Shown here: positions 1-64,000 of the stretch, piece by piece
Layout of the letters: every line of letters starts with the position of its first letter
How positions within the stretch are numbered: the stretch's first letter is position 1
Source of the DNA: Algibacter amylolyticus
Lineage (GTDB): Bacteria; Bacteroidota; Bacteroidia; Flavobacteriales; Flavobacteriaceae
Reading direction: 5' to 3'
DNA length: 64,000 nt
Assembly (NCBI RefSeq): GCF_014202225.1
Contig: NZ_JACHGE010000003.1
Coordinates: forward strand, 186,001-250,000
Notes under the pieces: generated by a model
The model's input: only the letters and a program-made list of their open reading frames with translations
Databases searched by the model: none
What the model was told of the DNA's origin: nothing
Translations under genes and position numbers: made by a program

Positions 1-145
1 ATAATACTAAGGTTTAATTTTTTCTTTAATAAAATGTATTAAAGGTTGTCAAATATAGATATTTTATGCTTTTTTTATCATTCTTGAGCCTTTTTTAAAC
101 GGATAGAATTGTATTTTTGTTAAATTAAATCATAAAAGTAAAAAA

Positions 146-409
146 ATGGGTTTATTAAAAACCATTCTTATAATAGCCTTAGTATATTACGGAATTAAAA
201 TTCTTTCTAGGATTTTCGCGCCTTTACTGCTTAAATTCGCTGCTAAAAAAGCCGAAGAACGTTTTGGAGGTCAGTTTGGTCAATTTCAAAAAAGACAAAA
301 TCAACAGTCTCAAAAAAAGGAAGGCGAAATAACTATTGATAAAATCCCGGAAACAAAAACTTCAAACAAAAATGTTGGAGAATATGTGGATTATGAGGAA
401 ATAGAGTAG
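146..409 (+). CDS. Small membrane protein, DUF4834-like
   Basis: An 87-residue protein. One hydrophobic segment (about residues 4-30) is followed by a charged, glutamine- and lysine-rich tail ending in acidic residues. This fits a small single-pass inner-membrane protein with a cytoplasmic tail, and the layout matches the DUF4834 family that often precedes a YfhO-type gene in Flavobacteriaceae. The ATG at 146 lies in an A-rich leader without a clear Shine-Dalgarno, as is normal in this phylum. The next gene, in the same direction, starts about 120 bases downstream beyond a perfect inverted repeat. The function is unknown. The family call is from recognition of the pattern, not a search. Confidence 0.75.
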   Translation: MGLLKTILIIALVYYGIKILSRIFAPLLLKFAAKKAEERFGGQFGQFQKRQNQQSQKKEGEITIDKIPETKTSNKNVGEYVDYEEIE

Positions 410-478
410 TGCTCTCTTTTTAATTGTTTCGCTTACTAGGAATTATGCCCTTAAAGTTTAGTAATCTCATTATACTTA

Positions 479-509
479 ATTCTGAAAAATTATAACTATT
501 TTTCAGAAT
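479..509. repeat. Perfect 12-bp inverted repeat before YfhO-like gene
   Basis: ATTCTGAAAAAT (479-490) pairs perfectly with ATTTTTCAGAAT (498-509) across a 7-base loop. It sits about 20 bases before the ATG at 530. There is no long T-run after it on the plus strand, so it is a poor intrinsic terminator. It could be an operator or an mRNA hairpin limiting translation of the large membrane protein. Confidence 0.55.
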
Positions 510-529
510 CATTTTCTTAAATACGATTC

Positions 530-2956
530 ATGCCATTATCAATTAAAAAATTATTACCCCACGTATTAGTTTTATTAGGTTTTATAGTAATTTCATTAGC
601 ATATTTTAGTCCTGTTTTACAAGGTAAAGCTATTTATCAAAATGATATCGTGCAGTACATTGGTATGAGCAAACAGCAAAAAGACTTTAAAGCTGATACC
701 GGCGAAGAAACGTATTGGACCAATAGTGCTTTTGGAGGTATGCCAACGTATCAATTGGGTGCAAAATACCCGCATAACTACATTAAAAAATTAGATTTAG
801 CCTTACGGTTTTTACCTCGTCCGGCAGACTATTTATTTCTGTATTTGTTAAGTTTTTATGTGTTTTTACTAGTGTTAAAAGTCGATTTTAAATTGGCTGC
901 TTTAGGCGCTCTAGCCTTCGGTTTTTCTACGTATTTAATTATAATTTTAGGAGTTGGGCATAATAGTAAAGCGCATGCTATAGCTTATATGCCGTTGGTT
1001 TTAAGCGGTATCTTATTGGTGTTTCAAAAACGATACATTCTTGGTTTTTTACTAACAACTATAGCTATGGGGTTGGAGTTAGTATCTAATCATTTTCAAA
1101 TGACGTACTACCTAATGTTTTTGGTTATCATATTAGGTATTGCATATTTAGTAGATGCTTATAAAAAACAAATGTTGCCTCATTACTTTAAATCCCTTGG
1201 TATTTTGGTTGTTGCTGTTATTTTATCTATAGCGCTAAATGCTACTAACTTTTTAGCTACCAACGAATATGTTAAAGAGAGTAAACGTGGTAAAAGTGAG
1301 CTGACAATCAATCCTGATGGTTCGCCTAAAGAAATTACAAATGGTTTAGATCGAGACTATATAACTCAGTTTAGTTATGGTATTGTGGAAACTTTTAATC
1401 TATTTATACCTCGTTTTACAGGTGGAGGAAACTCCGAAGATGTTGGTAAAGGCTCTGCTACTTATGAAGCCTTTAGAAAATTAGGAGCAACCACAACTCA
1501 AGCAGCACAGGAAGCGAGTCGTGCACCAACGTATTGGGGCGACCAGCCTATTGTTGAAGCGCCAGCATATATAGGGGCAGTCGTATTATTTTTATTTGTT
1601 TTTGCTCTGTTTTTAGTAAAAGGCAGATTAAAATGGTGGCTTGTTGGAGGTACATTACTGTCTTTATTGTTGTCTTACGGAAAGAATTTAGGTTTTTTAA
1701 CGGACTTATTTATTGATTTTGTACCGCTATATAATAAATTCCGAGCGGTTAGTTCAATTCAGGTTATTTTAGAATTATGCGTACCGGCTTTAGCTATTTT
1801 CGGGTTGGTGAGGCTTTTTAGTGATTATGAAGGTAAAGAAGTTAAGCTTAAAGCCTTAAAATATTCGGTAGGTATTACCGCAGGTTTGGCTTTGTTGTTT
1901 TTGTTGTTTAAATCGTCTTTATTTGATTTTGTTGGAACTAACGATGGTTTTTATCGTCAAAATTACGGGCAAGATTTTGTTGATGCTCTAAAAGCAGATA
2001 GAAAATCTATGTTTACAGCAGATACTTTTAGAACTTTGGTTTTAGTGTTATTATCAGCGGGTACTATTTATTTCTTTTTAACCGAAAAGCTAAAAGAAAA
2101 ATGGGTTATTGTAGCCTTTGGGGCATTAATCCTTTTTGATTTGGTTGGTGTAGATAGACGCTACGTTAATAATGATGATTTTGTTTCTGGAATTCAAATG
2201 AATAAACCATTTCAGGCAACAGAGGTGGATCAATATATTTTAAAAGATAAATCGCATTATAAGGTGTACGATTTGGTTTCAGGGCCATCAAAACCATCAT
2301 ATTACCATAATTCTTTAAATGGTTATAATGCGGCGGAATTAAGACGTTATCGCGAAGTATTCGATTTTTATATTTCTAGAAACAATATTAATGTGCTAAA
2401 TATGCTAAATGCAAAGTATATTGTAGCGCAAGATGAAGAAGGAGGAGCGTTTCCTTTTAAAAATGAAAGTGCTAATGGTAATGCTTGGTTTATAAGTGCT
2501 TTAGAAGAAGTAAAGTCGGCTAATGAGGAAATTAAGGCCTTAGATAGTTTAGATTCTAAAAACAAGGCGGTTTACATGAAACCTGCGTTATTAGATGAGA
2601 ATATTAAAAATAGTTATGCCGTAGATTCTTTAGCGCGTATTGATTTAAAGGCGTTTACACCTAACTACTTAAAATATGAAACCAATAACTCAAATGATGG
2701 TTTTGCGGTGTTCTCGGAAATCTATTACCCTAAAGGCTGGAAAACTTTTATCGACGGAAAAGAAACAAATCATATGCGCGTAAACTATATTTTACGTGGT
2801 ATGCAAATTCCAAAAGGAACACATATTATTGAGTTCAAGTTTGATCCAGATGTGGTTAAAATGGGAAGTAAAATAACCTTAGCAAGTTCAATATTGTTAG
2901 GTTTATTAATACTTGGTGGTTTGTTTTATGAGTTCAAAAAGAATAAAAGTGTCTAA
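530..2956 (+). CDS. YfhO-family multi-spanning membrane protein
   Basis: An 808-residue integral membrane protein. About a dozen hydrophobic spans fill the first two thirds. A soluble segment (about residues 550-770) follows, and a last transmembrane helix precedes the lysine-rich C-terminus. Length and layout match Bacteroidota YfhO-family proteins, which belong to the GT-C-like membrane glycosyltransferase superfamily and are thought to move sugars from lipid-phosphate donors. The early acidic loop (residues about 35-45, QNDIVQYIGM) is where such enzymes carry catalytic acids. Its end overlaps the next gene by 29 bases, and a flippase follows, so it is probably co-expressed with cell-surface glycan genes. 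The exact substrate is unknown. Confidence 0.85.
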   Translation: MPLSIKKLLPHVLVLLGFIVISLAYFSPVLQGKAIYQNDIVQYIGMSKQQKDFKADTGEETYWTNSAFGGMPTYQLGAKYPHNYIKKLDLALRFLPRPADYLFLYLLSFYVFLLVLKVDFKLAALGALAFGFSTYLIIILGVGHNSKAHAIAYMPLVLSGILLVFQKRYILGFLLTTIAMGLELVSNHFQMTYYLMFLVIILGIAYLVDAYKKQMLPHYFKSLGILVVAVILSIALNATNFLATNEYVKESKRGKSELTINPDGSPKEITNGLDRDYITQFSYGIVETFNLFIPRFTGGGNSEDVGKGSATYEAFRKLGATTTQAAQEASRAPTYWGDQPIVEAPAYIGAVVLFLFVFALFLVKGRLKWWLVGGTLLSLLLSYGKNLGFLTDLFIDFVPLYNKFRAVSSIQVILELCVPALAIFGLVRLFSDYEGKEVKLKALKYSVGITAGLALLFLLFKSSLFDFVGTNDGFYRQNYGQDFVDALKADRKSMFTADTFRTLVLVLLSAGTIYFFLTEKLKEKWVIVAFGALILFDLVGVDRRYVNNDDFVSGIQMNKPFQATEVDQYILKDKSHYKVYDLVSGPSKPSYYHNSLNGYNAAELRRYREVFDFYISRNNINVLNMLNAKYIVAQDEEGGAFPFKNESANGNAWFISALEEVKSANEEIKALDSLDSKNKAVYMKPALLDENIKNSYAVDSLARIDLKAFTPNYLKYETNNSNDGFAVFSEIYYPKGWKTFIDGKETNHMRVNYILRGMQIPKGTHIIEFKFDPDVVKMGSKITLASSILLGLLILGGLFYEFKKNKSV

Positions 2957-4226
2957 AAAAACGCTAATAATAACCTACTATTGGCCACCTGCTGGCGGAC
3001 CAGGTGTTCAGCGTTGGTTGAAATTTGTTAAGTATTTACCAGAGTTAGACATTGATCCTATTGTTTTTATTCCAGAAAACCCTAATTATCCTATTGTAGA
3101 TGAAAGTTTGGAGCTTGAAGTATCAGATAAAATAACTATAATTAAACATCCAATAAAGGAGCCATATAGATGGGCGGGGTTATTTTCGAAAAAGTCTTCA
3201 AAAACCATTAGTAAAGGGATTATTTCAAATGAGAAACAGCAGACTTTTGTCGAAAAGGTTATGCTTTTTGTGCGTGGAAACTTTTTTATACCAGATGCTA
3301 GAGTAGGCTGGGTAAAGCCTTCGGTGGTCTATCTTGGTAATTATATTAAAAACGAAAATATAGAATCTATTATTACTACAGGGCCGCCACATAGTGTGCA
3401 TCTTATTGGTTTAGAATTAAAACAGAGGTTAGGCGTAAAGTGGTTAGCAGATTTTAGAGATCCATGGACAACCATTGGTTATCATAAGCAGCTAAAGTTA
3501 ATGGCTAGTTCTGGAGCTAAGCATAAAGCTCTAGAGAAACAAGTTTTAAACACTGCAGATCAAATTATAGTTACAAGCTTTACTACTAAAAAAGAGTTTG
3601 AAGCTATAACCAGTAAACCCATTGAGGTTATTACAAATGGTTATGATAACGAAGCTCATGTAGATTTTAATTTGGATTCTAAATTTACTTTGGCTCATAT
3701 AGGTTCTTTATTATCCAAAAGAAATCCTGAAATATTTTGGAAAGTTCTAAGCGATTTGGTTATCGAAAACTCAAGTTTGGCTAAAGACCTACAACTTAAT
3801 TTTGTTGGTTTTGTTAGTGATGAAGTATTAGGTTCTATTGAAAAGTATGATTTAAGTAATTATGTTAATAACATAGGGTATGTGTCGCATAAAGAAGCTA
3901 TTAAATTTCAAAAACAATCTCAAATTTTATTGTTGATAGAAATAGATTCAGAAGATACAAAGTGTATAGTTCCGGGTAAATTGTTTGAGTATATGGTTTC
4001 AAATAGACCTATAGTTGCTATTGGTCCAAAAGATTCCGATGTTCAGGAAATTATAAAAGAAACCAATACGGGGCACTACTTTAATTACAATGATTACGAC
4101 TCATTAAAAAGAATTATCTTAGAGCATTATAATGCTTTTCTTAATAATAGTTTACAAACGCATCCCGTTGGTTTGCAAAAGTATCATAGAAAAGCGCTCA
4201 CCAAATCATTAACTAGTTTATTATAA
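2928..4226 (+). CDS. Glycosyltransferase family 4-like protein
   Basis: A GT-B-type glycosyltransferase of about 432 residues. The N-terminus carries the donor-side glycine motif WPPAGGPGVQRW. ITTGPPHS and DFRDPW follow in the middle. The C-terminal half has LAHIGSLLSKRNPE and the nucleotide-sugar region PGKLFEYMVSNRPIVAIG. I chose the ATG at 2928, 15 bases inside a longer frame opening with TTG at 2913, because conserved sequence begins soon after it. The gene starts inside the 3' end of the YfhO-like gene, and its stop shares bases with the next start, indicating translational coupling. It probably adds a sugar to a lipid-linked glycan at the inner face of the membrane; the acceptor is unknown. 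Confidence 0.85.
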   Translation: MSSKRIKVSKKTLIITYYWPPAGGPGVQRWLKFVKYLPELDIDPIVFIPENPNYPIVDESLELEVSDKITIIKHPIKEPYRWAGLFSKKSSKTISKGIISNEKQQTFVEKVMLFVRGNFFIPDARVGWVKPSVVYLGNYIKNENIESIITTGPPHSVHLIGLELKQRLGVKWLADFRDPWTTIGYHKQLKLMASSGAKHKALEKQVLNTADQIIVTSFTTKKEFEAITSKPIEVITNGYDNEAHVDFNLDSKFTLAHIGSLLSKRNPEIFWKVLSDLVIENSSLAKDLQLNFVGFVSDEVLGSIEKYDLSNYVNNIGYVSHKEAIKFQKQSQILLLIEIDSEDTKCIVPGKLFEYMVSNRPIVAIGPKDSDVQEIIKETNTGHYFNYNDYDSLKRIILEHYNAFLNNSLQTHPVGLQKYHRKALTKSLTSLL

Positions 4227-5686
4227 TGGGCGTCGTTGCAACACAATCCTTTAAGAATATTATTTCAACCTATTTAGGGTTTTTTATAGGCGCTATAAAT
4301 ACATTATTTCTTTATACTGAGTTTTTAACCGACGATTATTACGGAATGGTAGGGTATATGCTGTCTTTGGCTTATGTTATTATGCCGTTAATGTCTTTTG
4401 GTATGCATAATACTTTGGTTAAATTCTATTCTACATTTAAAACAAGAGTGGCGTTAAATAGTTTTTTAACACTAATGTTAATACTGCCTATTTGCATTAT
4501 ACTTCCATTAATATTGATTGTCTATTTTAGTCATGATGCCATTGCTGATTTTCTATCAAGTGAAAATGAAATAATAAAAGGTTATTTATGGCACACCTTT
4601 ATTATAGCGGTTGCTTTGGCTTATTTTGAAGTGTTTTTCGCTTGGGCAAAAGTGCAAATGCAAACGGTGTTTGGGAATTTCATGAAAGAAGTTTTTCATA
4701 GGGTTGGCACTATGCTGCTGTTGCTTGCATTGCATTTTGAGGTAATAAGTTTGGAGCAGTTTATGGTTGGCCTTGTGGTTATTTATGTATTGCGGATGTT
4801 GGTTATGAAAGTGTATGCTTTTAGTATAAAATTACCAGTTATTACATTTAAAAAAGTAAGTGGGTTAAGTAGTATTTTAAAGTATTCTGCTTTAATTATT
4901 GTTGCAGGCCTAATAGCTACTCAGCTTTTGGATATCGATAAAGTTATGATGGGGCAGTACCTAAACCCTATGCGGAATATTGCGTATTACAATGTAGCTA
5001 TTTTTATTTCGACAGTTATAGCGGTGCCGCAACGCGCTATGCATCAATTATTGTCGCCTATGTCGGCAAAATATTTAAACGATCGAGATTTTAATTCCTT
5101 GGAAGATTTGTATAAGCGTAGTTCTTTAAGCTTATTTGTAGTTGGTGGATTAATTTTTTTATTAATTATTTTAAACATAAACCAATTATACCTTATTATA
5201 GATGAAGAGTACAGCGTAGGCTTGTATGTTGTACTTTTAATTAGTGTTTCTAAACTTTACGATTCGCTTTTAGGTAGTAATAATGCCATTCTATTTAATA
5301 GTGATTATTATAGATTGGTTTTAATAATAGGTGTTGTTATAATAGCGGTAATGATTTTATTAAATATTGTGTTAATACCCATGTACGGCATAAATGGCGC
5401 TGCGATTGCCACCTTTGTAGCGGTTTTTTTATACAATACCATAAAGCTGTATTTTGTTTACAGAAAGTTTAAAATGTTTCCGTTTACTAATTCTACCTTA
5501 AAAATAGCTTGCCTTTTACTATTTTGTGCGCTCCTGTTTTACTTTTGGGAGTTTCCTTTTCATCCTATTTTAAATATAGGAATCAAAACCATTTTAATTA
5601 GTCTGCTTTATATTTTTGTTATTTATAGGTTCAATTTATCTGATGATATTTCAGCGGTTATTAAAAAGTATTTAAAGCTGAAATAA
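4226..5686 (+). CDS. Oligosaccharide flippase / polysaccharide biosynthesis membrane protein
   Basis: A 486-residue, highly hydrophobic protein with about 12-14 predicted helices, typical of the MOP superfamily (Wzx/RfbX-like flippases). The N-terminal region (SFKNIISTYLGFFIGAINTL) and a charged cytoplasmic stretch near residues 280-300 fit the family. It probably moves a lipid-linked saccharide across the inner membrane. Its ATG overlaps the stop codon of the preceding glycosyltransferase (TAATG), so the two are translationally coupled. It is separate from the second flippase at 50580-52121 and probably serves another glycan. A convergent minus-strand gene follows after about 180 bases. Confidence 0.85.
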   Translation: MGVVATQSFKNIISTYLGFFIGAINTLFLYTEFLTDDYYGMVGYMLSLAYVIMPLMSFGMHNTLVKFYSTFKTRVALNSFLTLMLILPICIILPLILIVYFSHDAIADFLSSENEIIKGYLWHTFIIAVALAYFEVFFAWAKVQMQTVFGNFMKEVFHRVGTMLLLLALHFEVISLEQFMVGLVVIYVLRMLVMKVYAFSIKLPVITFKKVSGLSSILKYSALIIVAGLIATQLLDIDKVMMGQYLNPMRNIAYYNVAIFISTVIAVPQRAMHQLLSPMSAKYLNDRDFNSLEDLYKRSSLSLFVVGGLIFLLIILNINQLYLIIDEEYSVGLYVVLLISVSKLYDSLLGSNNAILFNSDYYRLVLIIGVVIIAVMILLNIVLIPMYGINGAAIATFVAVFLYNTIKLYFVYRKFKMFPFTNSTLKIACLLLFCALLFYFWEFPFHPILNIGIKTILISLLYIFVIYRFNLSDDISAVIKKYLKLK

Positions 5687-5797
5687 TTGCTTATTATTTC
5701 CGCGAAAGCGAAAACAATAACCGTGTTTAGTGGGGAATAGGGGATTGAATTGTGAAGAGTTCTGCATTTATTGAAATAACTAAACTCACGTAAAAAG

Positions 5798-5840
5798 AAA
5801 AACCCCACGATGTTGCTTTGAGGCAAACTTTTCGTAGGGA
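5798..5840 (-). terminator. Intrinsic terminator of the 403-residue secreted protein gene
   Basis: On the minus strand CCCTACGA (5839-5832) pairs with TCGTGGGG (5810-5803), with one G-U pair. A short inner stem (TTGC/GCAA) lies inside. A T-rich run follows on the minus strand (complement of 5802-5793). It lies just past the stop at 5866 and separates this gene from the convergent flippase. Confidence 0.75.
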
Positions 5841-5865
5841 TTTTCAAACTAACCAACCAAAATTG

Positions 5866-7077
5866 TTATGATCTTCGTCTTGTCGATGTCGATCTTGTAT
5901 TGTTGCTAGAGGTACTTCTGCTTTGTGTTGCTCTTTGTGTTCTGTTTTGCGTAGACTTCGAAACTGTACGTTTTTGAGTTGTTCTTGGTTTACTTACAGT
6001 ACGTTGAGCTACTTGCGTACTTCTAGTTTTATTATTGTTTCTATTATATGTACGTGTATTTGTTGCTTTTGGTTTTTGAACTGTAGTAGTTTTTTTATTA
6101 CGTGTTACCGTATTGTTTCTAGTACTTGTTCTATTACCAATATTATTAGTGTTTCCTGTAGTTCTTCTGTTAACTATTTTAGTGTTATTTCTATTAGTTG
6201 TTGTTGTTCTTGAAATGTTATTATCAGTTCTATTATCGCGTCTGGTAACTTGCTTATTTGCTTTACCATTAGTTCTAGTGCTTCTATTTACTGTGCTATT
6301 TGCGCGTCTTGTGTTTGAGTTGTTGTTAGCTACAGTTCTTTTATAGTTTGCATGTCTATTAACTTGTGTTACATTTCTTTTGCTTCTATTTACGGTTGCG
6401 TAACTTCTGTTTCTAGAAATTGTATTTCCTCTTCTAGTTGCAATAGCTGTTCTTGGTCTGTAATTGTTTTGAAACGCTCTATGATACGTGTAACGTACAG
6501 GGTTGTAAAATTGTCTGTAAGGTCTGTTGTATACTACACAGTAGTCTCTAGCTGGGATGCTGTAATATCTGTGCCATGGTCTAAAAACATAGCCTCTGTT
6601 GTAAATATTGATAAACCCAGAGTAGTGAGAAAACACATTGTTTCTGTAATATACATTTAAACCACCAATACGGTTTATATAACCAAAGTTGTTATAATAG
6701 ATGTTTACATTTCCTGCTTGACTAATACGGCCGTAGTAATCATAGTAAATAGGAATATTTTCTATTTGAATTATTGCTCCGTATTCATCATATTGCACGT
6801 AAGCGTTGTAATCGTAACCAGTATTAAAACTAACGTTTACGTTTCTTGTGTTAATACTTACTCCAAAATTAGAGGTGTTTCTAAGTAAATTGAAATCGAA
6901 TTGTCCATCTCTAAAAACAGAAAACTCTACACCATCTACATTAAATATAAAAGAGTTTCCATAACCTCTATAATATGTTGCGGCTTCATTTGCGTTTGTT
7001 TCGGTGTTGGTTGTGGTTGCGTTAACAGTAAATCCTGTAAGGACTAAACCTGCTAATAAGAATATAAACTTTTTCAT
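5866..7077 (-). CDS. Secreted repeat protein with long basic Asn/Arg/Thr-rich tail
   Basis: A 403-residue protein with a Sec signal peptide (residues 1-20, MKKFIFLLAGLVLTGFTVNA). A globular region follows (about 40-160) with FNVDGVEFSVFRDGQFDFN and tandem repeats of about 18 residues of the form YDxxGRIxxAGxVNIYY. From about residue 190 to the end it is a low-complexity, strongly basic tail rich in N, R, T, S and K with no acidic blocks. The first half is paralogous to the 186-residue protein at 7581-8141, which lacks the tail. Nothing shows a catalytic site. A structural, adhesive or polyanion-binding role outside the cell is possible but is inference. A sigma-54-like promoter lies about 36 bases upstream. 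ORFs on the other strand here are shadows of the repetitive tail. Confidence 0.8.
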   Translation of the reverse strand: MKKFIFLLAGLVLTGFTVNATTTNTETNANEAATYYRGYGNSFIFNVDGVEFSVFRDGQFDFNLLRNTSNFGVSINTRNVNVSFNTGYDYNAYVQYDEYGAIIQIENIPIYYDYYGRISQAGNVNIYYNNFGYINRIGGLNVYYRNNVFSHYSGFINIYNRGYVFRPWHRYYSIPARDYCVVYNRPYRQFYNPVRYTYHRAFQNNYRPRTAIATRRGNTISRNRSYATVNRSKRNVTQVNRHANYKRTVANNNSNTRRANSTVNRSTRTNGKANKQVTRRDNRTDNNISRTTTTNRNNTKIVNRRTTGNTNNIGNRTSTRNNTVTRNKKTTTVQKPKATNTRTYNRNNNKTRSTQVAQRTVSKPRTTQKRTVSKSTQNRTQRATQSRSTSSNNTRSTSTRRRS

Positions 7078-7112
7078 AACTATAATTTTTTATGGGTTAC
7101 TGTTTTAGTAAT

Positions 7113-7129
7113 TACAACCATCGTGCCAA
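7113..7129 (-). promoter_or_regulatory. Sigma-54-like -24/-12 promoter
   Basis: The minus strand reads TTGGCACG (7129-7122), ATGG, TTGTA (7117-7113). The -24 block matches the RpoN consensus TTGGCACG fully. The GG-N10-G spacing is correct, and only the C of the -12 GC is replaced by T. A start about 12 bases on (near 7102) would give a leader of about 25 bases before the ATG at 7077. A near copy precedes the paralogous gene. Confidence 0.6.
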
Positions 7130-7511
7130 AAAACGAACATAGGGTTTTAGGCCTTGTAAACATTGAAGAAATAATTTAATTATATGTAGATTTGGAAGTC
7201 TTTTAGATTGATATTGATTAAAAAAAATAGAGTATTTACTATTTGTATTGTGTGTTGGTTAGATTGTAAATGGTTTTATTTATTATCAATTCTGAAACAT
7301 TAAAAGAATAAGGATATTTAAATAATTTTTTAAACAATAAGAAATTTGATTTAATACATACAGCTTTATTTTGAGGAAGCTCTGAGTTTATTGTTAGGTT
7401 TGCTGTTAAAACCAAGAGCAAATGCATTAATAATATTTAAAAAGAGTGTAATTAGTTACCAGCTGAATCTCTTTGTGGTAGGTAAGTGTGTATAGGTTAA
7501 ATATTATAAAT
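7130..7511. other. Intergenic region without a credible gene
   Basis: AT-rich DNA between the sigma-54-like element of the 403-residue gene and the terminator of the 186-residue gene. A 62-codon minus-strand frame (7239-7427) has no family features and an ordinary AT-rich composition, so I do not call it. An upstream enhancer for a sigma-54 activator would be expected somewhere here, but I could not pick a convincing repeat. Confidence 0.4.
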
Positions 7512-7546
7512 AAAAAACCTCGAAGCCATACAACTTCGAGGTTTTC
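7512..7546 (-). terminator. Intrinsic terminator of the 186-residue secreted protein gene
   Basis: CCTCGAAG (7518-7525) pairs perfectly with CTTCGAGG (7534-7541). On the minus strand the stem is followed by six T residues (complement of 7512-7517). It lies about 35 bases past the stop at 7581. A shorter T-run on the plus side makes it weakly bidirectional. Confidence 0.85.
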
Positions 7547-7580
7547 ATCTTTAACTAAACTAACTAATCTCAAAAAAAAA

Positions 7581-8141
7581 TTATCTTTTATACTTTTTAT
7601 TATGCCTTGTTTTTACGTAATGTTTTACTTGTCCTCGGGTTTTAACAATTTGTCCTTTTCGATTATAGACAACTTTTAAACCGCCAACTTTGGTTAAAAC
7701 AGTATGCTTATTTCGGCTGTAGCTCATGTTAACGGTTCCAGCGCGGGTAATACGTCCGTAACGATCGTAATTTATGTTTACATGGCCAATGCGTTTAATT
7801 TTTCCAAATCTGTCGTGGGTAATTGTTAGACCTTTATTAGAGAAACGTGTATATTGTACATTGGCATTTGGGCCTCTATAACTTGTGTTTCTATAGGTGT
7901 TTCTTTTATATGCTAATGGATTAAAGTGTTTTGTGTGTTTTGCATTAAAATCGAAACTACCATCTGAGAAAATTAAAAACTCCACACCGTTTTCTTTAAA
8001 CGTAATAGGTTGCGATAGGTGATTGCTTTTTCTTTTTTCTAGCTTTATGTTTGGTTTGTGTGTATTGGTTTCGGTTGCTGATGCAGTTGTTAATCCTATC
8101 AACAAACTTGCAAATACTAGTACTACTCTTTTCATAATCAT
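7581..8141 (-). CDS. Secreted repeat protein, short paralogue
   Basis: A 186-residue protein. After an initial MIMKR it has a signal peptide (VVLVFASLLIGLTTASA). The motif FKENGVEFLIFSDGSFDFN aligns with the equivalent block of the 403-residue neighbour. Two to three repeats of about 18 residues follow (DRFGKIKRIGHVNINYD, then RYGRITRAGTVNMSY). The C-terminus is short and very basic (HNKKYKR), where the paralogue has its 200-residue tail. The start could be the M at residue 1 or the M at residue 3. The two genes look like a tandem duplication with later tail gain or loss. Function unknown; probably periplasmic or surface-located. Confidence 0.78.
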   Translation of the reverse strand: MIMKRVVLVFASLLIGLTTASATETNTHKPNIKLEKRKSNHLSQPITFKENGVEFLIFSDGSFDFNAKHTKHFNPLAYKRNTYRNTSYRGPNANVQYTRFSNKGLTITHDRFGKIKRIGHVNINYDRYGRITRAGTVNMSYSRNKHTVLTKVGGLKVVYNRKGQIVKTRGQVKHYVKTRHNKKYKR

Positions 8142-8200
8142 AAGGATTTCATTGTGCCTACTCTTTAGCTTTTCGGCTTTCGCTTTGTTGTTTAGTGGTT

Positions 8201-8217
8201 TTCAATTTGCGTGCCAA
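8201..8217 (-). promoter_or_regulatory. Sigma-54-like -24/-12 promoter
   Basis: The minus strand reads TTGGCACG (8217-8210), CAAA, TTGAA (8205-8201). The -24 block is again a full match to the RpoN consensus. The -12 block has GA instead of GC at the right spacing. A start near 8190 gives a leader of about 50 bases before the ATG at 8141. The shared TTTTTGGCACG block before two paralogues supports a functional element, though the -12 half is weak. Confidence 0.5.
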
Positions 8218-8316
8218 AAAAATGGTTAGTTTGTTGAATTAACTTGGTTTTAACAATCTTGTTATTGTTAGTTGGTTGGTTTTTAGTAAGTTGTGGTTTG
8301 CGCTAAAAAAGAGATG

Positions 8317-8370
8317 TTTCTTTTTTAAGAGGGAGTTATTTTATTGAAACACCTCTTTAAAAAAAAGAAA
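8317..8370. repeat. Inverted repeat, possible bidirectional terminator
   Basis: TTTCTTTTTTAAGAGG (8317-8332) is mirrored by CCTCTTTAAAAAAAAGAAA (8352-8370) with a loop of about 19 bases and a slight length mismatch in the A/T run. Long A and T runs lie inside the stem. It lies between the end of uvrA and the promoter of the 186-residue gene, so it may stop read-through from uvrA. The rest of 8218-8514 holds only this element and the repeat at 8422-8497. Confidence 0.45.
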
Positions 8371-8421
8371 TAAGTAAAATGGACTAGTTTGTGGTGTTAA
8401 ACCAAAATGTAGCAAATAGGT

Positions 8422-8497
8422 GCGTTAGGGATTGAGCAATTGTTGGAGCTCCTCGAAGAGAGCGACTTGTGAAAGCCCGACCCTTGTGGTAACGCCC
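8422..8497. repeat. Short dispersed palindromic repeat of flavobacterial type
   Basis: A 76-base, comparatively GC-rich island in AT-rich DNA. It starts GCGTTAGGGATTGA and ends with AAAGCCCGACCC then GTAACGCCC. Outer ends GCGTTA (8422-8427) and TAACGC (8490-8495) are inverted repeats. Internal small palindromes lie around CTCCTCGAAGAGAG and ACCCTTGTGGT. From memory, elements with these two ends occur in many copies between genes in flavobacterial genomes. Only one clear copy is in this window. It probably gives a structured RNA at the 3' end of the uvrA transcript or is a non-autonomous repeat. Confidence 0.6.
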
Positions 8498-8514
8498 AAA
8501 TAATTAAAAGTGAA

Positions 8515-11298
8515 TTAAAGTTTTTCTTTTAAATATTTACCAATTTGAGATGCTTTTATGTTAGATATTTCCTCTGGAGTTCCTGTTGCTACTAGATTTC
8601 CGCCTTTTTCGCCGCCCGTTGGGCCAAGATCGATAATATGATCGGCACATTTAATTAAATCGATATTATGCTCGACAACAATAATAGAGTGGCCTTTGGC
8701 TATTAAAGCATTAAAAGATTTTAGTAGCTTTTGAATGTCGTGAAAATGTAGTCCGGTTGTAGGTTCGTCGAAAATAAATAGTGCTTTTTCTTTATTGTTT
8801 CCTTTACCTAAAAATGAAGCCAATTTAATGCGTTGTGCTTCGCCACCAGATAGGGTAGACGAGCTTTGTCCTAAAGTAACATAACCCAAACCAACATCTT
8901 GTAGTGGTTGGAGTTTGTTTTTAATTTTGGTTTGCTCGGTAGCCTCGAAAAAAGCAATGGCATCGTCGATGGTGGCGTTTAAAATATCGTCTATGTTTTT
9001 ATCGGCAAATGTAACTTCTAGGACTTCCTTTTTAAAGCGTTTGCCTTTGCAGGTTTCGCATTCTAGATGCACATCGGCCATAAATTGCATTTCAATGGTT
9101 ACTTGACCTTCACCCTTGCAAGTCTCACAACGCCCGCCATCTACGTTAAACGAAAAGTGCTTTGCTTGGTAATTTCGTATGGTGCTTAATTTCTGTTTTG
9201 AAAACAGCGCACGAATATCATCGTATGCTTTTATATAGGTTACCGGATTGGATCTTGATGAGCGTCCAATTGGATTTTGATCTACAAATTCGATGTGATT
9301 TATATTGCTAAAATTACCTTTTAGCTCGGTAAATTGTCCTGGTTTATCTCCAAAATCGGTAAGTTTCTTTTGAAGCGCTGGGAATAATATTTTTTTTACC
9401 AATGTACTTTTTCCACTACCTGAAACTCCTGTAATTACGGTCAGCATGCCTAAAGGAAAGCTAACATCAATATTTTTTAGGTTGTTTTCGCGAGCGCCAA
9501 TAATATCGACATGGTATTTTGATGTTCTGCGCGTTTTTGGAACTTCTATTTTTAACTCTTCGTTTAAGTATTTGGCTGTTAAGGATTGCGATGCTAAAAT
9601 ATCGGTATAAGTGCCATCTGCAACTACATGTCCGCCAAAGGTTCCTGCTTCGGGGCCAATATCGATAATGTATTCGGCGGCTTTCATGATATCTTCATCA
9701 TGTTCAACCACAATTACTGTGTTACCTAAATCGCGTAAGGATTTTAAAACAGAAATAAGGCGTTCGGTATCTTTAGGATGTAGGCCAATACTAGGTTCGT
9801 CTAAAATATACATGGAACCAACCAAACTACTTCCTAATGATGTTGCTAGGTTTATACGCTGACTTTCGCCACCGGAAAGGGTGTTCGATTTTCTGTTTAG
9901 CGTTAAATAATCTAAACCAACATTGGCAAGAAATGATAGCCTGTTATTTATTTCTTTTAATAATCTATTGGCTATATGCGTATCGTGATCGTTTAGTTTT
10001 AGCGATTTAAAGAAGATGGTGAGCTTATCTAATGGCATTTCTACCAAATCGGTAAGTGTGGCGCCGGCAATTTTTACGTAATTAGCTTCTATACGTAAGC
10101 GCTTACCGTTACAGGTTTTGCATTTGGTTTTACCGCGGTAACGTGATAACATTACCCGATTTTGAATTTTATAAGCTTTAGACTCTAACTCGGCAAAAAA
10201 GGAGTTTAAACCTTCAAAATGTTTATTTCCTGTCCAAACCAATTGTTTTTGGGAATCGCTTAGCTCAAAATAAGGTTTATGAATAGGAAAATCGAATTTA
10301 TGAGAGTTGTTTACCAATTGGTCTTTATACCAACTCATGCTTTCTCCTCGCCAAGCAAAAATGGCACTTTCATATATGGAAAGCCCTGTGTTTGGAATTA
10401 CTAAATCTTCATCAATACCAATAATATCCCCATAGCCTTCGCATTTTGGACAGGCGCCATAAGGATTGTTAAAACTGAACAAATGCACATTAGGTTCTAA
10501 AAAATTAATGCCATCTAATTCAAATTTATTGCTAAATGGTCGTTGTTTGTTATCGCTTAAGGTTTCGATAATACATTCGCCTTTACCTTCAAAAAATGCG
10601 GTTTGTACGGCGTCTGCTAATCGGTTATAAAAATCCTCTTCATTTTTGGTGATCACTCTATCTACAACTAATAGTATGGTGTCTTTTTTGGTTATAGACA
10701 GAGCTTCGTCTATTCTTACAACATCGTCGTTAACTTTTATACGTGCGTAACCTTGCTGGTTTAATGTTTTTAATTTGTCTTCAATGGTGCGTCCTTCTTC
10801 TAAATAAATAGGAGCGAGGAGAAGTAGTTTTTCTCTTTCTGGAAATGTTTTAATGTATTCTAAAACATCTGTGACCGTGTCTTTTTTCACTTCTAAACCA
10901 GAAACTGGTGAGTAGGTTTTTCCGATTCTAGCAAATAGTAGCTTAAGATAATCGTAAATTTCGGTAGTTGTACCTACTGTAGAGCGTGGATTTGTAGAAT
11001 TTACTTTTTGCTCTATAGCAATAGCAGGGGCAATGCCTTTTATATAATCTACTTTTGGCTTGTTTAATCGCCCTAAAAACTGACGTGCATAACTTGATAA
11101 GCTTTCTACATAGCGTCGTTGACCTTCGGCATAAAGCGTATCGAAAGCTAAACTTGATTTTCCTGAACCAGATAAGCCCGTAATAACCACTAATTTGTTT
11201 CTTGGAATAACAACATCGATATTTTTAAGGTTATGCAGTTTTGCACCTTTTATAATGATGTTTTCTTTTGGGTTAACTTCGGAAATATTAGTGTTCAT
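8515..11298 (-). CDS. uvrA: UvrA, excinuclease ABC subunit A
   Basis: A 927-residue ATPase that finds bulky DNA lesions and loads UvrB in nucleotide excision repair. Both ABC modules are complete. The N-terminal Walker A is GLSGSGKSS near residue 40 and its signature is [12 protein letters not shown]. The second Walker A is GVSGSGKST near residue 630 with signature [12 protein letters not shown]. Zinc-binding pairs are present: CPKC and CKTC in the first half, CETC and CETC in the second. Length is close to the usual 940. The start ([10 protein letters not shown]) places the conserved [14 protein letters not shown] block 18 residues in. It stands alone on the minus strand, divergent from the ECF sigma gene, with 233 bases between. 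Confidence 0.97.
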
Positions 11299-11395
11299 AG
11301 GATGTTTGTCGAAATAATTTGTAAAGATAATACAAGTGGACGAGCATAAAAAATAACCGTTTATCGAATAAAAAGTTAAAAAAAATTATGATTTA

Positions 11396-11427
11396 TTGTT
11401 TTTTAGGAACGATTGTTGTTATATTTG
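11396..11427 (+). promoter_or_regulatory. Bacteroidota-type promoter of the ECF sigma gene
   Basis: TTG (11396-11398) is followed after 21 bases by TATATTTG (11420-11427), a full match to the -7 consensus TAnnTTTG. Transcription would start about 95 bases before the ATG at 11532. A TTTATCG motif lies just upstream (11360-11366). Confidence 0.5.
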
Positions 11428-11531
11428 ACTTATAATAACTTCATAAACACGTATCTATAGCATAAAATTACTTTTAAACTTAATAACCCCCAAGCAACGA
11501 GGTTTTACTTCGTGCATTAAAAGTAAACATT

Positions 11532-12116
11532 ATGCAACAAGAACTTATTACAGATGCGACTCTAGTAAGCAACTACATTAAAGGTGATGAAAGCGCACTA
11601 GAAATTTTAATTAAAAGGCACAAACAAAGGATTTACAGTTTTATTTATTCAAAAGTATACGACAGAGATGTTGCAGAAGATATTTTTCAGGATACTTTTA
11701 TTAAAGTTATACGTACACTAAAGCGAGGTGCTTATAACGAAGAAGGTAAGTTTTTGCCTTGGGTAATGCGTATATCGCATAATTTAGTGATAGATTTCTT
11801 TAGAAAAAATAACCGGATGCCTAAATTTGATAATGCGGGCGATTTTAATATTTTTTCTGTTTTAAGTGATAGTAGCTTGAATGCCGAAAAAACGATTATT
11901 AAAGAACAGGTAGAACATGATGTAAGACGATTGGTTGATGAACTTCCTGATGATCAAAAAGAGGTGTTAATGATGCGTATTTATAACGATATGAGTTTTA
12001 AAGAAATATCTGAAAGAACAGGTGTTAGTATTAATACTGCGCTAGGAAGAATGCGTTATGCGCTTATTAACTTACGTAAAATAATAGATAAGCATAATAT
12101 AGTTTTAACGAATTAA
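11532..12116 (+). CDS. RNA polymerase sigma factor, ECF subfamily
   Basis: A 194-residue sigma-70-family protein with only regions 2 and 4. Region 2 (about residues 23-95) carries LIKRHKQRIYSFIYSK, the DVAEDIFQDTFIKV core-binding helix and WVMRISHNLVIDFFRK. Region 4 (about 140-190) carries ELPDDQKEVLMMRIYNDMSF and the helix-turn-helix EISERTGVSINTALGRMRYAL. It has no adjacent FecR-type anti-sigma gene, unlike polysaccharide-utilisation ECF factors. Instead a 48-codon ORF follows 58 bases downstream. Its targets are not visible from this window. Confidence 0.93.
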   Translation: MQQELITDATLVSNYIKGDESALEILIKRHKQRIYSFIYSKVYDRDVAEDIFQDTFIKVIRTLKRGAYNEEGKFLPWVMRISHNLVIDFFRKNNRMPKFDNAGDFNIFSVLSDSSLNAEKTIIKEQVEHDVRRLVDELPDDQKEVLMMRIYNDMSFKEISERTGVSINTALGRMRYALINLRKIIDKHNIVLTN

Positions 12117-12174
12117 TGCAATAAAGTAAATGTTGTTTCGTTTTCTATTTGAATTAACCTTTTAAATAGATATA

Positions 12175-12321
12175 ATGGAAAAAATTTACTCTGAAAATTC
12201 TTTAAAAAACATTGAAAAACTTGAGCCGAAAGGGGAGACAGTTAATTTTCTTCTTAATTACTCAAAAGCTTTAAGTGTTAAAAATTATAATAACATGAAG
12301 TTTGAAACACTTCTGAATTAA
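12175..12321 (+). CDS. Small 48-residue protein downstream of the sigma factor
   Basis: The ATG at 12175 opens a 48-codon frame. The product has an acidic-basic N-terminus (MEKIYSENSLKNIEKLEP), a middle KGETVNFLLNYSKALSV and a C-terminus KFETLLN. It has no signal peptide or membrane span. It lies 58 bases after the sigma gene and ends 17 bases before a strong terminator, so it is probably the second gene of that transcript. From memory, small ORFs with a similar PKxETxxFLLxYSKAL pattern follow this sigma gene in other Flavobacteriaceae, which makes a regulator or partner of the sigma factor plausible. No function is known to me. Confidence 0.65.
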   Translation: MEKIYSENSLKNIEKLEPKGETVNFLLNYSKALSVKNYNNMKFETLLN

Positions 12322-12335
12322 ATACAAATAAATAA

Positions 12336-12367
12336 AAAGCCCTGATTCTATGAATTAGGGCTTTTTT
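12336..12367. terminator. Bidirectional intrinsic terminator between sigma operon and nth
   Basis: GCCCTGATTC (12339-12348) pairs with GAATTAGGGC (12352-12361), with one G-U pair and a 3-base loop. Six T residues follow on the plus strand and five on the minus strand. It overlaps the last codons of nth (stop at 12355), so it serves both converging transcripts. Confidence 0.88.
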
Positions 12368-13014
12368 GATTTATAATACTCGTCCAAAACCGATTGTCTA
12401 CCTATAGTTTTAGTAATAATATCTTTTTCTAAATCCCAACCTCGAGCGGGAGAATATTCACGACCATACCAAATAATTTGAAGATGTAAGTCATTCCACA
12501 ATTCCTCTGGAAATAAACGTTTCGCATCTTTTTCGGTTTGTGCTACATTTTTTCCGTTGGTTAAATTCCATCTGTACATTAATCTGTGGATGTGAGTATC
12601 AACAGGAAATGCAGGAACACCAAAGGCTTGGGACATAACTACGCTCGCTGTTTTATGGCCAACGGCAGGTAATTCTTCTAAATATTCAAAACTTTGTGGT
12701 ACTTCGCCATTATGTTTTTCAATTAATATTTTAGATAAGCCGTAAATACCTTTGCTTTTCATTGGTGATAAACCACAAGGTCTAATAATTTCTTTAATTT
12801 CTTCTACCGACATTTTAATCATATCAAAAGGATTGTCGGCACGTTCAAATAATAAAGGGGTTATTTGATTTACGCGAACATCTGTACATTGCGCCGAAAG
12901 TAAAACGGCTATTAATAGGGTGTAAGGATCTTTATGGTCTAACGGAATTGGTATTTCAGGGTAAAGCTTGTAAAGTGTGTTAATAACAAATTTTACCTTT
13001 TCTTGTTTAGTCAT
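12355..13014 (-). CDS. nth: Endonuclease III, lacking the iron-sulfur cluster ligands
   Basis: A 219-residue base-excision-repair DNA glycosylase/AP lyase. The helix-hairpin-helix LPAVGHKTA with catalytic Lys121 is followed by the G/PD loop FPVDTHIHRL with Asp139, equivalent to K120 and D138 of E. coli. After HLQIIWYGREY the family normally has a C-X6-C-X2-C-X5-C loop binding a 4Fe-4S cluster. Here that region reads SPARGWDLEKDIITKTIG and has no cysteine; the whole protein has only Cys43 and Cys80. Length is normal, so the cluster is replaced rather than truncated. It is divergent from bcp, 35 bases between starts. Other Bacteroidota, from memory, show the same loss. Confidence 0.93.
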   Translation of the reverse strand: MTKQEKVKFVINTLYKLYPEIPIPLDHKDPYTLLIAVLLSAQCTDVRVNQITPLLFERADNPFDMIKMSVEEIKEIIRPCGLSPMKSKGIYGLSKILIEKHNGEVPQSFEYLEELPAVGHKTASVVMSQAFGVPAFPVDTHIHRLMYRWNLTNGKNVAQTEKDAKRLFPEELWNDLHLQIIWYGREYSPARGWDLEKDIITKTIGRQSVLDEYYKSKKP

Positions 13015-13049
13015 AAGTTGTATTTTTGATAAAAATCAAAGTTAAGACT

Positions 13050-13505
13050 ATGAATACACTAAAACAAGGCGATGCTGTTCCTAATTTTACAGCTAAAGAT
13101 GAGCAAGGAAATAATATTTCGTTAAGCGATTATAAAGGTGAAAAACTGGTTGTGTTTTTCTATCCAAAGGCAAGTACACCAGGTTGTACGGTTGAAGCTT
13201 GTAATTTAAGAGATAATTACACCGAACTTAAAGCGCAAGGTTATGAGCTGTTGGGTGTAAGTGCAGATTCTGCAAAAAGACAATCAAATTTTAAAAATAA
13301 ACATGAGTTTCCTTTTCCGTTATTAGCCGATGAGGGTAAAACGGTTATTAATGCCTTTGGTGTTTGGGGGCCTAAAAAGTTTATGGGTAGAGAGTATGAC
13401 GGTATTCATAGAATGACTTTTTTAATAAACGAGCAAGGTGTTGTAGATCGTGTTATTCAAAAAGTAAAAACCAAAGATCATGCGGCGCAAATTTTAGAAA
13501 ATTAA
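13050..13505 (+). CDS. bcp: Thiol peroxidase, Bcp/PrxQ-type peroxiredoxin
   Basis: A 151-residue thioredoxin-fold peroxidase that reduces hydrogen peroxide and organic hydroperoxides. The motif PKASTPGCTVEAC places the peroxidatic Cys46 and resolving Cys51 five residues apart, the atypical 2-Cys arrangement of PrxQ enzymes. The N-terminal LKQGDAVPNFTAKDEQG and the later GVWGPKKFMGREYDGIHRMTF block are complete. I chose the ATG at 13050 over a TTG at 13026 because the conserved sequence begins there. It is divergent from nth with a very short spacer and ends at a strong terminator. Confidence 0.94.
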   Translation: MNTLKQGDAVPNFTAKDEQGNNISLSDYKGEKLVVFFYPKASTPGCTVEACNLRDNYTELKAQGYELLGVSADSAKRQSNFKNKHEFPFPLLADEGKTVINAFGVWGPKKFMGREYDGIHRMTFLINEQGVVDRVIQKVKTKDHAAQILEN

Positions 13506-13520
13506 TTAACCAGTGTGTAT

Positions 13521-13563
13521 AAAAAAAACGGCTATTTATATAAAATAGCCGTTTTTTATTTTT
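13521..13563 (+). terminator. Intrinsic terminator after bcp
   Basis: ACGGCTATTT (13528-13537) pairs perfectly with AAATAGCCGT (13543-13552). A T-rich run follows, and an A-run precedes it, so it also serves the converging minus-strand gene ending at 13575. Confidence 0.9.
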
Positions 13564-13574
13564 TTTATTGTGTT

Positions 13575-15050
13575 TTACTTTTTCTTTCTAGTAATGTTTC
13601 TGCTTAAGGTGAGAGGCCTTCTAGTGTATCCAAATAACCTGTAGTCTTTAATTAACTCTGCAGTTCCTTCTGGTACCATTTCTTCCCAACCTTTTTCGCC
13701 TTGCGAAATTTTTCTTAGTATTTCTCTAGAAAATATATTCATGATGCTTTCATCGTAATCTTCTATATCGATAACTTTTCCGTTGTATTTAAAGAATTTG
13801 TATAATTCTTTCATACGCGGGTAAACTTTTAAATTTTCACTAGTAATAAGCTCTCCTGTTTCGGAGTCCCTCATTGGGTATAAGTAAACTTTCAAGTCTT
13901 TAAAGAATAATTTGCCAAAGGCTTCTAGAATACCCCCGCTCATATGGCGATAGTATTTTTCATCAAAAATATCAACTAAATTACTAACACCCATGGCTAA
14001 CCCCATTCTAGCTTTTGTATAATTAGAGAAGTATTCTACTACTTTAAAGTATTCTTGAAAGTTGGATATCATAACCGATTGTCCTAGAGAGCATAATAAA
14101 TCTGCACGATCTATAAAATCTTGCTCGTCAATTTCACCTTCGGCTCTTAAATTAGATAATGTAATTTCAAAAACCACAACAGTTTTCTTTTCATCCACTT
14201 TATTTTCCTTGATAAACATTTCGTATGATTTCTCATACATTGCCATGTTTACTTTGGTTACCGGTCTAAAACTACCTCTAAGAGCTAAAATGTTTTTCTT
14301 ATAAAACACACGAGCCGGTAAAACGTTGGTGCCGTCTGGACCAAACATTACGGCATCCGTCATGCCATTTTTAACAAGCTGCAAACTCATTAATCGGTTG
14401 TCGATATCTTTAAAAACAGGTCCTGAAAAGTTAATGGTGTCAATTTCTAACTGGTCTTTATCTAAGTGATCGTATAAATAACGCAATAACTTTTTAGGTT
14501 CATTATACTTGTAAAACGCACCGTATATCAAATTTGTACCTAGAACACCAAGCGTTTCTTGTTGTAGTCGTGCATCAGTTTCTTTAAAACGTAAATGCAG
14601 GATTATTTCATTGTATTCAGCTCCAGCTTCAACTTGATATTTAATTCCTACCCAGCCATGACCTTTAAATTGCTTAGCAAAATCTATGGTTGCAACGGTA
14701 TTGGCGTACGTAAAAAATATTTTATTCGGGTTTTTTTCACGGGTTAGCCTATTCTCCATAAGGTCCATTTCGTGAGCAAGCATTTTTCTTAAACGCGCTT
14801 CTGTTACGTAGCGTCCATCGTCCTCGGCACCATAAATGGCATCACTAAAATCTTTATCGTAAGCAGACATAGCTTTAGCAATAGTTCCTGAGGCTCCTCC
14901 AGCTCTAAAAAAATGACGACAAGTTTCTTGTCCAGCGCCAATTTCCGCAAAGGTTCCATAAATGTTTGCGTTTAAGTTGATTTTTAATGCCTTAGATTTT
15001 AACGATGGGATATCGTCAAACTCTTTATCGCCAGTAATGGTTATTTCCAT
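13575..15050 (-). CDS. Conserved cytosolic protein of unknown function (491 aa)
   Basis: A 491-residue soluble protein with no signal peptide or membrane helix. It opens with MEITITGDKEFDDIPSLKSK. Conserved-looking blocks are GTFAEIGAGQETCRHFFRAG, GGASGTIAKAMSAYDKDFSD and GHGWVGIKYQ. I recall near-identical proteins across Bacteroidota and in some other phyla, sometimes carrying unhelpful names such as TonB-dependent receptor, which this cannot be because it lacks a signal peptide and barrel strands. The function is not known to me. It is a single-gene unit, converging on bcp and divergent from the MBL-fold gene. Confidence 0.75.
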   Translation of the reverse strand: MEITITGDKEFDDIPSLKSKALKINLNANIYGTFAEIGAGQETCRHFFRAGGASGTIAKAMSAYDKDFSDAIYGAEDDGRYVTEARLRKMLAHEMDLMENRLTREKNPNKIFFTYANTVATIDFAKQFKGHGWVGIKYQVEAGAEYNEIILHLRFKETDARLQQETLGVLGTNLIYGAFYKYNEPKKLLRYLYDHLDKDQLEIDTINFSGPVFKDIDNRLMSLQLVKNGMTDAVMFGPDGTNVLPARVFYKKNILALRGSFRPVTKVNMAMYEKSYEMFIKENKVDEKKTVVVFEITLSNLRAEGEIDEQDFIDRADLLCSLGQSVMISNFQEYFKVVEYFSNYTKARMGLAMGVSNLVDIFDEKYYRHMSGGILEAFGKLFFKDLKVYLYPMRDSETGELITSENLKVYPRMKELYKFFKYNGKVIDIEDYDESIMNIFSREILRKISQGEKGWEEMVPEGTAELIKDYRLFGYTRRPLTLSRNITRKKK

Positions 15051-15142
15051 AATTTATATAGGTTACGTCTTGTCCTTACAAAGGTATCAAATAAGTATAG
15101 CAAACAAAAAAATAAACTTATTTTTGTAAAAACTTAAAATTT

Positions 15143-15904
15143 TTGAAAATTACTTTCCTCGGTACCGGTACTTCTCAAGGCATTCCAGTTATAGGAAGCA
15201 ATCATCCAGTTTGTTTAAGCGAGAACCCTAAGGACAAGCGCTTAAGAGTGTCTGTTTTAGTAGAGTGGGATAATTTTACTTATGTAGTAGATTGTGGGCC
15301 GGATTTTAGATATCAAATGCTAAGGGCACAGGTAAAACGAATTGATGGTATTGTGTTTACTCATGAGCATTCCGATCATGTTCTAGGTTTGGATGATATT
15401 AGGCCGTTTTATTTTAAGCAAGGAGGTATTTCCATTTATGGACATAAGCGCGTTTTAAAATCTATAAAAAAACGATTTGATTATGTTTTTAAAAAGGAAA
15501 ACAGGTATCCAGGAGCTCCAGAAGTTATAACTCACAGGCTTAAAAACAAGCCTTTCAAGTTGAAAAATTTAACGGTTGTTCCTGTAAGCGGTAAACACCA
15601 TGAGTTGCAAGTTTTTGGTTTTAAGTTTAAGGATTTTGCGTATTTAACCGATATGAAAACGGTTTCGGATAAGGAGGTTGAAAAAATTAAACATGTAAAA
15701 GTTTTGGTGGTTAATGCTTTACGTATAGAGCCGCATCACTCGCACTTTAACTTAGAGGAAGCGCTGGAGTTTATAAGAAAGGTTAACCCTGAAAAGGCCT
15801 ATTTAACACATATAAGTCATCTGTTAGGGTTTCACGATGATGTTGAGAACAAGTTGCCGAACAATGTGTTTTTGGCTTACGACGGATTAAAAATAACAGT
15901 TTAA
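15143..15904 (+). CDS. MBL-fold metallo-hydrolase, PhnP-like
   Basis: A 253-residue metallo-beta-lactamase-fold enzyme. The start MKITFLGTGTSQGIP is typical of PhnP and RNase Z relatives. The metal motif is H74-E-H76-S-D78-H79, followed by GLDDIRPF, YLTDMKT and the late HHSHFNLEEA and THISHLL blocks seen in PhnP-type phosphodiesterases. The start codon is TTG at 15143; no ATG lies nearby in frame and the family's N-terminus fits exactly here. The substrate, probably a cyclic or nucleotide-linked phosphodiester, cannot be read from sequence. The next gene starts 12 bases downstream, so the two form a transcription unit. Confidence 0.88.
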   Translation: MKITFLGTGTSQGIPVIGSNHPVCLSENPKDKRLRVSVLVEWDNFTYVVDCGPDFRYQMLRAQVKRIDGIVFTHEHSDHVLGLDDIRPFYFKQGGISIYGHKRVLKSIKKRFDYVFKKENRYPGAPEVITHRLKNKPFKLKNLTVVPVSGKHHELQVFGFKFKDFAYLTDMKTVSDKEVEKIKHVKVLVVNALRIEPHHSHFNLEEALEFIRKVNPEKAYLTHISHLLGFHDDVENKLPNNVFLAYDGLKITV

Positions 15905-15916
15905 ATAAAAATTATA

Positions 15917-16417
15917 ATGAAGCAGAGAATTTTCATGTATTTATTTGTGTTTACGGCGCTTTTGGTGTTGTTTCAATATGTTAGCTCGAAACGAATTTTT
16001 GAGGATATCGACAAGCAGTTGGTAACAAGTAATACGCAGCTTAAAAAATATAAGGACTCTGTTGCTGTTTTACATAATGATATTCTAGAATTATCGCATT
16101 TCAATCTTTATAGAAATGAAGACGCTATTAGTTATTTTGAAAATGATGGCTATAAAATAGATGAATTGATTCCGTTTATTAAAGATGAATTGTATAAGAT
16201 GAATGAAGTAAAAGGCGATCACCCAATTATTCCTTATGCTTCAGGTGAAGGGAGAAAGATGCTTTTGAATACAGTAAAAATGCTAAATCATAAATGGATT
16301 ATAGCTGATTTTTCCGATGGTCAATATTGGGGAGAAGTACTTCTAACTTATGAAATTACGCAAGAAAAACAACTAAAATTTCAACTAGTAGAACATTTTT
16401 TATATCCTTTTGATTGA
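15917..16417 (+). CDS. Membrane-anchored protein of unknown function
   Basis: A 166-residue protein with an N-terminal hydrophobic helix (residues 5-23), a short coiled-coil-like stretch (about 28-58, IDKQLVTSNTQLKKYKDSVA) and a C-terminal globular domain with HKWIIADFSDGQYWGEVLLTYE. This fits a single-pass protein with its domain in the periplasm. It starts 12 bases after the MBL-fold gene and is probably co-transcribed. I recognise the layout from flavobacterial genomes but not a function. Confidence 0.7.
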   Translation: MKQRIFMYLFVFTALLVLFQYVSSKRIFEDIDKQLVTSNTQLKKYKDSVAVLHNDILELSHFNLYRNEDAISYFENDGYKIDELIPFIKDELYKMNEVKGDHPIIPYASGEGRKMLLNTVKMLNHKWIIADFSDGQYWGEVLLTYEITQEKQLKFQLVEHFLYPFD

Positions 16418-16453
16418 ATAATAGTTTTCTAATAACATAATGAGGAAAGCTGC

Positions 16454-16840
16454 TTAGTCAATTTTAATAGCTATTCCTTTTTCTTTTCGCTGGGGCTCGC
16501 CTTCGTTAAAAGAAGCTTTTGCGTATTCAAAAGTGTACGAGCTATCTGTGGTGGTTAATATTTTCATATGGATAGGATCTTTCTCTGCGATTGATTTTGG
16601 GTTTATCTTGTATAATACAAACTCGCAATCATTTATCCATTTCACTTCAGAGCTGTCTGTTTTCCCATCATAAAAATTAATACTATAGCGTTCTGTTCTC
16701 TTAAAGTTAGCGCTTTTTGAAACGCCATCTACAGCGTAGTCAAAACGAAATGTACCTGTTTTGTAATCTTTACAGTTTCTTGTTGATTCATAGCAGCTTG
16801 TTAAACTAAGAAGAAAAGCTAAAAGAAATAATGCACGCAT
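16454..16840 (-). CDS. Small lipoprotein
   Basis: A 128-residue lipoprotein. The N-terminus MRALFLLAFLLSLTSC ends in a lipobox with Cys16 as the lipidation site. The mature part has a C-X-Y start and beta-rich segments (TGTFRFDYAVDG, RYSINFYDG, WINDCEFVLYKINPKS). It probably sits in the periplasm or outer membrane. No catalytic motif is visible. It lies 39 bases downstream of the XRE gene in the same direction and may share its transcript. Confidence 0.72.
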   Translation of the reverse strand: MRALFLLAFLLSLTSCYESTRNCKDYKTGTFRFDYAVDGVSKSANFKRTERYSINFYDGKTDSSEVKWINDCEFVLYKINPKSIAEKDPIHMKILTTTDSSYTFEYAKASFNEGEPQRKEKGIAIKID

Positions 16841-16879
16841 ATTTTGTTGTTTTGCTTACAAAGCTACTAAACAATACTG

Positions 16880-17254
16880 TTAATTTTCGTAGTTTTTAAA
16901 ACTTCCGTCAGAATAAAATACAACAATACGATCTATTGTTTTTTTGCTATCGATTTCAATTGGGGGTAATTTGGGGATTGAAGGTGTTGCTGTGATATTT
17001 TCTTGAATGGGCTCTTTAGTTTTTTCTTCAGAAGGAAAAGCTCCCTTGCCGTTAAATAACCAATACAAATCAACTTCGGGGAAGGCGGAGAGTACTTTTA
17101 AAATAAAGTCTAAACTCGGTTTGTTTCGGCCTGATAATATATGTGAAATACTGGAGCGTTGTACACCAATTTTTTCGGCAAAAGAAGACGCAGACTCACC
17201 GTAGTAATCTATAACTTTTTGTAGTCTTTTAATAAAATCTTCTGTGTTTATCAT
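16880..17254 (-). CDS. XRE-family helix-turn-helix regulator
   Basis: A 124-residue DNA-binding protein. The Cro/C1-type domain spans residues about 6-70: FIKRLQKVIDYYGESASSFAEKIG, then the recognition helix VQRSSISHILSGRNKPS, then LDFILKVLSAFPEVDLYWLF. The linker is proline- and glutamate-rich (about 75-100). The tail KKTIDRIVVFYSDGSFKNYEN may be a dimerisation strand. A perfect palindrome 27 bases before its start overlaps a TAnnTTTG-type promoter box, which suggests autorepression. Similar sites precede the divergent M14 peptidase gene, a probable second target. Confidence 0.88.
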   Translation of the reverse strand: MINTEDFIKRLQKVIDYYGESASSFAEKIGVQRSSISHILSGRNKPSLDFILKVLSAFPEVDLYWLFNGKGAFPSEEKTKEPIQENITATPSIPKLPPIEIDSKKTIDRIVVFYSDGSFKNYEN

Positions 17255-17280
17255 TGTAAATAGTGGTCTGGGGTAATCGC

Positions 17281-17296
17281 TGTTACAAATGTAACA
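17281..17296. promoter_or_regulatory. Palindromic operator over the XRE promoter
   Basis: TGTTACA-AA-TGTAACA is a perfect 7+7 palindrome (17281-17296). On the minus strand it contains TACATTTG (17293-17286), a full match to the -7 consensus TAnnTTTG, which points toward the XRE gene. Overlap of operator and promoter fits repression of the gene's own transcription. Confidence 0.6.
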
Positions 17297-17466
17297 ATAT
17301 AACTTTAAATCAGGAAATATATTGTGTTGAAATTGTTTTTTATTTTAAGTTTTAGTTTAATTTAAGTTATTTAATTAACTGGAAATATGTGTTTTATGTA
17401 AAAATTTTAATTCAGGCAAATTTTTGTGATTGAAAAATTGTCTAAAACTCAACTTTATGTTTAATA

Positions 17467-17531
17467 TTGTAAACAAAGTATCCAATTTTAATGTTTACAA
17501 ATGTAAAAACTTAATTGTTTACATTTGTCTA
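17467..17531 (+). promoter_or_regulatory. Operator cluster and promoter of the M14 peptidase gene
   Basis: TTTACA-AA-TGTAAA (17494-17507) is a perfect 6+6 palindrome. TTTACA-TT-TGTCTA (17518-17531) is an imperfect copy, and a half-site TGTAAA lies at 17469-17474. TACATTTG (17520-17527) is a good -7 box for a start about 13 bases before the ATG at 17547. The sites share their core with the palindrome at 17281-17296. Confidence 0.5.
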
Positions 17532-17546
17532 CACAAAATAATCAAG

Positions 17547-18692
17547 ATGCAATTACAGGATATTAAGGTGTTATTTTTACAGCACAAAGAAGATCAATTA
17601 TCTCATCGATATATAACCAATAAAGACATTGAGCCTTTGTTGGAAAAATTATCAAAACATGTTCAAGTAGAAACTATTGGTAAATCTGTTTTATCACATC
17701 CTATTTATGGTTTAAAAATTGGAAGTGGTAAAAAAAGAATACTCATGTGGTCTCAAATGCACGGTAATGAGTCGACCACTACTAAGGCTATATTCGATCT
17801 CTTAAATAGCTTTTTAGATAGCAAAACGGAGCTTAATTACATTTTAGAAGCTTGTACCTTATATATCATTCCTATTTTAAATCCTGATGGTGCTTTAGCT
17901 TATACTAGAATTAATGCTAATCAAGTGGATTTGAATAGGGATGCTCAAAACAGAACACAGCCGGAAAGTGTAGTGCTTCGCAACGCTTTTGAGAAGTTTA
18001 AACCTCATTTTTGCTATAATTTACATGGACAGCGCACTATATTTAGTGCGGGAAATACAAATAAATTGGCAACCGTTTCTTTTTTAGCACCAGCGCAAGA
18101 CGAGGCCTGTACAGTTACGCCTAATCGAAAAATAGCCATGGAGGTAATTGGGGTAATGAATAGCGCTCTGCAGGGTATTATACCCGATCAAGTTGGCGTG
18201 TATGACGATGCTTTTAATTTAAATTGTGTTGGAGATACATTTCAAAGTGAGAACGTACCAACTATTTTGTTTGAAGCAGGACATTCTGCTAATGATTACG
18301 GAAGGGAGGTGACGCGTGAGTTGATCTATATATCATATTTAGCATCGTTAGACTATATAGCTAAAACAGAGGTTACGGGAAGTGCTTATGAGCCTTATTT
18401 CACCATTCCAGAGAATGGAAAATGCTTTCTTGATTTTATTATTAGGAATGCAAAAGTAAACGGCATTTTGGTAGATGTTGGCGTATTGTTTCAAGAACGT
18501 TTAATTGATAATAAGGTGAAATTTATACCAAAAATAGAGAAAATTGAAAAGTTAAATGCATTTTATGGACACAAAGAGATTGATGCTAAAGGGGTTGCCA
18601 TTTATAACGGAGAAGGTGGTGAATTGGAAATAGGTTACGAAAACGTTTTCGTAATATTAAATAATGAGAAATTATTGCTTTTATCGAAATAA
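17547..18692 (+). CDS. M14-family zinc carboxypeptidase
   Basis: A 381-residue metallopeptidase-like protein. Zinc ligands are His72 and Glu75 in SQMHGNESTTTKA and the later His in CYNLHGQRTIFSAG. NPDGALAYTRINANQVDLNRDA is the substrate-binding region. The catalytic Glu is in TILFEAGHSAND. It has no signal peptide, so it is probably cytosolic, like several Bacteroidota M14 proteins. I start it at the ATG at 17547 (MQLQDIKVLF); a longer frame from 17430 runs through AT-rich leader and through the operators. Transcription is probably controlled by the divergent XRE regulator. Confidence 0.85.
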   Translation: MQLQDIKVLFLQHKEDQLSHRYITNKDIEPLLEKLSKHVQVETIGKSVLSHPIYGLKIGSGKKRILMWSQMHGNESTTTKAIFDLLNSFLDSKTELNYILEACTLYIIPILNPDGALAYTRINANQVDLNRDAQNRTQPESVVLRNAFEKFKPHFCYNLHGQRTIFSAGNTNKLATVSFLAPAQDEACTVTPNRKIAMEVIGVMNSALQGIIPDQVGVYDDAFNLNCVGDTFQSENVPTILFEAGHSANDYGREVTRELIYISYLASLDYIAKTEVTGSAYEPYFTIPENGKCFLDFIIRNAKVNGILVDVGVLFQERLIDNKVKFIPKIEKIEKLNAFYGHKEIDAKGVAIYNGEGGELEIGYENVFVILNNEKLLLLSK

Positions 18693-18706
18693 AACATAGA
18701 AATAGT

Positions 18707-18738
18707 TCTGTATTTTTAATAAAAATGTATTAATTTTG
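18707..18738 (+). promoter_or_regulatory. Bacteroidota-type promoter of the Lrp/AsnC gene
   Basis: TCTG (18707-18710) stands 20 bases before TAATTTTG (18731-18738), a full TAnnTTTG match. The start codon is 24 bases past the box, giving a very short leader. Confidence 0.5.
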
Positions 18739-18762
18739 CCTCATATATAAGAATAGTTAATT

Positions 18763-19242
18763 ATGGGAAAAATCAAATTAGACGAAATAGATCATCAAAT
18801 TCTTGACATGTTAATCGACAATACAAGAATTCCTTTTACTGATATCGCAAAAAAATTATTAATTTCTGCAGGTACAGTTCATGTTCGTGTAAAAAAAATG
18901 GAAGAAGCTGGGATTATTAAAGGTTCTTCATTAATGTTAGATTATAAAAAATTAGGCTATTCATTTATTGCTTACGTAGGTGTTTATTTAAATAATACGT
19001 CTCAAACTAAATTTGTTTTAGAGCGAATTAATGAGATTCCTTTTGTTACTGTTGCACATATTACTACAGGTAAGTTTAATATTTTCTGTAAAATTAGAGC
19101 AAGAAGTACAGAGCACGCTAAAGAAGTTATCTTTTTATTAGATGATATTGAGGGTGTTTATAGAACAGAAACTATGATTTCGTTAGAAGAGAGTATAAAC
19201 GATAAAAAACGTTTGATGCATTCTATTTTTAATGATATGTAA
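18763..19242 (+). CDS. Lrp/AsnC-family transcriptional regulator
   Basis: A 159-residue regulator. The N-terminal winged helix-turn-helix is LDEIDHQILDMLIDNTRIPF, DIAKKLLISAGTVHVRVKKM and EEAGIIKGSSLML. The C-terminal RAM domain (about residues 70-150) has the beta-alpha pattern FIAYVGVYLN, VLERINEIPFVTVAHITTGK and CKIRARSTEHAKEVIFLLDD. Such proteins form octamers and sense amino acids. Here no amino-acid enzyme is adjacent, so targets are elsewhere. It is monocistronic, with its own promoter and a terminator directly after. Confidence 0.94.
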   Translation: MGKIKLDEIDHQILDMLIDNTRIPFTDIAKKLLISAGTVHVRVKKMEEAGIIKGSSLMLDYKKLGYSFIAYVGVYLNNTSQTKFVLERINEIPFVTVAHITTGKFNIFCKIRARSTEHAKEVIFLLDDIEGVYRTETMISLEESINDKKRLMHSIFNDM

Positions 19243-19263
19243 ATTTAAAAGTAAAGAATATAT

Positions 19264-19296
19264 TTTAAAGCTCTGTGAAAACAGGGCTTTTTTAGT
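19264..19296 (+). terminator. Intrinsic terminator after the Lrp/AsnC gene
   Basis: AAAGCTCTGT (19267-19276) pairs with ACAGGGCTTT (19281-19290) around a GAAA tetraloop, with one G-U pair. A T-run follows. Confidence 0.88.
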
Positions 19297-19374
19297 TTTA
19301 TAACGTAACCTGATTTTTGATTTTAGTTGTTATTTTGGCATTGATGTAATATTTTTTACCGTTTAAAGAAAGTA

Positions 19375-19406
19375 TTTGGTAATATTCTCGACTTCAACCA
19401 TATTTG
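19375..19406 (+). promoter_or_regulatory. Bacteroidota-type promoter of the MBOAT gene
   Basis: TTTG (19375-19378) is followed after 20 bases by CATATTTG (19399-19406), seven of eight matches to TAnnTTTG. The ATG at 19425 is 18 bases beyond, so the leader would be about 10 bases. Confidence 0.5.
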
Positions 19407-19424
19407 AGTAATATTTAGAAAAAC

Positions 19425-20876
19425 ATGATATTTAATTCTTTAGAGTTTTTTTTATTTCTTTTTGTGGTTTATGCGCTCTATTGGTTAGTGTTTAAAAAAA
19501 GCCTTAAAGGACAAAATATTTTACTTCTTATTTCAAGTTATATTTTTTATGGCTGGTGGGATTGGAGGTTTTTGTTTTTAATTGTTTTAAGCACAATCGT
19601 TGATTATTTTATAGGCATTACTATTTATAAAACAGAAAAGCAAAAGACCCGGAAAGCTTGGTTATGGGTTAGTGTATTATTTAATTTAGGGTTATTAGGT
19701 TTTTTCAAGTATTATAATTTCTTTGTAGATTCTTGGATCGATCTATTTTCGGTCTTAGGTTACAGTTTAAATAGCACTTGGACATTAAATATTATTTTAC
19801 CTGTTGGTATATCCTTTTACACGTTCCAGACGATGTCTTATTCGTTTGATATTTATTATAAAAAATTAAAGCCCACCAAAAACTTTTTGGCCTTTGCAGC
19901 TTTTGTTAGTTTCTTTCCGCAGTTAGTTGCTGGTCCTATAGAAAGAGCTTCTAATTTATTACATCAAATTATAAATAAAAGAACATTTAATTATAATCAA
20001 TGTGTAGGGGGCTTAAAGCTTATTTTATGGGGTTTATTTAAAAAAATGGTAATAGCGGATTCGTTGGGACCTATTGTTGACGATATCTTTACAAATTATT
20101 CTAGCTATTCGGCGTCCACTTTAGTTTTAGGAGCGGTATTTTTTAGTTTTCAAATCTATGGTGATTTTAGTGGGTATTCTGATATAGCCATTGGTACAGC
20201 TAAGCTTTTTGGAATAGAGTTAAAATCTAATTTTAAATTCCCATATTTTTCAAGAAATATTGCGGAGTTTTGGGTACGTTGGCACACCTCTTTGTCCGAT
20301 TGGTTTCGTTACTATGTTTATATTCCATTAGGAGGCTCTCGTAAATCAAAATTAATTTCAATTAGAAACATTGCCATTGTATTTTTAATTAGTGGCTTAT
20401 GGCATGGTGCTAATTGGACCTATTTGTTTTGGGGCGCTTTTCATGCCATAGCATTTGTTCCTATATTTTTATTGGGCAAAAATTCAAAATATAAAAACTC
20501 TATAATAGGAGAGCACTCATTATTACCATCAATAAACGAAGTACTTCGAATGGTAATGGTTTTTAGTCTTGTGACCTTTTCGTGGGTGTTTTTTAGGTCG
20601 GCTACTATAGCTGATGCATTTAGCTATATTTTAAGAATGTTTTCGGAGTTTACGTTTCATTCATATAGACATCCAACAGGCTTCAGGATGATTGATTATT
20701 ATGTTTTAATCGCTCTTTTTGTAGTTTATGAATATATTATAAGACGTGACGAACGTGCACCGTTTAAATTTAAATCTAAGTACATTCGGTTTATTGCGTA
20801 TGCAATTGTTATTCTGTGCATGTTGTTGTTTTATGATAGCAAAATAGATCGATCTTTTATTTATTTTCAATTTTAA
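19425..20876 (+). CDS. MBOAT-family O-acyltransferase (first copy)
   Basis: A 483-residue polytopic membrane protein related to alginate acetyltransferase AlgI and DltB. Family landmarks are SSYIFYGWWDWRFL near the N-terminus, ILPVGISFYTFQTMSYS, FFPQLVAGPIERA, YGDFSGYSDIAIG, the cytoplasmic RWHTSLSDWFRYYVY block and the active-site histidine in ISGLWHGANWTYLFWG. It moves acyl groups, usually acetyl, across the inner membrane for polysaccharide esterification. The next gene, 20 bases on, encodes an SGNH-type partner. It is strongly similar to the second copy at 37880-39322, which faces the other way. Confidence 0.93.
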   Translation: MIFNSLEFFLFLFVVYALYWLVFKKSLKGQNILLLISSYIFYGWWDWRFLFLIVLSTIVDYFIGITIYKTEKQKTRKAWLWVSVLFNLGLLGFFKYYNFFVDSWIDLFSVLGYSLNSTWTLNIILPVGISFYTFQTMSYSFDIYYKKLKPTKNFLAFAAFVSFFPQLVAGPIERASNLLHQIINKRTFNYNQCVGGLKLILWGLFKKMVIADSLGPIVDDIFTNYSSYSASTLVLGAVFFSFQIYGDFSGYSDIAIGTAKLFGIELKSNFKFPYFSRNIAEFWVRWHTSLSDWFRYYVYIPLGGSRKSKLISIRNIAIVFLISGLWHGANWTYLFWGAFHAIAFVPIFLLGKNSKYKNSIIGEHSLLPSINEVLRMVMVFSLVTFSWVFFRSATIADAFSYILRMFSEFTFHSYRHPTGFRMIDYYVLIALFVVYEYIIRRDERAPFKFKSKYIRFIAYAIVILCMLLFYDSKIDRSFIYFQF

Positions 20877-20895
20877 TTATTTAAAGAGCTTAGAG

Positions 20896-21858
20896 ATGAA
20901 AAAAATATTTTTTAAAGGTGCTTTTTATGGTTTATTGATTGTTTTAGTTTTAGAGCTAGTGGTTAGAGGGTTTCATTTAACTAAAGATTATCCAGTTCGA
21001 ATTATTGATGAAAATAAAGTGGAGAAGTGGCAACCTAATCAAAATGGATTTTCTGTTACAGGAAATAGGCGTCAAAATTTTTCCGAATTCCGAATAAATA
21101 ATTCTGGTTTCAATTCCTATCGCGAATTTGCACCTTCAAAAGAGAAAAAAGAAATAGCGTTAGTTGGAGATTCATACATAGAGGGGTTTCATCAAGACTA
21201 TCAGTTTTCTATTGGAAATAAAATAGAAAAGCAATTAACCAATTTTGAAGTTTACGAATATGCTTATGCGGGCTATGATTTTGCCGATGAACTTAATTTA
21301 ATCAATCAGTTTAAAGATGATTTTAATCTAATTGATTACGTTTTTATAGATCTTAAATTTAAAACAGATTTGCAAAGAGGTGAGTATACTGTAATTCCGG
21401 ATAGAATGAACTTAGAAACTCCGTTTTATAGGAACTTACGTAAATTTAAATTGCTAGTATACTTAAATAGTATAGGTATAACAGGAGATTTAAAGACACG
21501 TTTTAGAGAATTAGTAGCCTTCAAAATAAAACCGAATACAACACCTAAGAATGAAAACAAGCTTCAGGAAGTTGATGAAATAAATCCTAAATATTTAGCT
21601 AATTTTAATAAGTTGGTAGAAACTTATAATTTCGATAAATCAAGGTTTGTTCTCTTATTAGAAAAAAGAAATACACCAAATGCGTTTAAAAATTATTTAA
21701 AGGTAAATAATTTTAAATTTATAGATTTAACTACTGATTTAGAGACGTCTAAAAGACCTACGACATTAATTTATGATAGTCATTGGAATGATAATGGCAG
21801 GAGTATTGTAGCGAATGCTATTGTGAACTACACCAGGCAATTGGAATTTAAGAACTAA
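20896..21858 (+). CDS. SGNH/GDSL-type acyl transfer partner of MBOAT
   Basis: A 320-residue protein with one N-terminal transmembrane anchor (residues 4-25) and a periplasmic SGNH-like domain. Block I is VGDSYIEG with the likely nucleophile Ser93. The late DSHWND motif supplies Asp294 and His296, the same DxHW arrangement as in AlgJ and AlgX. It probably takes acyl groups exported by the MBOAT protein and places them on the polymer. It follows the MBOAT gene by 20 bases. Only three bases separate its end from the convergent ATP-grasp gene, with no terminator visible between. Confidence 0.82.
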   Translation: MKKIFFKGAFYGLLIVLVLELVVRGFHLTKDYPVRIIDENKVEKWQPNQNGFSVTGNRRQNFSEFRINNSGFNSYREFAPSKEKKEIALVGDSYIEGFHQDYQFSIGNKIEKQLTNFEVYEYAYAGYDFADELNLINQFKDDFNLIDYVFIDLKFKTDLQRGEYTVIPDRMNLETPFYRNLRKFKLLVYLNSIGITGDLKTRFRELVAFKIKPNTTPKNENKLQEVDEINPKYLANFNKLVETYNFDKSRFVLLLEKRNTPNAFKNYLKVNNFKFIDLTTDLETSKRPTTLIYDSHWNDNGRSIVANAIVNYTRQLEFKN

Positions 21859-21861
21859 AAT

Positions 21862-22983
21862 TTACCGTAAATTAAGTTTTCTTAAAATAAAACTACTCGT
21901 TCTGTAAATAGTTGGTTTTAGATCGCTTAGCATGTATTTAATAGGCGTATTGTTAAAAATAAACTTTAATTTTAATAACTGGCTTTTATCTCTTTTAATA
22001 CTTTTTACTAAGCCTTTTAGAAGCATAAAATCAATTAATTTATAATCAGGAGTTTCAAACGGTTTATTTAAACTTGATAAGTAGTATAAATATGGGAAGT
22101 TTATGCCTGCAAATAAAGAAGCTTCTACAGATCCCCAAAATCGTGGGTTTATTTCTACAACCTTAAAATTTTTAGCTTTTTCATCAAACCTCATGTCTAG
22201 ATGTGCTACTCCAGACCAATCTAAAGATTTCATTAAGGTTTTTACTTGATTTAATATGTCGTCTTGCTTAACAAATTTAAACGATATTTGAGGTGCAAAT
22301 TTATTACCTCCAAACATGTTTGGCTTTTGTATGGTATAGGCTAAAACCTCACCATTTTTGCATAATACACTGCAATCAATATCATAACCTTCAATATAAT
22401 CTTGTACAAGGTAATTGATTTTGGAGTCGTTAGAATTTAGAAACTCCAAAAATTCAGATTCTTCTTTAAAAACTTTAATACCTAAACCGCCTCCAGGGCT
22501 TTCAATAGGTTTAATTAATATGGGGTAATCTACCTTGCTTAAATCGGGTGTTAACCCTTCTGCAATTACTTGGCTTTTAGGATAAGGCAAGCCTAATGTT
22601 TTTAAATACTCAGTTAAAGTACCTTTATTGATAGCTTTTTCAAAATTGCTATGAGATGGGAGAAGGGCTAATTTATTTGGTAACCTAATTAAATCTTTAT
22701 ATTTAGTAATAAGCCGAATGCTATGCTCAAATATGGGCATAATCAAATCAATGTCTTGATTTTCAGTTATGTCATTAATGTTACTAATATAATCGACATC
22801 AGATTCTGTTTTTGGGCGGTAATAGAACTTATAAACCTTTTTTGAGTGCTTCATAGGTATGTCAGCATCATCAGACATAACATGGATTTTTACCCTTTTA
22901 ATTTCCGAAAGGCAATTTAAAACTATCATTAAAACTGGAGCCTCTCCATCGGGTATAAGAATAGATATATTTTTACTAGGCAT
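21862..22983 (-). CDS. ATP-grasp domain ligase
   Basis: A 373-residue ATP-grasp protein. The N-terminal part (ISILIPDGEAPVLMIVLNCL) is a Rossmann-like pre-ATP-grasp domain. The ATP-binding core has YPILIKPIESPGGGLGIKVF, then YLVQDYIEGYDIDCSVLCKN and the metal-binding end KVVEINPRFWGSVEASLF. Such enzymes join a carboxylate to an amine or thiol through an acyl phosphate; similar stand-alone forms occur in capsule and peptide-like pathways. It is the most distal gene of the leftward locus, 279 bases past the GNAT gene. A role in building the acyl or amino-acyl substituent is inference from its neighbours. Confidence 0.85.
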   Translation of the reverse strand: MPSKNISILIPDGEAPVLMIVLNCLSEIKRVKIHVMSDDADIPMKHSKKVYKFYYRPKTESDVDYISNINDITENQDIDLIMPIFEHSIRLITKYKDLIRLPNKLALLPSHSNFEKAINKGTLTEYLKTLGLPYPKSQVIAEGLTPDLSKVDYPILIKPIESPGGGLGIKVFKEESEFLEFLNSNDSKINYLVQDYIEGYDIDCSVLCKNGEVLAYTIQKPNMFGGNKFAPQISFKFVKQDDILNQVKTLMKSLDWSGVAHLDMRFDEKAKNFKVVEINPRFWGSVEASLFAGINFPYLYYLSSLNKPFETPDYKLIDFMLLKGLVKSIKRDKSQLLKLKFIFNNTPIKYMLSDLKPTIYRTSSFILRKLNLR

Positions 22984-23262
22984 GATAATAGTTATTTAAT
23001 TAAGTTCAAAATTACTTGTGGCATATCAATATAATTCAAATATTTAAAAATAATCCGGAATAAATATACTTTCCATATTATTTCGATATTATGTATAAAT
23101 AACAAGATAAAACTTACTTATAGCAGAGTGATTTTATAATAATTCATTTTTTATTGGACATTTGGTTTAATTAAATCGATCAAAAATTATTTTTTAAATA
23201 AAGTTAATCATAATTTTTTTAATTATAATTTAACTCCTAGAGTCTAGTTGTTAACTTATAAA

Positions 23263-24504
23263 TCATGAAAGTTTTACATATTGATTTTCGTTGTTATTTT
23301 TTATTATATAACTATCATTTTCAAGCTGAAAGAGTTCAATAGCTTCAAAATGTAAATTATTAGCGTATAAAAAGTTGTAAACTTCTTTTTTAAGTTCCGA
23401 ATTGGTTTTTTCCAATAGCGACAAGGGTTTCAGACTCATATTAGCAATATCAGTATCTAAAATAGATGTTATTTGGTAATATTTTGGTTCTGGTGCTTTT
23501 CTGTTTTTTAGTTTAAAGATTGTCTTATAATAAAAATCATTGACTCCTTTTTGTCTTAAGTATTGCTTAAGTTTAAGTTTAGCAGCCACGAAAGCTGCTA
23601 GCCCACTTGATATAATTGATTTTTCATAAATTAAATGATACTCGTAATTATAGATTTTATTACACCAATCTTTTTTATATCCATATTCTCCTTTATAAAA
23701 ATCGAATTTATTGAAGCCTTTATCAGTAAGAGCTTCAAATAAATTCATTATGGTAATGGAGCCTAAACCAAATTTATAATAATTAACATCAAACACCGGA
23801 ATTACTCCAACAGTGAGCGAATTAAAGTGGTAACATAAATAAAGTGAGATTGGGTTTTTGTTATTATATACGACATAAAGTGAGGCTTCACCATTAGCAA
23901 TCATTGGATGAATTGTGTCGGTGTAAAAGTCCCAAAAATAACCATCTGTTACGGGGTAAAATTCTTTTCTTGATTTAAATTTCTCAATTAATAAAGCTTT
24001 AAAAGCTCTCATCAAAGCTAGATATGTGTCTTTAGGTATTACTGTTTTGTAAAATAATTGATAAGATATATTAAAACACCTTTCTAGTTTTTTTTTTCTC
24101 CTATTAATGTTACCAATTTTTTTTCTACCAACTTGTTCAGAAAAGTAATCATCAATAGTTTTATATTCTGAAAAATCAGCCATATAGGCTTCATTTTCTG
24201 GAATTCGCTTAGTTTTTAATTTGGTATAATAGGATGTATTTGTATAATTTATATTATCATAATTGGGTATATTATAAATAACTAGGAGTTTGTTTTTAAA
24301 ATTAGAGGGTCCAATTCTTTTTAAATCATAACTATTGCTAATCATTAATAAGCTACCACCAATACTACTAAAAACGGGTAGTAACTTGCTTTTTAAAAAC
24401 GTTACACCATCTATAAAATTAAAATTATATAACTTAACTTCTTTGGAGTAATGAGATTTCCATTTGTCTTTAAACAATTTAGAAGACGATAGGGCTTTAT
24501 TCAT
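23263..24504 (-). CDS. GNAT/FemAB-like acyltransferase
   Basis: A 413-residue protein. Its central region (about residues 90-310) resembles the GNAT superfamily subgroup seen in polysaccharide loci (BioF2-like, Acetyltransf_6). It has NINRRKKKLERCF, then SLYVVYNNKNPISLYLCYHF and GLGSITIMNLFEALTDKGFN, the last like the acyl-donor binding loop. KFDFYKGEYGYKKDW is the typical family end-motif. The last 80 residues form an extra lysine-rich domain without a clear relative. It has no signal peptide, so the reaction is cytoplasmic. It lies 23 bases downstream of the 360-residue FemAB-like gene. Donor and acceptor are unknown. Confidence 0.75.
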   Translation of the reverse strand: MNKALSSSKLFKDKWKSHYSKEVKLYNFNFIDGVTFLKSKLLPVFSSIGGSLLMISNSYDLKRIGPSNFKNKLLVIYNIPNYDNINYTNTSYYTKLKTKRIPENEAYMADFSEYKTIDDYFSEQVGRKKIGNINRRKKKLERCFNISYQLFYKTVIPKDTYLALMRAFKALLIEKFKSRKEFYPVTDGYFWDFYTDTIHPMIANGEASLYVVYNNKNPISLYLCYHFNSLTVGVIPVFDVNYYKFGLGSITIMNLFEALTDKGFNKFDFYKGEYGYKKDWCNKIYNYEYHLIYEKSIISSGLAAFVAAKLKLKQYLRQKGVNDFYYKTIFKLKNRKAPEPKYYQITSILDTDIANMSLKPLSLLEKTNSELKKEVYNFLYANNLHFEAIELFQLENDSYIIKNNNENQYVKLS

Positions 24505-24527
24505 TTTTTTATCTATTTATCCTTAAG

Positions 24528-25610
24528 TTAAGTATTGCTTTTTTCTTCCCATCTGTACTTAGGGAAGAAATCGGAATTAGCATCTTCCGAGAAGTTTTTA
24601 TTTAAAACTAAGGTATTATAAACGTCTTCGTTAACAATATAAGTCCATACTTTAAAAGACTTGTAATGATTTGATAAGGAAGACTTAAATTTAAATAAAC
24701 TGTCTTGTTTGTTGTTTAATCCACCACCTAAATTAAAATAGTTAAAACTTGTACCGGAGTAATCCAATCTCACTTTGTCAAATAATGCCCGAATCGGAGA
24801 GAGGTGTAAATAATCGGTATGAGTACCAGATAAATGGTATTGAATAATCCCATTTGTTTTAATCATTAATGCAGCCGAAACGGTATTTTTGGTTTCTTTA
24901 TCAACAGCACAAATTATATCTGTTTCAAATTCATTGCTATTTATAAAATTTAAAAAATAGTTCTTACTAAAATAGTAACTTTTATGCGCGTTCACGCGAT
25001 CCATATTTTTGTAATACAAATCAATAAATGCATCTAATGCTTTTAAACTATTTATTTTTTTAATATCAAGCATTTTTTGTGCTTTTCTTAAATACCTTTT
25101 TGTGGTGCTAGAAAAGCCTAATTCTTGTGCTTCAAAAGGTTCCTGTAAATCCAAGTATACAACTTTACCAAGTGCTTTAATAGCACCTATGTTTTCTAGA
25201 ATATTAGCCTGGTTTTCTATAAACGGATGTAATCTGCTAAATACAGAAATTATATTTTGTTTTTTTAAAAATGCATTTAAATGTTTTTTAAAATTGGTGT
25301 TGTCAAAATTAGCACCTATATTTTTATTTAATGGGCCAGCATATCCGTAAACAGAAGTGGCATCAAAAAAAGGAGTGCCTTCAATAGGTCTAATAATTAG
25401 AGGTAAACAAATTACAGTATCTCTTTCATGGTATTTTATTAATATCGAAGTTTCATGGTCTAATTTGGATAATTGGTGGTAATCAAAAGTATGGTAAAAG
25501 TCATAATGTGCCACTTCTTCCAAGGTTTTTTGCCAAAGAATCTTTTCTTTTATTAAGGTTACGCTTATATTTATATCTATTTTTTTCATTGATAGGGTTT
25601 TATTTTTCAT
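24528..25610 (-). CDS. FemAB-like GNAT protein, paralogue of the fused domain
   Basis: A 360-residue cytosolic FemAB/GNAT-type protein. It has SVYGYAGPL, then SSTTKRYLRKAQK, a central NMDRVNAHKSYYFSKNYF, HLSPIRALFDKVRLDYS and the late FNYFNLGGGLNNKQDSLF, all seen in FemAB-related capsule proteins. The same landmarks occur in the same order in the C-terminal third of the upstream 887-residue protein, so the two are paralogues. Classical FemAB enzymes use aminoacyl-tRNA to make an amide; these relatives may use another aminoacyl or acyl donor. The gene starts with MKNKTLSMKKIDINIS; the internal Met8 is an alternative start. Spacing to the upstream gene is 48 bases. Confidence 0.78.
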   Translation of the reverse strand: MKNKTLSMKKIDINISVTLIKEKILWQKTLEEVAHYDFYHTFDYHQLSKLDHETSILIKYHERDTVICLPLIIRPIEGTPFFDATSVYGYAGPLNKNIGANFDNTNFKKHLNAFLKKQNIISVFSRLHPFIENQANILENIGAIKALGKVVYLDLQEPFEAQELGFSSTTKRYLRKAQKMLDIKKINSLKALDAFIDLYYKNMDRVNAHKSYYFSKNYFLNFINSNEFETDIICAVDKETKNTVSAALMIKTNGIIQYHLSGTHTDYLHLSPIRALFDKVRLDYSGTSFNYFNLGGGLNNKQDSLFKFKSSLSNHYKSFKVWTYIVNEDVYNTLVLNKNFSEDANSDFFPKYRWEEKSNT

Positions 25611-25658
25611 TTACAAAAGAAACTATTTAGAGTATTCATTTTTGGGGCGAACAAAAGG

Positions 25659-28322
25659 TTATCCATTATTAAATCGATAAAATGGAAAGAAGTATTTTTT
25701 AATTTCATCTATATGAGTATTATTATAATCTTTATGTTTGCTTATGCATAGCTTTTCGTAAACTTGATAATTATTTATTTTCCTACCTGTATAGAAAACA
25801 ATATCATCATCCTTCGGAAAAAAGGCTTTTTTACTTTTATATAAGCCATCGCCATCGCTTAAGCCTCCACCTAATACGTAATGTTTTAATTTATTTTCAA
25901 TGGCCCATTTAATAATTTCTACACGTAAAAAATCATTTGGTCTATGACTGAAGTAGTTGGCATCTGTGCCTCCTAAAAAAGCAAATAATGTATCGTTGTT
26001 TTTAATAATTAATTCTGCAGATATAGGCAAATCATTAAAATATGAATAGGCTATAAGGATTTCAGATCTATGATTTGAAATTAATTCTGTAAAATATTGT
26101 AAAGAAAAAAAATATAGCTCTTTTGCGTTATTTCGTTTCATAGTTTCTGTATAGATTGTATAAAACGTGTTAATTTCTTCTTGAGTTATTTCTTCTTCTT
26201 GAAGAATTTTAAAGGTCAAGTTGTTAGATTTTGCCTTACGATAGTTGTTTCTAACCTTAGGAAGGAATTTTTCCCATTGCAGTTCGAAATCAGACTCTAA
26301 TGTGCCTTTAACATTTAAAAGCGTTGAAATGAGTAAGCCAGAATAGCTAATGTAATTTCTGTTTAAGCTAAACCTAATAAATTCTGTAACGACATTCTTT
26401 TTTTCATACCAACAATCTATGGCTTTCCAAAAGGCTTGTAAATCGATTGAGTTGACTTGTTTGTCATCATATAAAGGGCCATTATAGCCATATGGAGTTA
26501 TAGTATCAAAACATTCCTCCTGATCGTGTTTTGTGTCTATTTTCCTTAGTATTATTGGCATTATAATTTTTACCTCTCCATTTATTTTAAATTGAAAGCA
26601 CTTTAAGGTATCCGTTTCGCTAACAAAATATTTTAAGTGGTCGTATGAATAATATACGTTATTGTTCCAATTCTCTTTAAGTAAGGTTTTATACTCTTCA
26701 ATTTCTTCAGTACTGTTTAATTTTTTACTTACAAAATTGTATTTTTTATTAAGGTTTTCTACCGGGAAAATATCATTATATAATATTTTAGATAATATTT
26801 GAGATAGCCATATTATTCTACCACAATGTTCTACATGCCACACCGCCTTGTTTTCAATTACATTACCCGCTAGCATTGGGCCCATTACATGAAGGTTTTT
26901 GCTGCATTCTAAGGCGTTATTTACGTGAAACCCTATGTTTGATTGATTAGGTACGCAATATTTTTTTTGCAATAAGTTTTTATAAAGTAATGGCAGATCG
27001 TCATGTTTTAAATTTTTACTACCAACACAATTAATAATAATATGGAATGCATTTGGGTTCGTTAACGTTTTACCTGTTTTGGTATCTACATAAGCCAAAA
27101 TATAATCCCCGTTACTATCTTTTACTAAATTGCTAAATCTACCTGCAATATGTTCAAACCTATTTTTACGTTCTAGATTGTCAATTACATTGGTATAATG
27201 CTGTCCTGCACAGCGTTGTCTTTTTCCTATGGCGTTTCCATATTCGCACGCAAATATTTCAAGCTCTTTTTCATTTAAAGATTTTAATAGTACGCCAAAG
27301 GATTTCGAAATAATATCTACTGTTGATGCAGGACCTAAATTAATTTCATCAGCGAGGTCCAAATCTTTATAAGTAGCTTCAGCAATAGTTTGTGCTGTTA
27401 ATTTGTTACAATTTTTTAAGGCTTCTAGATGTATAGGTTTAAATTTTTCTTGCCCTTCAATATCTATGGTAGTATCAGGGATTCGCCCTTGGGTAGAAAG
27501 AAATGTAAAATTCGTATTTTTAAATTCTTTGCTTTTAAAATCGTTAATTTTATATATAACCTCTAAGCCACTAGCGTTAGCACCAACAATTAAAATATTT
27601 ATTGTTTTATCGGCATTTGTGGTTATAAAATTTTGAATTTTATCAAGAGATACTTTTAGTTCAGGTTTATAAGGGTTATTTAAAAACAAGAGATTGTCCT
27701 GTTCAATAACTCTTTTATTTTTCCAGAGATTATTTGTAGGCAAGGAGCCCACGGAAAGGACTACTTTTTTGGATTTAAGATCTTCTTTATCTTCTAGTTT
27801 TATAGTGTAAACGCCATTTACACGCTCAATATCAATGGCTTTTGCGTTAATTTTATTTAACTCAATTTTATTAGATTCGCTAAGCTTTTTAGTTTTAGCC
27901 TTAATTAATTGGTCCATGTAGCAACCAAAAAAGCGTCTAGGAATAAATAAATCTTCCCATCTATTGTGTTTTATATCGTCATGGTTGTTAGTCAACCACG
28001 CTTCTGTTAATACACCTCCTTCATTTTTAAGTTCTTGAAGTAACCAATTTTTATTACTATTTAGCCAGGCAATAAATAAACCTAATTCCGGCTCAATTAA
28101 AAAATTTCTTAAGGACGTGATTAGAAGTGTAGAAAACCCAGATCTTTCACCATATGGTAAACCTAAATTAAATTCATGGTATTTCTCAATAATATTTAAG
28201 GTTATTTTTTTATCATTAGTTTCATTATTATTAATGAGTTTTAAAAATCTTAGAATACTAAAGGAGGTTGATATACCCGATCCAATAAAAGTTAAGTCTG
28301 TAATTTCTTTAGTATTGTCCAC
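25659..28322 (-). CDS. Fusion of FAD/NAD(P)-binding oxidoreductase and FemAB-like domain
   Basis: An 887-residue two-part protein. Residues 1 to about 525 form a flavoprotein. The FAD site is DLTFIGSGISTSFSILRFL, followed by LGLPYGERSGFS, and a second dinucleotide fold is INILIVGANASGLEV. The pattern is like PF13454-type FAD-NAD(P)-binding proteins and N-hydroxylating monooxygenases. Residues about 537-887 are a FemAB/GNAT domain with ITPYGYNGPL, KVRNNYRKAKSNN, HRPNDFLRVEIIKWA and YVLGGGLSDGDGLYKSKK, paralogous to the next gene. The frame is continuous, so the fusion is real unless the assembly is wrong. Only one base separates its start from the preceding acetyltransferase gene. I infer coupled oxidation and amide transfer; the substrate is unknown. 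Confidence 0.82.
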   Translation of the reverse strand: MDNTKEITDLTFIGSGISTSFSILRFLKLINNNETNDKKITLNIIEKYHEFNLGLPYGERSGFSTLLITSLRNFLIEPELGLFIAWLNSNKNWLLQELKNEGGVLTEAWLTNNHDDIKHNRWEDLFIPRRFFGCYMDQLIKAKTKKLSESNKIELNKINAKAIDIERVNGVYTIKLEDKEDLKSKKVVLSVGSLPTNNLWKNKRVIEQDNLLFLNNPYKPELKVSLDKIQNFITTNADKTINILIVGANASGLEVIYKINDFKSKEFKNTNFTFLSTQGRIPDTTIDIEGQEKFKPIHLEALKNCNKLTAQTIAEATYKDLDLADEINLGPASTVDIISKSFGVLLKSLNEKELEIFACEYGNAIGKRQRCAGQHYTNVIDNLERKNRFEHIAGRFSNLVKDSNGDYILAYVDTKTGKTLTNPNAFHIIINCVGSKNLKHDDLPLLYKNLLQKKYCVPNQSNIGFHVNNALECSKNLHVMGPMLAGNVIENKAVWHVEHCGRIIWLSQILSKILYNDIFPVENLNKKYNFVSKKLNSTEEIEEYKTLLKENWNNNVYYSYDHLKYFVSETDTLKCFQFKINGEVKIIMPIILRKIDTKHDQEECFDTITPYGYNGPLYDDKQVNSIDLQAFWKAIDCWYEKKNVVTEFIRFSLNRNYISYSGLLISTLLNVKGTLESDFELQWEKFLPKVRNNYRKAKSNNLTFKILQEEEITQEEINTFYTIYTETMKRNNAKELYFFSLQYFTELISNHRSEILIAYSYFNDLPISAELIIKNNDTLFAFLGGTDANYFSHRPNDFLRVEIIKWAIENKLKHYVLGGGLSDGDGLYKSKKAFFPKDDDIVFYTGRKINNYQVYEKLCISKHKDYNNTHIDEIKKYFFPFYRFNNG

Positions 28323-28323
28323 T

Positions 28324-28971
28324 TTAATCGTGTTTTTTAATTTTAATAATTTTTCCGGGATTACCTACAACAGTAGCGTAATCAGGTACATCTTTCAATA
28401 CAATTGTTCCAGCACCAATAGTACACCATTTTCCGATTTTTACTTTTGGAATTACGACACAGCCAACTCCAACATGTGATCCTTCGCCAACCTCTACATG
28501 CCCACAAAGTGCTGCCTTTGGTGAAATATGAGCAAAATCTCCAATTATATTATCATGATCAACACTTGCTCCAGTGTTAATTATAACATGCTTTCCAATT
28601 ACCGTGTTTGGTTGTATAATAGCTCCAGCAAAAACAACTGTTCCTTCTCCAATTTTAGAAGTCGGTGAAATTATAGCGGATTGATGTATGGCCTTTTCGT
28701 AATTGCAATTTAAAAATTCCGATATTTCAGCGCGTTCTGAATTTTTTCCAACGGCAATTATAACGGGAGCACCTTCATGCGGAAAATTTAAAATATTCTC
28801 TCTTGCTCCAATAGCTACATTTTTAGAGGCATGATGAACTTGCTCTGGTTTGTCATCAAAAGTATCTAAAATCTCATAGCCATTTATACGCATAACTTCT
28901 TTAATAACATGCGAATGACCTCCTGCGCCGTAAATTCTAACTTGATTTTTATAATTAGGAGTCTTTTTCAT
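28324..28971 (-). CDS. PglD/NeuD-family sugar acetyltransferase
   Basis: A 215-residue left-handed beta-helix acyltransferase. The N-terminal Rossmann-like part begins VRIYGAGGHSHVIKEV. The hexapeptide repeats run from about residue 95 to 200. The catalytic-base histidine is probably in TGASVDHDNIIGDFAHISPK. The end NPGKIIKIKKHD is typical. In the bacillosamine pathway PglD acetylates the 4-amino group of UDP-4-amino-4,6-dideoxy-N-acetylglucosamine. PglF- and PglE-like genes lie at 56696-59775 and a PglC-like transferase is next upstream, so the same role is likely here. An adjacent carrier protein and adenylating enzyme leave open that it uses another acyl donor. Confidence 0.88.
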   Translation of the reverse strand: MKKTPNYKNQVRIYGAGGHSHVIKEVMRINGYEILDTFDDKPEQVHHASKNVAIGARENILNFPHEGAPVIIAVGKNSERAEISEFLNCNYEKAIHQSAIISPTSKIGEGTVVFAGAIIQPNTVIGKHVIINTGASVDHDNIIGDFAHISPKAALCGHVEVGEGSHVGVGCVVIPKVKIGKWCTIGAGTIVLKDVPDYATVVGNPGKIIKIKKHD

Positions 28972-29021
28972 AATAATTTAATAACTATGTTTCTTAAATA
29001 AATTTCATATACTAAAAAAAT

Positions 29022-29645
29022 CTAACTAACCTTATTGTCTTTTCTAATGATATTTAGCATGGTTTCAACATTAGTATTGTCAACAGCAACATCTTTGGAT
29101 GAAATAACTTTAAAAACGGTTTTAAAAAAAATGCTTAAATCTAATTTAAAAGATAGGTTATCTACATATTCGGCATCAAAATTTAACTTGGTATCCCAAT
29201 CTAAATTATTTCTGCCATTTACTTGGGCGTAACCCGTAATACCTGGTTTTACTGTATGTCTTTTTTGTTCGTTTTTGGTGTAATAAGGCAAATACTGTGG
29301 TAATAAAGGCCTAGGGCCAATTAAAGACATATCGCCTTTTATAATGTTAAATAATTGCGGCAATTCATCAATAGATGTTTTTCTCACTAGTTTACCAATG
29401 GTAGTTAAGCGGAATGTGTCTGGTAATAAATTACCTTCGGCGTCCTTCTTATCGTTCATGGTTTTAAACTTAATTATTTTAAACAATTTTTCATTTTTCC
29501 CCGGTCTTACCTGAAAAAAGAAAGGTTTACCTTGATTTGCAAATAATAGTAATATAGTAGCTATAATTATTATTGGAGACAATAAAACTAAGGCAATAAA
29601 TGCAATGATGTAATCTAAAAGTGGTTTTATTACGTTTTTATACAT
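29022..29645 (-). CDS. Initiating sugar-phosphate transferase, PglC/WcaJ type
   Basis: A 207-residue small phosphoglycosyltransferase. It has an N-terminal re-entrant hydrophobic segment (residues 8-33), FKTMNDKKDAEGNLLPD, then TSIDELPQLFNIIKGDMSLIGPRPLLPQY with the catalytic Asp-Glu pair, and GITGYAQVNGRN. It joins a sugar phosphate from a UDP-sugar to undecaprenyl phosphate, the first step of repeat-unit assembly. The short form without extra N-terminal membrane helices is the PglC class, which prefers UDP-diNAc-bacillosamine or similar sugars. It lies directly between the carrier protein gene (6 bases) and the PglD-like gene. Confidence 0.92.
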   Translation of the reverse strand: MYKNVIKPLLDYIIAFIALVLLSPIIIIATILLLFANQGKPFFFQVRPGKNEKLFKIIKFKTMNDKKDAEGNLLPDTFRLTTIGKLVRKTSIDELPQLFNIIKGDMSLIGPRPLLPQYLPYYTKNEQKRHTVKPGITGYAQVNGRNNLDWDTKLNFDAEYVDNLSFKLDLSIFFKTVFKVISSKDVAVDNTNVETMLNIIRKDNKVS

Positions 29646-29651
29646 CCTAAC

Positions 29652-29894
29652 TTAAATCAGTTTCGATTGGATAGCCTTTATAAGGTCACCAATATTATTC
29701 ATATTCATTAAATCCATGAGCTTAAATTTTATATTGAAATCTTGCTCAATTTCCGTTATAATCATCATGTGTGTTACAGAACCCCAATCTTCCACATCAT
29801 TGGCAGTTGTATCGTTATTTAAAACAAAATTTTCGTGCTCCAATACTTTCACAAAAGCAGCTCTTATTTTTAGTTTAATATCTTCTTCGTTCAT
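29652..29894 (-). CDS. Stand-alone acyl/peptidyl carrier protein
   Basis: An 80-residue acidic four-helix carrier. The phosphopantetheine attachment motif is DWGSVTHMM with Ser39, matching the DWDSL form of carriers in polysaccharide and DltC-like systems. Size and charge fit. It starts 9 bases downstream of the adenylation enzyme gene, and the products are presumably partners: the enzyme loads an acid onto the carrier arm. It is not the fatty-acid AcpP, whose motif and gene neighbours differ. The acceptor could be a sugar amine through one of the GNAT/FemAB proteins nearby. Confidence 0.88.
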   Translation of the reverse strand: MNEEDIKLKIRAAFVKVLEHENFVLNNDTTANDVEDWGSVTHMMIITEIEQDFNIKFKLMDLMNMNNIGDLIKAIQSKLI

Positions 29895-29903
29895 AATGGT
29901 ATG

Positions 29904-31403
29904 TTAGTTTTTTATAAATTGCGTTCTTAATGTGTTTCTGTCTATTTTTCCATTTATACTAAGAGGAAATTCTTTTATAAAACAAATATATCTCGGAATC
30001 ATATAGTCTGGCATTTTTGCTTTCATATAATCAAAAATATAGTCTGTGTCAAATTGCTCATCTTCAAAGGCTAACCCTAACTCAGAGTTACCTAAGTCGT
30101 TAGTGATATCAATTGCTACTATATTGGATTTCTTCTCAGAAATAGCCTTGGCATGAAATTCAATTTCGGCTAATTCCACTCTAAATCCACGAATTTTTAC
30201 TTGAAAATCTACTCTTCCTATATACAAAAAGTCGCCATCTTCATCTTCTATACAAAGGTCTCCTGTTTTGTAATACCGTTTTGTTTCACCATTTTTTTCA
30301 ATATCTATAAAACTTAAAGCGTTACGTTCGGGGTTTTTCCAATACCCAGGTGTCATTTGTAATCCAGCTAAATATAATTCGCCTTCTGTATTTAATGGGA
30401 CTTCTTTATTGTTTTTATCAACAATTAAATGACTTGTGTTTTTTAAACGGGATCCAATTGAAATTATACCATTTAGCGTTTTATTACTTGTATGCTCATC
30501 GTACTTGTAATAATGACTGTAGACAGTAAACTCGGTTGGTCCGTAGCCATTAAAAATTTTAGCGTTTGGTATGCAACTATTACTCCATTCTTTAGTAATG
30601 TTTTCATACAATGCACCACCACCAAAACAACAATAGCGAACATGTTGCGCGTTGATTTCAGGAAAATAAGGACGCAAATAGTTTAAAATAGAAGGCACCA
30701 TAGCAAGTACCGTAAGGTTTTGCTCTTTAATTAGTTTATAGATATAAAAATACTTAATGGCGTTTTTTGGAATAGTATATATGCAAGACCCTGCAATTAA
30801 AGGAAATACTGTGGTTGCAATAGAAAAATCGAAGGTAAGTTCGAACATTTGCAAGCATCTATCGGAAGCCTGTAAGTTAAAGTCTGGTTGAGTATGCATA
30901 GCATCTACTATGCCATTTAAGTTGGTATGCGTTATAGGTACTCCTTTTGGCATACCTGTTGTTCCCGACGTGAATATCATATAAGCGATTGCATCAGGTG
31001 CTATTGCTTTTAATTCTAAATTAATTTCTGTTGGGGCTAAAGTTTTTGAAGCTATAACATTATAGTCTGTATACACAGATTTTTTCGATGAATCTATAAT
31101 CGTTTTCGTTTCAGTAGAATTAAAAACATGAATATTTCTTTCAATAGGAGTAAAGTGGTTTACTGGTACATAGGCTTTTCCTTCTAACCATAGGGCGATC
31201 ATGCTCGCGTAAGTTTGTATATCGTCATTAGCAATTAATCCAATTAACTTTTCCGAACTATCCACATGGTTTGCAATATGATATCTTATTTTAGAAATTT
31301 CTAATGCAAAGTCCTTATATGTGTAGGCTATATCATCAATATAAAAAGCATCCTTGTTGTAATGCTTTATTATAGACTCCTTTAAATTAGTTAAATATTT
31401 CAT
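29904..31403 (-). CDS. Adenylation enzyme, DltA/NRPS A-domain-like
   Basis: A 499-residue ANL-superfamily enzyme that activates a carboxylic acid as an adenylate and loads a carrier. Motifs in order: MIFTSGTTGMPKGVPITH (ATP loop), FELTFDFSIATTV, NGYGPTEFT, YKTGDL, GRVDFQVKIRGFRVEL (hinge) and the late lysine in NGKIDRNTL. The Asp in TFDFS is at the place that binds the alpha-amino group in amino-acid adenylation domains, so an amino acid substrate is likely. Length equals stand-alone DltA. It lies between a GNAT-like gene (8 bases) and the carrier gene (9 bases). It has no condensation domain, so transfer must be by another protein. Confidence 0.9.
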   Translation of the reverse strand: MKYLTNLKESIIKHYNKDAFYIDDIAYTYKDFALEISKIRYHIANHVDSSEKLIGLIANDDIQTYASMIALWLEGKAYVPVNHFTPIERNIHVFNSTETKTIIDSSKKSVYTDYNVIASKTLAPTEINLELKAIAPDAIAYMIFTSGTTGMPKGVPITHTNLNGIVDAMHTQPDFNLQASDRCLQMFELTFDFSIATTVFPLIAGSCIYTIPKNAIKYFYIYKLIKEQNLTVLAMVPSILNYLRPYFPEINAQHVRYCCFGGGALYENITKEWSNSCIPNAKIFNGYGPTEFTVYSHYYKYDEHTSNKTLNGIISIGSRLKNTSHLIVDKNNKEVPLNTEGELYLAGLQMTPGYWKNPERNALSFIDIEKNGETKRYYKTGDLCIEDEDGDFLYIGRVDFQVKIRGFRVELAEIEFHAKAISEKKSNIVAIDITNDLGNSELGLAFEDEQFDTDYIFDYMKAKMPDYMIPRYICFIKEFPLSINGKIDRNTLRTQFIKN

Positions 31404-31410
31404 AGTGTTT

Positions 31411-32508
31411 TTAATAAAAATGCCCGTCTCTATTAAACATGGTTAGGCTATTATAATCAAATACAGTATCATTATGCACAAGACCCTTTTTTCTCACTTT
31501 ATGCGTAAAAACAGTAAAATAACGTTTGTTTAAATTATCAGACAACTCGGTATCATCTGTAAAAATAAAATTCCGCTTTGATTTTAATAAATTCTCCATT
31601 AAAACATCCACACAAAGATCATAATTATCTGGATCTTCAACCAAAAAGTATTTAACATTAAATTCGTTGTAATTAATGATGTATGATAGAAAACCAATAA
31701 CTACATCATTTTTCATAATTTTTAAATTATGAATACGAATATTGTCACTTACTCCTGGTTGTAAATTGGTATAAGGTCTTTTATGGTTTACAGGCACTTG
31801 CAGGTATTGAGTATTGCTAAGTTGCCAATTCACGTAATCTTTAGTCTTCAAGATAAGATCCTTAGTGCACAATGGTTTTATAAAATCCCAAGTTGCCTTA
31901 TCCAATTCATTTATAAACTCGTAAGTTAAAGCTTCTGTTTTTTTACCTAGTTTATTTCTATTTATAAAACGTACTATTTTTCCTGTAAGTCCATCTATAA
32001 TATCCATAAGGAATTTTATAGGTTTTAAAAAAGGAAAACGTCCTAACAACATAGAACGGTCTAAGCTAAAAAATATGGTGTGCCTTAATCTTGATGCGAT
32101 TACACTAAAAGGTCTTTTATCATAAAACTCTTGGACATTCTCAGTGTACCCTTTAATAACCACTTGGTTTTGTACTAGTTTAACAGCGTAGTCATAAATA
32201 TAAGTACCTAAAATAGAGTCTTTGTAACGTTTAACTACCCACCAATCAATCATCCAATATACCTTTTTAGAGGGTTGGTCTGTCGTATTTATTAAATCTG
32301 GAAACATATAAATAAAGGCTACCATTTCGCTGTTTTCCCAGGCTAAAATACCACAACTATCCTCTTCTTCAATTCTGTTATTAGAAACTAACCAAATAGC
32401 TTTACTCTTAGCCATAGGCGCTACACCCGATTTCCAAAATGTATTATTTTCAATATGCTCTCTTAACTTACTTTTAGTTAAGTTAATGATTTCTAAATCT
32501 TCACTCAT
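31411..32508 (-). CDS. GNAT-like protein with two domains
   Basis: A 365-residue cytosolic protein. The first half looks like a GNAT fold: AFIYMFPDLI, then the donor-loop-like VVKRYKDSILGTYIYDYAVK and the end motif GYTENVQEFYDKRPFS. A middle linker contains two hydrophobic turns (about residues 150-195). The second half (about 270-350) has another GNAT-like strand pattern, IMKNDVVIGFLSYIINYNEF and YFLVEDPDNYDLCVDVLMEN. It is the first gene of the tight cluster that includes the adenylation enzyme and carrier. I do not recognise a specific function. A transferase taking the carrier-bound group is a reasonable guess. Confidence 0.65.
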   Translation of the reverse strand: MSEDLEIINLTKSKLREHIENNTFWKSGVAPMAKSKAIWLVSNNRIEEEDSCGILAWENSEMVAFIYMFPDLINTTDQPSKKVYWMIDWWVVKRYKDSILGTYIYDYAVKLVQNQVVIKGYTENVQEFYDKRPFSVIASRLRHTIFFSLDRSMLLGRFPFLKPIKFLMDIIDGLTGKIVRFINRNKLGKKTEALTYEFINELDKATWDFIKPLCTKDLILKTKDYVNWQLSNTQYLQVPVNHKRPYTNLQPGVSDNIRIHNLKIMKNDVVIGFLSYIINYNEFNVKYFLVEDPDNYDLCVDVLMENLLKSKRNFIFTDDTELSDNLNKRYFTVFTHKVRKKGLVHNDTVFDYNSLTMFNRDGHFY

Positions 32509-32715
32509 TGGTTTTGTTATACGTGTTGGTATTCAGTAAAAGCAACAATCTCTTTCAAATATATAATTATATGATTAGCATTTAGGTTTCATTTATATAT
32601 TTACGTTATTAATGACTTTTTTTTCGATGAGAGGTCATAAAAATCTATATAAACAAGTAATACAAAGCTCATTTAATTTGTAAGAGAATAAATCTTAAGC
32701 ACCGGTGCCATGAAA

Positions 32716-33154
32716 TTAGTCTAAATATGGTTTAATATTTTCAACTAGATCATTGTTCAAAAGGGTAGCGCCTTTATGGTTTAAATGGGAGGGATCGTAA
32801 AATAGATTTATTTTATTAAGGTAATTGGTTGCGATTATATAGTTGTAAAATGGAACACCTTGAGATTTAACTATAGCTTTAATGGTTGTAACGGATGGGG
32901 TATTTGCTAAATCCCGCTTATCATATTTTGGAGAGCTTACAAATATTAATTTCACCTTATGTTTTTTAGCCTCGTTAATAAAATCCTTAAGTAACCGGAC
33001 AAAAATAGGTTCTACCCTTCTGTATAAATCTTTTTAGGTGGATGTTATATTTTAAAACATGTACATGGAAGAATCTTATGCAGTTTTCAAATTTTTTTAG
33101 GCTACCAAATATAATAGGAGCACGGTAGGTAAAAACACGAAAAATATGGCAGAA
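32716..33154 (-). pseudogene. Decayed SGNH-hydrolase-like gene (5' end lost, frameshifted)
   Basis: Translation of the minus strand shows one reading frame from about 33033 to 32716: RRVEPIFVRLLKDFINEAKK, KLIFVSSPKYDKRD, ending FYDPSHLNHKGATLLN, the C-terminal DxxH part of an SGNH-like protein. Upstream, a different frame (about 33154-33040) reads VFTYRAPIIFGSLKKFENC and HVHVLKYNIHLK. The two fit head to tail only with a frameshift near 33035-33050, and there is no N-terminal anchor or GNS motif. The GTG at 32955 could start a 79-residue product, but the conserved frame runs further upstream. Nearest relative in the window is the gene at 36980-37873. The remainder of 32509-32715 is AT-rich spacer. 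Confidence 0.7.
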
Positions 33155-33165
33155 TTAAATAACAT

Positions 33166-34317
33166 CTATTTGTTTTCTAGATTTTTATATTCTTGTAGTA
33201 AGCCGTCCCAAATTACTTGTCGTTGGTAACGCTTTACAATAAGTTCTCTACACTTAGCCTTATCGTATTTATAGGTTTCATTATATACATTTAACATGGC
33301 GTCGTATAATGCCTCAGCGTCTCTAACGGGAATAATACAGCCATTTTCGCCCTCAATAATAATTTCGTTACACCCATTTATATTGGTAACAATAGCTGGT
33401 AATTCCATGGCACCTGCTTGCATAACCACATTAGGAAACCCCTCGCGGTAACTCGGGAAAGCCAAAACATCTGCAATGGCAAAATAAGGTCTTACATCTG
33501 TAGCCCAACCCGTAGATATAATTTGTGGATTGGTATCTTTAATTTCTAAAGTCCTTTCATCTAAGGGATCTAATTCTGTTTCAAAATCTCCTACAAGCAA
33601 CAATTTAACATTTTTATACGTTTTAGAAATACTATTAAAGGCTTCTAAAAGTTCTTTAATACCTTTATCTGCTACCAACCTGCCAACGAATAAAAACACA
33701 AAATCGGTTTCATTAATATTTAAACTCGCTTTTAAATTCTTCTTTTTGTTAATATCAAATATATTAGGATTGAATTGTTCTACATCGATACCATTAGAAC
33801 TTCCATTAGCAATAACTTTTAGTTTTTTTGTTGTTGTGAAACTTTCCTCAAGAATAATATGGTATAAACCATGTGAGTTAGGGTATATCATAGTAGCAAA
33901 GGCATACGTTATTTTCTCCACTGTATTTAATAACCACCTTTTTTTTCCGGTAGCCACAAGTAGCGGTAAACCAGCAATGGTATGTAATCTATGTGGTACT
34001 CCAGCAAATTTTGCTGCAATCATAGAAAGGGTTCCTGCTTTTGGTGTGTGGGAGTGTACTATAAAAGGTTTCTCTTTTTTAAATAACTTGTAAAGTTTGT
34101 AAGCTGAAACTAGGTCCTTAAAAGGTGTAATTTTCCTAGTCATATCGATACCAATAGTTGGAATGCTTTCTTGAAGTGCTATTTTTTTAAGGGAGTTATG
34201 CTTATCATTTGATGACACTCCAATAATATCGTAATGCTCCGACATAAATTTAAGTTGACCAAAAAGTAACTTTGAAAGTGATGCCGGAACTGTTGTAATT
34301 CTAATAATTTTTTTCAT
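33166..34317 (-). CDS. Glycosyltransferase family 4 protein
   Basis: A GT-B glycosyltransferase of 383 residues. The start MKKIIRITTVPASLSKLLFG and the HSHTPKAGTLSMIAAKFAGV block are typical of the capsule GT4 group related to PglA and WbpL-region enzymes. The donor domain has VFLFVGRLVADKGIKELLEA and the EX7E motif in SYREGFPNVVMQAGAMELP. I start at the ATG at 34317; a TTG nine codons upstream is less likely. It belongs to the leftward locus and is followed by the SGNH remnant. It may add the second sugar to the PglC product; that is inference. Confidence 0.9.
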   Translation of the reverse strand: MKKIIRITTVPASLSKLLFGQLKFMSEHYDIIGVSSNDKHNSLKKIALQESIPTIGIDMTRKITPFKDLVSAYKLYKLFKKEKPFIVHSHTPKAGTLSMIAAKFAGVPHRLHTIAGLPLLVATGKKRWLLNTVEKITYAFATMIYPNSHGLYHIILEESFTTTKKLKVIANGSSNGIDVEQFNPNIFDINKKKNLKASLNINETDFVFLFVGRLVADKGIKELLEAFNSISKTYKNVKLLLVGDFETELDPLDERTLEIKDTNPQIISTGWATDVRPYFAIADVLAFPSYREGFPNVVMQAGAMELPAIVTNINGCNEIIIEGENGCIIPVRDAEALYDAMLNVYNETYKYDKAKCRELIVKRYQRQVIWDGLLQEYKNLENK

Positions 34318-34843
34318 AAAACCGTTATTATTTGCTAATTCCAAGATTGAGTAAATATATAAAACTTATTCTTTTAAGACAGTGGTTAAATATTACGATA
34401 AAAATTGGTGTACTAAAAAAACTCCTTTATGTTTAATTAACTATTTCTATTTTTTTAATAAAATCAGTAATTATTTAGCTATTAATTTTAAAAATAGGCT
34501 TAAGGAAAAAAATAATTATGTAAATAAACAACCTGTGTTTAAAGATTTGTTTATTAGTGTGTTATAGTTGTTAAAATTTGTTAACAATTGGACTATACTG
34601 ATCATTTAGGTTATAATTTTGTTTTTTTTTGAAATGAAAAAATCCAGATCAAAATTTTAAACGTAACTAAATCAGTGATGTAGGTAAAAAAAAAGCGGAT
34701 AATCGTTAAATTATGCGTTTTATCGAAAATATTGTAGTTAATTTAATAGATTTATCGATTTAAATTGACAGTTTATCGGTTATTTCAAAAAAAAACTATA
34801 TCATTGAACAACTTATTATTATGTCCTTTAATTATTTAGTATT
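34318..34843. other. Long AT-rich spacer before the beta-helix gene
   Basis: 526 bases between divergent genes. A 61-codon plus-strand frame (34382-34567) shows no recognisable protein and opens with GTG, so I do not call it. TTGTTAACAA (34578-34587) is a perfect palindrome. Three TTTATCG copies lie at 34719-34725, 34751-34757 and 34772-34778, spaced 32 and 21 bases apart, about three and two helical turns. TAATTTTG (34614-34621) fits a -7 box, but its -33 partner is poorly spaced. Confidence 0.45.
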
Positions 34844-36808
34844 ATGAAGATTACAATTAAAAACCTTGCTTTGGCAATAGCAACGATGTTTGCGCTAACA
34901 TCTTGCAACAATGAAGAGTTATTTGTAGATGAAGCTGTCTCAACGGAATTAACAGTAACAGATGAAGTTAAAGAAGAAATTGAAAATCCTATAGACCCAA
35001 ATGATCCTTGTGATTTCCAATTATACAGCGCTAAAGCGAATTCTACTATTATTATAGATTGTATAATGGATTTAGAAAATAAAATAGTTAATCTACCAGC
35101 AAATATAAATCTTGTTTATGAAGGTGGGGATATCATTAATGGTACTTTAAATTTTTCTAAAGCATCCATTATTGATGGTGCTTTATTAAATTCATCCTTA
35201 AAGATAGAAGGAGAAAGTCCACAATTAAAAGATCCAACCTTTAATTTTCTTAAAGAAAGATGGGATATAGTAGAAGGAGTTGTTGACGATCAAGTGTCTT
35301 ACACTAATAAAATACTATTAAATGAATTAATGGTAATGGTTAAAAAATTAGGAGCGAGTACTATAAAAATAGATGCTTTAGACGCTTATTTTCAAACGCG
35401 ACCTGGATTTAATGGAACAGAACTATGGCAACCCGAATTAACAGCAATCCAAGTACCTTCAGATATACATTTAGTAATGACGGAGAATACGCAATTAAGA
35501 GTACAACCTAATGATTTTAGAAACACAGTGTTGTTAACTCTTTTTAAGGCAGATAATGCTATTGTAGAAGGAGGTATATTTTATGGCGATAGAGATACAC
35601 ATGATTACGATACATATAATAAAACAAATCATGAATGGGGTCATTTAGTTCTTGTTAAAGCAAGCAATAATGTTACGGTTAAAGGCATGACACTTATTGA
35701 TGCGGGTGGTGATGGCGTAACTATAAATTCTTTAGGTCATTCATTTTCTTCGGGCTATATTCCAGCAGAAAATGTTTTGGTTACAAACAACAAAATAATT
35801 AGAGCAAGGCGAAATGGTATTTCTATTACGGGTGGCGAAAATATAATTATAGATGGAAATGAGTTTATAGATTCTGGTGTTGATACAGCATTATCCAAGG
35901 GAACGGCACCGGGATGGGCTCTTGATGTAGAACCAGTTTGGGGTAATGGTGTAAAGTATGAAATTGTAAATCATGTTATTATAAGGAATAATATAGAGCG
36001 TGGGTCTGAAAATGGAGGTTTTATTAATGCAAGAGGTTCTTATATAACTTACGAAGGTAACGACATGGAGAGTTCTATAGTAATAGGGCAAACAGATAAT
36101 TCTATAGTTAGAAATAATACTTTTACCCGTAATCCTGATAGTAAAAGTTTACACGTAGCAATTTATGCAGGAGATTATGACGATAAAGGGTATAATCATA
36201 GCAATGAAGTATATGGTAATACAATAATAGGTTTTGCAAAAGGTATTTGGTTAATGGAATCTAATATGGATATTCATGATAATACCATTATAGATTGTGG
36301 CTCTGCAATTCAAATTTTACATTCAAAAGATTCTAAAATTCGAGATAACGCTATAATTAACGAAACAGGAGGAGAAGGTATTAGTAATTTTACCATTAAG
36401 TATATGGATAATATAGACATCTATAATAATGTAATTAAGGTAGGTGGTTCTCCTTTTAGATTTACAAACGTTAATTATTCGGAAAGTGATCCGGCAGTTC
36501 ATCATAACATAATTCGTAATAATGAGGTTACATCTTATAAAAATGCAAATTCAAGTTTTAAAACTATATTAGGTTTTGATTTTAAGGATAATATATGTCA
36601 TAATTCTGGCATTAGGGTGCAAAATGTTAGAGAAGCTAATATTTTAGATAATGATTTTAATGATGGGATTATAAGAATTAGTGGTAATTATAATGCAGAC
36701 ATTGCTATTGTTGAGAATACTATTTCTGGAGGTAACTGTTTTAACGACGACAACACCTTAGATTATGTTGCTTCAAATATTGTAAAAGAGAATAATACCT
36801 GTGAGTAA
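34844..36808 (+). CDS. Right-handed beta-helix repeat lipoprotein
   Basis: A 654-residue lipoprotein. The signal ends in MFALTSC with Cys21 as the lipid site, followed by an acidic linker rich in E, D and T. From about residue 150 to the end, short repeats of the type NNVTVKGMTLIDAGGDGVTI, NIIIDGNEFIDSG and NSIVRNNTFTR mark a parallel beta-helix as in pectate lyases, NosD and alginate epimerases. It is probably surface-exposed and may cleave, epimerise or bind the polysaccharide. It is the only gene on the plus strand between 21862 and 55810. It has its own long upstream region and a strong terminator, so it is independently regulated. Confidence 0.85.
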   Translation: MKITIKNLALAIATMFALTSCNNEELFVDEAVSTELTVTDEVKEEIENPIDPNDPCDFQLYSAKANSTIIIDCIMDLENKIVNLPANINLVYEGGDIINGTLNFSKASIIDGALLNSSLKIEGESPQLKDPTFNFLKERWDIVEGVVDDQVSYTNKILLNELMVMVKKLGASTIKIDALDAYFQTRPGFNGTELWQPELTAIQVPSDIHLVMTENTQLRVQPNDFRNTVLLTLFKADNAIVEGGIFYGDRDTHDYDTYNKTNHEWGHLVLVKASNNVTVKGMTLIDAGGDGVTINSLGHSFSSGYIPAENVLVTNNKIIRARRNGISITGGENIIIDGNEFIDSGVDTALSKGTAPGWALDVEPVWGNGVKYEIVNHVIIRNNIERGSENGGFINARGSYITYEGNDMESSIVIGQTDNSIVRNNTFTRNPDSKSLHVAIYAGDYDDKGYNHSNEVYGNTIIGFAKGIWLMESNMDIHDNTIIDCGSAIQILHSKDSKIRDNAIINETGGEGISNFTIKYMDNIDIYNNVIKVGGSPFRFTNVNYSESDPAVHHNIIRNNEVTSYKNANSSFKTILGFDFKDNICHNSGIRVQNVREANILDNDFNDGIIRISGNYNADIAIVENTISGGNCFNDDNTLDYVASNIVKENNTCE

Positions 36809-36828
36809 AGCTATCTAATTAAATAATG

Positions 36829-36873
36829 AAAAGGTGAGAAAAGGGGGGGTAATTCTTTTCTCACCTTTTTTTC
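36829..36873. terminator. Strong intrinsic terminator after the beta-helix gene
   Basis: AAAAGGTGAGAAAAG (36829-36843) pairs perfectly over 15 bases with CTTTTCTCACCTTTT (36855-36869). The loop begins with a run of G residues, and further T residues follow. It sits about 20 bases past the stop and may also stop the converging leftward transcript. Confidence 0.92.
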
Positions 36874-36979
36874 TTATCAGTAAGTTTTCATATTGAGTAT
36901 ATATCCTCAAACCTATTCCTAGAAAATATAGATTTAATAGTATATTTTTACTTTTAATCGATTTCACAATAGAAAAAGG

Positions 36980-37873
36980 TTATAATACGTTGTTTAGTCC
37001 TTGAATTTTTATGTTTAACTCCTTAGATATTTTCTTAGCACCATGTATATTTAAATGGTCCACATTATAAAATAGAGAGTCGGGATACTTCTTATTAGTC
37101 AAGTTCCAATAAGGAACATCATAAAAATCGCTTATTTTATTAATTTCCACAAGATTTTTATTTACAATGTCCTTGTTTAAATTTTCATTAAAATATTTGT
37201 GGCAAGGTAAAGTTATTAAAATAGGAGTAATTTTTTCTTTTTTTAATGTTTTAATAAATTCGTTTAAATTATTAATAATATTATTTTTTTCCCTAAAGCC
37301 AGCTTCTAGTTGCTCAACTCTTTTTTCTGCGCTAGGGGTATTTATCACGCTCCAATTAGTAGTATTATGCGGTACAAATCCATTATATGAATTGGTTTTT
37401 CCCCTTTGTAAATGCTCTCTAATGGTTTGCTTAAAGCCTAAGGCATATACCCATGATAAATCTTCAATAAAGTAATTTTTCTTATTATAATCTATTTTGT
37501 AGTAATAGTGATAAAAAATATCTCTAGCCTTGTTATGTGTATAATATAAACTATGGTAGTCTATACTTACTAAAACATATTTTAAATTAGGCATTTTTTT
37601 AATTTGCTTTAAAGTTATGGCTTTATCAAAATAAATTGTTTGAGAGCCAAAAGCCATGTTGTAAGTAAACAAATCAAATTCTCTAGGATCTATACCGTTC
37701 ATTGCGTGTGAGTTGCCTAAAACTAAAATCTCTATAGAGTCTGCCTTAGCTGTATACTCTTTCCACTTTTCTTTATATAAGCTATTAGAGTCTCTAACTA
37801 GTATTTCAAGTATAATAAACAAAGCTAATATGGGAAAAATAAAAAAGAATAAACCTTTTATAAATTGTTTCAT
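36980..37873 (-). CDS. SGNH-like acyl transfer partner of MBOAT (second pair)
   Basis: A 297-residue protein with an N-terminal membrane anchor (residues 7-26) and a periplasmic SGNH-like domain. The block I equivalent is LVLGNSHAMNG with Ser55. The C-terminal block reads FYNVDHLNIHGAKK: His273 is kept, but the usual Asp three residues before it is Asn270, so a neighbouring Asp272 may substitute. It follows the MBOAT gene by six bases and probably acts with it to esterify the polymer. It differs from the partner at 20896-21858 and is nearer to the decayed gene at 32716-33154. Confidence 0.75.
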   Translation of the reverse strand: MKQFIKGLFFFIFPILALFIILEILVRDSNSLYKEKWKEYTAKADSIEILVLGNSHAMNGIDPREFDLFTYNMAFGSQTIYFDKAITLKQIKKMPNLKYVLVSIDYHSLYYTHNKARDIFYHYYYKIDYNKKNYFIEDLSWVYALGFKQTIREHLQRGKTNSYNGFVPHNTTNWSVINTPSAEKRVEQLEAGFREKNNIINNLNEFIKTLKKEKITPILITLPCHKYFNENLNKDIVNKNLVEINKISDFYDVPYWNLTNKKYPDSLFYNVDHLNIHGAKKISKELNIKIQGLNNVL

Positions 37874-37879
37874 GATATT

Positions 37880-39322
37880 CTAAAATTGAAAGTAAATAAA
37901 TTGTTGTTCTTCTCCCTGAAAATAGATTATGCAAAGTATTAAAAAATAGTATAAGCCCCATCGTACAGGTTTATAAGAACTTGTTTTTTCTATGCCATAC
38001 TTTCCTGTTCTGCCAAACCACTCTATTAAAATAAAAACAAAAACAAGACATAAAGTTAATATTACTTTATTTAGGTTTTCAATATTTGGTGTACTTAGTA
38101 AGGTATTAGAAAAAATTCCAGCAATATAATTTAAAGCATGATCTAATGTATTTGCTCTAAAAAATATCCAAGCAAATACGGTTAACATAAAGGTTATAAT
38201 CATTGATAAAAATTCTTTAATACTAGGTGAATATTTTCCTTTGGCAACAATGTCTAGGTTATTTCGATTATTATTTGTTAACATAATAGGTAAAAAATAA
38301 ATAGCATTCAATGCGCCCCAAATTATAAAAGTCCAGTTGGCACCATGCCAAAAGCCACTTACAATAAAAATAATAAAGGTGTTCCTTATTTTTATCCATG
38401 TACCACCTCGACTACCACCTAGAGGTATATATAAATAATCTCTAAACCAAGTAGATAGTGATATATGCCAACGCCTCCAAAATTCAGCAATATCTCTAGA
38501 GAAGTAGGGGAAATTGAAATTTTGCATTAAATCGAACCCGAATAGGCGAGAGGTTCCAATGGCTATATCAGAGTAACCAGAGAAATCTCCATAAATTTGA
38601 AAAGTAAAGAAAATAGCACCTAAAATAAGTGTACTTGCATTCATATCATCTGAATTGTTGAATATTTGATTTGCAAACTGTGCACAATTATCGGCAATAA
38701 CTACTTTTTTAAATAAGCCCCATAATATTTGACGCATACCATCTACTGCTTTGGAATAATCAAATTTTCGTTTTTCATAAAACTGAGGGAGTAAATGTGT
38801 TGCTCTTTCAATTGGTCCAGCAACTAATTGCGGAAAGAAACATACAAAGGCAGAAAATGCAATTAAGTCCTTAGTCGGTTTAAGTTTACGTCTATAAACA
38901 TCTATAGAATAACTTAAGGTTTGAAAAGTGTAAAAACTAATACCTACTGGCAGCACAATATTTAAAGTGCTTGTTTGTATATCTTGCCCTAAGAAAGAAA
39001 AAGCGGTAATAAAATTATCTAAAAAGAAATTATAGTACTTAAAAAAGCCTAGAAATCCTAAATTGACTAAAATACTAGTCCATAATAAAAGTTTACGATG
39101 CGATGTTTTCTTTTGTTTTGTTAAAGCAATACCTATACTATAATCTACAAGGGTGCTAAAAATAATTAAAGATAGAAATCTCCAATCCCACCAGCCGTAA
39201 AAGAGATAACTGGCTATGGTTATTAATAGGTTTTGTAGTTTTAAGTTATTATTGGTAAGAAACCAATATAAAATAAATACAATGGGAAGAAATATGGCGA
39301 AATCTATAGAGTTAAATAGCAT
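37880..39322 (-). CDS. MBOAT-family O-acyltransferase (second copy)
   Basis: A 480-residue polytopic protein very similar to the one at 19425-20876. Shared blocks include SYLFYGWWDWRFLSLI, NIVLPVGISFYTFQTLSYS, FFPQLVAGPIERA, YGDFSGYSDIAIG, RRWHISLSTWFRDYLY and the active-site region VSGFWHGANWTFIIWGALN. It should transfer acetyl or another acyl group through the inner membrane for esterification of the exopolysaccharide. It is embedded in the leftward locus, 28 bases after the deacetylase gene and six bases before its SGNH partner. Confidence 0.93.
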   Translation of the reverse strand: MLFNSIDFAIFLPIVFILYWFLTNNNLKLQNLLITIASYLFYGWWDWRFLSLIIFSTLVDYSIGIALTKQKKTSHRKLLLWTSILVNLGFLGFFKYYNFFLDNFITAFSFLGQDIQTSTLNIVLPVGISFYTFQTLSYSIDVYRRKLKPTKDLIAFSAFVCFFPQLVAGPIERATHLLPQFYEKRKFDYSKAVDGMRQILWGLFKKVVIADNCAQFANQIFNNSDDMNASTLILGAIFFTFQIYGDFSGYSDIAIGTSRLFGFDLMQNFNFPYFSRDIAEFWRRWHISLSTWFRDYLYIPLGGSRGGTWIKIRNTFIIFIVSGFWHGANWTFIIWGALNAIYFLPIMLTNNNRNNLDIVAKGKYSPSIKEFLSMIITFMLTVFAWIFFRANTLDHALNYIAGIFSNTLLSTPNIENLNKVILTLCLVFVFILIEWFGRTGKYGIEKTSSYKPVRWGLYYFLILCIIYFQGEEQQFIYFQF

Positions 39323-39350
39323 GATTATTTTAAGTTATTAGCCATTAATT

Positions 39351-40076
39351 TTATTTTATTCTTTTCCTATATTGAAAATATGCGAAAGAAAGTAATCTAC
39401 TCGTTATACTTTTAGGTTTTACTTTATTTAAGTTTAAGTCTTGAAAACTTGAGAATTTATTTTTGTTTTTTATTAAAAACTGTTCTAAGTTATAAAATGC
39501 TTTATCATTCATCCCTTGAGGATGATAACACATAGTAAATACTCCAGGTAATGATACTGGTCTCGCATGGCCAAGTTGTTGCGGAATAAAAATAAAATTA
39601 TGTTTTTTGTAGGGTTTTAAGCCCATGGTATCACTAATTATACTAATATCACTTTGGGATTTCAAAGCCTTTAGTGTATTTAAATCAAATGTATGACCAG
39701 GAGCTACAAAAATTTTAGGGGAAAGACCTTTCTTTTTAAGCTTTGTATATCCTTTTCTTATTTTGTCTTCTTGTTCTGCTAAAGGGACTCCGGCAAATTC
39801 AGATCTATTATGTATAGGATTAATACCACCTTCTTTGGTTTGAAATACATGGTTATTACCGTGTAACCCAATTTCCCATCCTTTTTCCTTTAATTTTTTT
39901 GCCCATTCCCAAAAAGCATCTCTAGGAGGGTCGTACATTTGTCCAGGATCTTCGTTATTAGGAATTATAGCGACTAATGGTTTTATATTATATTTATCTA
40001 ATAAGGCTTCCATTTTTAGCCACCTTTCCCATTTCATGGTTTCGCAGGCGTCGTCTAGTCTAAATAAGTATGTCAT
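39351..40076 (-). CDS. Polysaccharide deacetylase-like (DUF2334 type)
   Basis: A 241-residue protein with a NodB-like fold. It has the start YLFRLDDACETMKW with a metal-binding Asp pair, EIGLHGNNHVF with two histidines, IFVAPGHTFDLNTLKAL and TMCYHPQGM near the end. This is the pattern of DUF2334/polysaccharide deacetylase relatives that remove N-acetyl groups. There is no signal peptide, so it acts in the cytoplasm, perhaps on a lipid-linked intermediate, which could expose an amine for re-acylation. Its start overlaps the preceding glycosyltransferase stop by four bases, so they are translationally coupled. Confidence 0.8.
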   Translation of the reverse strand: MTYLFRLDDACETMKWERWLKMEALLDKYNIKPLVAIIPNNEDPGQMYDPPRDAFWEWAKKLKEKGWEIGLHGNNHVFQTKEGGINPIHNRSEFAGVPLAEQEDKIRKGYTKLKKKGLSPKIFVAPGHTFDLNTLKALKSQSDISIISDTMGLKPYKKHNFIFIPQQLGHARPVSLPGVFTMCYHPQGMNDKAFYNLEQFLIKNKNKFSSFQDLNLNKVKPKSITSRLLSFAYFQYRKRIK

Positions 40077-41167
40077 AGTTTTATTAGAGTGTTATATAAG
40101 TTTATTTCTTTCCTAATAGTATGATTTATACTAAAATCTTGAGCACGTTCAAGACAGTTGTCAACAACTTGATTATAATAGGTCTTGTCAGTTAGTAATT
40201 TGTTTATTTTTTTTACCAAAGTAGTATTATCATTTATAGGAAATAAAACACCAGCTCCCTTAACAATGTCACCTAAACCAGGCGCATTTGAGGCTATAAA
40301 TGCTTTTCCCGATGCCATACCTTCAATACATGATAAAGAAAGACCTTCGTGATGCGACGATAAAATAATAATGTCAGATGCTTTTAATATACTTACAACA
40401 TCCATTCGTATTCCTAAAAAAAAGACACGATGTGAAACTCCTAGTTCTTCAGCTAAGATTTCACATTCAACGCGAAGGGGACCATTACCTATCAAAATAA
40501 GAACAACATGTTCTTGTAGGTCTCTTAAAGATTTTATAACTGTTTTTTGATCTTTTGGGTACCTAAAAGAAGAAACTTGGGTAATTACACTTAAGGAGTC
40601 ATTAATATTGGGTGATATCCTGATTCTATCTATAGCTTTGGTGCTTCTTATAGTATTTAAATTAATACCATTTTCTATTAATTTGAATTTATCATTATTA
40701 AAATTTAAGTGTTTCTTAATGTTAATATCTACTTCCGGAGATATAGTAATAATTTTTGAGTATTGTGCGTATATAATTTTATCGAATACTTTAAATAGGT
40801 ATTTTTTACGTCTATTATTAGAGGTACTGTGCTCTGTATAGACCAATTTTGTTTGTGAAAAGCTTAAAATTTTAGCTAAAGCAACCCAATATAGTGAAGG
40901 GAAAATATGTACATGTACAATATCATATTTTTTTAAAAGCGGAATTATTTTAAAAATTAAAAAAGGATTATATATCGATTTATTTCCTAATGAAATAATG
41001 GAACAACAATTAAGTCTTTTTAAGGCTTTTAAAAAGGGGTAGTTGTAACCATTTAAAATGGCCAAGTCCGTTTTTATATTTTCTTTGTTAAATAAGGGTA
41101 AAGATTCCAATATAAGTTTTTCTGCGCCACCTGTATCTAAACTATTTATAAGATGAAGTATTTTCAT
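40073..41167 (-). CDS. Glycosyltransferase family 4 protein
   Basis: A GT-B enzyme of 364 residues. It begins MKILHLINSLDTGGAEKLI, the classical GT4 glycine loop. Then come VHVHIFPSLYWVALAK, VITQVSSFRYPKDQKTVIKS and the EX7E motif in SSHHEGLSLSCIEGMASGKA. I use the ATG at 41167; an ATG at 41194 would add nine residues of non-conserved sequence. It lies 53 bases after a GT2 gene and is coupled to the deacetylase gene by an ATGA overlap. Sugar specificity cannot be deduced. Confidence 0.9.
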   Translation of the reverse strand: MKILHLINSLDTGGAEKLILESLPLFNKENIKTDLAILNGYNYPFLKALKRLNCCSIISLGNKSIYNPFLIFKIIPLLKKYDIVHVHIFPSLYWVALAKILSFSQTKLVYTEHSTSNNRRKKYLFKVFDKIIYAQYSKIITISPEVDINIKKHLNFNNDKFKLIENGINLNTIRSTKAIDRIRISPNINDSLSVITQVSSFRYPKDQKTVIKSLRDLQEHVVLILIGNGPLRVECEILAEELGVSHRVFFLGIRMDVVSILKASDIIILSSHHEGLSLSCIEGMASGKAFIASNAPGLGDIVKGAGVLFPINDNTTLVKKINKLLTDKTYYNQVVDNCLERAQDFSINHTIRKEINLYNTLIKL

Positions 41168-41220
41168 GTCCCTATATTTACTTTGTACTTCCATTACATT
41201 TATTTCTTTGTGATAGCTAA

Positions 41221-42102
41221 TTATTTTCTTATTCTATAAAGGATGTAGAAGTGAAGTAATATCCCAAACGGTAAAGCTAGTAAGGTTATAAACTTTTTAG
41301 GATTTTCGTTTGCGAAAAACCACTTTTTTGTAAATAAACATGAAGATATATAATGTATCGCTCTAGTAAACGTGTATGTAAAGCTTTTAGAGTATTTCAT
41401 TTCCAATATTCTGGAGTATCTAAAACCATTAGGGCTTTTTTTATATTGCTTTAAAATGTTTTTAGACGACCCGTCTTCTAGATACTCAATAACGCAAAAG
41501 ACCTCATTACTACATATAAATTTGTGTTTTTGACCAATCATCAAGTACAACGTCCCTAAAGGGACTAAGCGTTCAACTTTAGTAATTGGATATAAGGGGT
41601 ATTGCTTTACAATATCGGTTCTTAAAACCAATTTTTTATCACCTTTAATTTTATAATCTAATTCTAGTTCTGCTAGTGTAGAGTATTTTAAATTATCCGG
41701 AATTACTCCTAATATCTTACCGTCTTTAAATGCGTCTAAACCTATAATACCTGCAATATTTGTTTTATCAGGTTCGTTATTCCAAATGTCTAATATTTTT
41801 TCAACCGCATCTTCCGGCATATAATCATCAGAATCTATACAAACATTTAGTTCGGTATCTATAATATCATATGCAGTATTATGCCCGCTATGCATACCTT
41901 GGTTTTTTTGGTAATGGTATTGTATTTCAATTTTATTTTCTAAAATCCATGAATTTACAAGCGCTTTAGTATCGTCTTGAGAACCATCGTCTATAATTAG
42001 CCATTTAAAATCTTTATTAGTTTGTTTAACTAAACTGTTGTAGCAGTTACCTAAGCAAAAGGCTCTATTATAGGTTGGTGTAAAAACGGTTAATGATTTC
42101 AT
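41221..42102 (-). CDS. Glycosyltransferase family 2 protein
   Basis: A 293-residue GT-A enzyme. It starts MKSLTVFTPTYNRAFCLGNC, then WLIIDDGSQDDTKALV and the metal-binding NVCIDSDDYMPEDAVEKIL. The C-terminus has hydrophobic and basic segments that may touch the membrane (LLALPFGILLHFYILYRI). It adds one sugar of the repeat unit at the cytoplasmic face. It starts 12 bases downstream of the polymerase-like gene. Confidence 0.92.
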   Translation of the reverse strand: MKSLTVFTPTYNRAFCLGNCYNSLVKQTNKDFKWLIIDDGSQDDTKALVNSWILENKIEIQYHYQKNQGMHSGHNTAYDIIDTELNVCIDSDDYMPEDAVEKILDIWNNEPDKTNIAGIIGLDAFKDGKILGVIPDNLKYSTLAELELDYKIKGDKKLVLRTDIVKQYPLYPITKVERLVPLGTLYLMIGQKHKFICSNEVFCVIEYLEDGSSKNILKQYKKSPNGFRYSRILEMKYSKSFTYTFTRAIHYISSCLFTKKWFFANENPKKFITLLALPFGILLHFYILYRIRK

Positions 42103-42114
42103 AGTTTTTAGTGT

Positions 42115-43212
42115 TTATTTTGCGTAATATATTAAGTACATTAAAAAAGTGAACATAAAATAAGCGGTTACAATTTTAGCTATCATAATTTGTTGATATT
42201 TAAATAAGGATTGTTTTAATACAGGATATATAATTACAATCGCCATAAGAAACCATGATAAATAAGCGAAACGATTAGAGAAATTAGCGCGTATTACTAA
42301 AATCCAAAATGTGTTACAAATTAAATAGGTGTTTAACAGTTGGCTGTAAAAAGGATCTTTAAATCCTTTTTTAACAATAAAATACCAACCAGCAAAAACG
42401 GGAAAGAAACTGTAAAAAATAAAATCCCAACGAAACGATGTATCTATTTCAGTTTCCGTATATTCTCCTGTTAAATAACCAGCCAGTCGGTCGTCTCCAA
42501 AACCTAAACTGGTAAATATAGTTATAAAAACTGAGCCAAGAACTAATGATACAGGTATGGCTATAACCCATGCTTTTAAATACGTTTTGGGGTTGTTGTA
42601 AAACATAGTTAGAACATATGCCATAACAGGTAATAGCATCGATTTATGAAATAAGACGGCTATTATAAAAAAGATAGCCATAGTTGTTTTTTTACTAGGG
42701 TAACATAAACCCCATAAAAAAAAAGAGGTTGCTATTCCGTTTCTAATACCATTAGTGCCATAAGTATAAAACGAAAAGGATACTACAAACATTAAAAAGG
42801 CATAGAACCAATATTCTTTAAAGTATTTTTTAGAAATAAAATATGTAGGTAAAACATATAATGCTTCTGTAATTAGAAAAAAGACATTTACATTAACAAT
42901 ACTAGATAATAATTTCATATAATAATGAAATAACACATCTTTATCCGTAGTTACTTGAACGCCATTAGCATAATTAATAAAATATTTTGAATAGGTACGC
43001 ATGTCTCCAAAATACTTTCCGCTTATTGGGCGTAAGCCTAAATACAATATGATTAAGACCAATAGAACTAGTCCGGAAGTACGTAAGAACTTTAAGTTTT
43101 TTTCATCATTCAATGGTAGCAAATAGGCGTGTAAGAGATTTGCCAATACCAAGAATAAACAAAAATATATGAGTACATCGAAATAGTATGGTAATGGTAT
43201 AAAATCGAACAT
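42115..43212 (-). CDS. EpsG-family membrane protein, probable Wzy-type polymerase
   Basis: A 365-residue protein with about ten transmembrane helices. The early YLGLRPISGKYFGDMRTYSK loop and the later GTNGIRNGIATSFFLWGLC followed by HKSMLLPVMAYVL are hallmarks of EpsG proteins, which take the polymerase place in many exopolysaccharide loci. It is the only polymerase-like candidate in the locus. It should join flipped repeat units in the periplasm. It sits between an unassigned cytosolic protein and a GT2 gene. Confidence 0.85.
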   Translation of the reverse strand: MFDFIPLPYYFDVLIYFCLFLVLANLLHAYLLPLNDEKNLKFLRTSGLVLLVLIILYLGLRPISGKYFGDMRTYSKYFINYANGVQVTTDKDVLFHYYMKLLSSIVNVNVFFLITEALYVLPTYFISKKYFKEYWFYAFLMFVVSFSFYTYGTNGIRNGIATSFFLWGLCYPSKKTTMAIFFIIAVLFHKSMLLPVMAYVLTMFYNNPKTYLKAWVIAIPVSLVLGSVFITIFTSLGFGDDRLAGYLTGEYTETEIDTSFRWDFIFYSFFPVFAGWYFIVKKGFKDPFYSQLLNTYLICNTFWILVIRANFSNRFAYLSWFLMAIVIIYPVLKQSLFKYQQIMIAKIVTAYFMFTFLMYLIYYAK

Positions 43213-43268
43213 AATATCTATTACTTTTTACTAAAAACGTAATGTTTTATTGTTAAAATATTATAAAT

Positions 43269-44219
43269 TTAATTATTAGTGTTTCTAATCAGATTTACTA
43301 AATTATTTAGACCAATAATTCTTTGATTGAAATTATTACTAATTGTGTTAGTCGAATTATAGGCGTTTAATCTTATAATTTTTGATAAAATTTGAAACTT
43401 AACATGCTCTATTTGTCTATCTTTTATATTTAAGAATAACTCGTTGTCTTTCCATTTATCCCAAGGTCCTGGAATATTTAAAACCCTTAATAACTCTGCT
43501 TTAGGGGCTGTACCGTATGGTATTTTTTTATTAAATTTTATTTTAGAAGTATTTTTAAATGCGATTTGTGGTTCTCTAATAGGAAAAGAATCGAAATCTA
43601 AACTATCATCTAATAATTCATCATTCTTAATATTATTGTCTGATAACCTAATTTGGGGAATAGAAATATATTCTGTTGTTTCTTCTATATGATTTACAAT
43701 GTTTTCAAATAATTTGTTAGTGAAATAGGAATTAGAATCCAAAACAAAAGTCCACTCATACCCATGCTCTTTACCATACTCCAAACAGAAGTTTCTAGAT
43801 CCATTGTTATTGATTAGGTATAGGTTATAATTATATAATTTTTTTATAAGGGATTGACGATTCTTAAATTCAGAATTCATTAAATATTCTAAATAACTAA
43901 CAATAATGTTTTTTTTCTTAGTAGAATTTAATTTCCTATCAATTTGTTGTTGTAAATTACGATTGTATTTAATCTTATTAAATTCATCTATATTAAATGG
44001 AATGTCAATAAACTTAAATTTATACTTATCTAGTAATTGTTTTATTTTAGTTTTTTTATTTGTATCGAAAATCCTGTTAAGAAGGTATATTTTTTCCGTG
44101 TCAGGAAAATTTGCTTCATTCAAAAGAGTAAATTCCAAGTTTTGCAAAGTTTGGTTATTTCCATGTAGCCCTGGTAAATCATTTCCAAGAATTCTAAATA
44201 TTAAATACTTTTTTTGCAT
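43269..44219 (-). CDS. Putative glycosyltransferase-like protein, unassigned
   Basis: A 316-residue soluble protein. The N-terminus FRILGNDLPGLHGNNQTLQN and YLLNRIFDTNKK resemble a group of capsule-locus proteins with a GT-A-like core. The central NNNGSRNFCLEYGKEHGYEW is followed by TFVLDSNSYFT, where a GT-A enzyme would carry its DxD; here it is D-S-N. No signal peptide or membrane span is present. It lies between two glycan genes in the same direction. I infer a divergent glycosyltransferase, with low certainty. A sugar-modifying role is the alternative. Confidence 0.6.
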   Translation of the reverse strand: MQKKYLIFRILGNDLPGLHGNNQTLQNLEFTLLNEANFPDTEKIYLLNRIFDTNKKTKIKQLLDKYKFKFIDIPFNIDEFNKIKYNRNLQQQIDRKLNSTKKKNIIVSYLEYLMNSEFKNRQSLIKKLYNYNLYLINNNGSRNFCLEYGKEHGYEWTFVLDSNSYFTNKLFENIVNHIEETTEYISIPQIRLSDNNIKNDELLDDSLDFDSFPIREPQIAFKNTSKIKFNKKIPYGTAPKAELLRVLNIPGPWDKWKDNELFLNIKDRQIEHVKFQILSKIIRLNAYNSTNTISNNFNQRIIGLNNLVNLIRNTNN

Positions 44220-44296
44220 ACATTTTTTTAATTTATGATATTGGTAGATGACTTATAGTTTTTTGCAAATCATTAGTTTTATAAATTGGTTGTATT

Positions 44297-45421
44297 TTAA
44301 TTTAAGGTTTCCTTCTTAAATAATTTTAACCATTGCGGCATAATTTTTTCTTCGGTTAACCTTCCCATATTATTTTTTGCGTGGTATCCTAAAGATTTTA
44401 ATTTGGTTGGATCCTTCATTAATTCAATTAAATTCTTAGCAAGCTGTTTTATATTTAAATACTCTACTAGTATGCCGTCCTCGTTATGCTTTATAATGTG
44501 TCGAGGTCCATTGGGGCAATCAAAAGACAATATGGGTAATCCACAGCCCATGGCTTCTAACAATACCATTGGAAAACATTCTGTTAAAGAAGACATGACG
44601 TATATAGAAGAATCTAACATTTCTGATTCTAAAGTCTTTGTAGCCCCTTTTAAAAAGATATTGTTTTCTAAGTTTAAAGTTTTAATTTGTTTTTTTAATT
44701 GCGCTACATATTTAGGATCTCCATCACCAAAAATATTTAAAGTCCATTCTGGGCAATCTTTTACAACTATTTCCCAAGCAAATATTAAATATTCAAAGCC
44801 TTTAACAGGCGCTATCCTCCCTGCACTAATTACTTTTTTATTTGTTAATTTGGCCGTTTTTAGTGTGGTTTCTTGAATCGCATTGGGTATAATTACTGTA
44901 TTATTTGATTTGTAATATTTTTGCTCATCAGAAGTTAAAAGTACTAAATAATCATATTTAGTTTCAAAATAATCCGAAATTTTATAGATGTATTTTTTTA
45001 CAACATTTTTATTTTCTAAGCGGGCTTTATAATTAAAATGGCCCGAGGAATGATATTCTTTAATATTGATGGATTTTTTAGCTATTAATGGTATAAAATA
45101 AAATCCAAACTCATAATTGCAAACAACAATAACATCGGGTTTAATTTCATTAATTTTTGCTTTGAGCCTCGAATAATGCTTAGGAGCAAGTTTTATATTT
45201 GATGGGTGTAAAAAACTAATATCTCTGTTGTAATGGATACCTAAATCATGAAATGTAACCTTATCATTTATTTTATAACAGGGTGCTTTATTAAGTTGTT
45301 GGAATGTTATAACGTGAAGTTTAAAATTTGTGTTTTTGGAAAAATAATTGAGTTTATTAGCCAATACACGCTCTAAACCTCCATGTAAATAAACTTGATC
45401 TGTATAATAAATGATGTTCAT
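44297..45421 (-). CDS. Glycosyltransferase family 4 protein
   Basis: A 374-residue GT-B enzyme. It starts MNIIYYTDQVYLHGGLERVL, then VICVCNYE-like and EYHSSGHFNYKA segments. The donor domain has KKVISAGRIAPVKGFEYLIF, LNIFGDGDPKYVAQLKK and the EX7E region SSLTECFPMVLLEAMGCGLP. CPNGPRHIIKHNEDGILV is typical of the amylovoran and galactosyl GT4 group. It follows the GT32-like gene with only four bases between. Confidence 0.9.
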   Translation of the reverse strand: MNIIYYTDQVYLHGGLERVLANKLNYFSKNTNFKLHVITFQQLNKAPCYKINDKVTFHDLGIHYNRDISFLHPSNIKLAPKHYSRLKAKINEIKPDVIVVCNYEFGFYFIPLIAKKSINIKEYHSSGHFNYKARLENKNVVKKYIYKISDYFETKYDYLVLLTSDEQKYYKSNNTVIIPNAIQETTLKTAKLTNKKVISAGRIAPVKGFEYLIFAWEIVVKDCPEWTLNIFGDGDPKYVAQLKKQIKTLNLENNIFLKGATKTLESEMLDSSIYVMSSLTECFPMVLLEAMGCGLPILSFDCPNGPRHIIKHNEDGILVEYLNIKQLAKNLIELMKDPTKLKSLGYHAKNNMGRLTEEKIMPQWLKLFKKETLN

Positions 45422-45425
45422 TGTC

Positions 45426-46205
45426 TTAAGGTTTTTTTTTAAACATACGTTTTAATTTTCTTAATCCAAAAAAATGAATAAAACCGTTTATTAAATTAAC
45501 ACCAAATATGGACATTAATTTTCGTTTAATATTAGGGAGCATAGTTCTTTCTTTTGCAATCCAAGACATAGCAAAATGATGGATAGAGTAGGTGTTATTA
45601 GTTTTCTCTATAACTCCAGTACCGTGATTTTTAGCACAGAAAAAATCTTTAGGAAACATGTATAATGTATCTTGATTTGCAATTTGTGACTCTACTTTTA
45701 TATTATTTGGATGTATCTCTTTGAATGTTCTGCTTTTTGATATTTGAGCCATCATAATTCTTGGCAAAGTCAACATATTATATGTACCATCTTGATTAAT
45801 AAAAGATTTTCCACTATAATAATCTATACATTGTTTAACCCATGGGTTATTTTTTTCGGCTCCAAATACACCAGCTTCTATAATGCCGAGACCTTCAGCT
45901 CCTGCAATATAAGGACGGTCAAGCAAATCGTTAAAACTTTTTACAACTTCTACATCAGTATCTAAATAAATACCTCCATGATTATAAACGGCATAAAGCC
46001 TTATATAATCTGCAGCAAAGGCATATTTTTTAGTTTCAAAAGCTTGTTTTACCCATATATTACTTTCTAATTTAAATTTATTTGTATCCCATAAAACAAA
46101 CTCATAATCTGGAAGCTTTTCTTTCCATGTATCTATACATTTTTGTATTAGAGGCGGGAACTCATCGCCACTTAACCAACAATAATGAATAACTTTAGGT
46201 ATCAT
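45426..46205 (-). CDS. GT32-like capsular sugar transferase
   Basis: A 259-residue glycosyltransferase with the sugar-binding DXD region. The start IPKVIHYCWLSGDEFP is the usual one for this family. The core AFAADYIRLYAVYNHGGIYL then DTDVEVVK supplies the DXD motif. It has a late CAKNHGTGVIEKTNNTYSIH block and SWIAKERT. It probably transfers a hexose or N-acetylhexosamine from a nucleotide sugar with metal help. It lies ten bases after the GT2 gene and four before the GT4 gene, in a tight transcript. Confidence 0.92.
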   Translation of the reverse strand: MIPKVIHYCWLSGDEFPPLIQKCIDTWKEKLPDYEFVLWDTNKFKLESNIWVKQAFETKKYAFAADYIRLYAVYNHGGIYLDTDVEVVKSFNDLLDRPYIAGAEGLGIIEAGVFGAEKNNPWVKQCIDYYSGKSFINQDGTYNMLTLPRIMMAQISKSRTFKEIHPNNIKVESQIANQDTLYMFPKDFFCAKNHGTGVIEKTNNTYSIHHFAMSWIAKERTMLPNIKRKLMSIFGVNLINGFIHFFGLRKLKRMFKKKP

Positions 46206-46215
46206 AATATTTTTT

Positions 46216-47232
46216 TTATTTTTTAATAGTTGACGACATTAAATGCCATACGCAATACAAGGCATATGAAGCTAAAATCATATTGTTTTTTAAAAAAAAG
46301 TAAATTAGTTTTAGGTGTATTTTTTTATTTAAAATGGCTTTAAAAGCAGATTTTAACCTTTCGTTTTTAAGTATTGGCCTTATAAATTTATAGCCATTTA
46401 TATATCCTTTTTTACTTATGGCATTTAAAATAAACTGGTTGCTATTATCGTAAAATGGTTTGTAAAATTTATTATAATCTATTTTAAATTGGAAATTTTC
46501 GTTAGCATCTAATAGTCTTTTTTGAGACTCTACAAAGCCAATAAATTGATTCTCTCTAAACGAATTAATAATACTCCCTGTAACACTATTGTTGTAACAA
46601 TAATTAGCGTTTTTAATAACTAAAACACTAGTTGCATGTTGAAACAGTTTAAAATTAAACCAATAATCGCTTGCTCTAACTGCCTTTTGGTTTTGAAATA
46701 AAAGTTTTTGTCTCTTTAAAAATTTACTGTTGTAAATTTTATTCCATAAGGCCGGAACCACGGGGTCTCCTCCTGTGTAATAGGTATTTAATATGTGCTC
46801 TTTAATTTCTTTTTTATCTAAGTCGATGTTTGTAGGAACCCTAGTTTTTGGAATATGAAACGTATTTTCTTCACATATTTTATAATGAGATATAACAACA
46901 TCAAATTCTTTTTCATTTGTAGGTTTAATTAAATTTAAAAACATATCGTTTTCAACCTCATCATCTGCATCAACAAAACCAATATATTTACCTTTGGCTT
47001 GTTTTAAACCAACATTTCTAGCCATAGCAACACCTTGGTTTTTTTGATCTATGTATACTATGCGATTATCTTTATTCGCGTAGGTTTCGCAAATAATGTT
47101 ACTAGAGTCTTTAGAGCCATCGTTAATTAATATAAGTTCAAAATCGAAAAATAATTGAGATAAAATGCTCTTTAAGCATCTTTCCAAGTATTTTTCAGCA
47201 TTATAAACTGGTAATATTATGGATAACATCAT
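46216..47232 (-). CDS. Glycosyltransferase family 2 protein
   Basis: A 338-residue GT-A enzyme. The N-terminus MLSIILPVYNAEKYLERCLK is followed by ELILINDGSKDSS, GVAMARNVGLKQAKGKYIGF and the metal site VDADDEVENDMF. Two in-frame ATG codons open the gene (47232 and 47229); either is possible. The C-terminal part has a basic amphipathic stretch. It extends the repeat unit at the cytoplasmic face. Confidence 0.93.
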   Translation of the reverse strand: MMLSIILPVYNAEKYLERCLKSILSQLFFDFELILINDGSKDSSNIICETYANKDNRIVYIDQKNQGVAMARNVGLKQAKGKYIGFVDADDEVENDMFLNLIKPTNEKEFDVVISHYKICEENTFHIPKTRVPTNIDLDKKEIKEHILNTYYTGGDPVVPALWNKIYNSKFLKRQKLLFQNQKAVRASDYWFNFKLFQHATSVLVIKNANYCYNNSVTGSIINSFRENQFIGFVESQKRLLDANENFQFKIDYNKFYKPFYDNSNQFILNAISKKGYINGYKFIRPILKNERLKSAFKAILNKKIHLKLIYFFLKNNMILASYALYCVWHLMSSTIKK

Positions 47233-47270
47233 AGATATAAAGTGTTCTTTTATTAGGTTTTAAATTTAGT

Positions 47271-48377
47271 TTAATTTTTTAATGCCATAATTAAATAGTC
47301 CTTAGATTTTTTTATTAAAGTAGTTAACCTTTTGTCGAAAGCATTATAATCTATTATGTAACTATAGTTTTCAATATCACTTTTACTGGTAATTAAGACC
47401 TGTTCTATTTCTAAAAGGCTTACAAAATCTCGCATTCTAGTATTAATCTTCTCAGACCTATTAAATACAGTAAATTGTTTTTTAAATATACAGGAGAAGG
47501 CTACAGCATGAAAGGAATTGGAAACTACAAATTTAGCATTACTTAGTAATGTTAAAAACGTACTAGGACCATCCAAATAGAAGTTGTAATCCGCATATTT
47601 AACATTTGAATTTACAGAAACTACTTTATAATTATGCTTTTCTTTCTGTTTTATTACAAAACTTTTTATTATTGGGTTACTATCAAAATCGTAGACAAAT
47701 ATATAATCTTCTTTTATTATTGGGGCTAGACATAATGTGCTCCATTTACTTTCTTCTAGTAAAAATACAGGGTCTAAAACATGAGTAACGTCGCTTATAT
47801 CTAAATCGCTTAAAATGGTTTTGCCAGATGATTCTCTAACAGAAACATAGTTAAGACGCGATACTTTTTCTTTTACAAAATTTTTTATATCGTCTTCTAA
47901 TTTATCAATAGCGAAACTAGCAGCATACGATATTTTTAGTTTATTATCAGGAACAAAATCTAAATAGAAAGATGGGTCTTTACCGTTTGGAAAAAAAGAA
48001 TTCCATATTTGATCACTTCCACATATATAAGCATCAGCTTCAGGTAAATCTAATTTTAAATCATCATTGGATTTGTAAAGTTTCTCGGTAGATCTAATGT
48101 ATTTAGCAGAAAAAGCATCGAAACTTCTTTTTCTTTTTAGCATTTTGTATCTAAAAGGAAACTTTAAAATTAAATATATTGATTTAAGTATTATATTTTT
48201 TTTATATCTCGGGTTCGAAATTCTCCAAAAGTTAAAATGTTCGCTTAAGTAATCTGGTTTATAATGTATCGTTTCAGTTTCATGTCCTTGATTTTCTAAA
48301 AACGTTAATAACGCATACTCTTGTAAACTAGCCCCATGATTATATACTTCGTGACAAGTTATCGTTTTAATTTTCAT
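47271..48377 (-). CDS. Polysaccharide pyruvyl transferase family protein
   Basis: A 368-residue protein of the CsaB/WcaK-type family. It begins KIKTITCHEVYNHGASLQEY, followed by ADAYICGSDQIWNSFFPNG, KISYAASFAIDKLEDD, SRLNYVSVRESSG and the late FVVSNSFHAVAFSCIFKKQF, all standard landmarks. It adds a pyruvate ketal from phosphoenolpyruvate to a sugar, giving the polymer extra negative charge. Its start codon directly abuts the stop of the nitroreductase-like gene, so the two products are probably linked in function. Confidence 0.92.
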   Translation of the reverse strand: MKIKTITCHEVYNHGASLQEYALLTFLENQGHETETIHYKPDYLSEHFNFWRISNPRYKKNIILKSIYLILKFPFRYKMLKRKRSFDAFSAKYIRSTEKLYKSNDDLKLDLPEADAYICGSDQIWNSFFPNGKDPSFYLDFVPDNKLKISYAASFAIDKLEDDIKNFVKEKVSRLNYVSVRESSGKTILSDLDISDVTHVLDPVFLLEESKWSTLCLAPIIKEDYIFVYDFDSNPIIKSFVIKQKEKHNYKVVSVNSNVKYADYNFYLDGPSTFLTLLSNAKFVVSNSFHAVAFSCIFKKQFTVFNRSEKINTRMRDFVSLLEIEQVLITSKSDIENYSYIIDYNAFDKRLTTLIKKSKDYLIMALKN

Positions 48378-49370
48378 CTAATTAATCTTAATTATTTCAT
48401 TTAAATCTTTCTTTTTGGATATCGCAACTTTGTAGTTATCTTTTATATTACCAATACCTATCATCATTATTAATCGTTCGTTAGCATCTATATTTCCAAC
48501 AGATTTCACATTTTTTTCTGAAGTGAAAGGAAAACATGTATTAAGACAGCAAGCTCCAATGCCTTGGCTATGAAGGGCTAACACTAAATTCATAGAAAAT
48601 AAGCCTCCATCAATAAATATTTGATTATTTTCTAAAGTTGTAAAGGCTTTTATATTAGTTGTTACAATAATTAGTTTATTAATACTTTTAGTGAAACCAT
48701 TGTTTCCTCCTTGAATTTTTAATAAAGATAAAATCTGTTCTTCTTTAGTATACACATGCGCTTTCCATGATTGCCTATTGCAAACGGAAGGTGCATGTTT
48801 AGCTATATTTACTGCTCTTTTTATAGTTTCTACATCAACATCTTCACTTGAAAAATCTCTGATAGAGAATCTGCTCTTTACGAAACTCTCGAACGGCAAA
48901 GACATATTTTTTTTTAGTTCATTTTTATTTATCGATAGAGTTCCTCCTAGTTCTTGTTGTTTACTTAAACCTATAAAACTTAAAATAGAATCGAAATAAG
49001 AACCTTCAATTTTTATATTATTTTTTTTATTAAATTCAATATACTCTGAAAGACAATTTTTTATAGAGATGATTAATTTATCTTCACCGTATTTTTCTTC
49101 GTATTTTTTACTTTTATCCAATAATAAGATTATTTTTTGTTTTCCAAAACCTAACCTAGGGTTTGGAAGCGCTAAACCTTTTTCTACAATATGGTATTGC
49201 TTAGTTAAAAACGCAATTTCACTTTCTTTACTTTTAAAACTGTTATTTTTAAACGAATATTTATAAAATAATTTTAAGCCATAAATATTGTTGGCAATGT
49301 CCCCTAATGAAGTCTGCCAGAATATTAAAGCATGAATTTTTAATTTTAATTTTGTTATAATTTCACTCAC
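48378..49370 (-). CDS. Nitroreductase-family flavoprotein with N-terminal extension
   Basis: A 330-residue protein. Residues about 160-330 are a nitroreductase fold: SRFSIRDFSSEDVDVETIKR, NIAKHAPSVCNRQSWKAHVY with the FMN-binding Arg and Ser, then ALHSQGIGACCLN. The first 155 residues are an extra domain with KQYHIVEKGLALPNPRLGFG, a motif I associate with the nitroreductases of polysaccharide loci. The substrate is unknown. It may act on a sugar or pyruvyl intermediate, given perfect abutment with the pyruvyl transferase gene. Confidence 0.85.
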   Translation of the reverse strand: MSEIITKLKLKIHALIFWQTSLGDIANNIYGLKLFYKYSFKNNSFKSKESEIAFLTKQYHIVEKGLALPNPRLGFGKQKIILLLDKSKKYEEKYGEDKLIISIKNCLSEYIEFNKKNNIKIEGSYFDSILSFIGLSKQQELGGTLSINKNELKKNMSLPFESFVKSRFSIRDFSSEDVDVETIKRAVNIAKHAPSVCNRQSWKAHVYTKEEQILSLLKIQGGNNGFTKSINKLIIVTTNIKAFTTLENNQIFIDGGLFSMNLVLALHSQGIGACCLNTCFPFTSEKNVKSVGNIDANERLIMMIGIGNIKDNYKVAISKKKDLNEIIKIN

Positions 49371-49447
49371 TTTTTAATAAATTTTATTTCTTTAATATAA
49401 TAACTCTTAAGGTTTATTTTGTTTACAGTTGAAAATTCTATAGTTAA

Positions 49448-50515
49448 TTACTTTAATTTTATAAAATCTCTATAAGACTCTATAATTAATTTAACATGTT
49501 TTTCCCAAGAGACATGTTCTTGCCATTTGGAATTATCAATTGATTTGATTGATTCAATATTTTTAGTTAGCTTATTTAAGGCTCTTGTTGCAGATTCGGT
49601 ATCTCCAGGTTTATAGCAAGAGGAGATGCTATACATTGCTTGTTCTTTAAAATTACCTAAGTCAGGATAAATTATAGGAATATTAAAGGTTAAAGCCATA
49701 GGTATTATACCCGAATTTAGTCCCTTTGTATGTGTAATGATAACGTAATCAACAGCGTTAAAATAATAAGCAATTTTATCATTACGTATTAGTTTAATAT
49801 CATAACCAAATTTCTTAGTTCTTTTTCTGATTTTACCGTACCATAAGCGAAAAATTAACGGTTGTATTTTTTTGTCAGATATTATTTGACCTGCTGTAAA
49901 TAAATATTTGTTTTTTGCTTTCCAACCCTTAAAAATTTTTGGTAATTGATTATAACCTTTATATCCCCTTAAATACCCAAAATGCATTAGAATTTTTTTG
50001 TCCAATGGTAAGCCTAGTTCATTTCTAGCTTTTTCCTTAGATATGCTTTTATATTGAATAGAATAGTCGCCATGCGGACAAACTATGTGTTTTTTGTCTT
50101 TTAATCCTTTCCAATTGTTGTTCATTAGTTCAATAGAAGTATTACCATGATGTACAATTAAATCAGAAAACTCTATAAATAGGTTGTAAATCGCTGCATC
50201 TTTTAAGTTGTCTTTAGAGTCATGAGGTTGAATATTATGAATAGTCCATATAATGTAAACTCCATTTTTCTTAAAAAATGTTAAACGATCCTGAATACTT
50301 TTTTGTGCATCTCCAAATAAACTGAAATCACCAAATTTGTATAAACTTTCAGGCCATTGAAGATGCAGTATGTCTGGTATTATATTTGTTTGAAAAAAAT
50401 TAGTAACACCACTAAAAACTTTGTTGTCAGTTTCAGTATAGGCCTTAAATAGCGAAGGAATATAACTGTTATTTATTATGTTAGATGCTATTAAAATTTT
50501 TAAAGGTTTGTTCAT
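49448..50515 (-). CDS. GT-B glycosyltransferase
   Basis: A 355-residue GT-B-like enzyme. Early landmarks are PDILHLQWPESLYKFGDF and YIIWTIHNIQPHD, which resemble GumK- and GT4-type glucuronosyl or hexosyl transferases. The donor side has ILMHFGYLRGYKGYNQLPK, AVDYVIITHTKGLNSGIIPM and IPIIYPDLGNFKEQA. I place the start at the ATG at 50515 (MNKPLKILIASN); an ATG at 50551 would add twelve residues. It lies just downstream of the flippase gene in the same transcript. Confidence 0.85.
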   Translation of the reverse strand: MNKPLKILIASNIINNSYIPSLFKAYTETDNKVFSGVTNFFQTNIIPDILHLQWPESLYKFGDFSLFGDAQKSIQDRLTFFKKNGVYIIWTIHNIQPHDSKDNLKDAAIYNLFIEFSDLIVHHGNTSIELMNNNWKGLKDKKHIVCPHGDYSIQYKSISKEKARNELGLPLDKKILMHFGYLRGYKGYNQLPKIFKGWKAKNKYLFTAGQIISDKKIQPLIFRLWYGKIRKRTKKFGYDIKLIRNDKIAYYFNAVDYVIITHTKGLNSGIIPMALTFNIPIIYPDLGNFKEQAMYSISSCYKPGDTESATRALNKLTKNIESIKSIDNSKWQEHVSWEKHVKLIIESYRDFIKLK

Positions 50516-50579
50516 GTTAATTGAATTTTTTGGGAATACAGCATTAATCATTACTCTGTTATTTATGCATGGTTAATTT

Positions 50580-52121
50580 CTATGATTTTATAATATTTTT
50601 AAAAATGTTTATTATACGCAAAGCTAAAGTTCTAAAACCAGGATTAAACAGATACATTATAGCAGAATAGACTATTAAAAGGATGGCGCCTACTTGAATT
50701 AAAGAAATTAATAATATTATCCACGAGTCTTCACTTATTAATATAAAATTACTAATTAAATAATTAGCTAGAATAGCTGCTAAAGTAAACGATAATAGCA
50801 ATTTAAAAAAGCCAATCCAGTAGGATAGTAATGGTTTTTTAAATCCATTTTTATATAGAAAGTAAGGTTTCCAGATTAATACAATTAAACTAACACTTAC
50901 GAAAGTTCCTAGTAAAACACCTGAAATACCAAAATGGGATGCAAGTATTATAGAGATAACCAAATTTAAAACCCCTTCAGTAATTGGCGCCCAAATATCT
51001 TGAAACATACCATAAGCATGAATATATTGTTCTACAGAAACTCTCATTTTACTAATCATAACGTTTGCTAGCAAAAGTAAAACAATAGTATCTTCCATTA
51101 TATATTGTTCCCCAAGCCAAAGCGATATAACGGGGTTTACTCCATAATATAAACTCATTACTAAAATACCCCCAACGAAATGATTTAGACTTGTTAGCTC
51201 CCAAAACGTATTATTAATTTTTTTACTATTGTTTTCAGAAATAACACTTCCTACTGCAGCTTTGGTTCCTGTGAAAAAATTGGTTAATAATGATGTGCTA
51301 CTACCAATAATAAGATAGTAGTTATTTACATAAGTTACACTTTGCAAGCTAACAAAAGAAAAAATAACAATGTTATCGGTACTTTTCAAAATAAAGCCAC
51401 TTATTCTATGAACAAAAACTTGCTTTATTTTTGTTATAAGTTCTTTGTTTTTAGTAATTAAGGTTTTATCACCTTTTGAAGAGAAATTAAGCCAAGGGTA
51501 TTCTTTTTTAATCCTTCTATGCAATAATATATTGAGAACAATGGTACTTAAGAGCTCTATGCTTATAAAAATAGAAAAGCTGCTTGTTAAATGTAAAACA
51601 CCAATTTGTAAAAGTATTTTTATTATGTGTAACGATTGTTGATAGGATGTTGGTATATAGCCTTTTTGGTCGGCCTGCATTACCATTAAGTGGTAATTAA
51701 AAAAATAGTAAATTAAACTACTAAATAAATAAATATAAAACACATAATATATAACCAATATATTAATAGGGGTCTTTGAAAAAATAAGAGGAAAAAATAG
51801 AGATAATACAAAACCTGCAATAAAAACGATTTTTCCTATCTTATTATATAAATACCCTATGAGGGTAAATAATTCATTTAAACGTTCATGATTTTTATCA
51901 AATAATGATTTATACATGGCAAAGCCCATGGCTGAACCTACACCTAATTCTACAAGGTTTAGAAAACTTAAAAAACTTTGAAGTGTGGACAATAAACCTA
52001 TGAATTCATCTCCAAGTCGTTCTAAAAAAATTTTTCTAGAGTAAAACCCAATAACGCTAACTAGGATGAAAAAAAAAGTGCCTACTTTTGCGTTTTTAAT
52101 AATTTTATTTGTTCTAGACAT
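50580..52121 (-). CDS. Wzx-type polysaccharide flippase
   Basis: A 513-residue membrane protein with about 12-14 helices. The N-terminus RTNKIIKNAKVGTFFFILVS and GSAMGFAMYKSLFDKNHERL are typical of MOP-superfamily flippases in gram-negative capsule loci. The cytoplasmic loop near residues 195-235 is rich in lysine. It translocates the finished lipid-linked repeat unit to the periplasm, upstream of the EpsG-type polymerase. It follows the UDP-sugar dehydrogenase gene after 28 bases. It is not closely related by eye to the flippase at 4226-5686. Confidence 0.92.
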   Translation of the reverse strand: MSRTNKIIKNAKVGTFFFILVSVIGFYSRKIFLERLGDEFIGLLSTLQSFLSFLNLVELGVGSAMGFAMYKSLFDKNHERLNELFTLIGYLYNKIGKIVFIAGFVLSLFFPLIFSKTPINILVIYYVFYIYLFSSLIYYFFNYHLMVMQADQKGYIPTSYQQSLHIIKILLQIGVLHLTSSFSIFISIELLSTIVLNILLHRRIKKEYPWLNFSSKGDKTLITKNKELITKIKQVFVHRISGFILKSTDNIVIFSFVSLQSVTYVNNYYLIIGSSTSLLTNFFTGTKAAVGSVISENNSKKINNTFWELTSLNHFVGGILVMSLYYGVNPVISLWLGEQYIMEDTIVLLLLANVMISKMRVSVEQYIHAYGMFQDIWAPITEGVLNLVISIILASHFGISGVLLGTFVSVSLIVLIWKPYFLYKNGFKKPLLSYWIGFFKLLLSFTLAAILANYLISNFILISEDSWIILLISLIQVGAILLIVYSAIMYLFNPGFRTLALRIINIFKNIIKS

Positions 52122-52149
52122 TAATATTTTGTTTTAACGATAAATATAT

Positions 52150-53430
52150 TTACAATCGTCCACTTACTTTTTCTTTTAAAACACCTTTCACATCATACAG
52201 AACTCCATTTGGTTTTAATAAGCTATTCCAGTTAACATCCATAAATTCTTTATGGGCTACGGTAAGAACAATAACATCAAATTTACCTTCGGGTATTTTT
52301 TTTACAGTAACTAAGTCGTATTCGTGTTGTACTTCTATGGGATTTGCCCAAGGATCGTGTACTATTAAATTAGTTTGGTAACTTTTTAATTGATTTATCA
52401 CATCTACTGCCTTAGTGTTTCTAACATCAGGGCAGTTTTCTTTAAAAGTTATACCTAGGTTTAATATTCTGGCATCTTTTATACGAATATCGCTTTTCAC
52501 CATTAGTTTTACGATTTCTGAAGCTACATATTGTCCCATGCTATCATTAACACGACGGCCTGCCAAAATAATTTCTGGATGATACCCAACTTCTTGTGCT
52601 TTTTGTGCTAAATAATAAGGATCAACACCAATACAATGCCCACCAACAAGACCTGGTTTAAACGGAAGGAAATTCCATTTTGTACCGGCAGCTTCTAAAA
52701 CAGCGTGTGTATCAATATCCATTAAATTAAATATTTTTGCCAACTCGTTTACAAATGCAATATTAATATCGCGTTGTGAGTTTTCTATAACCTTGGCAGC
52801 TTCGGCTACTTTAATGGTAGGAGCAAGGTGGGTTCCTGCAGTAATGATGCTTGAATAAAGCGCGTCTACTTTTTTACCAATTTCTGGAGTTGAACCCGCA
52901 GTAACTTTTAAAATTTTATCTACGGTATGCAGTTTATCGCCTGGGTTAATACGTTCTGGTGAATAACCAGCAAAGAAATCAACATTAAATTGCAACCCAC
53001 TAGTTTTTTCCAGAACAGGAATACATTCATCCTCTGTAGCACCAGGGTACACGGTAGATTCATAAATTACAATATCTCCCTTTTTTAATACTTTACCAAC
53101 CGTCTCGCTAGACCTGTATAGAGGCGTTAAATCTGGTCTGTTATTTTTATCGATAGGCGTAGGTACAGTAACCACATAGTAATTACAATCTTCAATATCT
53201 TTCATGTCATGAGAACAATAAAGTCCTACATTATCATTTGAAGTTTCCTTTAAAACAGCTTTTAAAATATCATCTTCAACCTCTAAAGTAACATCTTTAC
53301 CTTGAGTAAGTTCTGAAACTCGTCTTTGGTTTATATCGAATCCAACTACGGCGTATTTGGTTGCAAATAATCTAGCTAGCGGTAAGCCAACATAGCCAAG
53401 TCCTATAATCGCGATTTTTTCTTTATTCAT
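52150..53430 (-). CDS. UDP-N-acetylhexosamine dehydrogenase, TviB/WbpO type
   Basis: A 426-residue nucleotide-sugar 6-dehydrogenase. It has [19 protein letters not shown] for NAD binding, [37 protein letters not shown] and the catalytic Cys in [20 protein letters not shown]. The [19 protein letters not shown] segment is diagnostic for the TviB/VipA/WbpO branch that oxidises UDP-GlcNAc or UDP-GalNAc to the uronic acid. With the adjacent WbpP-like epimerase it probably supplies UDP-GalNAcA. Six bases separate it from the next dehydrogenase gene. Confidence 0.93.
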
Positions 53431-53436
53431 AATTTA

Positions 53437-54816
53437 TTATTGTCCAATTGAAGAATATTCGAAACCTATTGATGTCATTTCAGTTTTGTCTAGAAGGTTT
53501 CTTCCATCAAAAATAAAAGCAGGTTTTTTCATGTTTACATATATTTTGTTCCAATCATACGTTTTAAATTCGTCCCATTCTGTTAAAATGGCAACCGCAT
53601 GTGTGTCTTTTAATGCTTCGTATGGATTGCTAAACGCAGTAACTTGTTGCTCATTTTCACTTACAGACCTGGTGTTTAAATAATTTAAATCTGATTGCAT
53701 TTTTTTTGCAGGTACTTTTGGATCGTAAACTGAGATGCTTGCTTGTTCGTTTAGTAAATAATCTGCCACATAAATAGCAGCAGATTCCCTAGTGTCATTG
53801 GTGTCTTTTTTAAATGCCCATCCCAGAAATCCTATTTTTTTTCCAGAAACGGTATTATAAAGTGTATTTACAATATGGTCTGCAAATCGCCTTTTTTGAT
53901 GGTCATTGAATAGGATTACTTGTTCCCAATAATCCGCTACTTCATGCAAATTATAGCTACGTGCTATATACACTAAATTTAAAATATCTTTTTGAAAGCA
54001 AGAACCGCCAAATCCTACTGAAGCCTGTAAAAATTTAGGGCCAATTCTAGAATCCATTCCTATAGCTTTTGCTACTTCGTTTACATTAGCTTCTGTTTTT
54101 TCGCAAAGTTCTGAAATCGCATTAATAGACGATATACGTTGTGCTAAAAATGCATTAGCTGTTAATTTTGAAAGCTCTGAAGACCATACATTGGTTCTTA
54201 AGATTTTTTCTTGAGGCACCCAACTTGCATAAATATTTGCTAGGCTTTCAATGGCTTCTTCAGATTCACCGCCAATTAATACACGATCTGGATTTAATAA
54301 GTCTTGAATGGCAGTACCTTCAGCAAGAAATTCAGGATTTGAAAGAATACTAAATTTCACATCGCCTCCAATATTATCTAAAATACTTTTGATAGCCTGA
54401 GCAGTACGAACTGGAAGTGTCGATTTTTCAACAACAATTTTGTTTGTAGTGGCTACTTTGGCAATACTTCTAGCGCATAACTCAACATATTTTAAATCGG
54501 CTGCCATACCTTTTCCTTTTCCATAAGTTTTGGTAGGTGTATTTACAGATATAAAAATCATTTCTGATTCATCAATGGTTTTATCAATTTCAGTAGAAAA
54601 AAACAAATTTTCATCTCTGGTTTCTTTAACAATTTCTGCTAGACCAGGTTCATAAATAGGTAGTTTTGTTACATCCGGATTATTCCAAGCATCTATTCTC
54701 TCTTGATTTACATCAACTACAGTAATTTTTATATTAGGGTTTTTTTTAGCTATAACGGACATAGTTGGCCCACCAACATATCCAGCGCCAATGCAACAGA
54801 TTTTTGTGATTTTCAT
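53437..54816 (-). CDS. UDP-glucose 6-dehydrogenase
   Basis: A 459-residue enzyme that oxidises UDP-glucose to UDP-glucuronate. The NAD site is [18 protein letters not shown]. It has [40 protein letters not shown] and the catalytic Cys in [20 protein letters not shown]. This long form with KGMAADLKY matches the eukaryote-like UGD branch common in Bacteroidota. I start at the ATG at 54816; a longer frame reaching 54882 overlaps the epimerase gene. It belongs to the nucleotide-sugar supply group at the head of the leftward operon. Confidence 0.93.
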
Positions 54817-54826
54817 TGTTTTGTAA

Positions 54827-55810
54827 TTATAAATTTTTCCAATACCATTTAACAGCTTCTTTAATGCCGTTATTAATATCAAATTTTGGATTATAGTTTA
54901 ATAATTTTTTTGCTTTTTCTATTGATGCTAAAGAATGAGGGATATCTCCAACACGATTGTCACGATGTTTAATATCAATGTCCTGAATAGAAGCATCGAA
55001 CTCAGAAAGATTGTTTTTTAATATGGTAGCCAACTGCAAAAGTGTAGTTCTGTCTCCGTAGGCTACATTATAAACAGTGTTTAAAGCCTCTTGATTGGTT
55101 GTGGTTAAGGCAAGTATATTCATTTGAACCACATTATCAATGTATGTGAAATCTCTTGAATAGCTTCCGTCACCATTAATAATAGGGGATTCTTTATTTA
55201 TAAATTGTTTTACAAATAAAGGGATTACAGCGGCATAAGCGCCATCTGGATCTTGACGTTTCCCAAATACATTAAAGTAACGTAAACCAATAGTATCTAA
55301 ACCATAAGACTTTTGAAAAATATCTCCATATAATTCATTAACATATTTAGTAATAGCATAAGGAGATAATGGTTTACCTATTACATCTTCTACTTTAGGT
55401 AATGCTTCATGATCACCATAAGTTGAGGAGCTTGCAGCATAAACAAAACGCTTTACTTTAGCATCTTTTGCAGCAACTAGCATGTTTAAAAAACCAGACA
55501 CGTTAACATCATTAGTAGTAATAGGATCATTTATAGATCTTGGAACAGAACCTAAAGCTGCTTCATGTAAAATATAATCAACGTTATTACAAGCTGTTTT
55601 ACAATCTGCAAGGTTTCTAATGTCTCCTTCAATTAATTTAAAATCAGGATTGCTCAAAAAAGGTTCTATGTTTTTTCTTTTCCCGGTCGAAAAATTATCT
55701 AAGCAAACAGTTTTAATATTATTGTCTAATAGTATTTCACATAAATTAGAACCAATAAAACCTGCGCCTCCAGTAACTAAAACTGTTTTATTTTGTAAAT
55801 TTTGAAACAT
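54827..55810 (-). CDS. NAD-dependent UDP-sugar epimerase, WbpP-like
   Basis: A 327-residue extended SDR enzyme. It has [39 protein letters not shown], the catalytic region AASSSTYGD with YAITK, and [20 protein letters not shown]. The ALGSVPRS block is typical of WbpP/TviC-type UDP-GlcNAc(A) 4-epimerases rather than GalE. It would interconvert gluco and galacto forms for the dehydrogenases downstream. It is the first gene of the leftward operon, ten bases ahead of the UDP-glucose dehydrogenase gene, and faces the 885-base divergent region. Confidence 0.9.
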
Positions 55811-56695
55811 TAAATTTGGGTTTATTTTTTTGTATAGGACAAATATGTGAAAAAATAAATTAACAAGCGCTTTTATTATATTAAGTAGAGGTTTTTTACG
55901 ACAAAAACCCTAAAGTTATTTAGTGGTACGAATTTGTCGATAAAAAAGCACTTTATAACTGTGAATAGAAATCATTTAATTATTAAAATTCAAGGCAAAA
56001 AAACAGGTTGTTAAAGATTTTAAATTTGTAATAACTGTAGTCTTTTAAGGCTATTTTTGTGGGGTTTAACTATAATTTTATAATAGTTAATGTTTAGTGT
56101 TGTTGGGTGATAATGATGTATTTTATCCTTTAACAAGACCATAACTATTTGTAATTTATGGTTTTAAAATAGTTAATACTTATTAACGTTTTATGTGCTT
56201 TATGGTAAAAATTATTATAATCTATTATTCGTTTTATTTTAAAATATCAGTATAACTACTTACAAAATTCAAAAAGTAATTATCGATAATGTACCAACTT
56301 TTACTTTGAAAAAAAAACAAAGCGTATTTAACCGATTTTAAGTACTGTTTTGGCGAAATAACTAAATTGATGTCTATTAGATTTAAAACAATTATTAAAT
56401 TTGTTTCAGCAAAATGAAATTAGATTGATTAATAGCGAATTAATTTAATTGTATTAAAAGTATTTAATAAGTACTCAAAAACACTCAAATATTTTAAACT
56501 CTCAATATAAATATGTCACAAGCATATGAATTAGAAATATTTAGTGGTTGTTTAATACTATGTTTAACTATTTTATCAAATTAATTTTGTTATATGTGTA
56601 GTAGAGGGTTTTTTATTCACAATTATTTAGTAATTAATTTTATGACTTGTAATATTACGAGTTCAAACTTTTCATGCAATAGAGTTAAATAAATT
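55811..56695. other. 885-base divergent regulatory region of the polysaccharide locus
   Basis: No gene is visible. The DNA is very AT-rich and separates the two arms of the locus. ATTATCGATAAT (56279-56290) is a perfect 12-base palindrome. CGATAAA (55938-55944), the reverse of TTTATCG, lies near the leftward gene. TAATTTTG (56582-56589) fits a -7 box for the rightward arm about 110 bases before the ATG at 56696, but no good -33 box accompanies it. The length leaves room for long leaders or a small RNA, but I see no strong hairpin. Confidence 0.5.
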
Positions 56696-57826
56696 ATGCT
56701 TACCAAAACAAAAATTTACTTATCATCGCCTCATATGGGTACATCAGAGCGCAAGTTTGTTGCAGATGCTTTTGATACAAATTGGATTGCTCCTTTAGGT
56801 CCACATGTTGATGGTTTTGAAAATGACATAAAAAAATATCTTGGTAATAGTAAAGAAGTTGCGGTACTAAGTTCTGGAACCGCTTCGATTCATATGGCAT
56901 TACAACTTCTTGGAGTAACTGTTGGAGATGAAGTTTTATGTCAAAGTTTTACATTTTCGGCGTCTGCGAACCCAATTTTATATCAAGGAGCAACTCCAGT
57001 ATTTATTGATAGCGAAAGCGATACATGGAATATGTGTCCGGAATTGTTAGAAATAGCTATAAGGGATAGAATTAAAAAACATAAAAAACCTAAGGCTATA
57101 ATTGCGGTTCATTTATATGGAATGCCTTATAAAGCGAATGAAATTAACGCAATAGCCAAAAAATATGATATTCCCGTAATAGAAGATAGTGCAGAAGCTC
57201 TAGGGAGTTCTTATTTTGATAAAAAATGTGGCATACTTTCTGATATAGGTATTATATCATTTAACGGGAATAAAATCATTACAACTTCTGGAGGAGGCGC
57301 ATTGGTAGTCAATACTGAAGAATTAAAACAAAAGGCTGTATTTTATTCAACTCAATCAAGAGACAATGCACCGCATTATGAACATTCGTCTATTGGATTT
57401 AACTATAGAATGAGTAATGTTTTAGCAGGTATTGGAAGAGGGCAGATGGAGGTCATTGATGATAGAGTGCATGCCAGAAAGCAAAACTTTGAGTTTTATA
57501 AAAAGCATTTATCTCAATTTGAAGAGATAACGTTTTTGGAAGAACCAGATAATTTCTTTTCAAATAGATGGATTACTTGTATTGAAACGCCATCATACGA
57601 ATTAAGAGAAAAAATAAGATTAGAATTTTTAAAAGACGATATAGAATCTAGACCATTATGGAAACCTATGCATGTGCAACCTTTATTTAAAGATAGTTTG
57701 CATTTTACTAACGGAACATCGGAAGATCTTTTTCAAAGAGGACTTTGTTTGCCAAGTGGTTCTAATTTATCGCAGGATGATTTGTTAAGAATCCTAACTA
57801 ATATTACTAAAACCCTCAAATTATGA
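56696..57826 (+). CDS. DegT/DnrJ/EryC1-family sugar aminotransferase, PglE-like
   Basis: A 376-residue PLP-dependent aminotransferase. It has MGTSERKFVADAFDTNWIAP, AVLSSGTASIHMALQLLGV, VIEDSAEALGSSYFD and the cofactor lysine Lys193 in ISFNGNKIITTSGGG. The SFNGNK form and the start SSPHMG are characteristic of PglE/WbpE-like enzymes that aminate UDP-4-keto-6-deoxy-GlcNAc. Its stop overlaps the start of the PglF-like gene (ATGA), so substrate producer and user are translationally coupled. It heads the rightward arm. Confidence 0.92.
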   Translation: MLTKTKIYLSSPHMGTSERKFVADAFDTNWIAPLGPHVDGFENDIKKYLGNSKEVAVLSSGTASIHMALQLLGVTVGDEVLCQSFTFSASANPILYQGATPVFIDSESDTWNMCPELLEIAIRDRIKKHKKPKAIIAVHLYGMPYKANEINAIAKKYDIPVIEDSAEALGSSYFDKKCGILSDIGIISFNGNKIITTSGGGALVVNTEELKQKAVFYSTQSRDNAPHYEHSSIGFNYRMSNVLAGIGRGQMEVIDDRVHARKQNFEFYKKHLSQFEEITFLEEPDNFFSNRWITCIETPSYELREKIRLEFLKDDIESRPLWKPMHVQPLFKDSLHFTNGTSEDLFQRGLCLPSGSNLSQDDLLRILTNITKTLKL

Positions 57827-59775
57827 TAAATAATTACTTTATTAATTTTTCTCAAAAATATGCATCCAAGTGGTTGGTATTTACTATTGATTTAGTATTA
57901 ATACTAGTTGCATTTTTCGCTGCATATGTAATAAGGTTTAATTTTACATTAAATTTTGATGTGAATCAATTTTTAGTAGAAATACCATTTTTAATGGTTG
58001 TTTCTGCACTAAGTATTTTTATTGTAGGATCTTTTAAAAGCGTTATTAGACATACTGGATTTACAGATGTCGTTAACGTATTTAAATCGGTAGCCCTGAT
58101 GTCCTTATTATGTATAGCCTTTGTACTTACAAATAGAATTACAGATATCATTCCTGGATTTACAATTCCGCTTTCAATTATAGTGATACATGCTTTATTA
58201 AGTTTTGTAATACTTAGTGCTAGTAGGTTAGCTTTTAAAATGGGGTACAAATATTTAAAGTGTAAATTTCTATCTACAAGGCGAGTTTTAATTTATGGAA
58301 CTGGAGATTCTGCAATGGCAACATATAATGCATTATTAAGTAATGCGGCAGTAAGTTTTACAGTTGTAGCTTTTATTAATAATCAACCAAAAAAGAACTC
58401 TAAAATTATAAATGGAGTTCCTATTTTAACGTATAAAGCCTTAAACGAAGATTACGTTTTAGATAATGATATTGATGAAATTATTATAACACCTCAAAAC
58501 ACGGAAACTAACAAACTTATGCAGCTAATGGATAGTTTAGCTGATTCTGGAGTTAAAGTAACTAAAGTACCACCAATTGAACAATGGATTAATGGTGAGT
58601 TAAGTGCTAAACAAATTAAGCAAGTACAAATTGACGATTTATTAGGAAGGCCACCAATCGAGATTGATAACCCTAACTTACTAAGTGAATTTAATGGAGA
58701 AACAGTTCTTGTTACTGGTGCTGCTGGTTCTATTGGTAGTGAATTAGTAAAACAACTTTCTAATTTTAACGTTAAACATTTAATTTTAGTAGATCAAGCT
58801 GAATCTGCACTTTATGATGTACAACAAGATTTAAAACGAGAAGGTAAACATAGTTATACGGCTATTGTTGCAGATATTAGAGATGGTTTAAGAATTGATT
58901 CAATATTTCAAAAACATAAACCAACAATGGTTTTTCATGCGGCAGCTTATAAACATGTTCCTTTAATGGAGAATTCGCCTTATGAGGCTATTAAAATTAA
59001 TGTAAACGGAACGAAGTTATTGGCAGACACAGCTTCTCGATATAATGTTAAGAAATTTGTTTTTGTTTCTACAGATAAGGCAGTTAACCCAACAAGTGTA
59101 ATGGGAGCTACTAAAAGAATGGCAGAAATGTATATTAGCTGTCTTCAAAAAGAAAGTAAAACAAAATTTATAACAACGCGTTTTGGTAATGTATTAGGTT
59201 CTAACGGTTCAGTTATTCCATTATTCAAAAAACAAATAGAAGCTGGTAGTTCGTTAACATTGACACATAAAGATATAACTCGTTATTTCATGACAATACC
59301 TGAAGCAGCTCAGTTAGTGCTTGAAGCTGGAACTATGGGTAAAGGTGGAGAAATATTTATTTTTGACATGGGCGAATCAGTTAAGATTTATGACCTAGCA
59401 AAAAATATGATTAAACTTTCGGGTTTAAGATACCCAGAAGATATTGATATTAAAATCACTGGACTAAGACCAGGCGAAAAATTATATGAAGAACTTTTAG
59501 CTAATGGAGAGAATACTTTGTCTACATACCATAAAAAAATATTGATAAGTAAAACGAGAGAGTTAGATTATATTAAGGTAAAATCTGAAATCGAAGAGCT
59601 TTGTATTACTAATCGTTTTCAAAACAATAATATTGTAATGAAAATGAAGAGTTTAATACCAGAGTATAAATCTAATAACTCTGAGTATGAGCGATTTGAT
59701 ACTCGTGTTAAAACATATAAAAAAGCTAAAGGATTATCAGATAATTCAAATTCATCAAAAAAACATTCTATATAA
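57823..59775 (+). CDS. UDP-GlcNAc 4,6-dehydratase, PglF/CapD/WbpM type
   Basis: A 650-residue membrane enzyme. Four N-terminal helices (about residues 15-140) are followed by a CoA-binding-like Rossmann domain (about 150-260). The catalytic SDR domain has VLVTGAAGSIGSELVKQLSN, FHAAAYKHVPLMEN and the active site STDKAVNPTSVMGATKRMAE, in which Met replaces the usual SDR Tyr as in PglF. TGLRPGEKLYEELL completes the family. It makes UDP-4-keto-6-deoxy-GlcNAc for the aminotransferase. It is coupled by an ATGA overlap to that gene and lies 38 bases before the export gene. Confidence 0.94.
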   Translation: MINNYFINFSQKYASKWLVFTIDLVLILVAFFAAYVIRFNFTLNFDVNQFLVEIPFLMVVSALSIFIVGSFKSVIRHTGFTDVVNVFKSVALMSLLCIAFVLTNRITDIIPGFTIPLSIIVIHALLSFVILSASRLAFKMGYKYLKCKFLSTRRVLIYGTGDSAMATYNALLSNAAVSFTVVAFINNQPKKNSKIINGVPILTYKALNEDYVLDNDIDEIIITPQNTETNKLMQLMDSLADSGVKVTKVPPIEQWINGELSAKQIKQVQIDDLLGRPPIEIDNPNLLSEFNGETVLVTGAAGSIGSELVKQLSNFNVKHLILVDQAESALYDVQQDLKREGKHSYTAIVADIRDGLRIDSIFQKHKPTMVFHAAAYKHVPLMENSPYEAIKINVNGTKLLADTASRYNVKKFVFVSTDKAVNPTSVMGATKRMAEMYISCLQKESKTKFITTRFGNVLGSNGSVIPLFKKQIEAGSSLTLTHKDITRYFMTIPEAAQLVLEAGTMGKGGEIFIFDMGESVKIYDLAKNMIKLSGLRYPEDIDIKITGLRPGEKLYEELLANGENTLSTYHKKILISKTRELDYIKVKSEIEELCITNRFQNNNIVMKMKSLIPEYKSNNSEYERFDTRVKTYKKAKGLSDNSNSSKKHSI

Positions 59776-59813
59776 ATAAATAACTCGTATATTTATTTCG
59801 GTTAAAGCCCTAA

Positions 59814-60602
59814 ATGATTAAAATAAGTATGAACAAATCGTTATTACCTTTAAAAAGAACACAGCTATTTTTTTTAATCCTCATTTTTTTAATTACCTCT
59901 TGTGGTTCAAAAAAAGATATCGTTTATTTTCAAAATGCTAAAGATTTTGAAACTAAAGTAGACACAGATACCTTTACACCAAAATTTAAAGTCAACGATA
60001 TTGTTAGCGTTTTTGTTTCTACATTTGACTTAGAAGCTGTTAAGCCTTTTAATATGTACAAGAGTACGGGCGGTGATCAATCGGAAATTGTTGACTATGT
60101 AATTGATATTAATGGTAACATTGACTATCCCGTTTTAGGTAAAATCAAATTAATAGGTTTAACCGTTGAAGAGGCTAAAGAATTGTTTAAAGAAAAACTT
60201 TCTGATTACCTTAAAGATCCTATTGTAAATATTAGAATAATGAATTTCAGGATTTCGGTTCTTGGTCAAGTTAATTCCCCTGGAAGGTATGATGTTTCTG
60301 GTGAGCGCATTACGCTTCTTGAAGCTATTGCTATGGCGGGAGACCTAACAATTAAGGGAGAAAGAAAGAACATATTAGTTATTAGAGATTTTAATGGTAC
60401 TAAAACATATTCAAGATTTGATTTAACAAGTAAAGAATTATTTAATTCTCCCGTATATTATTTAACTCAAAATGATGTAATTTATGTACAACCAAACAAA
60501 TCTGCAATAAGTAGTTCTGTAAGTGATTCTAGAATTGGTACAATCATTTCTGTAACATCATTCCTTATTACTACCTCTTTATTATTGATTACAAGAAATT
60601 AG
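59814..60602 (+). CDS. Polysaccharide export lipoprotein, Wza/OPX family
   Basis: A 262-residue outer-membrane polysaccharide export protein. The signal ends in the lipobox FLITSC. The Poly_export domain follows (FKVNDIVSVFVSTFDLEAVK, then DINGNIDYPVLGKIKLIGLT) and a SLBB domain (ISVLGQVNSPGRYDVSGERI). The C-terminus ends in a hydrophobic helix (GTIISVTSFLITTSLLLI) that may span a membrane. A second ATG at 59829 (MNKSLLPLKR) is an equally good start and gives a more usual signal peptide. It works with the Wzc-like kinase encoded nine bases downstream. Confidence 0.92.
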   Translation: MIKISMNKSLLPLKRTQLFFLILIFLITSCGSKKDIVYFQNAKDFETKVDTDTFTPKFKVNDIVSVFVSTFDLEAVKPFNMYKSTGGDQSEIVDYVIDINGNIDYPVLGKIKLIGLTVEEAKELFKEKLSDYLKDPIVNIRIMNFRISVLGQVNSPGRYDVSGERITLLEAIAMAGDLTIKGERKNILVIRDFNGTKTYSRFDLTSKELFNSPVYYLTQNDVIYVQPNKSAISSSVSDSRIGTIISVTSFLITTSLLLITRN

Positions 60603-60611
60603 ATTTTACAC

Positions 60612-62993
60612 ATGGCATTAATAGGAAACGAAAATTTATCTAATAGCAATTCTGAAGATTTCAATTTAAAGAAAATGCTTTTTACATATTTAAAACAATG
60701 GAAATGGTTTGTTTTTAGTTGTATTGTTTTTTTATCGTTAACATTTTTCAATTTGCGATATACAACTCCGCAATATTCAGCAATTGCTAAAATTATGCTT
60801 ATTGATGATAATGACAAATCATCTGGTGCATTAAAGGATTTAGCACTTTTTTCAGAGAGTGAAGACGCAAAGGTTGATGATGAAATTCAGGTTATAAAAT
60901 CTAGAAGTTTTTTAAGAAACATAATAAAAAAATTACATTTAAATGTTACTTATTATGCTAAGGGTAGAATTCAAGAGTTAGAATTATATAACAAATCACC
61001 AATAACTCTAAATTTTATTGAATCTGATTCTATTATAAATGACGTAAGTTTTATTTTTTTTACAGAAATAGTTTCAAATACCGAGTTATTTTATAAGATA
61101 AGTGAAGACGGGGAGTCTAAAAAATATACTTTTGGAGAAACAATCCCAACGAATTTTGGTGGTATGATTATTACACCAAGAGATGGTAATTTAAAGAACT
61201 ATTTGGGAAGCACTATTAAGGTTAAAATATCAAAATTAGAAAGCCTTTCTGAGTCCTTAAAAAATAGAGTAAATATTTCACCTTCAGGACAATCTTCCAA
61301 GGTAATTAATATTAGTTTGACGGATCCAGTTCTTCAAAAAGCTAAGGACATCATTAATACATTAATCATTGAGTACAATAGATCTACTATTGACAAAAAA
61401 AATGAAATATCTAATAAAACCGCAGATTTTATTAATGAACGTGTAGAATTAATCGCTGAAGATTTAATAAGTGTAGATAATAGTATTGTTAGGTTTAAAA
61501 CAGGAAATAAATTAACTGATGTTAACTCTGAAGCTGCACAATTTATGAGTTCTAGTGCGGCCAACCAGCGGGCAATGGATGAATCTAAAATGGAATTAAG
61601 TCTTTTAAACTCTATGAAAGGAGTATTAGGTGATGCGTCTGAAAAATATGACCCTATACCATCAAATTTAGGGTTAGGAGATGCTTCTATAGGAGGCCTT
61701 TCTAATAAATATAATGAGTTACTACAAAGAAGGAAAACATTGTTAAAAAGTGCTGGTAAACAAAACCCCATTGTTGTAGAATTAGATCAAACTTTATCTG
61801 GAATTCGTCAAAATTTAAATCAAAGTATTAATAATTCTACAAATTCTTTGAAAATTAGAATTAATAATTTAGAAAATCAATCATCAAGAATTAGTTCCAA
61901 AATATTATCAGTACCTGGTCAAGAAAGTAAATTACGTTCTATAGAAAGAAAACAAGGTATTAAAGAACAATTGTATTTGTATTTATTACAAAAAAGGGAA
62001 GAAGCTGCTATATCATTAACAGCAACATCACCTAGTGCAAAAATTATTGATGAGGCATACAATAGTAATGGTGGGCCAGTTTCGCCTAATAAGAAAATAG
62101 CATATATTGCAGCCATGTTTTTTGGTTTAGTTATTCCTTTTGGAATTATTTACTTAAAAAGTTTAATGGATACTAAAATTCATAATAAAGAAGATTTAGA
62201 GAAGGAAATTAAAAATATTGCAGTTTTAGGAGAAATTCCTAAAGTGAGTGGTAGTGATAAATTTATAGTTGAGAAAAACGATAGATCTATTCTATCTGAA
62301 TCTTTCAGAATTATTAGAACTAATTTAGATTTTGTAAGACGCAGTAAAGAGGTTAAAGAGTTTAATAATGTCATTTTTGTTACTTCAACAATTAATAATG
62401 AAGGAAAATCATTTTTTAGTTTAAACTTAGCTCTTACTATGGCTAATACGAATCAAAAAGTTTTATTAATTGGTGCGGATATTAGAAATCCTCAAATATT
62501 TTCATCTATTAAGAAGAATGCGAAAGATTTAAAAGATAGAGGGTTAACTGAGTATTTAGGAGATAGTAGCATAACTATCGAGGAAAGTATAAATCATTTG
62601 AATATTAATAACATTAATCTTGATGTTTTATTGTCTGGTGTAGTACCGCCAAATCCTGCGGAATTATTGATGAGTGATAGGTTTAAACAATTATTTGAAG
62701 AGGTTTCTGTAAACTACGATTATGTTATTGTAGATACTGCCCCAGCAATGTTAGTTACGGATACATTACTAATTAGTAAATATGCTGGACATACTGCTTA
62801 TGTTACTAGAGCAGATTACACAGAAAAGAAAATACTAAACTTCGCAAAAGAATTACATGCCGAAAATAAATTAAACAATATGATGCTTGTGGTTAATGAT
62901 GTGAAACAGTCTAATTTTGGATATGGCGCAAAGTATGGTTATTATGGAGCCCCTAAGAAAAAAGGATTCTTTGGAAGATTAAAAAAATCTTAA
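60612..62993 (+). CDS. Wzc-type polysaccharide co-polymerase / tyrosine autokinase
   Basis: A 793-residue inner-membrane protein. It has an N-terminal helix (about residues 32-52), a periplasmic Wzz region with coiled-coil segments, a second helix (about 495-515) and a cytoplasmic BY-kinase. Walker A is TSTINNEGKSFFSLN near residue 597, Walker A' is LLIGADIRNPQ, and Walker B is YDYVIVDTAPAML. The C-terminal tail has a tyrosine cluster (FGYGAKYGYYGAP) for autophosphorylation. It controls chain length and export with the Wza protein. No dedicated tyrosine phosphatase gene lies in the window. It ends the rightward operon. Confidence 0.95.
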   Translation: MALIGNENLSNSNSEDFNLKKMLFTYLKQWKWFVFSCIVFLSLTFFNLRYTTPQYSAIAKIMLIDDNDKSSGALKDLALFSESEDAKVDDEIQVIKSRSFLRNIIKKLHLNVTYYAKGRIQELELYNKSPITLNFIESDSIINDVSFIFFTEIVSNTELFYKISEDGESKKYTFGETIPTNFGGMIITPRDGNLKNYLGSTIKVKISKLESLSESLKNRVNISPSGQSSKVINISLTDPVLQKAKDIINTLIIEYNRSTIDKKNEISNKTADFINERVELIAEDLISVDNSIVRFKTGNKLTDVNSEAAQFMSSSAANQRAMDESKMELSLLNSMKGVLGDASEKYDPIPSNLGLGDASIGGLSNKYNELLQRRKTLLKSAGKQNPIVVELDQTLSGIRQNLNQSINNSTNSLKIRINNLENQSSRISSKILSVPGQESKLRSIERKQGIKEQLYLYLLQKREEAAISLTATSPSAKIIDEAYNSNGGPVSPNKKIAYIAAMFFGLVIPFGIIYLKSLMDTKIHNKEDLEKEIKNIAVLGEIPKVSGSDKFIVEKNDRSILSESFRIIRTNLDFVRRSKEVKEFNNVIFVTSTINNEGKSFFSLNLALTMANTNQKVLLIGADIRNPQIFSSIKKNAKDLKDRGLTEYLGDSSITIEESINHLNINNINLDVLLSGVVPPNPAELLMSDRFKQLFEEVSVNYDYVIVDTAPAMLVTDTLLISKYAGHTAYVTRADYTEKKILNFAKELHAENKLNNMMLVVNDVKQSNFGYGAKYGYYGAPKKKGFFGRLKKS

Positions 62994-63011
62994 GACAGAA
63001 GTAAAAGTAAT

Positions 63012-63047
63012 AAAAAAAAGCATCTATTAAAATAGATGTTTTTTTTA
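63012..63047. terminator. Terminator between wzc-like gene and aroB
   Basis: CATCTAT (63021-63027) pairs with ATAGATG (63032-63038) around a TAAA loop. A run of A residues precedes and a run of eight T residues follows, so it can end both converging transcripts. Confidence 0.82.
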
Positions 63048-63068
63048 TTGGTTAAAATACTATTTCAT

Positions 63069-64000
63069 TTAACTAGCGTAAAATTGAAAGGCGTCTAAAA
63101 TTACATTATTGTCTACCAAACAATCTATCTTACAGGTACCAATCGATTCCAAAAGAACAAAATTAATATTACCATGATTGTTTTTCTTATCGTATTTAAG
63201 TAATTCTATAATAGCATCATAATCATTATCTTCAAAGGTTACCTTATCATAATAACTAAGAAATAAGTCTTTTATGTTTTGGGTAGTTTGCTTTTGGAAA
63301 CCTAACAATTCGGTTGAAATATAACTCGCCAAAATCATACCCACAATTATTGCTTCACCATGTAATAAGGTAGTTTTATTCTCATTACTTAAAAAATAAG
63401 ATTCTATGGCGTGGCCTAAGGTATGTCCGAAATTTAACGTTTTACGTAAGCCATTTTCAAAAGGATCTTCTTCAACAACATTTCGTTTAATTATAACGGA
63501 TTCGTGTATTAGTTCATCTAAATTATCTAAATTTAATTTTGATAAATCTTGAAATTTATTCCAATAATTTTCTCCTGTTATTAAGCCATGTTTAAGCATT
63601 TCAGCCAATCCAGAACGCATTTGTTCCTTAGGTAAAGTGTCTAAAAATGAAGTGTCAATCAGTACTAAATCAGGATTACTAATAACTCCAATTTGGTTTT
63701 TTAAGTGCCCTAAATCAACTCCTGTTTTGCCTCCAACAGAGGCATCTACCATTGATAATAAAGTGGTAGGTACGTTTACATAAGAAATACCACGTTTAAA
63801 AGTACAAGCTACAAAACCTCCTAAATCTGTAATAACACCACCACCAATATTTATCATTAAACTTTTACGGTCTGCATCAAGTTCAGAAAGTGTATTCCAA
63901 ACACCAACACAAGTGTCAATGTTTTTGTTTATTTCGCCAGATTCAATTTCAATTATTTCAATTATTTTATCAGTTTCAAGTCGGTTTAAAAACTTAGGCA
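63069..64000 (-). CDS. aroB: 3-dehydroquinate synthase, partial (5' end beyond window)
   Basis: The shikimate-pathway enzyme that converts DAHP to 3-dehydroquinate with NAD and a divalent metal. Visible landmarks: NIGGGVITDLGGFVACTF, VPTTLLSMVDASVGGKTGVD, a metal-binding Glu in GLAEMLKHGL, and the histidines in LNFGHTLGHAIE and LLHGEAI. The frame stays open upstream of an internal Met at 63857 to the window edge. It reads ESGEINKNIDTCVGVWNTLS then ELDADRKSLM, which matches the family before the NAD loop, so the true start is outside. Roughly 310 residues are present, lacking only the first 40 or so. It is unrelated to the polysaccharide locus. Confidence 0.95.
   Translation of the reverse strand, partial: PKFLNRLETDKIIEIIEIESGEINKNIDTCVGVWNTLSELDADRKSLMINIGGGVITDLGGFVACTFKRGISYVNVPTTLLSMVDASVGGKTGVDLGHLKNQIGVISNPDLVLIDTSFLDTLPKEQMRSGLAEMLKHGLITGENYWNKFQDLSKLNLDNLDELIHESVIIKRNVVEEDPFENGLRKTLNFGHTLGHAIESYFLSNENKTTLLHGEAIIVGMILASYISTELLGFQKQTTQNIKDLFLSYYDKVTFEDNDYDAIIELLKYDKKNNHGNINFVLLESIGTCKIDCLVDNNVILDAFQFYAS

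Follow-up and report, generated by a model that had tools for sequence, protein, structure and literature searches.

In Flavobacterium psychrophilum, pglE and pglF are predicted to make UDP-Qui2NAc4N, and among the O-polysaccharide R-group genes wfpC-G the carrier WfpD and the PglD homologue WfpG are predicted to acylate the 4-amine (PMC6519341). There the acyl group is 3,5-dihydroxyhexanoyl, proposed to be assembled by ketoacyl synthases and a reductase in the manner of type II fatty-acid synthesis, and LPS antigenicity is influenced by the genes for acyl groups of the 4-amino sugar (PMC6519341).

D-Alanylation by DltA, DltC and DltB also uses a stand-alone adenylation domain (A-domain) and a carrier for a cell-surface polymer, and in Campylobacter the bacillosamine pathway consists of PglF, PglE, PglD and PglC. 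The XrtA/PEP-CTERM exopolysaccharide cluster contains an acyl-CoA ligase (TIGR03098) and a FemAB protein (TIGR03019), tying an AMP-ligase and FemAB to exopolysaccharide. For the small-molecule antibiotic valanimycin, a hydroxylamine is made by the N-hydroxylase VlmH, which works with a separate flavin reductase (the VlmH/R pair), and FrbG is an N-hydroxylase acting on a CMP-bound amine (PMC7347517). The FemX-like aminoacyl-tRNA transferase VlmA acts on the valanimycin hydroxylamine (PMC12945691).

The window analysed here, a 64,000-nucleotide stretch of the Algibacter amylolyticus genome, shares with the wfp system (PMC6519341) the pglE/pglF sugar pathway, a dedicated carrier and a PglD homologue, but it has in addition a stand-alone A-domain, a tandem GNAT, FemX-like ligases and a domain of N-hydroxylase fold. 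Ketoacyl synthase and reductase genes of the wfp type are absent from the nine ORFs at 21862-32508. DltB-like MBOAT genes are present in the window, whereas the tandem-GNAT, FemX-like and N-hydroxylase-like parts are additional to the Dlt system. All four enzyme types of the Campylobacter pathway are found; the difference is the additional amine chemistry proposed below between PglD and PglC. A predicted N-hydroxylase and a FemX-like domain are combined, as in valanimycin synthesis, but here in one polypeptide and in a glycan locus. The window proteins match TIGR03098 (177 bits, cut-off 592) and TIGR03019 (40 bits, cut-off 260) partially and below the cut-offs, and are not assigned by these two models to an XrtA-associated ligase/FemAB set. 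Within a limited open-access literature search, glycan chemistry combining such amino-acid loading and amine oxidation was not found described.

Organization of the locus

The gene set, its conservation, folds, catalytic motifs and gene fusions were established by computation, the ORFs being assigned with Pfam and NCBIfam models. The features considered are as follows.

31411-32508, minus strand: 365-aa tandem-GNAT acyltransferase, the gene that opens the triad (AF2 model, Foldseek, fixed order in 47/80 loci)
29904-31403, minus strand: stand-alone amino-acid A-domain, pocket code DFAACGGVYK (TIGR01733, core motifs, dN/dS)
29652-29894, minus strand: carrier protein, Ser39 in DWGSVTHM (PP-binding, PF00550, 25.2 bits, cut-off 20.8)
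29022-29645, minus strand: PglC-like phosphoglycosyl transferase (Bac_transf, 202 bits)
28324-28971, minus strand: PglD/NeuD-type sugar-amine acyltransferase (TIGR03570, NeuD/PglB/VioB acetyltransferase, 210.8 bits, cut-off 160.8)
26778-28322, minus strand: flavin domain, residues 1-515 of an 887-aa ORF, predicted N-hydroxylating monooxygenase fold (PF13454, AF2, Foldseek)
25659-26777, minus strand: FemX-like ligase domain, covering residues 516-887 of that 887-aa ORF (Acetyltransf_6, FemAB_like, FemAB; profile match to FemX)
24528-25610, minus strand: FemAB paralogue, 360 aa (Pfam 16.8 bits, below the cut-off; member of the FemAB profile with invariant Lys)
23263-24504, minus strand: GNAT/FemAB-like transferase, 413 aa (Acetyltransf_6, 48.6 bits)
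21862-22983, minus strand: ATP-grasp ligase, probably accessory (ATPgrasp_Ter, 44 bits)
56696-57826, plus strand: PglE-like aminotransferase, DegT/DnrJ/EryC1/StrS family (PF01041, 289.7 bits)
57823-59775, plus strand: PglF-like UDP-sugar dehydratase (Polysacc_synt_2, 396 bits, and CoA_binding_3)

The first-pass annotation had listed nine one-strand genes at 21862-32508, mostly separated by 1 to 50 bases. All nine ORFs were confirmed at these positions on the minus strand, and the Pfam and NCBIfam assignments agree with the list. The short spacing holds across 23263-32508, but the ATP-grasp gene is set apart by 279 AT-rich bases. In the 887-aa ORF, Pfam places NAD_binding_9 and Acetyltransf_6/FemAB_like within one polypeptide. 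A Poly_export gene is also located within the window.

Conservation of the gene set

For comparison, 80 named loci were fetched by the flavoprotein domain, 47 with and 33 without the triad. The triad order, tandem GNAT, A-domain and carrier, is kept in these 47 loci, all of which also have PglC, PglD and FemAB genes. Among 199 genomes of the same family, the tandem-GNAT gene was detected in nine, its own genome counted, and in each of the nine (the window and L043-L050) the A-domain and carrier genes follow next, with PglC and FemAB genes near. The proposal that an amino-acid-type A-domain and a carrier belong to a polysaccharide locus with PglC, PglD and FemAB is thus borne out by conservation, and the co-occurrence elsewhere that the first-pass annotation had suggested as a check was found in both the locus and the genome sets. 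We conclude that this is a conserved gene set in marine flavobacteria.

The flavoprotein domain is present in 14 of the 199 genomes and the triad in nine, with an overlap of six (Fisher p = 2.8e-6, a rough guide only because the genomes are related); it is absent from three triad-bearing genomes of the family (L048-L050). In nine of the 80 flavin loci no PglC, PglD or FemAB gene was detected in the stretch examined, that of L141 being incomplete.

Sugar pathway and the carrier triad

The best solved match of the PglC-like protein is N,N'-diacetylbacillosaminyl-1-phosphate transferase (217 bits). Solved relatives of the PglD-like protein include a pilin glycosylation protein, the perosamine and bacillosamine N-acetyltransferases and VioB; its VDHD and HISP histidines, which we take to be catalytic, align with those of the pilin glycosylation protein chain 4m98. 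By family, the 56696 aminotransferase and the 57823 dehydratase presumably have the PglE and PglF roles, respectively, and these genes at 56696-59775 would supply the 4-amino sugar.

The A-domain matches AMP-binding (184 bits) and, slightly below the cut-off of 317.4, the amino-acid adenylation model TIGR01733 (296.7 bits), which outranks both DltA models. Sequence patterns that we take to be motifs A3, A5, A7 and A10, and the A4 Asp, were found in the window protein and in the 47 triad relatives. The pocket code is near-invariant among relatives (44/47), the window code deviating from it at four of ten positions, and in L049 and L050 the code resembles that for Asp. Comparison with Algibacter pectinivorans gave a dN/dS of 0.099, indicating purifying selection. 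The carrier serine motif W(E/G)S(I/V/L)(T/S)H is present in 47/47 relatives; the sole other PF00550 match of the genome is on a different contig, and PF01648 (phosphopantetheinyl transferase family) has one match in the genome. The 31411 protein scores 18.8 bits against GNAT in Pfam, below the cut-off of 20.7, but Acetyltransf_1 is recognized in 32 of 38 aligned members (E of 0.1 or lower). Its AF2 model (pLDDT 83.6) is a tandem GNAT, with Eis, VipF, NMT and the tandem GNAT 2wpw among the Foldseek matches listed. These results support an amino-acid-type A-domain that has its own carrier and a partner of acyltransferase fold.

Flavin and FemX-like domains

The AF2 model of the flavin domain (pLDDT 91.0, pTM 0.88) was compared with PDB structures by Foldseek. 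The 50 matches listed, out of 809 with E of 0.001 or lower, are without exception N-hydroxylating monooxygenases, representing many chains of six enzymes (E 4.6e-15 to 1.2e-12), with identity of only 9-14% and TM-scores of 0.46-0.58 of the query; no disulfide reductase or Baeyer-Villiger enzyme was among these 50. PvdA, SidA, DfoA and FzmM are among them, and the entry titles name enzymes for ornithine, cadaverine and aspartate. From these enzymes and FrbG the flavin domain differs in its low identity, its Pfam family, its fusion to PglD or FemAB and its genomic setting. By sequence, all 46 aligned members belong to PF13454, while PF13434 (Lys_Orn_oxgnase, Lys/Orn oxygenase) is matched weakly by six of the 46 (best E 0.0013) and not by the window domain, so that other flavin chemistry is possible. 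On the strength of the model, the domain is predicted to have the fold of N-hydroxylating class B flavin monooxygenases, with its two dinucleotide-binding domains, and to be an N-hydroxylase.

In 20 of the 80 loci the flavin domain and PglD form one fusion protein, and in 45 others the flavin domain comes immediately after PglD (65/80 in total); it is fused to FemAB domains in 24 loci, and in 36 others a FemAB gene follows it. Oxidation of a carrier-bound acid by this domain, as initially suggested, is probably not its function, because it occurs without the triad in 33/80 loci and adjoins or is fused to PglD in 65/80.

A profile of 33 FemAB domains, the 24528 paralogue included, matches FemX (E 4.6e-15) over positions 126-324 of 341. 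The Lys316 column, invariant in 33/33 domains, aligns with chain position 305 of 1ne9, and Lys305 is the catalytic lysine of FemX (PMC12945691). Both the 25659-26777 and the 24528-25610 domains are FemX homologues with this equivalent residue. Because the lysine is kept, aminoacyl-tRNA appears a more likely donor for the FemAB domains than the carrier, contrary to the original suggestion that they place the carrier-bound acid. Of the first interpretation as a whole, the A-domain/carrier/acyltransferase-fold set is supported; the roles proposed for the FemAB enzymes, the flavin domain and the ATP-grasp ligase (see below) are not.

Proposed decoration pathway

We tentatively favor, at somewhat less than even confidence, an exopolysaccharide decoration module of two coupled sub-modules acting on a 4-amino (bacillosamine-type) sugar; the substrates, the product and the sequence of reactions are all inferred. 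One sub-module would consist of PglD, the N-hydroxylating flavin monooxygenase domain and the FemX-type ligase domain. The amine hydroxylated by the monooxygenase would most likely be the 4-amine of UDP-QuiNAc4N or that of an aminoacyl group attached there. The ligase would then join an amino acid to this amine or hydroxylamine, with aminoacyl-tRNA as the probable donor. A chemical precedent is valanimycin synthesis, in which VlmH makes the hydroxylamine on which VlmA acts. In the other, the A-domain would adenylate an uncharged amino acid and load the carrier, and the tandem GNAT may take the aminoacyl thioester, or acylate it, for delivery to the glycan precursor. PglC would then transfer the sugar phosphate to the lipid carrier.

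A more specific version, possible but doubtful, is a glycan with an enzymatic N-O function. The flavin monooxygenase, fused to PglD or to a FemX-like domain, would hydroxylate a UDP-4-amino-4,6-dideoxy sugar at its 4-amine, or an amino acid carried there, aminoacylation would follow, and the triad would add a second, carrier-bound amino acid, probably a different one in this strain. If so, the glycan would contain a hydroxamate or an O-aminoacyl hydroxylamine or, should rearrangement follow, an N-N bond, and the polymer could bind iron. A conserved module adding amino-acid and N-hydroxyl chemistry to a 4-amino sugar would widen known glycan chemistry, would equip marine polysaccharides with groups that may bind metals and would offer biocatalysis a fused N-hydroxylase/ligase. 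Thanks to the gene fusions, a direct test of the functional link needs just two or three purified proteins.

Different fates of the carrier cargo can be considered. It is unlikely, though not greatly so, that the locus performs ordinary carrier-dependent acylation. On this reading the A-domain would charge the carrier, the amino acid would pass to the 4-amino sugar's amine through PglD or the tandem GNAT, in the way predicted for WfpD/WfpG, and the flavin domain would have some unrelated or minor redox function. PglD and PglC accompany the triad in 47/47 loci, and F. psychrophilum has the same sugar pathway with an O-polysaccharide-specific carrier; its fatty-acid-like synthesis, however, is proposed with ketoacyl synthases and no A-domain in the available text (PMC6519341), and the flavin fusions to PglD and FemAB argue against a minor flavin role. 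Rather unlikely is a Dlt-like system, with A-domain and carrier as DltA/DltC, a membrane MBOAT and its SGNH partner passing the amino acid on, at or across the membrane, to the completed polymer, and the tandem GNAT as a helper. MBOAT relatives near 42/47 triads against 11/33 triad-less loci (Fisher p 2.1e-7) speak for such a fate, and in 5/47 loci a same-strand MBOAT lies within four genes upstream of the triad. The DltB model, the sole NCBIfam model matched by the two window MBOATs (37880 and 19425; 153.7 and 148.5 bits), is matched at 145-154 bits when those of L063 and L050 are included, and the A-domain matches the DltA models at 244-254 bits, but these scores are far under the cut-offs (DltB 375; DltA 244/560 and 254/476). 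Moreover, the MBOAT is mostly on the opposite strand, it occurs also in 6/12 triad-less loci of the locus set that includes L043-L050, and L049 has the triad but no MBOAT in its 20 kb. MBOAT/SGNH pairs also carry out sugar O-acetylation.

With respect to the flavin domain, we consider it improbable that a free amino acid or diamine is hydroxylated, as by PvdA, SidA, DfoA and FzmM, and coupled by FemAB/GNAT enzymes to a glycan side chain, giving siderophore-like hydroxamates. The substrates of the closest folds listed fit this reading, as do a gene of the Orn/DAP/Arg decarboxylase family on the stretch that carries the L050 triad and the Asp-like code of the L049 and L050 A-domains; these two loci, however, lack the flavin domain, which tracks the sugar enzyme PglD. 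That the domain is another two-dinucleotide-domain flavoenzyme of the PF13454 group, such as a sugar dehydrogenase or an oxime/ketone-forming oxidase, seems very improbable. PF13454 is a broad family, weak matches to Pyr_redox_2 (34/46) and Pyr_redox_3 (21/46) were detected and the TM-scores are low, but N-hydroxylases account for 50/50 of the Foldseek matches listed.

Further genes of the locus

The ATP-grasp ligase, initially taken as part of the module, is near the triad in just 4/47 loci and lies outside the core set. A relative of the 23263 GNAT/FemAB-like protein was found in 42/47 triad loci, and in L069, L072 and L074 a relative of the 24528 paralogue forms a fusion in which it follows the first FemAB domain.

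Gene set and its conservation

The nine open reading frames claimed in a first-pass annotation were all found on the minus strand where it had placed them, and its family assignments were borne out: an ATP-grasp protein, two GNAT/FemAB-like proteins, an 887-aa flavoprotein-FemAB fusion, PglD, PglC, a carrier protein, an adenylation (A-domain) protein and a weak GNAT. Intergenic gaps were 1-50 bases across 23263-32508, and the ATP-grasp gene was set apart from the rest of the cluster by 279 bases. Three of the genes form the unit referred to here as the triad:

31411-32508, minus strand, tandem GNAT (31411 protein)
29904-31403, minus strand, A-domain protein
29652-29894, minus strand, carrier protein

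The wider exopolysaccharide locus around the cluster contained glycosyltransferases, EpsG, MBOAT, pyruvyl transferase and UDP-sugar dehydrogenases, together with the following genes:

56696-60602, PglE-like, PglF-like and Poly_export (Wza-type) genes

In the same locus, the polysaccharide pyruvyl transferase adjoined a nitroreductase-family protein (47271-49370).

A homologue of the 31411 protein was detected in 9 of 199 same-family genomes, its own genome counted (eight fetched loci and the window), and the order 31411 homologue, A-domain, carrier was kept in all nine, each stretch also containing PglC and FemAB genes. When GTDB contigs were scanned with the flavin domain, 86 relatives were obtained and 80 were retained. 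We take these 80 to belong to genera of Flavobacteriaceae, or to MAGs named Flavobacteriaceae or Bacteroidia, the family being recorded for most of the triad loci. In gene maps, 47 of the 80 loci had the triad with its order and strand unchanged, a count that is not independent of the same-family count since the two sets overlap (e.g. L046/L067). PglC, PglD and FemAB genes accompanied the triad in 47/47 cases, a relative of the 33166 glycosyltransferase in 43/47 and a 413-aa GNAT relative in 42/47; the 33 loci without the triad, some of them short stretches or contig ends, held PglC in 22, PglD in 20 and FemAB in 18. Among the 199 genomes, the triad (9 genomes) and the flavin domain (14) coincided in 6 (Fisher p = 2.8e-6). 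An ATP-grasp relative was present in only 4 of the 47 triad loci, indicating that it is probably an accessory and not the module member that had been proposed. The gene set as first described exists and is conserved, and its members are functionally linked; the roles assigned to the flavin domain, the FemAB donor and the ATP-grasp protein need correction.

In phylum-wide samples of 395 genomes, the tandem-GNAT profile matched six genomes, strongly in the own genome and in G387 and as a fragment in one; the other three matches (17-20% identity) belong to another family, and no A-domain match was found in the stretches of about 4 kb around them. The flavin profile matched eight genomes, at full length only in the own genome and G125. 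For neither profile was a full-length match detected outside the family in these samples.

Several further genes were observed around the module in relatives. In L091, L094, L108, L113 and L114, the region downstream of the flavin-FemAB gene holds an array of 413-aa GNAT paralogues, four to six in number and diverged, as if several residues were added one after another. Genes of about 434-443 aa precede the triad in L079, L081, L084 and others, often beside a gene sized like the sugar-transfer associated ATP-grasp of L043; by our own reading of the sequence the protein resembles a CapK/PaaK-type adenylate-forming enzyme in L081 and L064, and that of L043 has no Pfam match. This gene type was not seen next to the triad of the window. 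L043 also carries a Cupin_8/JmjC-type hydroxylase gene (1944-2783), to which 280-aa genes adjoining the module in several relatives are likened by size only.

Linkage of PglD, the flavin domain and FemAB

The flavin domain (residues 1-515 of the 887-aa protein) was fused behind PglD in 20 of the 80 loci, in open reading frames of 732-762 aa and one of 1087 aa that also includes FemAB, and lay unfused directly downstream of PglD in 45 further loci. Fusion to a FemAB domain was found in 24 loci, and a FemAB gene came next in 36 others; flavin-FemAB-FemAB forms a single open reading frame in L069, L072 and L074. L091, L094 and L108 have a fused partner of the type of the paralogue at 24528; the remaining 21 fusions use the 25659 type, either by itself or in first position. 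From this pattern of fusion and adjacency, PglD, the flavin domain and the FemAB ligase appear to function together as a unit that can be separated from the A-domain/carrier triad. The flavin domain had no PglC, PglD or FemAB neighbour in 9 of the 80 loci. Flavin relatives without these genes nearby were noted in L125-L127, L130-L132, L135 and L139; those of L125 lie beside secreted GSDH/PKD proteins, and the neighbours in the others are similar by size only.

The flavin domain as a predicted N-hydroxylase

An AF2 model of the flavin domain, built with 46 sequences, reached a mean pLDDT of 91.0 and a pTM of 0.88. When it was compared with the PDB by Foldseek, the best 50 of 809 matches (E <=0.001) were all N-hydroxylating monooxygenases, namely chains of PvdA, SidA, SsDesB, DfoA, FzmM and lysine 6-monooxygenase, with 9-14% identity and TM scores of 0.46-0.58 of the query. 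Such low identity is usual among N-hydroxylases, because the FzmM-type aspartate N-hydroxylase shares only 11.4% with SidA, its closest DALI match (PMC10404684). At the sequence level, PF13454 was found in 46/46 flavin domains and a weak PF13434 match in 6/46; a sequence search of solved structures gave no meaningful match for the whole fusion protein or the flavin profile. Given the weak PF13434 signal and a fold match at low identity, we predict with moderate confidence that the domain acts as an N-hydroxylase would, without counting it as a proven member of that class. It had been tentatively proposed that the flavin domain oxidises the carrier-bound acid; the fold and the fusions point instead to a probable N-hydroxylase of amines that is linked to PglD.

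The FemAB ligases

A single FemAB domain gave no match in a sequence search of solved structures. A profile of 33 FemAB domains, both window copies included, matched FemX of Weissella (E 4.6e-15) and also the Staphylococcus enzyme 6snr (E 1.9e-4). In this profile the column of Lys316 is invariant and corresponds, as counted on the alignment, to position 305 of FemX chain 1ne9, where FemX has its catalytic Lys (PMC12945691). Aminoacyl-tRNA would be the donor expected for this family, and the FemX match and the invariant Lys suggest that the ligases are probably tRNA-dependent, rather than fed by the carrier as the first-pass annotation had it. There is a functioning precedent for an N-hydroxylase paired with a FemX-like ligase, since VlmA, a FemX relative described as converting isobutylhydroxylamine to its O-seryl form (PMC12945691), acts after VlmH, the N-hydroxylase of the same pathway (PMC7347517).

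Carrier, tandem GNAT and A-domain specificity

The serine motif of the carrier was kept in 47/47 relatives; the genome holds one further PF00550 carrier and one PF01648 match. The 31411 protein was modelled as a tandem GNAT (pLDDT 83.6), and the Foldseek matches listed include Eis, VipF, NMT and 2wpw; its profile had no meaningful match among the sequences of solved structures. From its fixed place beside the A-domain and carrier, we infer that this protein is the likeliest to take up or modify the carrier-loaded amino acid.

The A-domain retained the motifs tested and the Asp. With positions set by motif anchoring to those of GrsA, not from a structure, the pocket code was DFVTSGYVYK in 44 and DFVSSGYIYK in 3 of the 47 triad relatives, and the window code, DFAACGGVYK, differs at 4/10 positions from this near-invariant code. 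We know of no specificity signature that matches any of the three. An uncharged amino acid is the likely substrate, and no more than likely, since the fixed Asp and Lys are the only charged residues of the pocket. Further family members carry DMVTSAYIYK (L048) and DATKIGHVCK (L049, L050), the latter close to the Asp code, DLTKVGHIGK. The flavin domain is absent from both of these Asp-like triad variants (L049 5610-12402, L050 8227-17944). L049 carries genes for a formyltransferase and a methyltransferase; L050 has genes of equal size and also an Orn/DAP/Arg decarboxylase family gene.

The divergent window code could reflect decay or a change of substrate. The A-domain branch is long (0.54 vs 0.15 in the sister), and its identity to the A. 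pectinivorans (L063) protein is 74%, the flavin-FemAB protein having 88% and the 31411 protein 82.5%. Despite the long branch, a pseudogene is unlikely, because the motifs are intact and dN/dS against A. pectinivorans is 0.099. The code has changed more often than the remaining well-conserved columns, a difference that is suggestive only: 4/10 positions vs 36/276 columns (Fisher p 0.037), and 3/8 vs 19/221 by an alternative count (p 0.032). Against a switch, the A-domains of L069, L072 and L074 differ at 25-31 conserved columns, vs 22 in the window, with a near-common code, and those of L083, L090 and L106 are also long-branched with the common code kept. Changed specificity is suggested as a better reading than decay: the window A-domain, under constraint, may take another amino acid, a possible natural specificity switch.

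Comparison with known systems

The combination is a variation on known glycan decoration, and the nearest described case is that of F. psychrophilum, where the predicted route to UDP-Qui2NAc4NR (R = dihydroxyhexanoyl) uses pglE/pglF together with WfpD, a dedicated carrier, and WfpG, a PglD homologue, and where the R-group genes influence antigenicity (PMC6519341). Membership of an XrtA set was rejected with scores far below the cut-offs. A limited open-access literature search, partly of titles and abstract starts, found no description of N-hydroxylation in polysaccharide assembly, and no paper in that search combined adenylation/carrier/FemAB with exopolysaccharide or O-antigen. If the prediction is true, N-hydroxylation would be a reaction not previously described for a surface polysaccharide within the literature reached.

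A possible Dlt-like route and the MBOAT genes

DltC feeds DltB, and the carrier could likewise feed an MBOAT protein instead of the tandem GNAT. The locus MBOAT proteins match only the DltB model in NCBIfam, at 148-154 bits for those of the window vs a cut-off of 375. Genes with such sub-cut-off matches are:

window 36980-39322, MBOAT gene
window 19425-21858, MBOAT gene
L063 2657-5007, MBOAT gene
L050 5808-8153, MBOAT gene

MBOAT relatives occur near 42/47 triads vs 11/33 loci without the triad (p 2.1e-7, kinship ignored), but mostly on the strand opposite to the triad; one lies on the same strand, at most four genes upstream, in 5/47 loci. Given this association and the DltB matches, the carrier may feed an MBOAT, the tandem GNAT being its likeliest predicted partner. 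The DltA and TIGR03098 models match 9/9 A-domains; DltA membership was rejected, the window protein scoring far below the cut-offs.

Each of these MBOAT genes is paired with a gene of about 300 aa, SGNH-like or unassigned. By our own reading, window 32716-33100 is the remnant of an SGNH-like coding sequence, and A. pectinivorans carries an MBOAT gene and a 312-aa gene at this place, flanked by the glycosyltransferase on one side and the tandem GNAT on the other.
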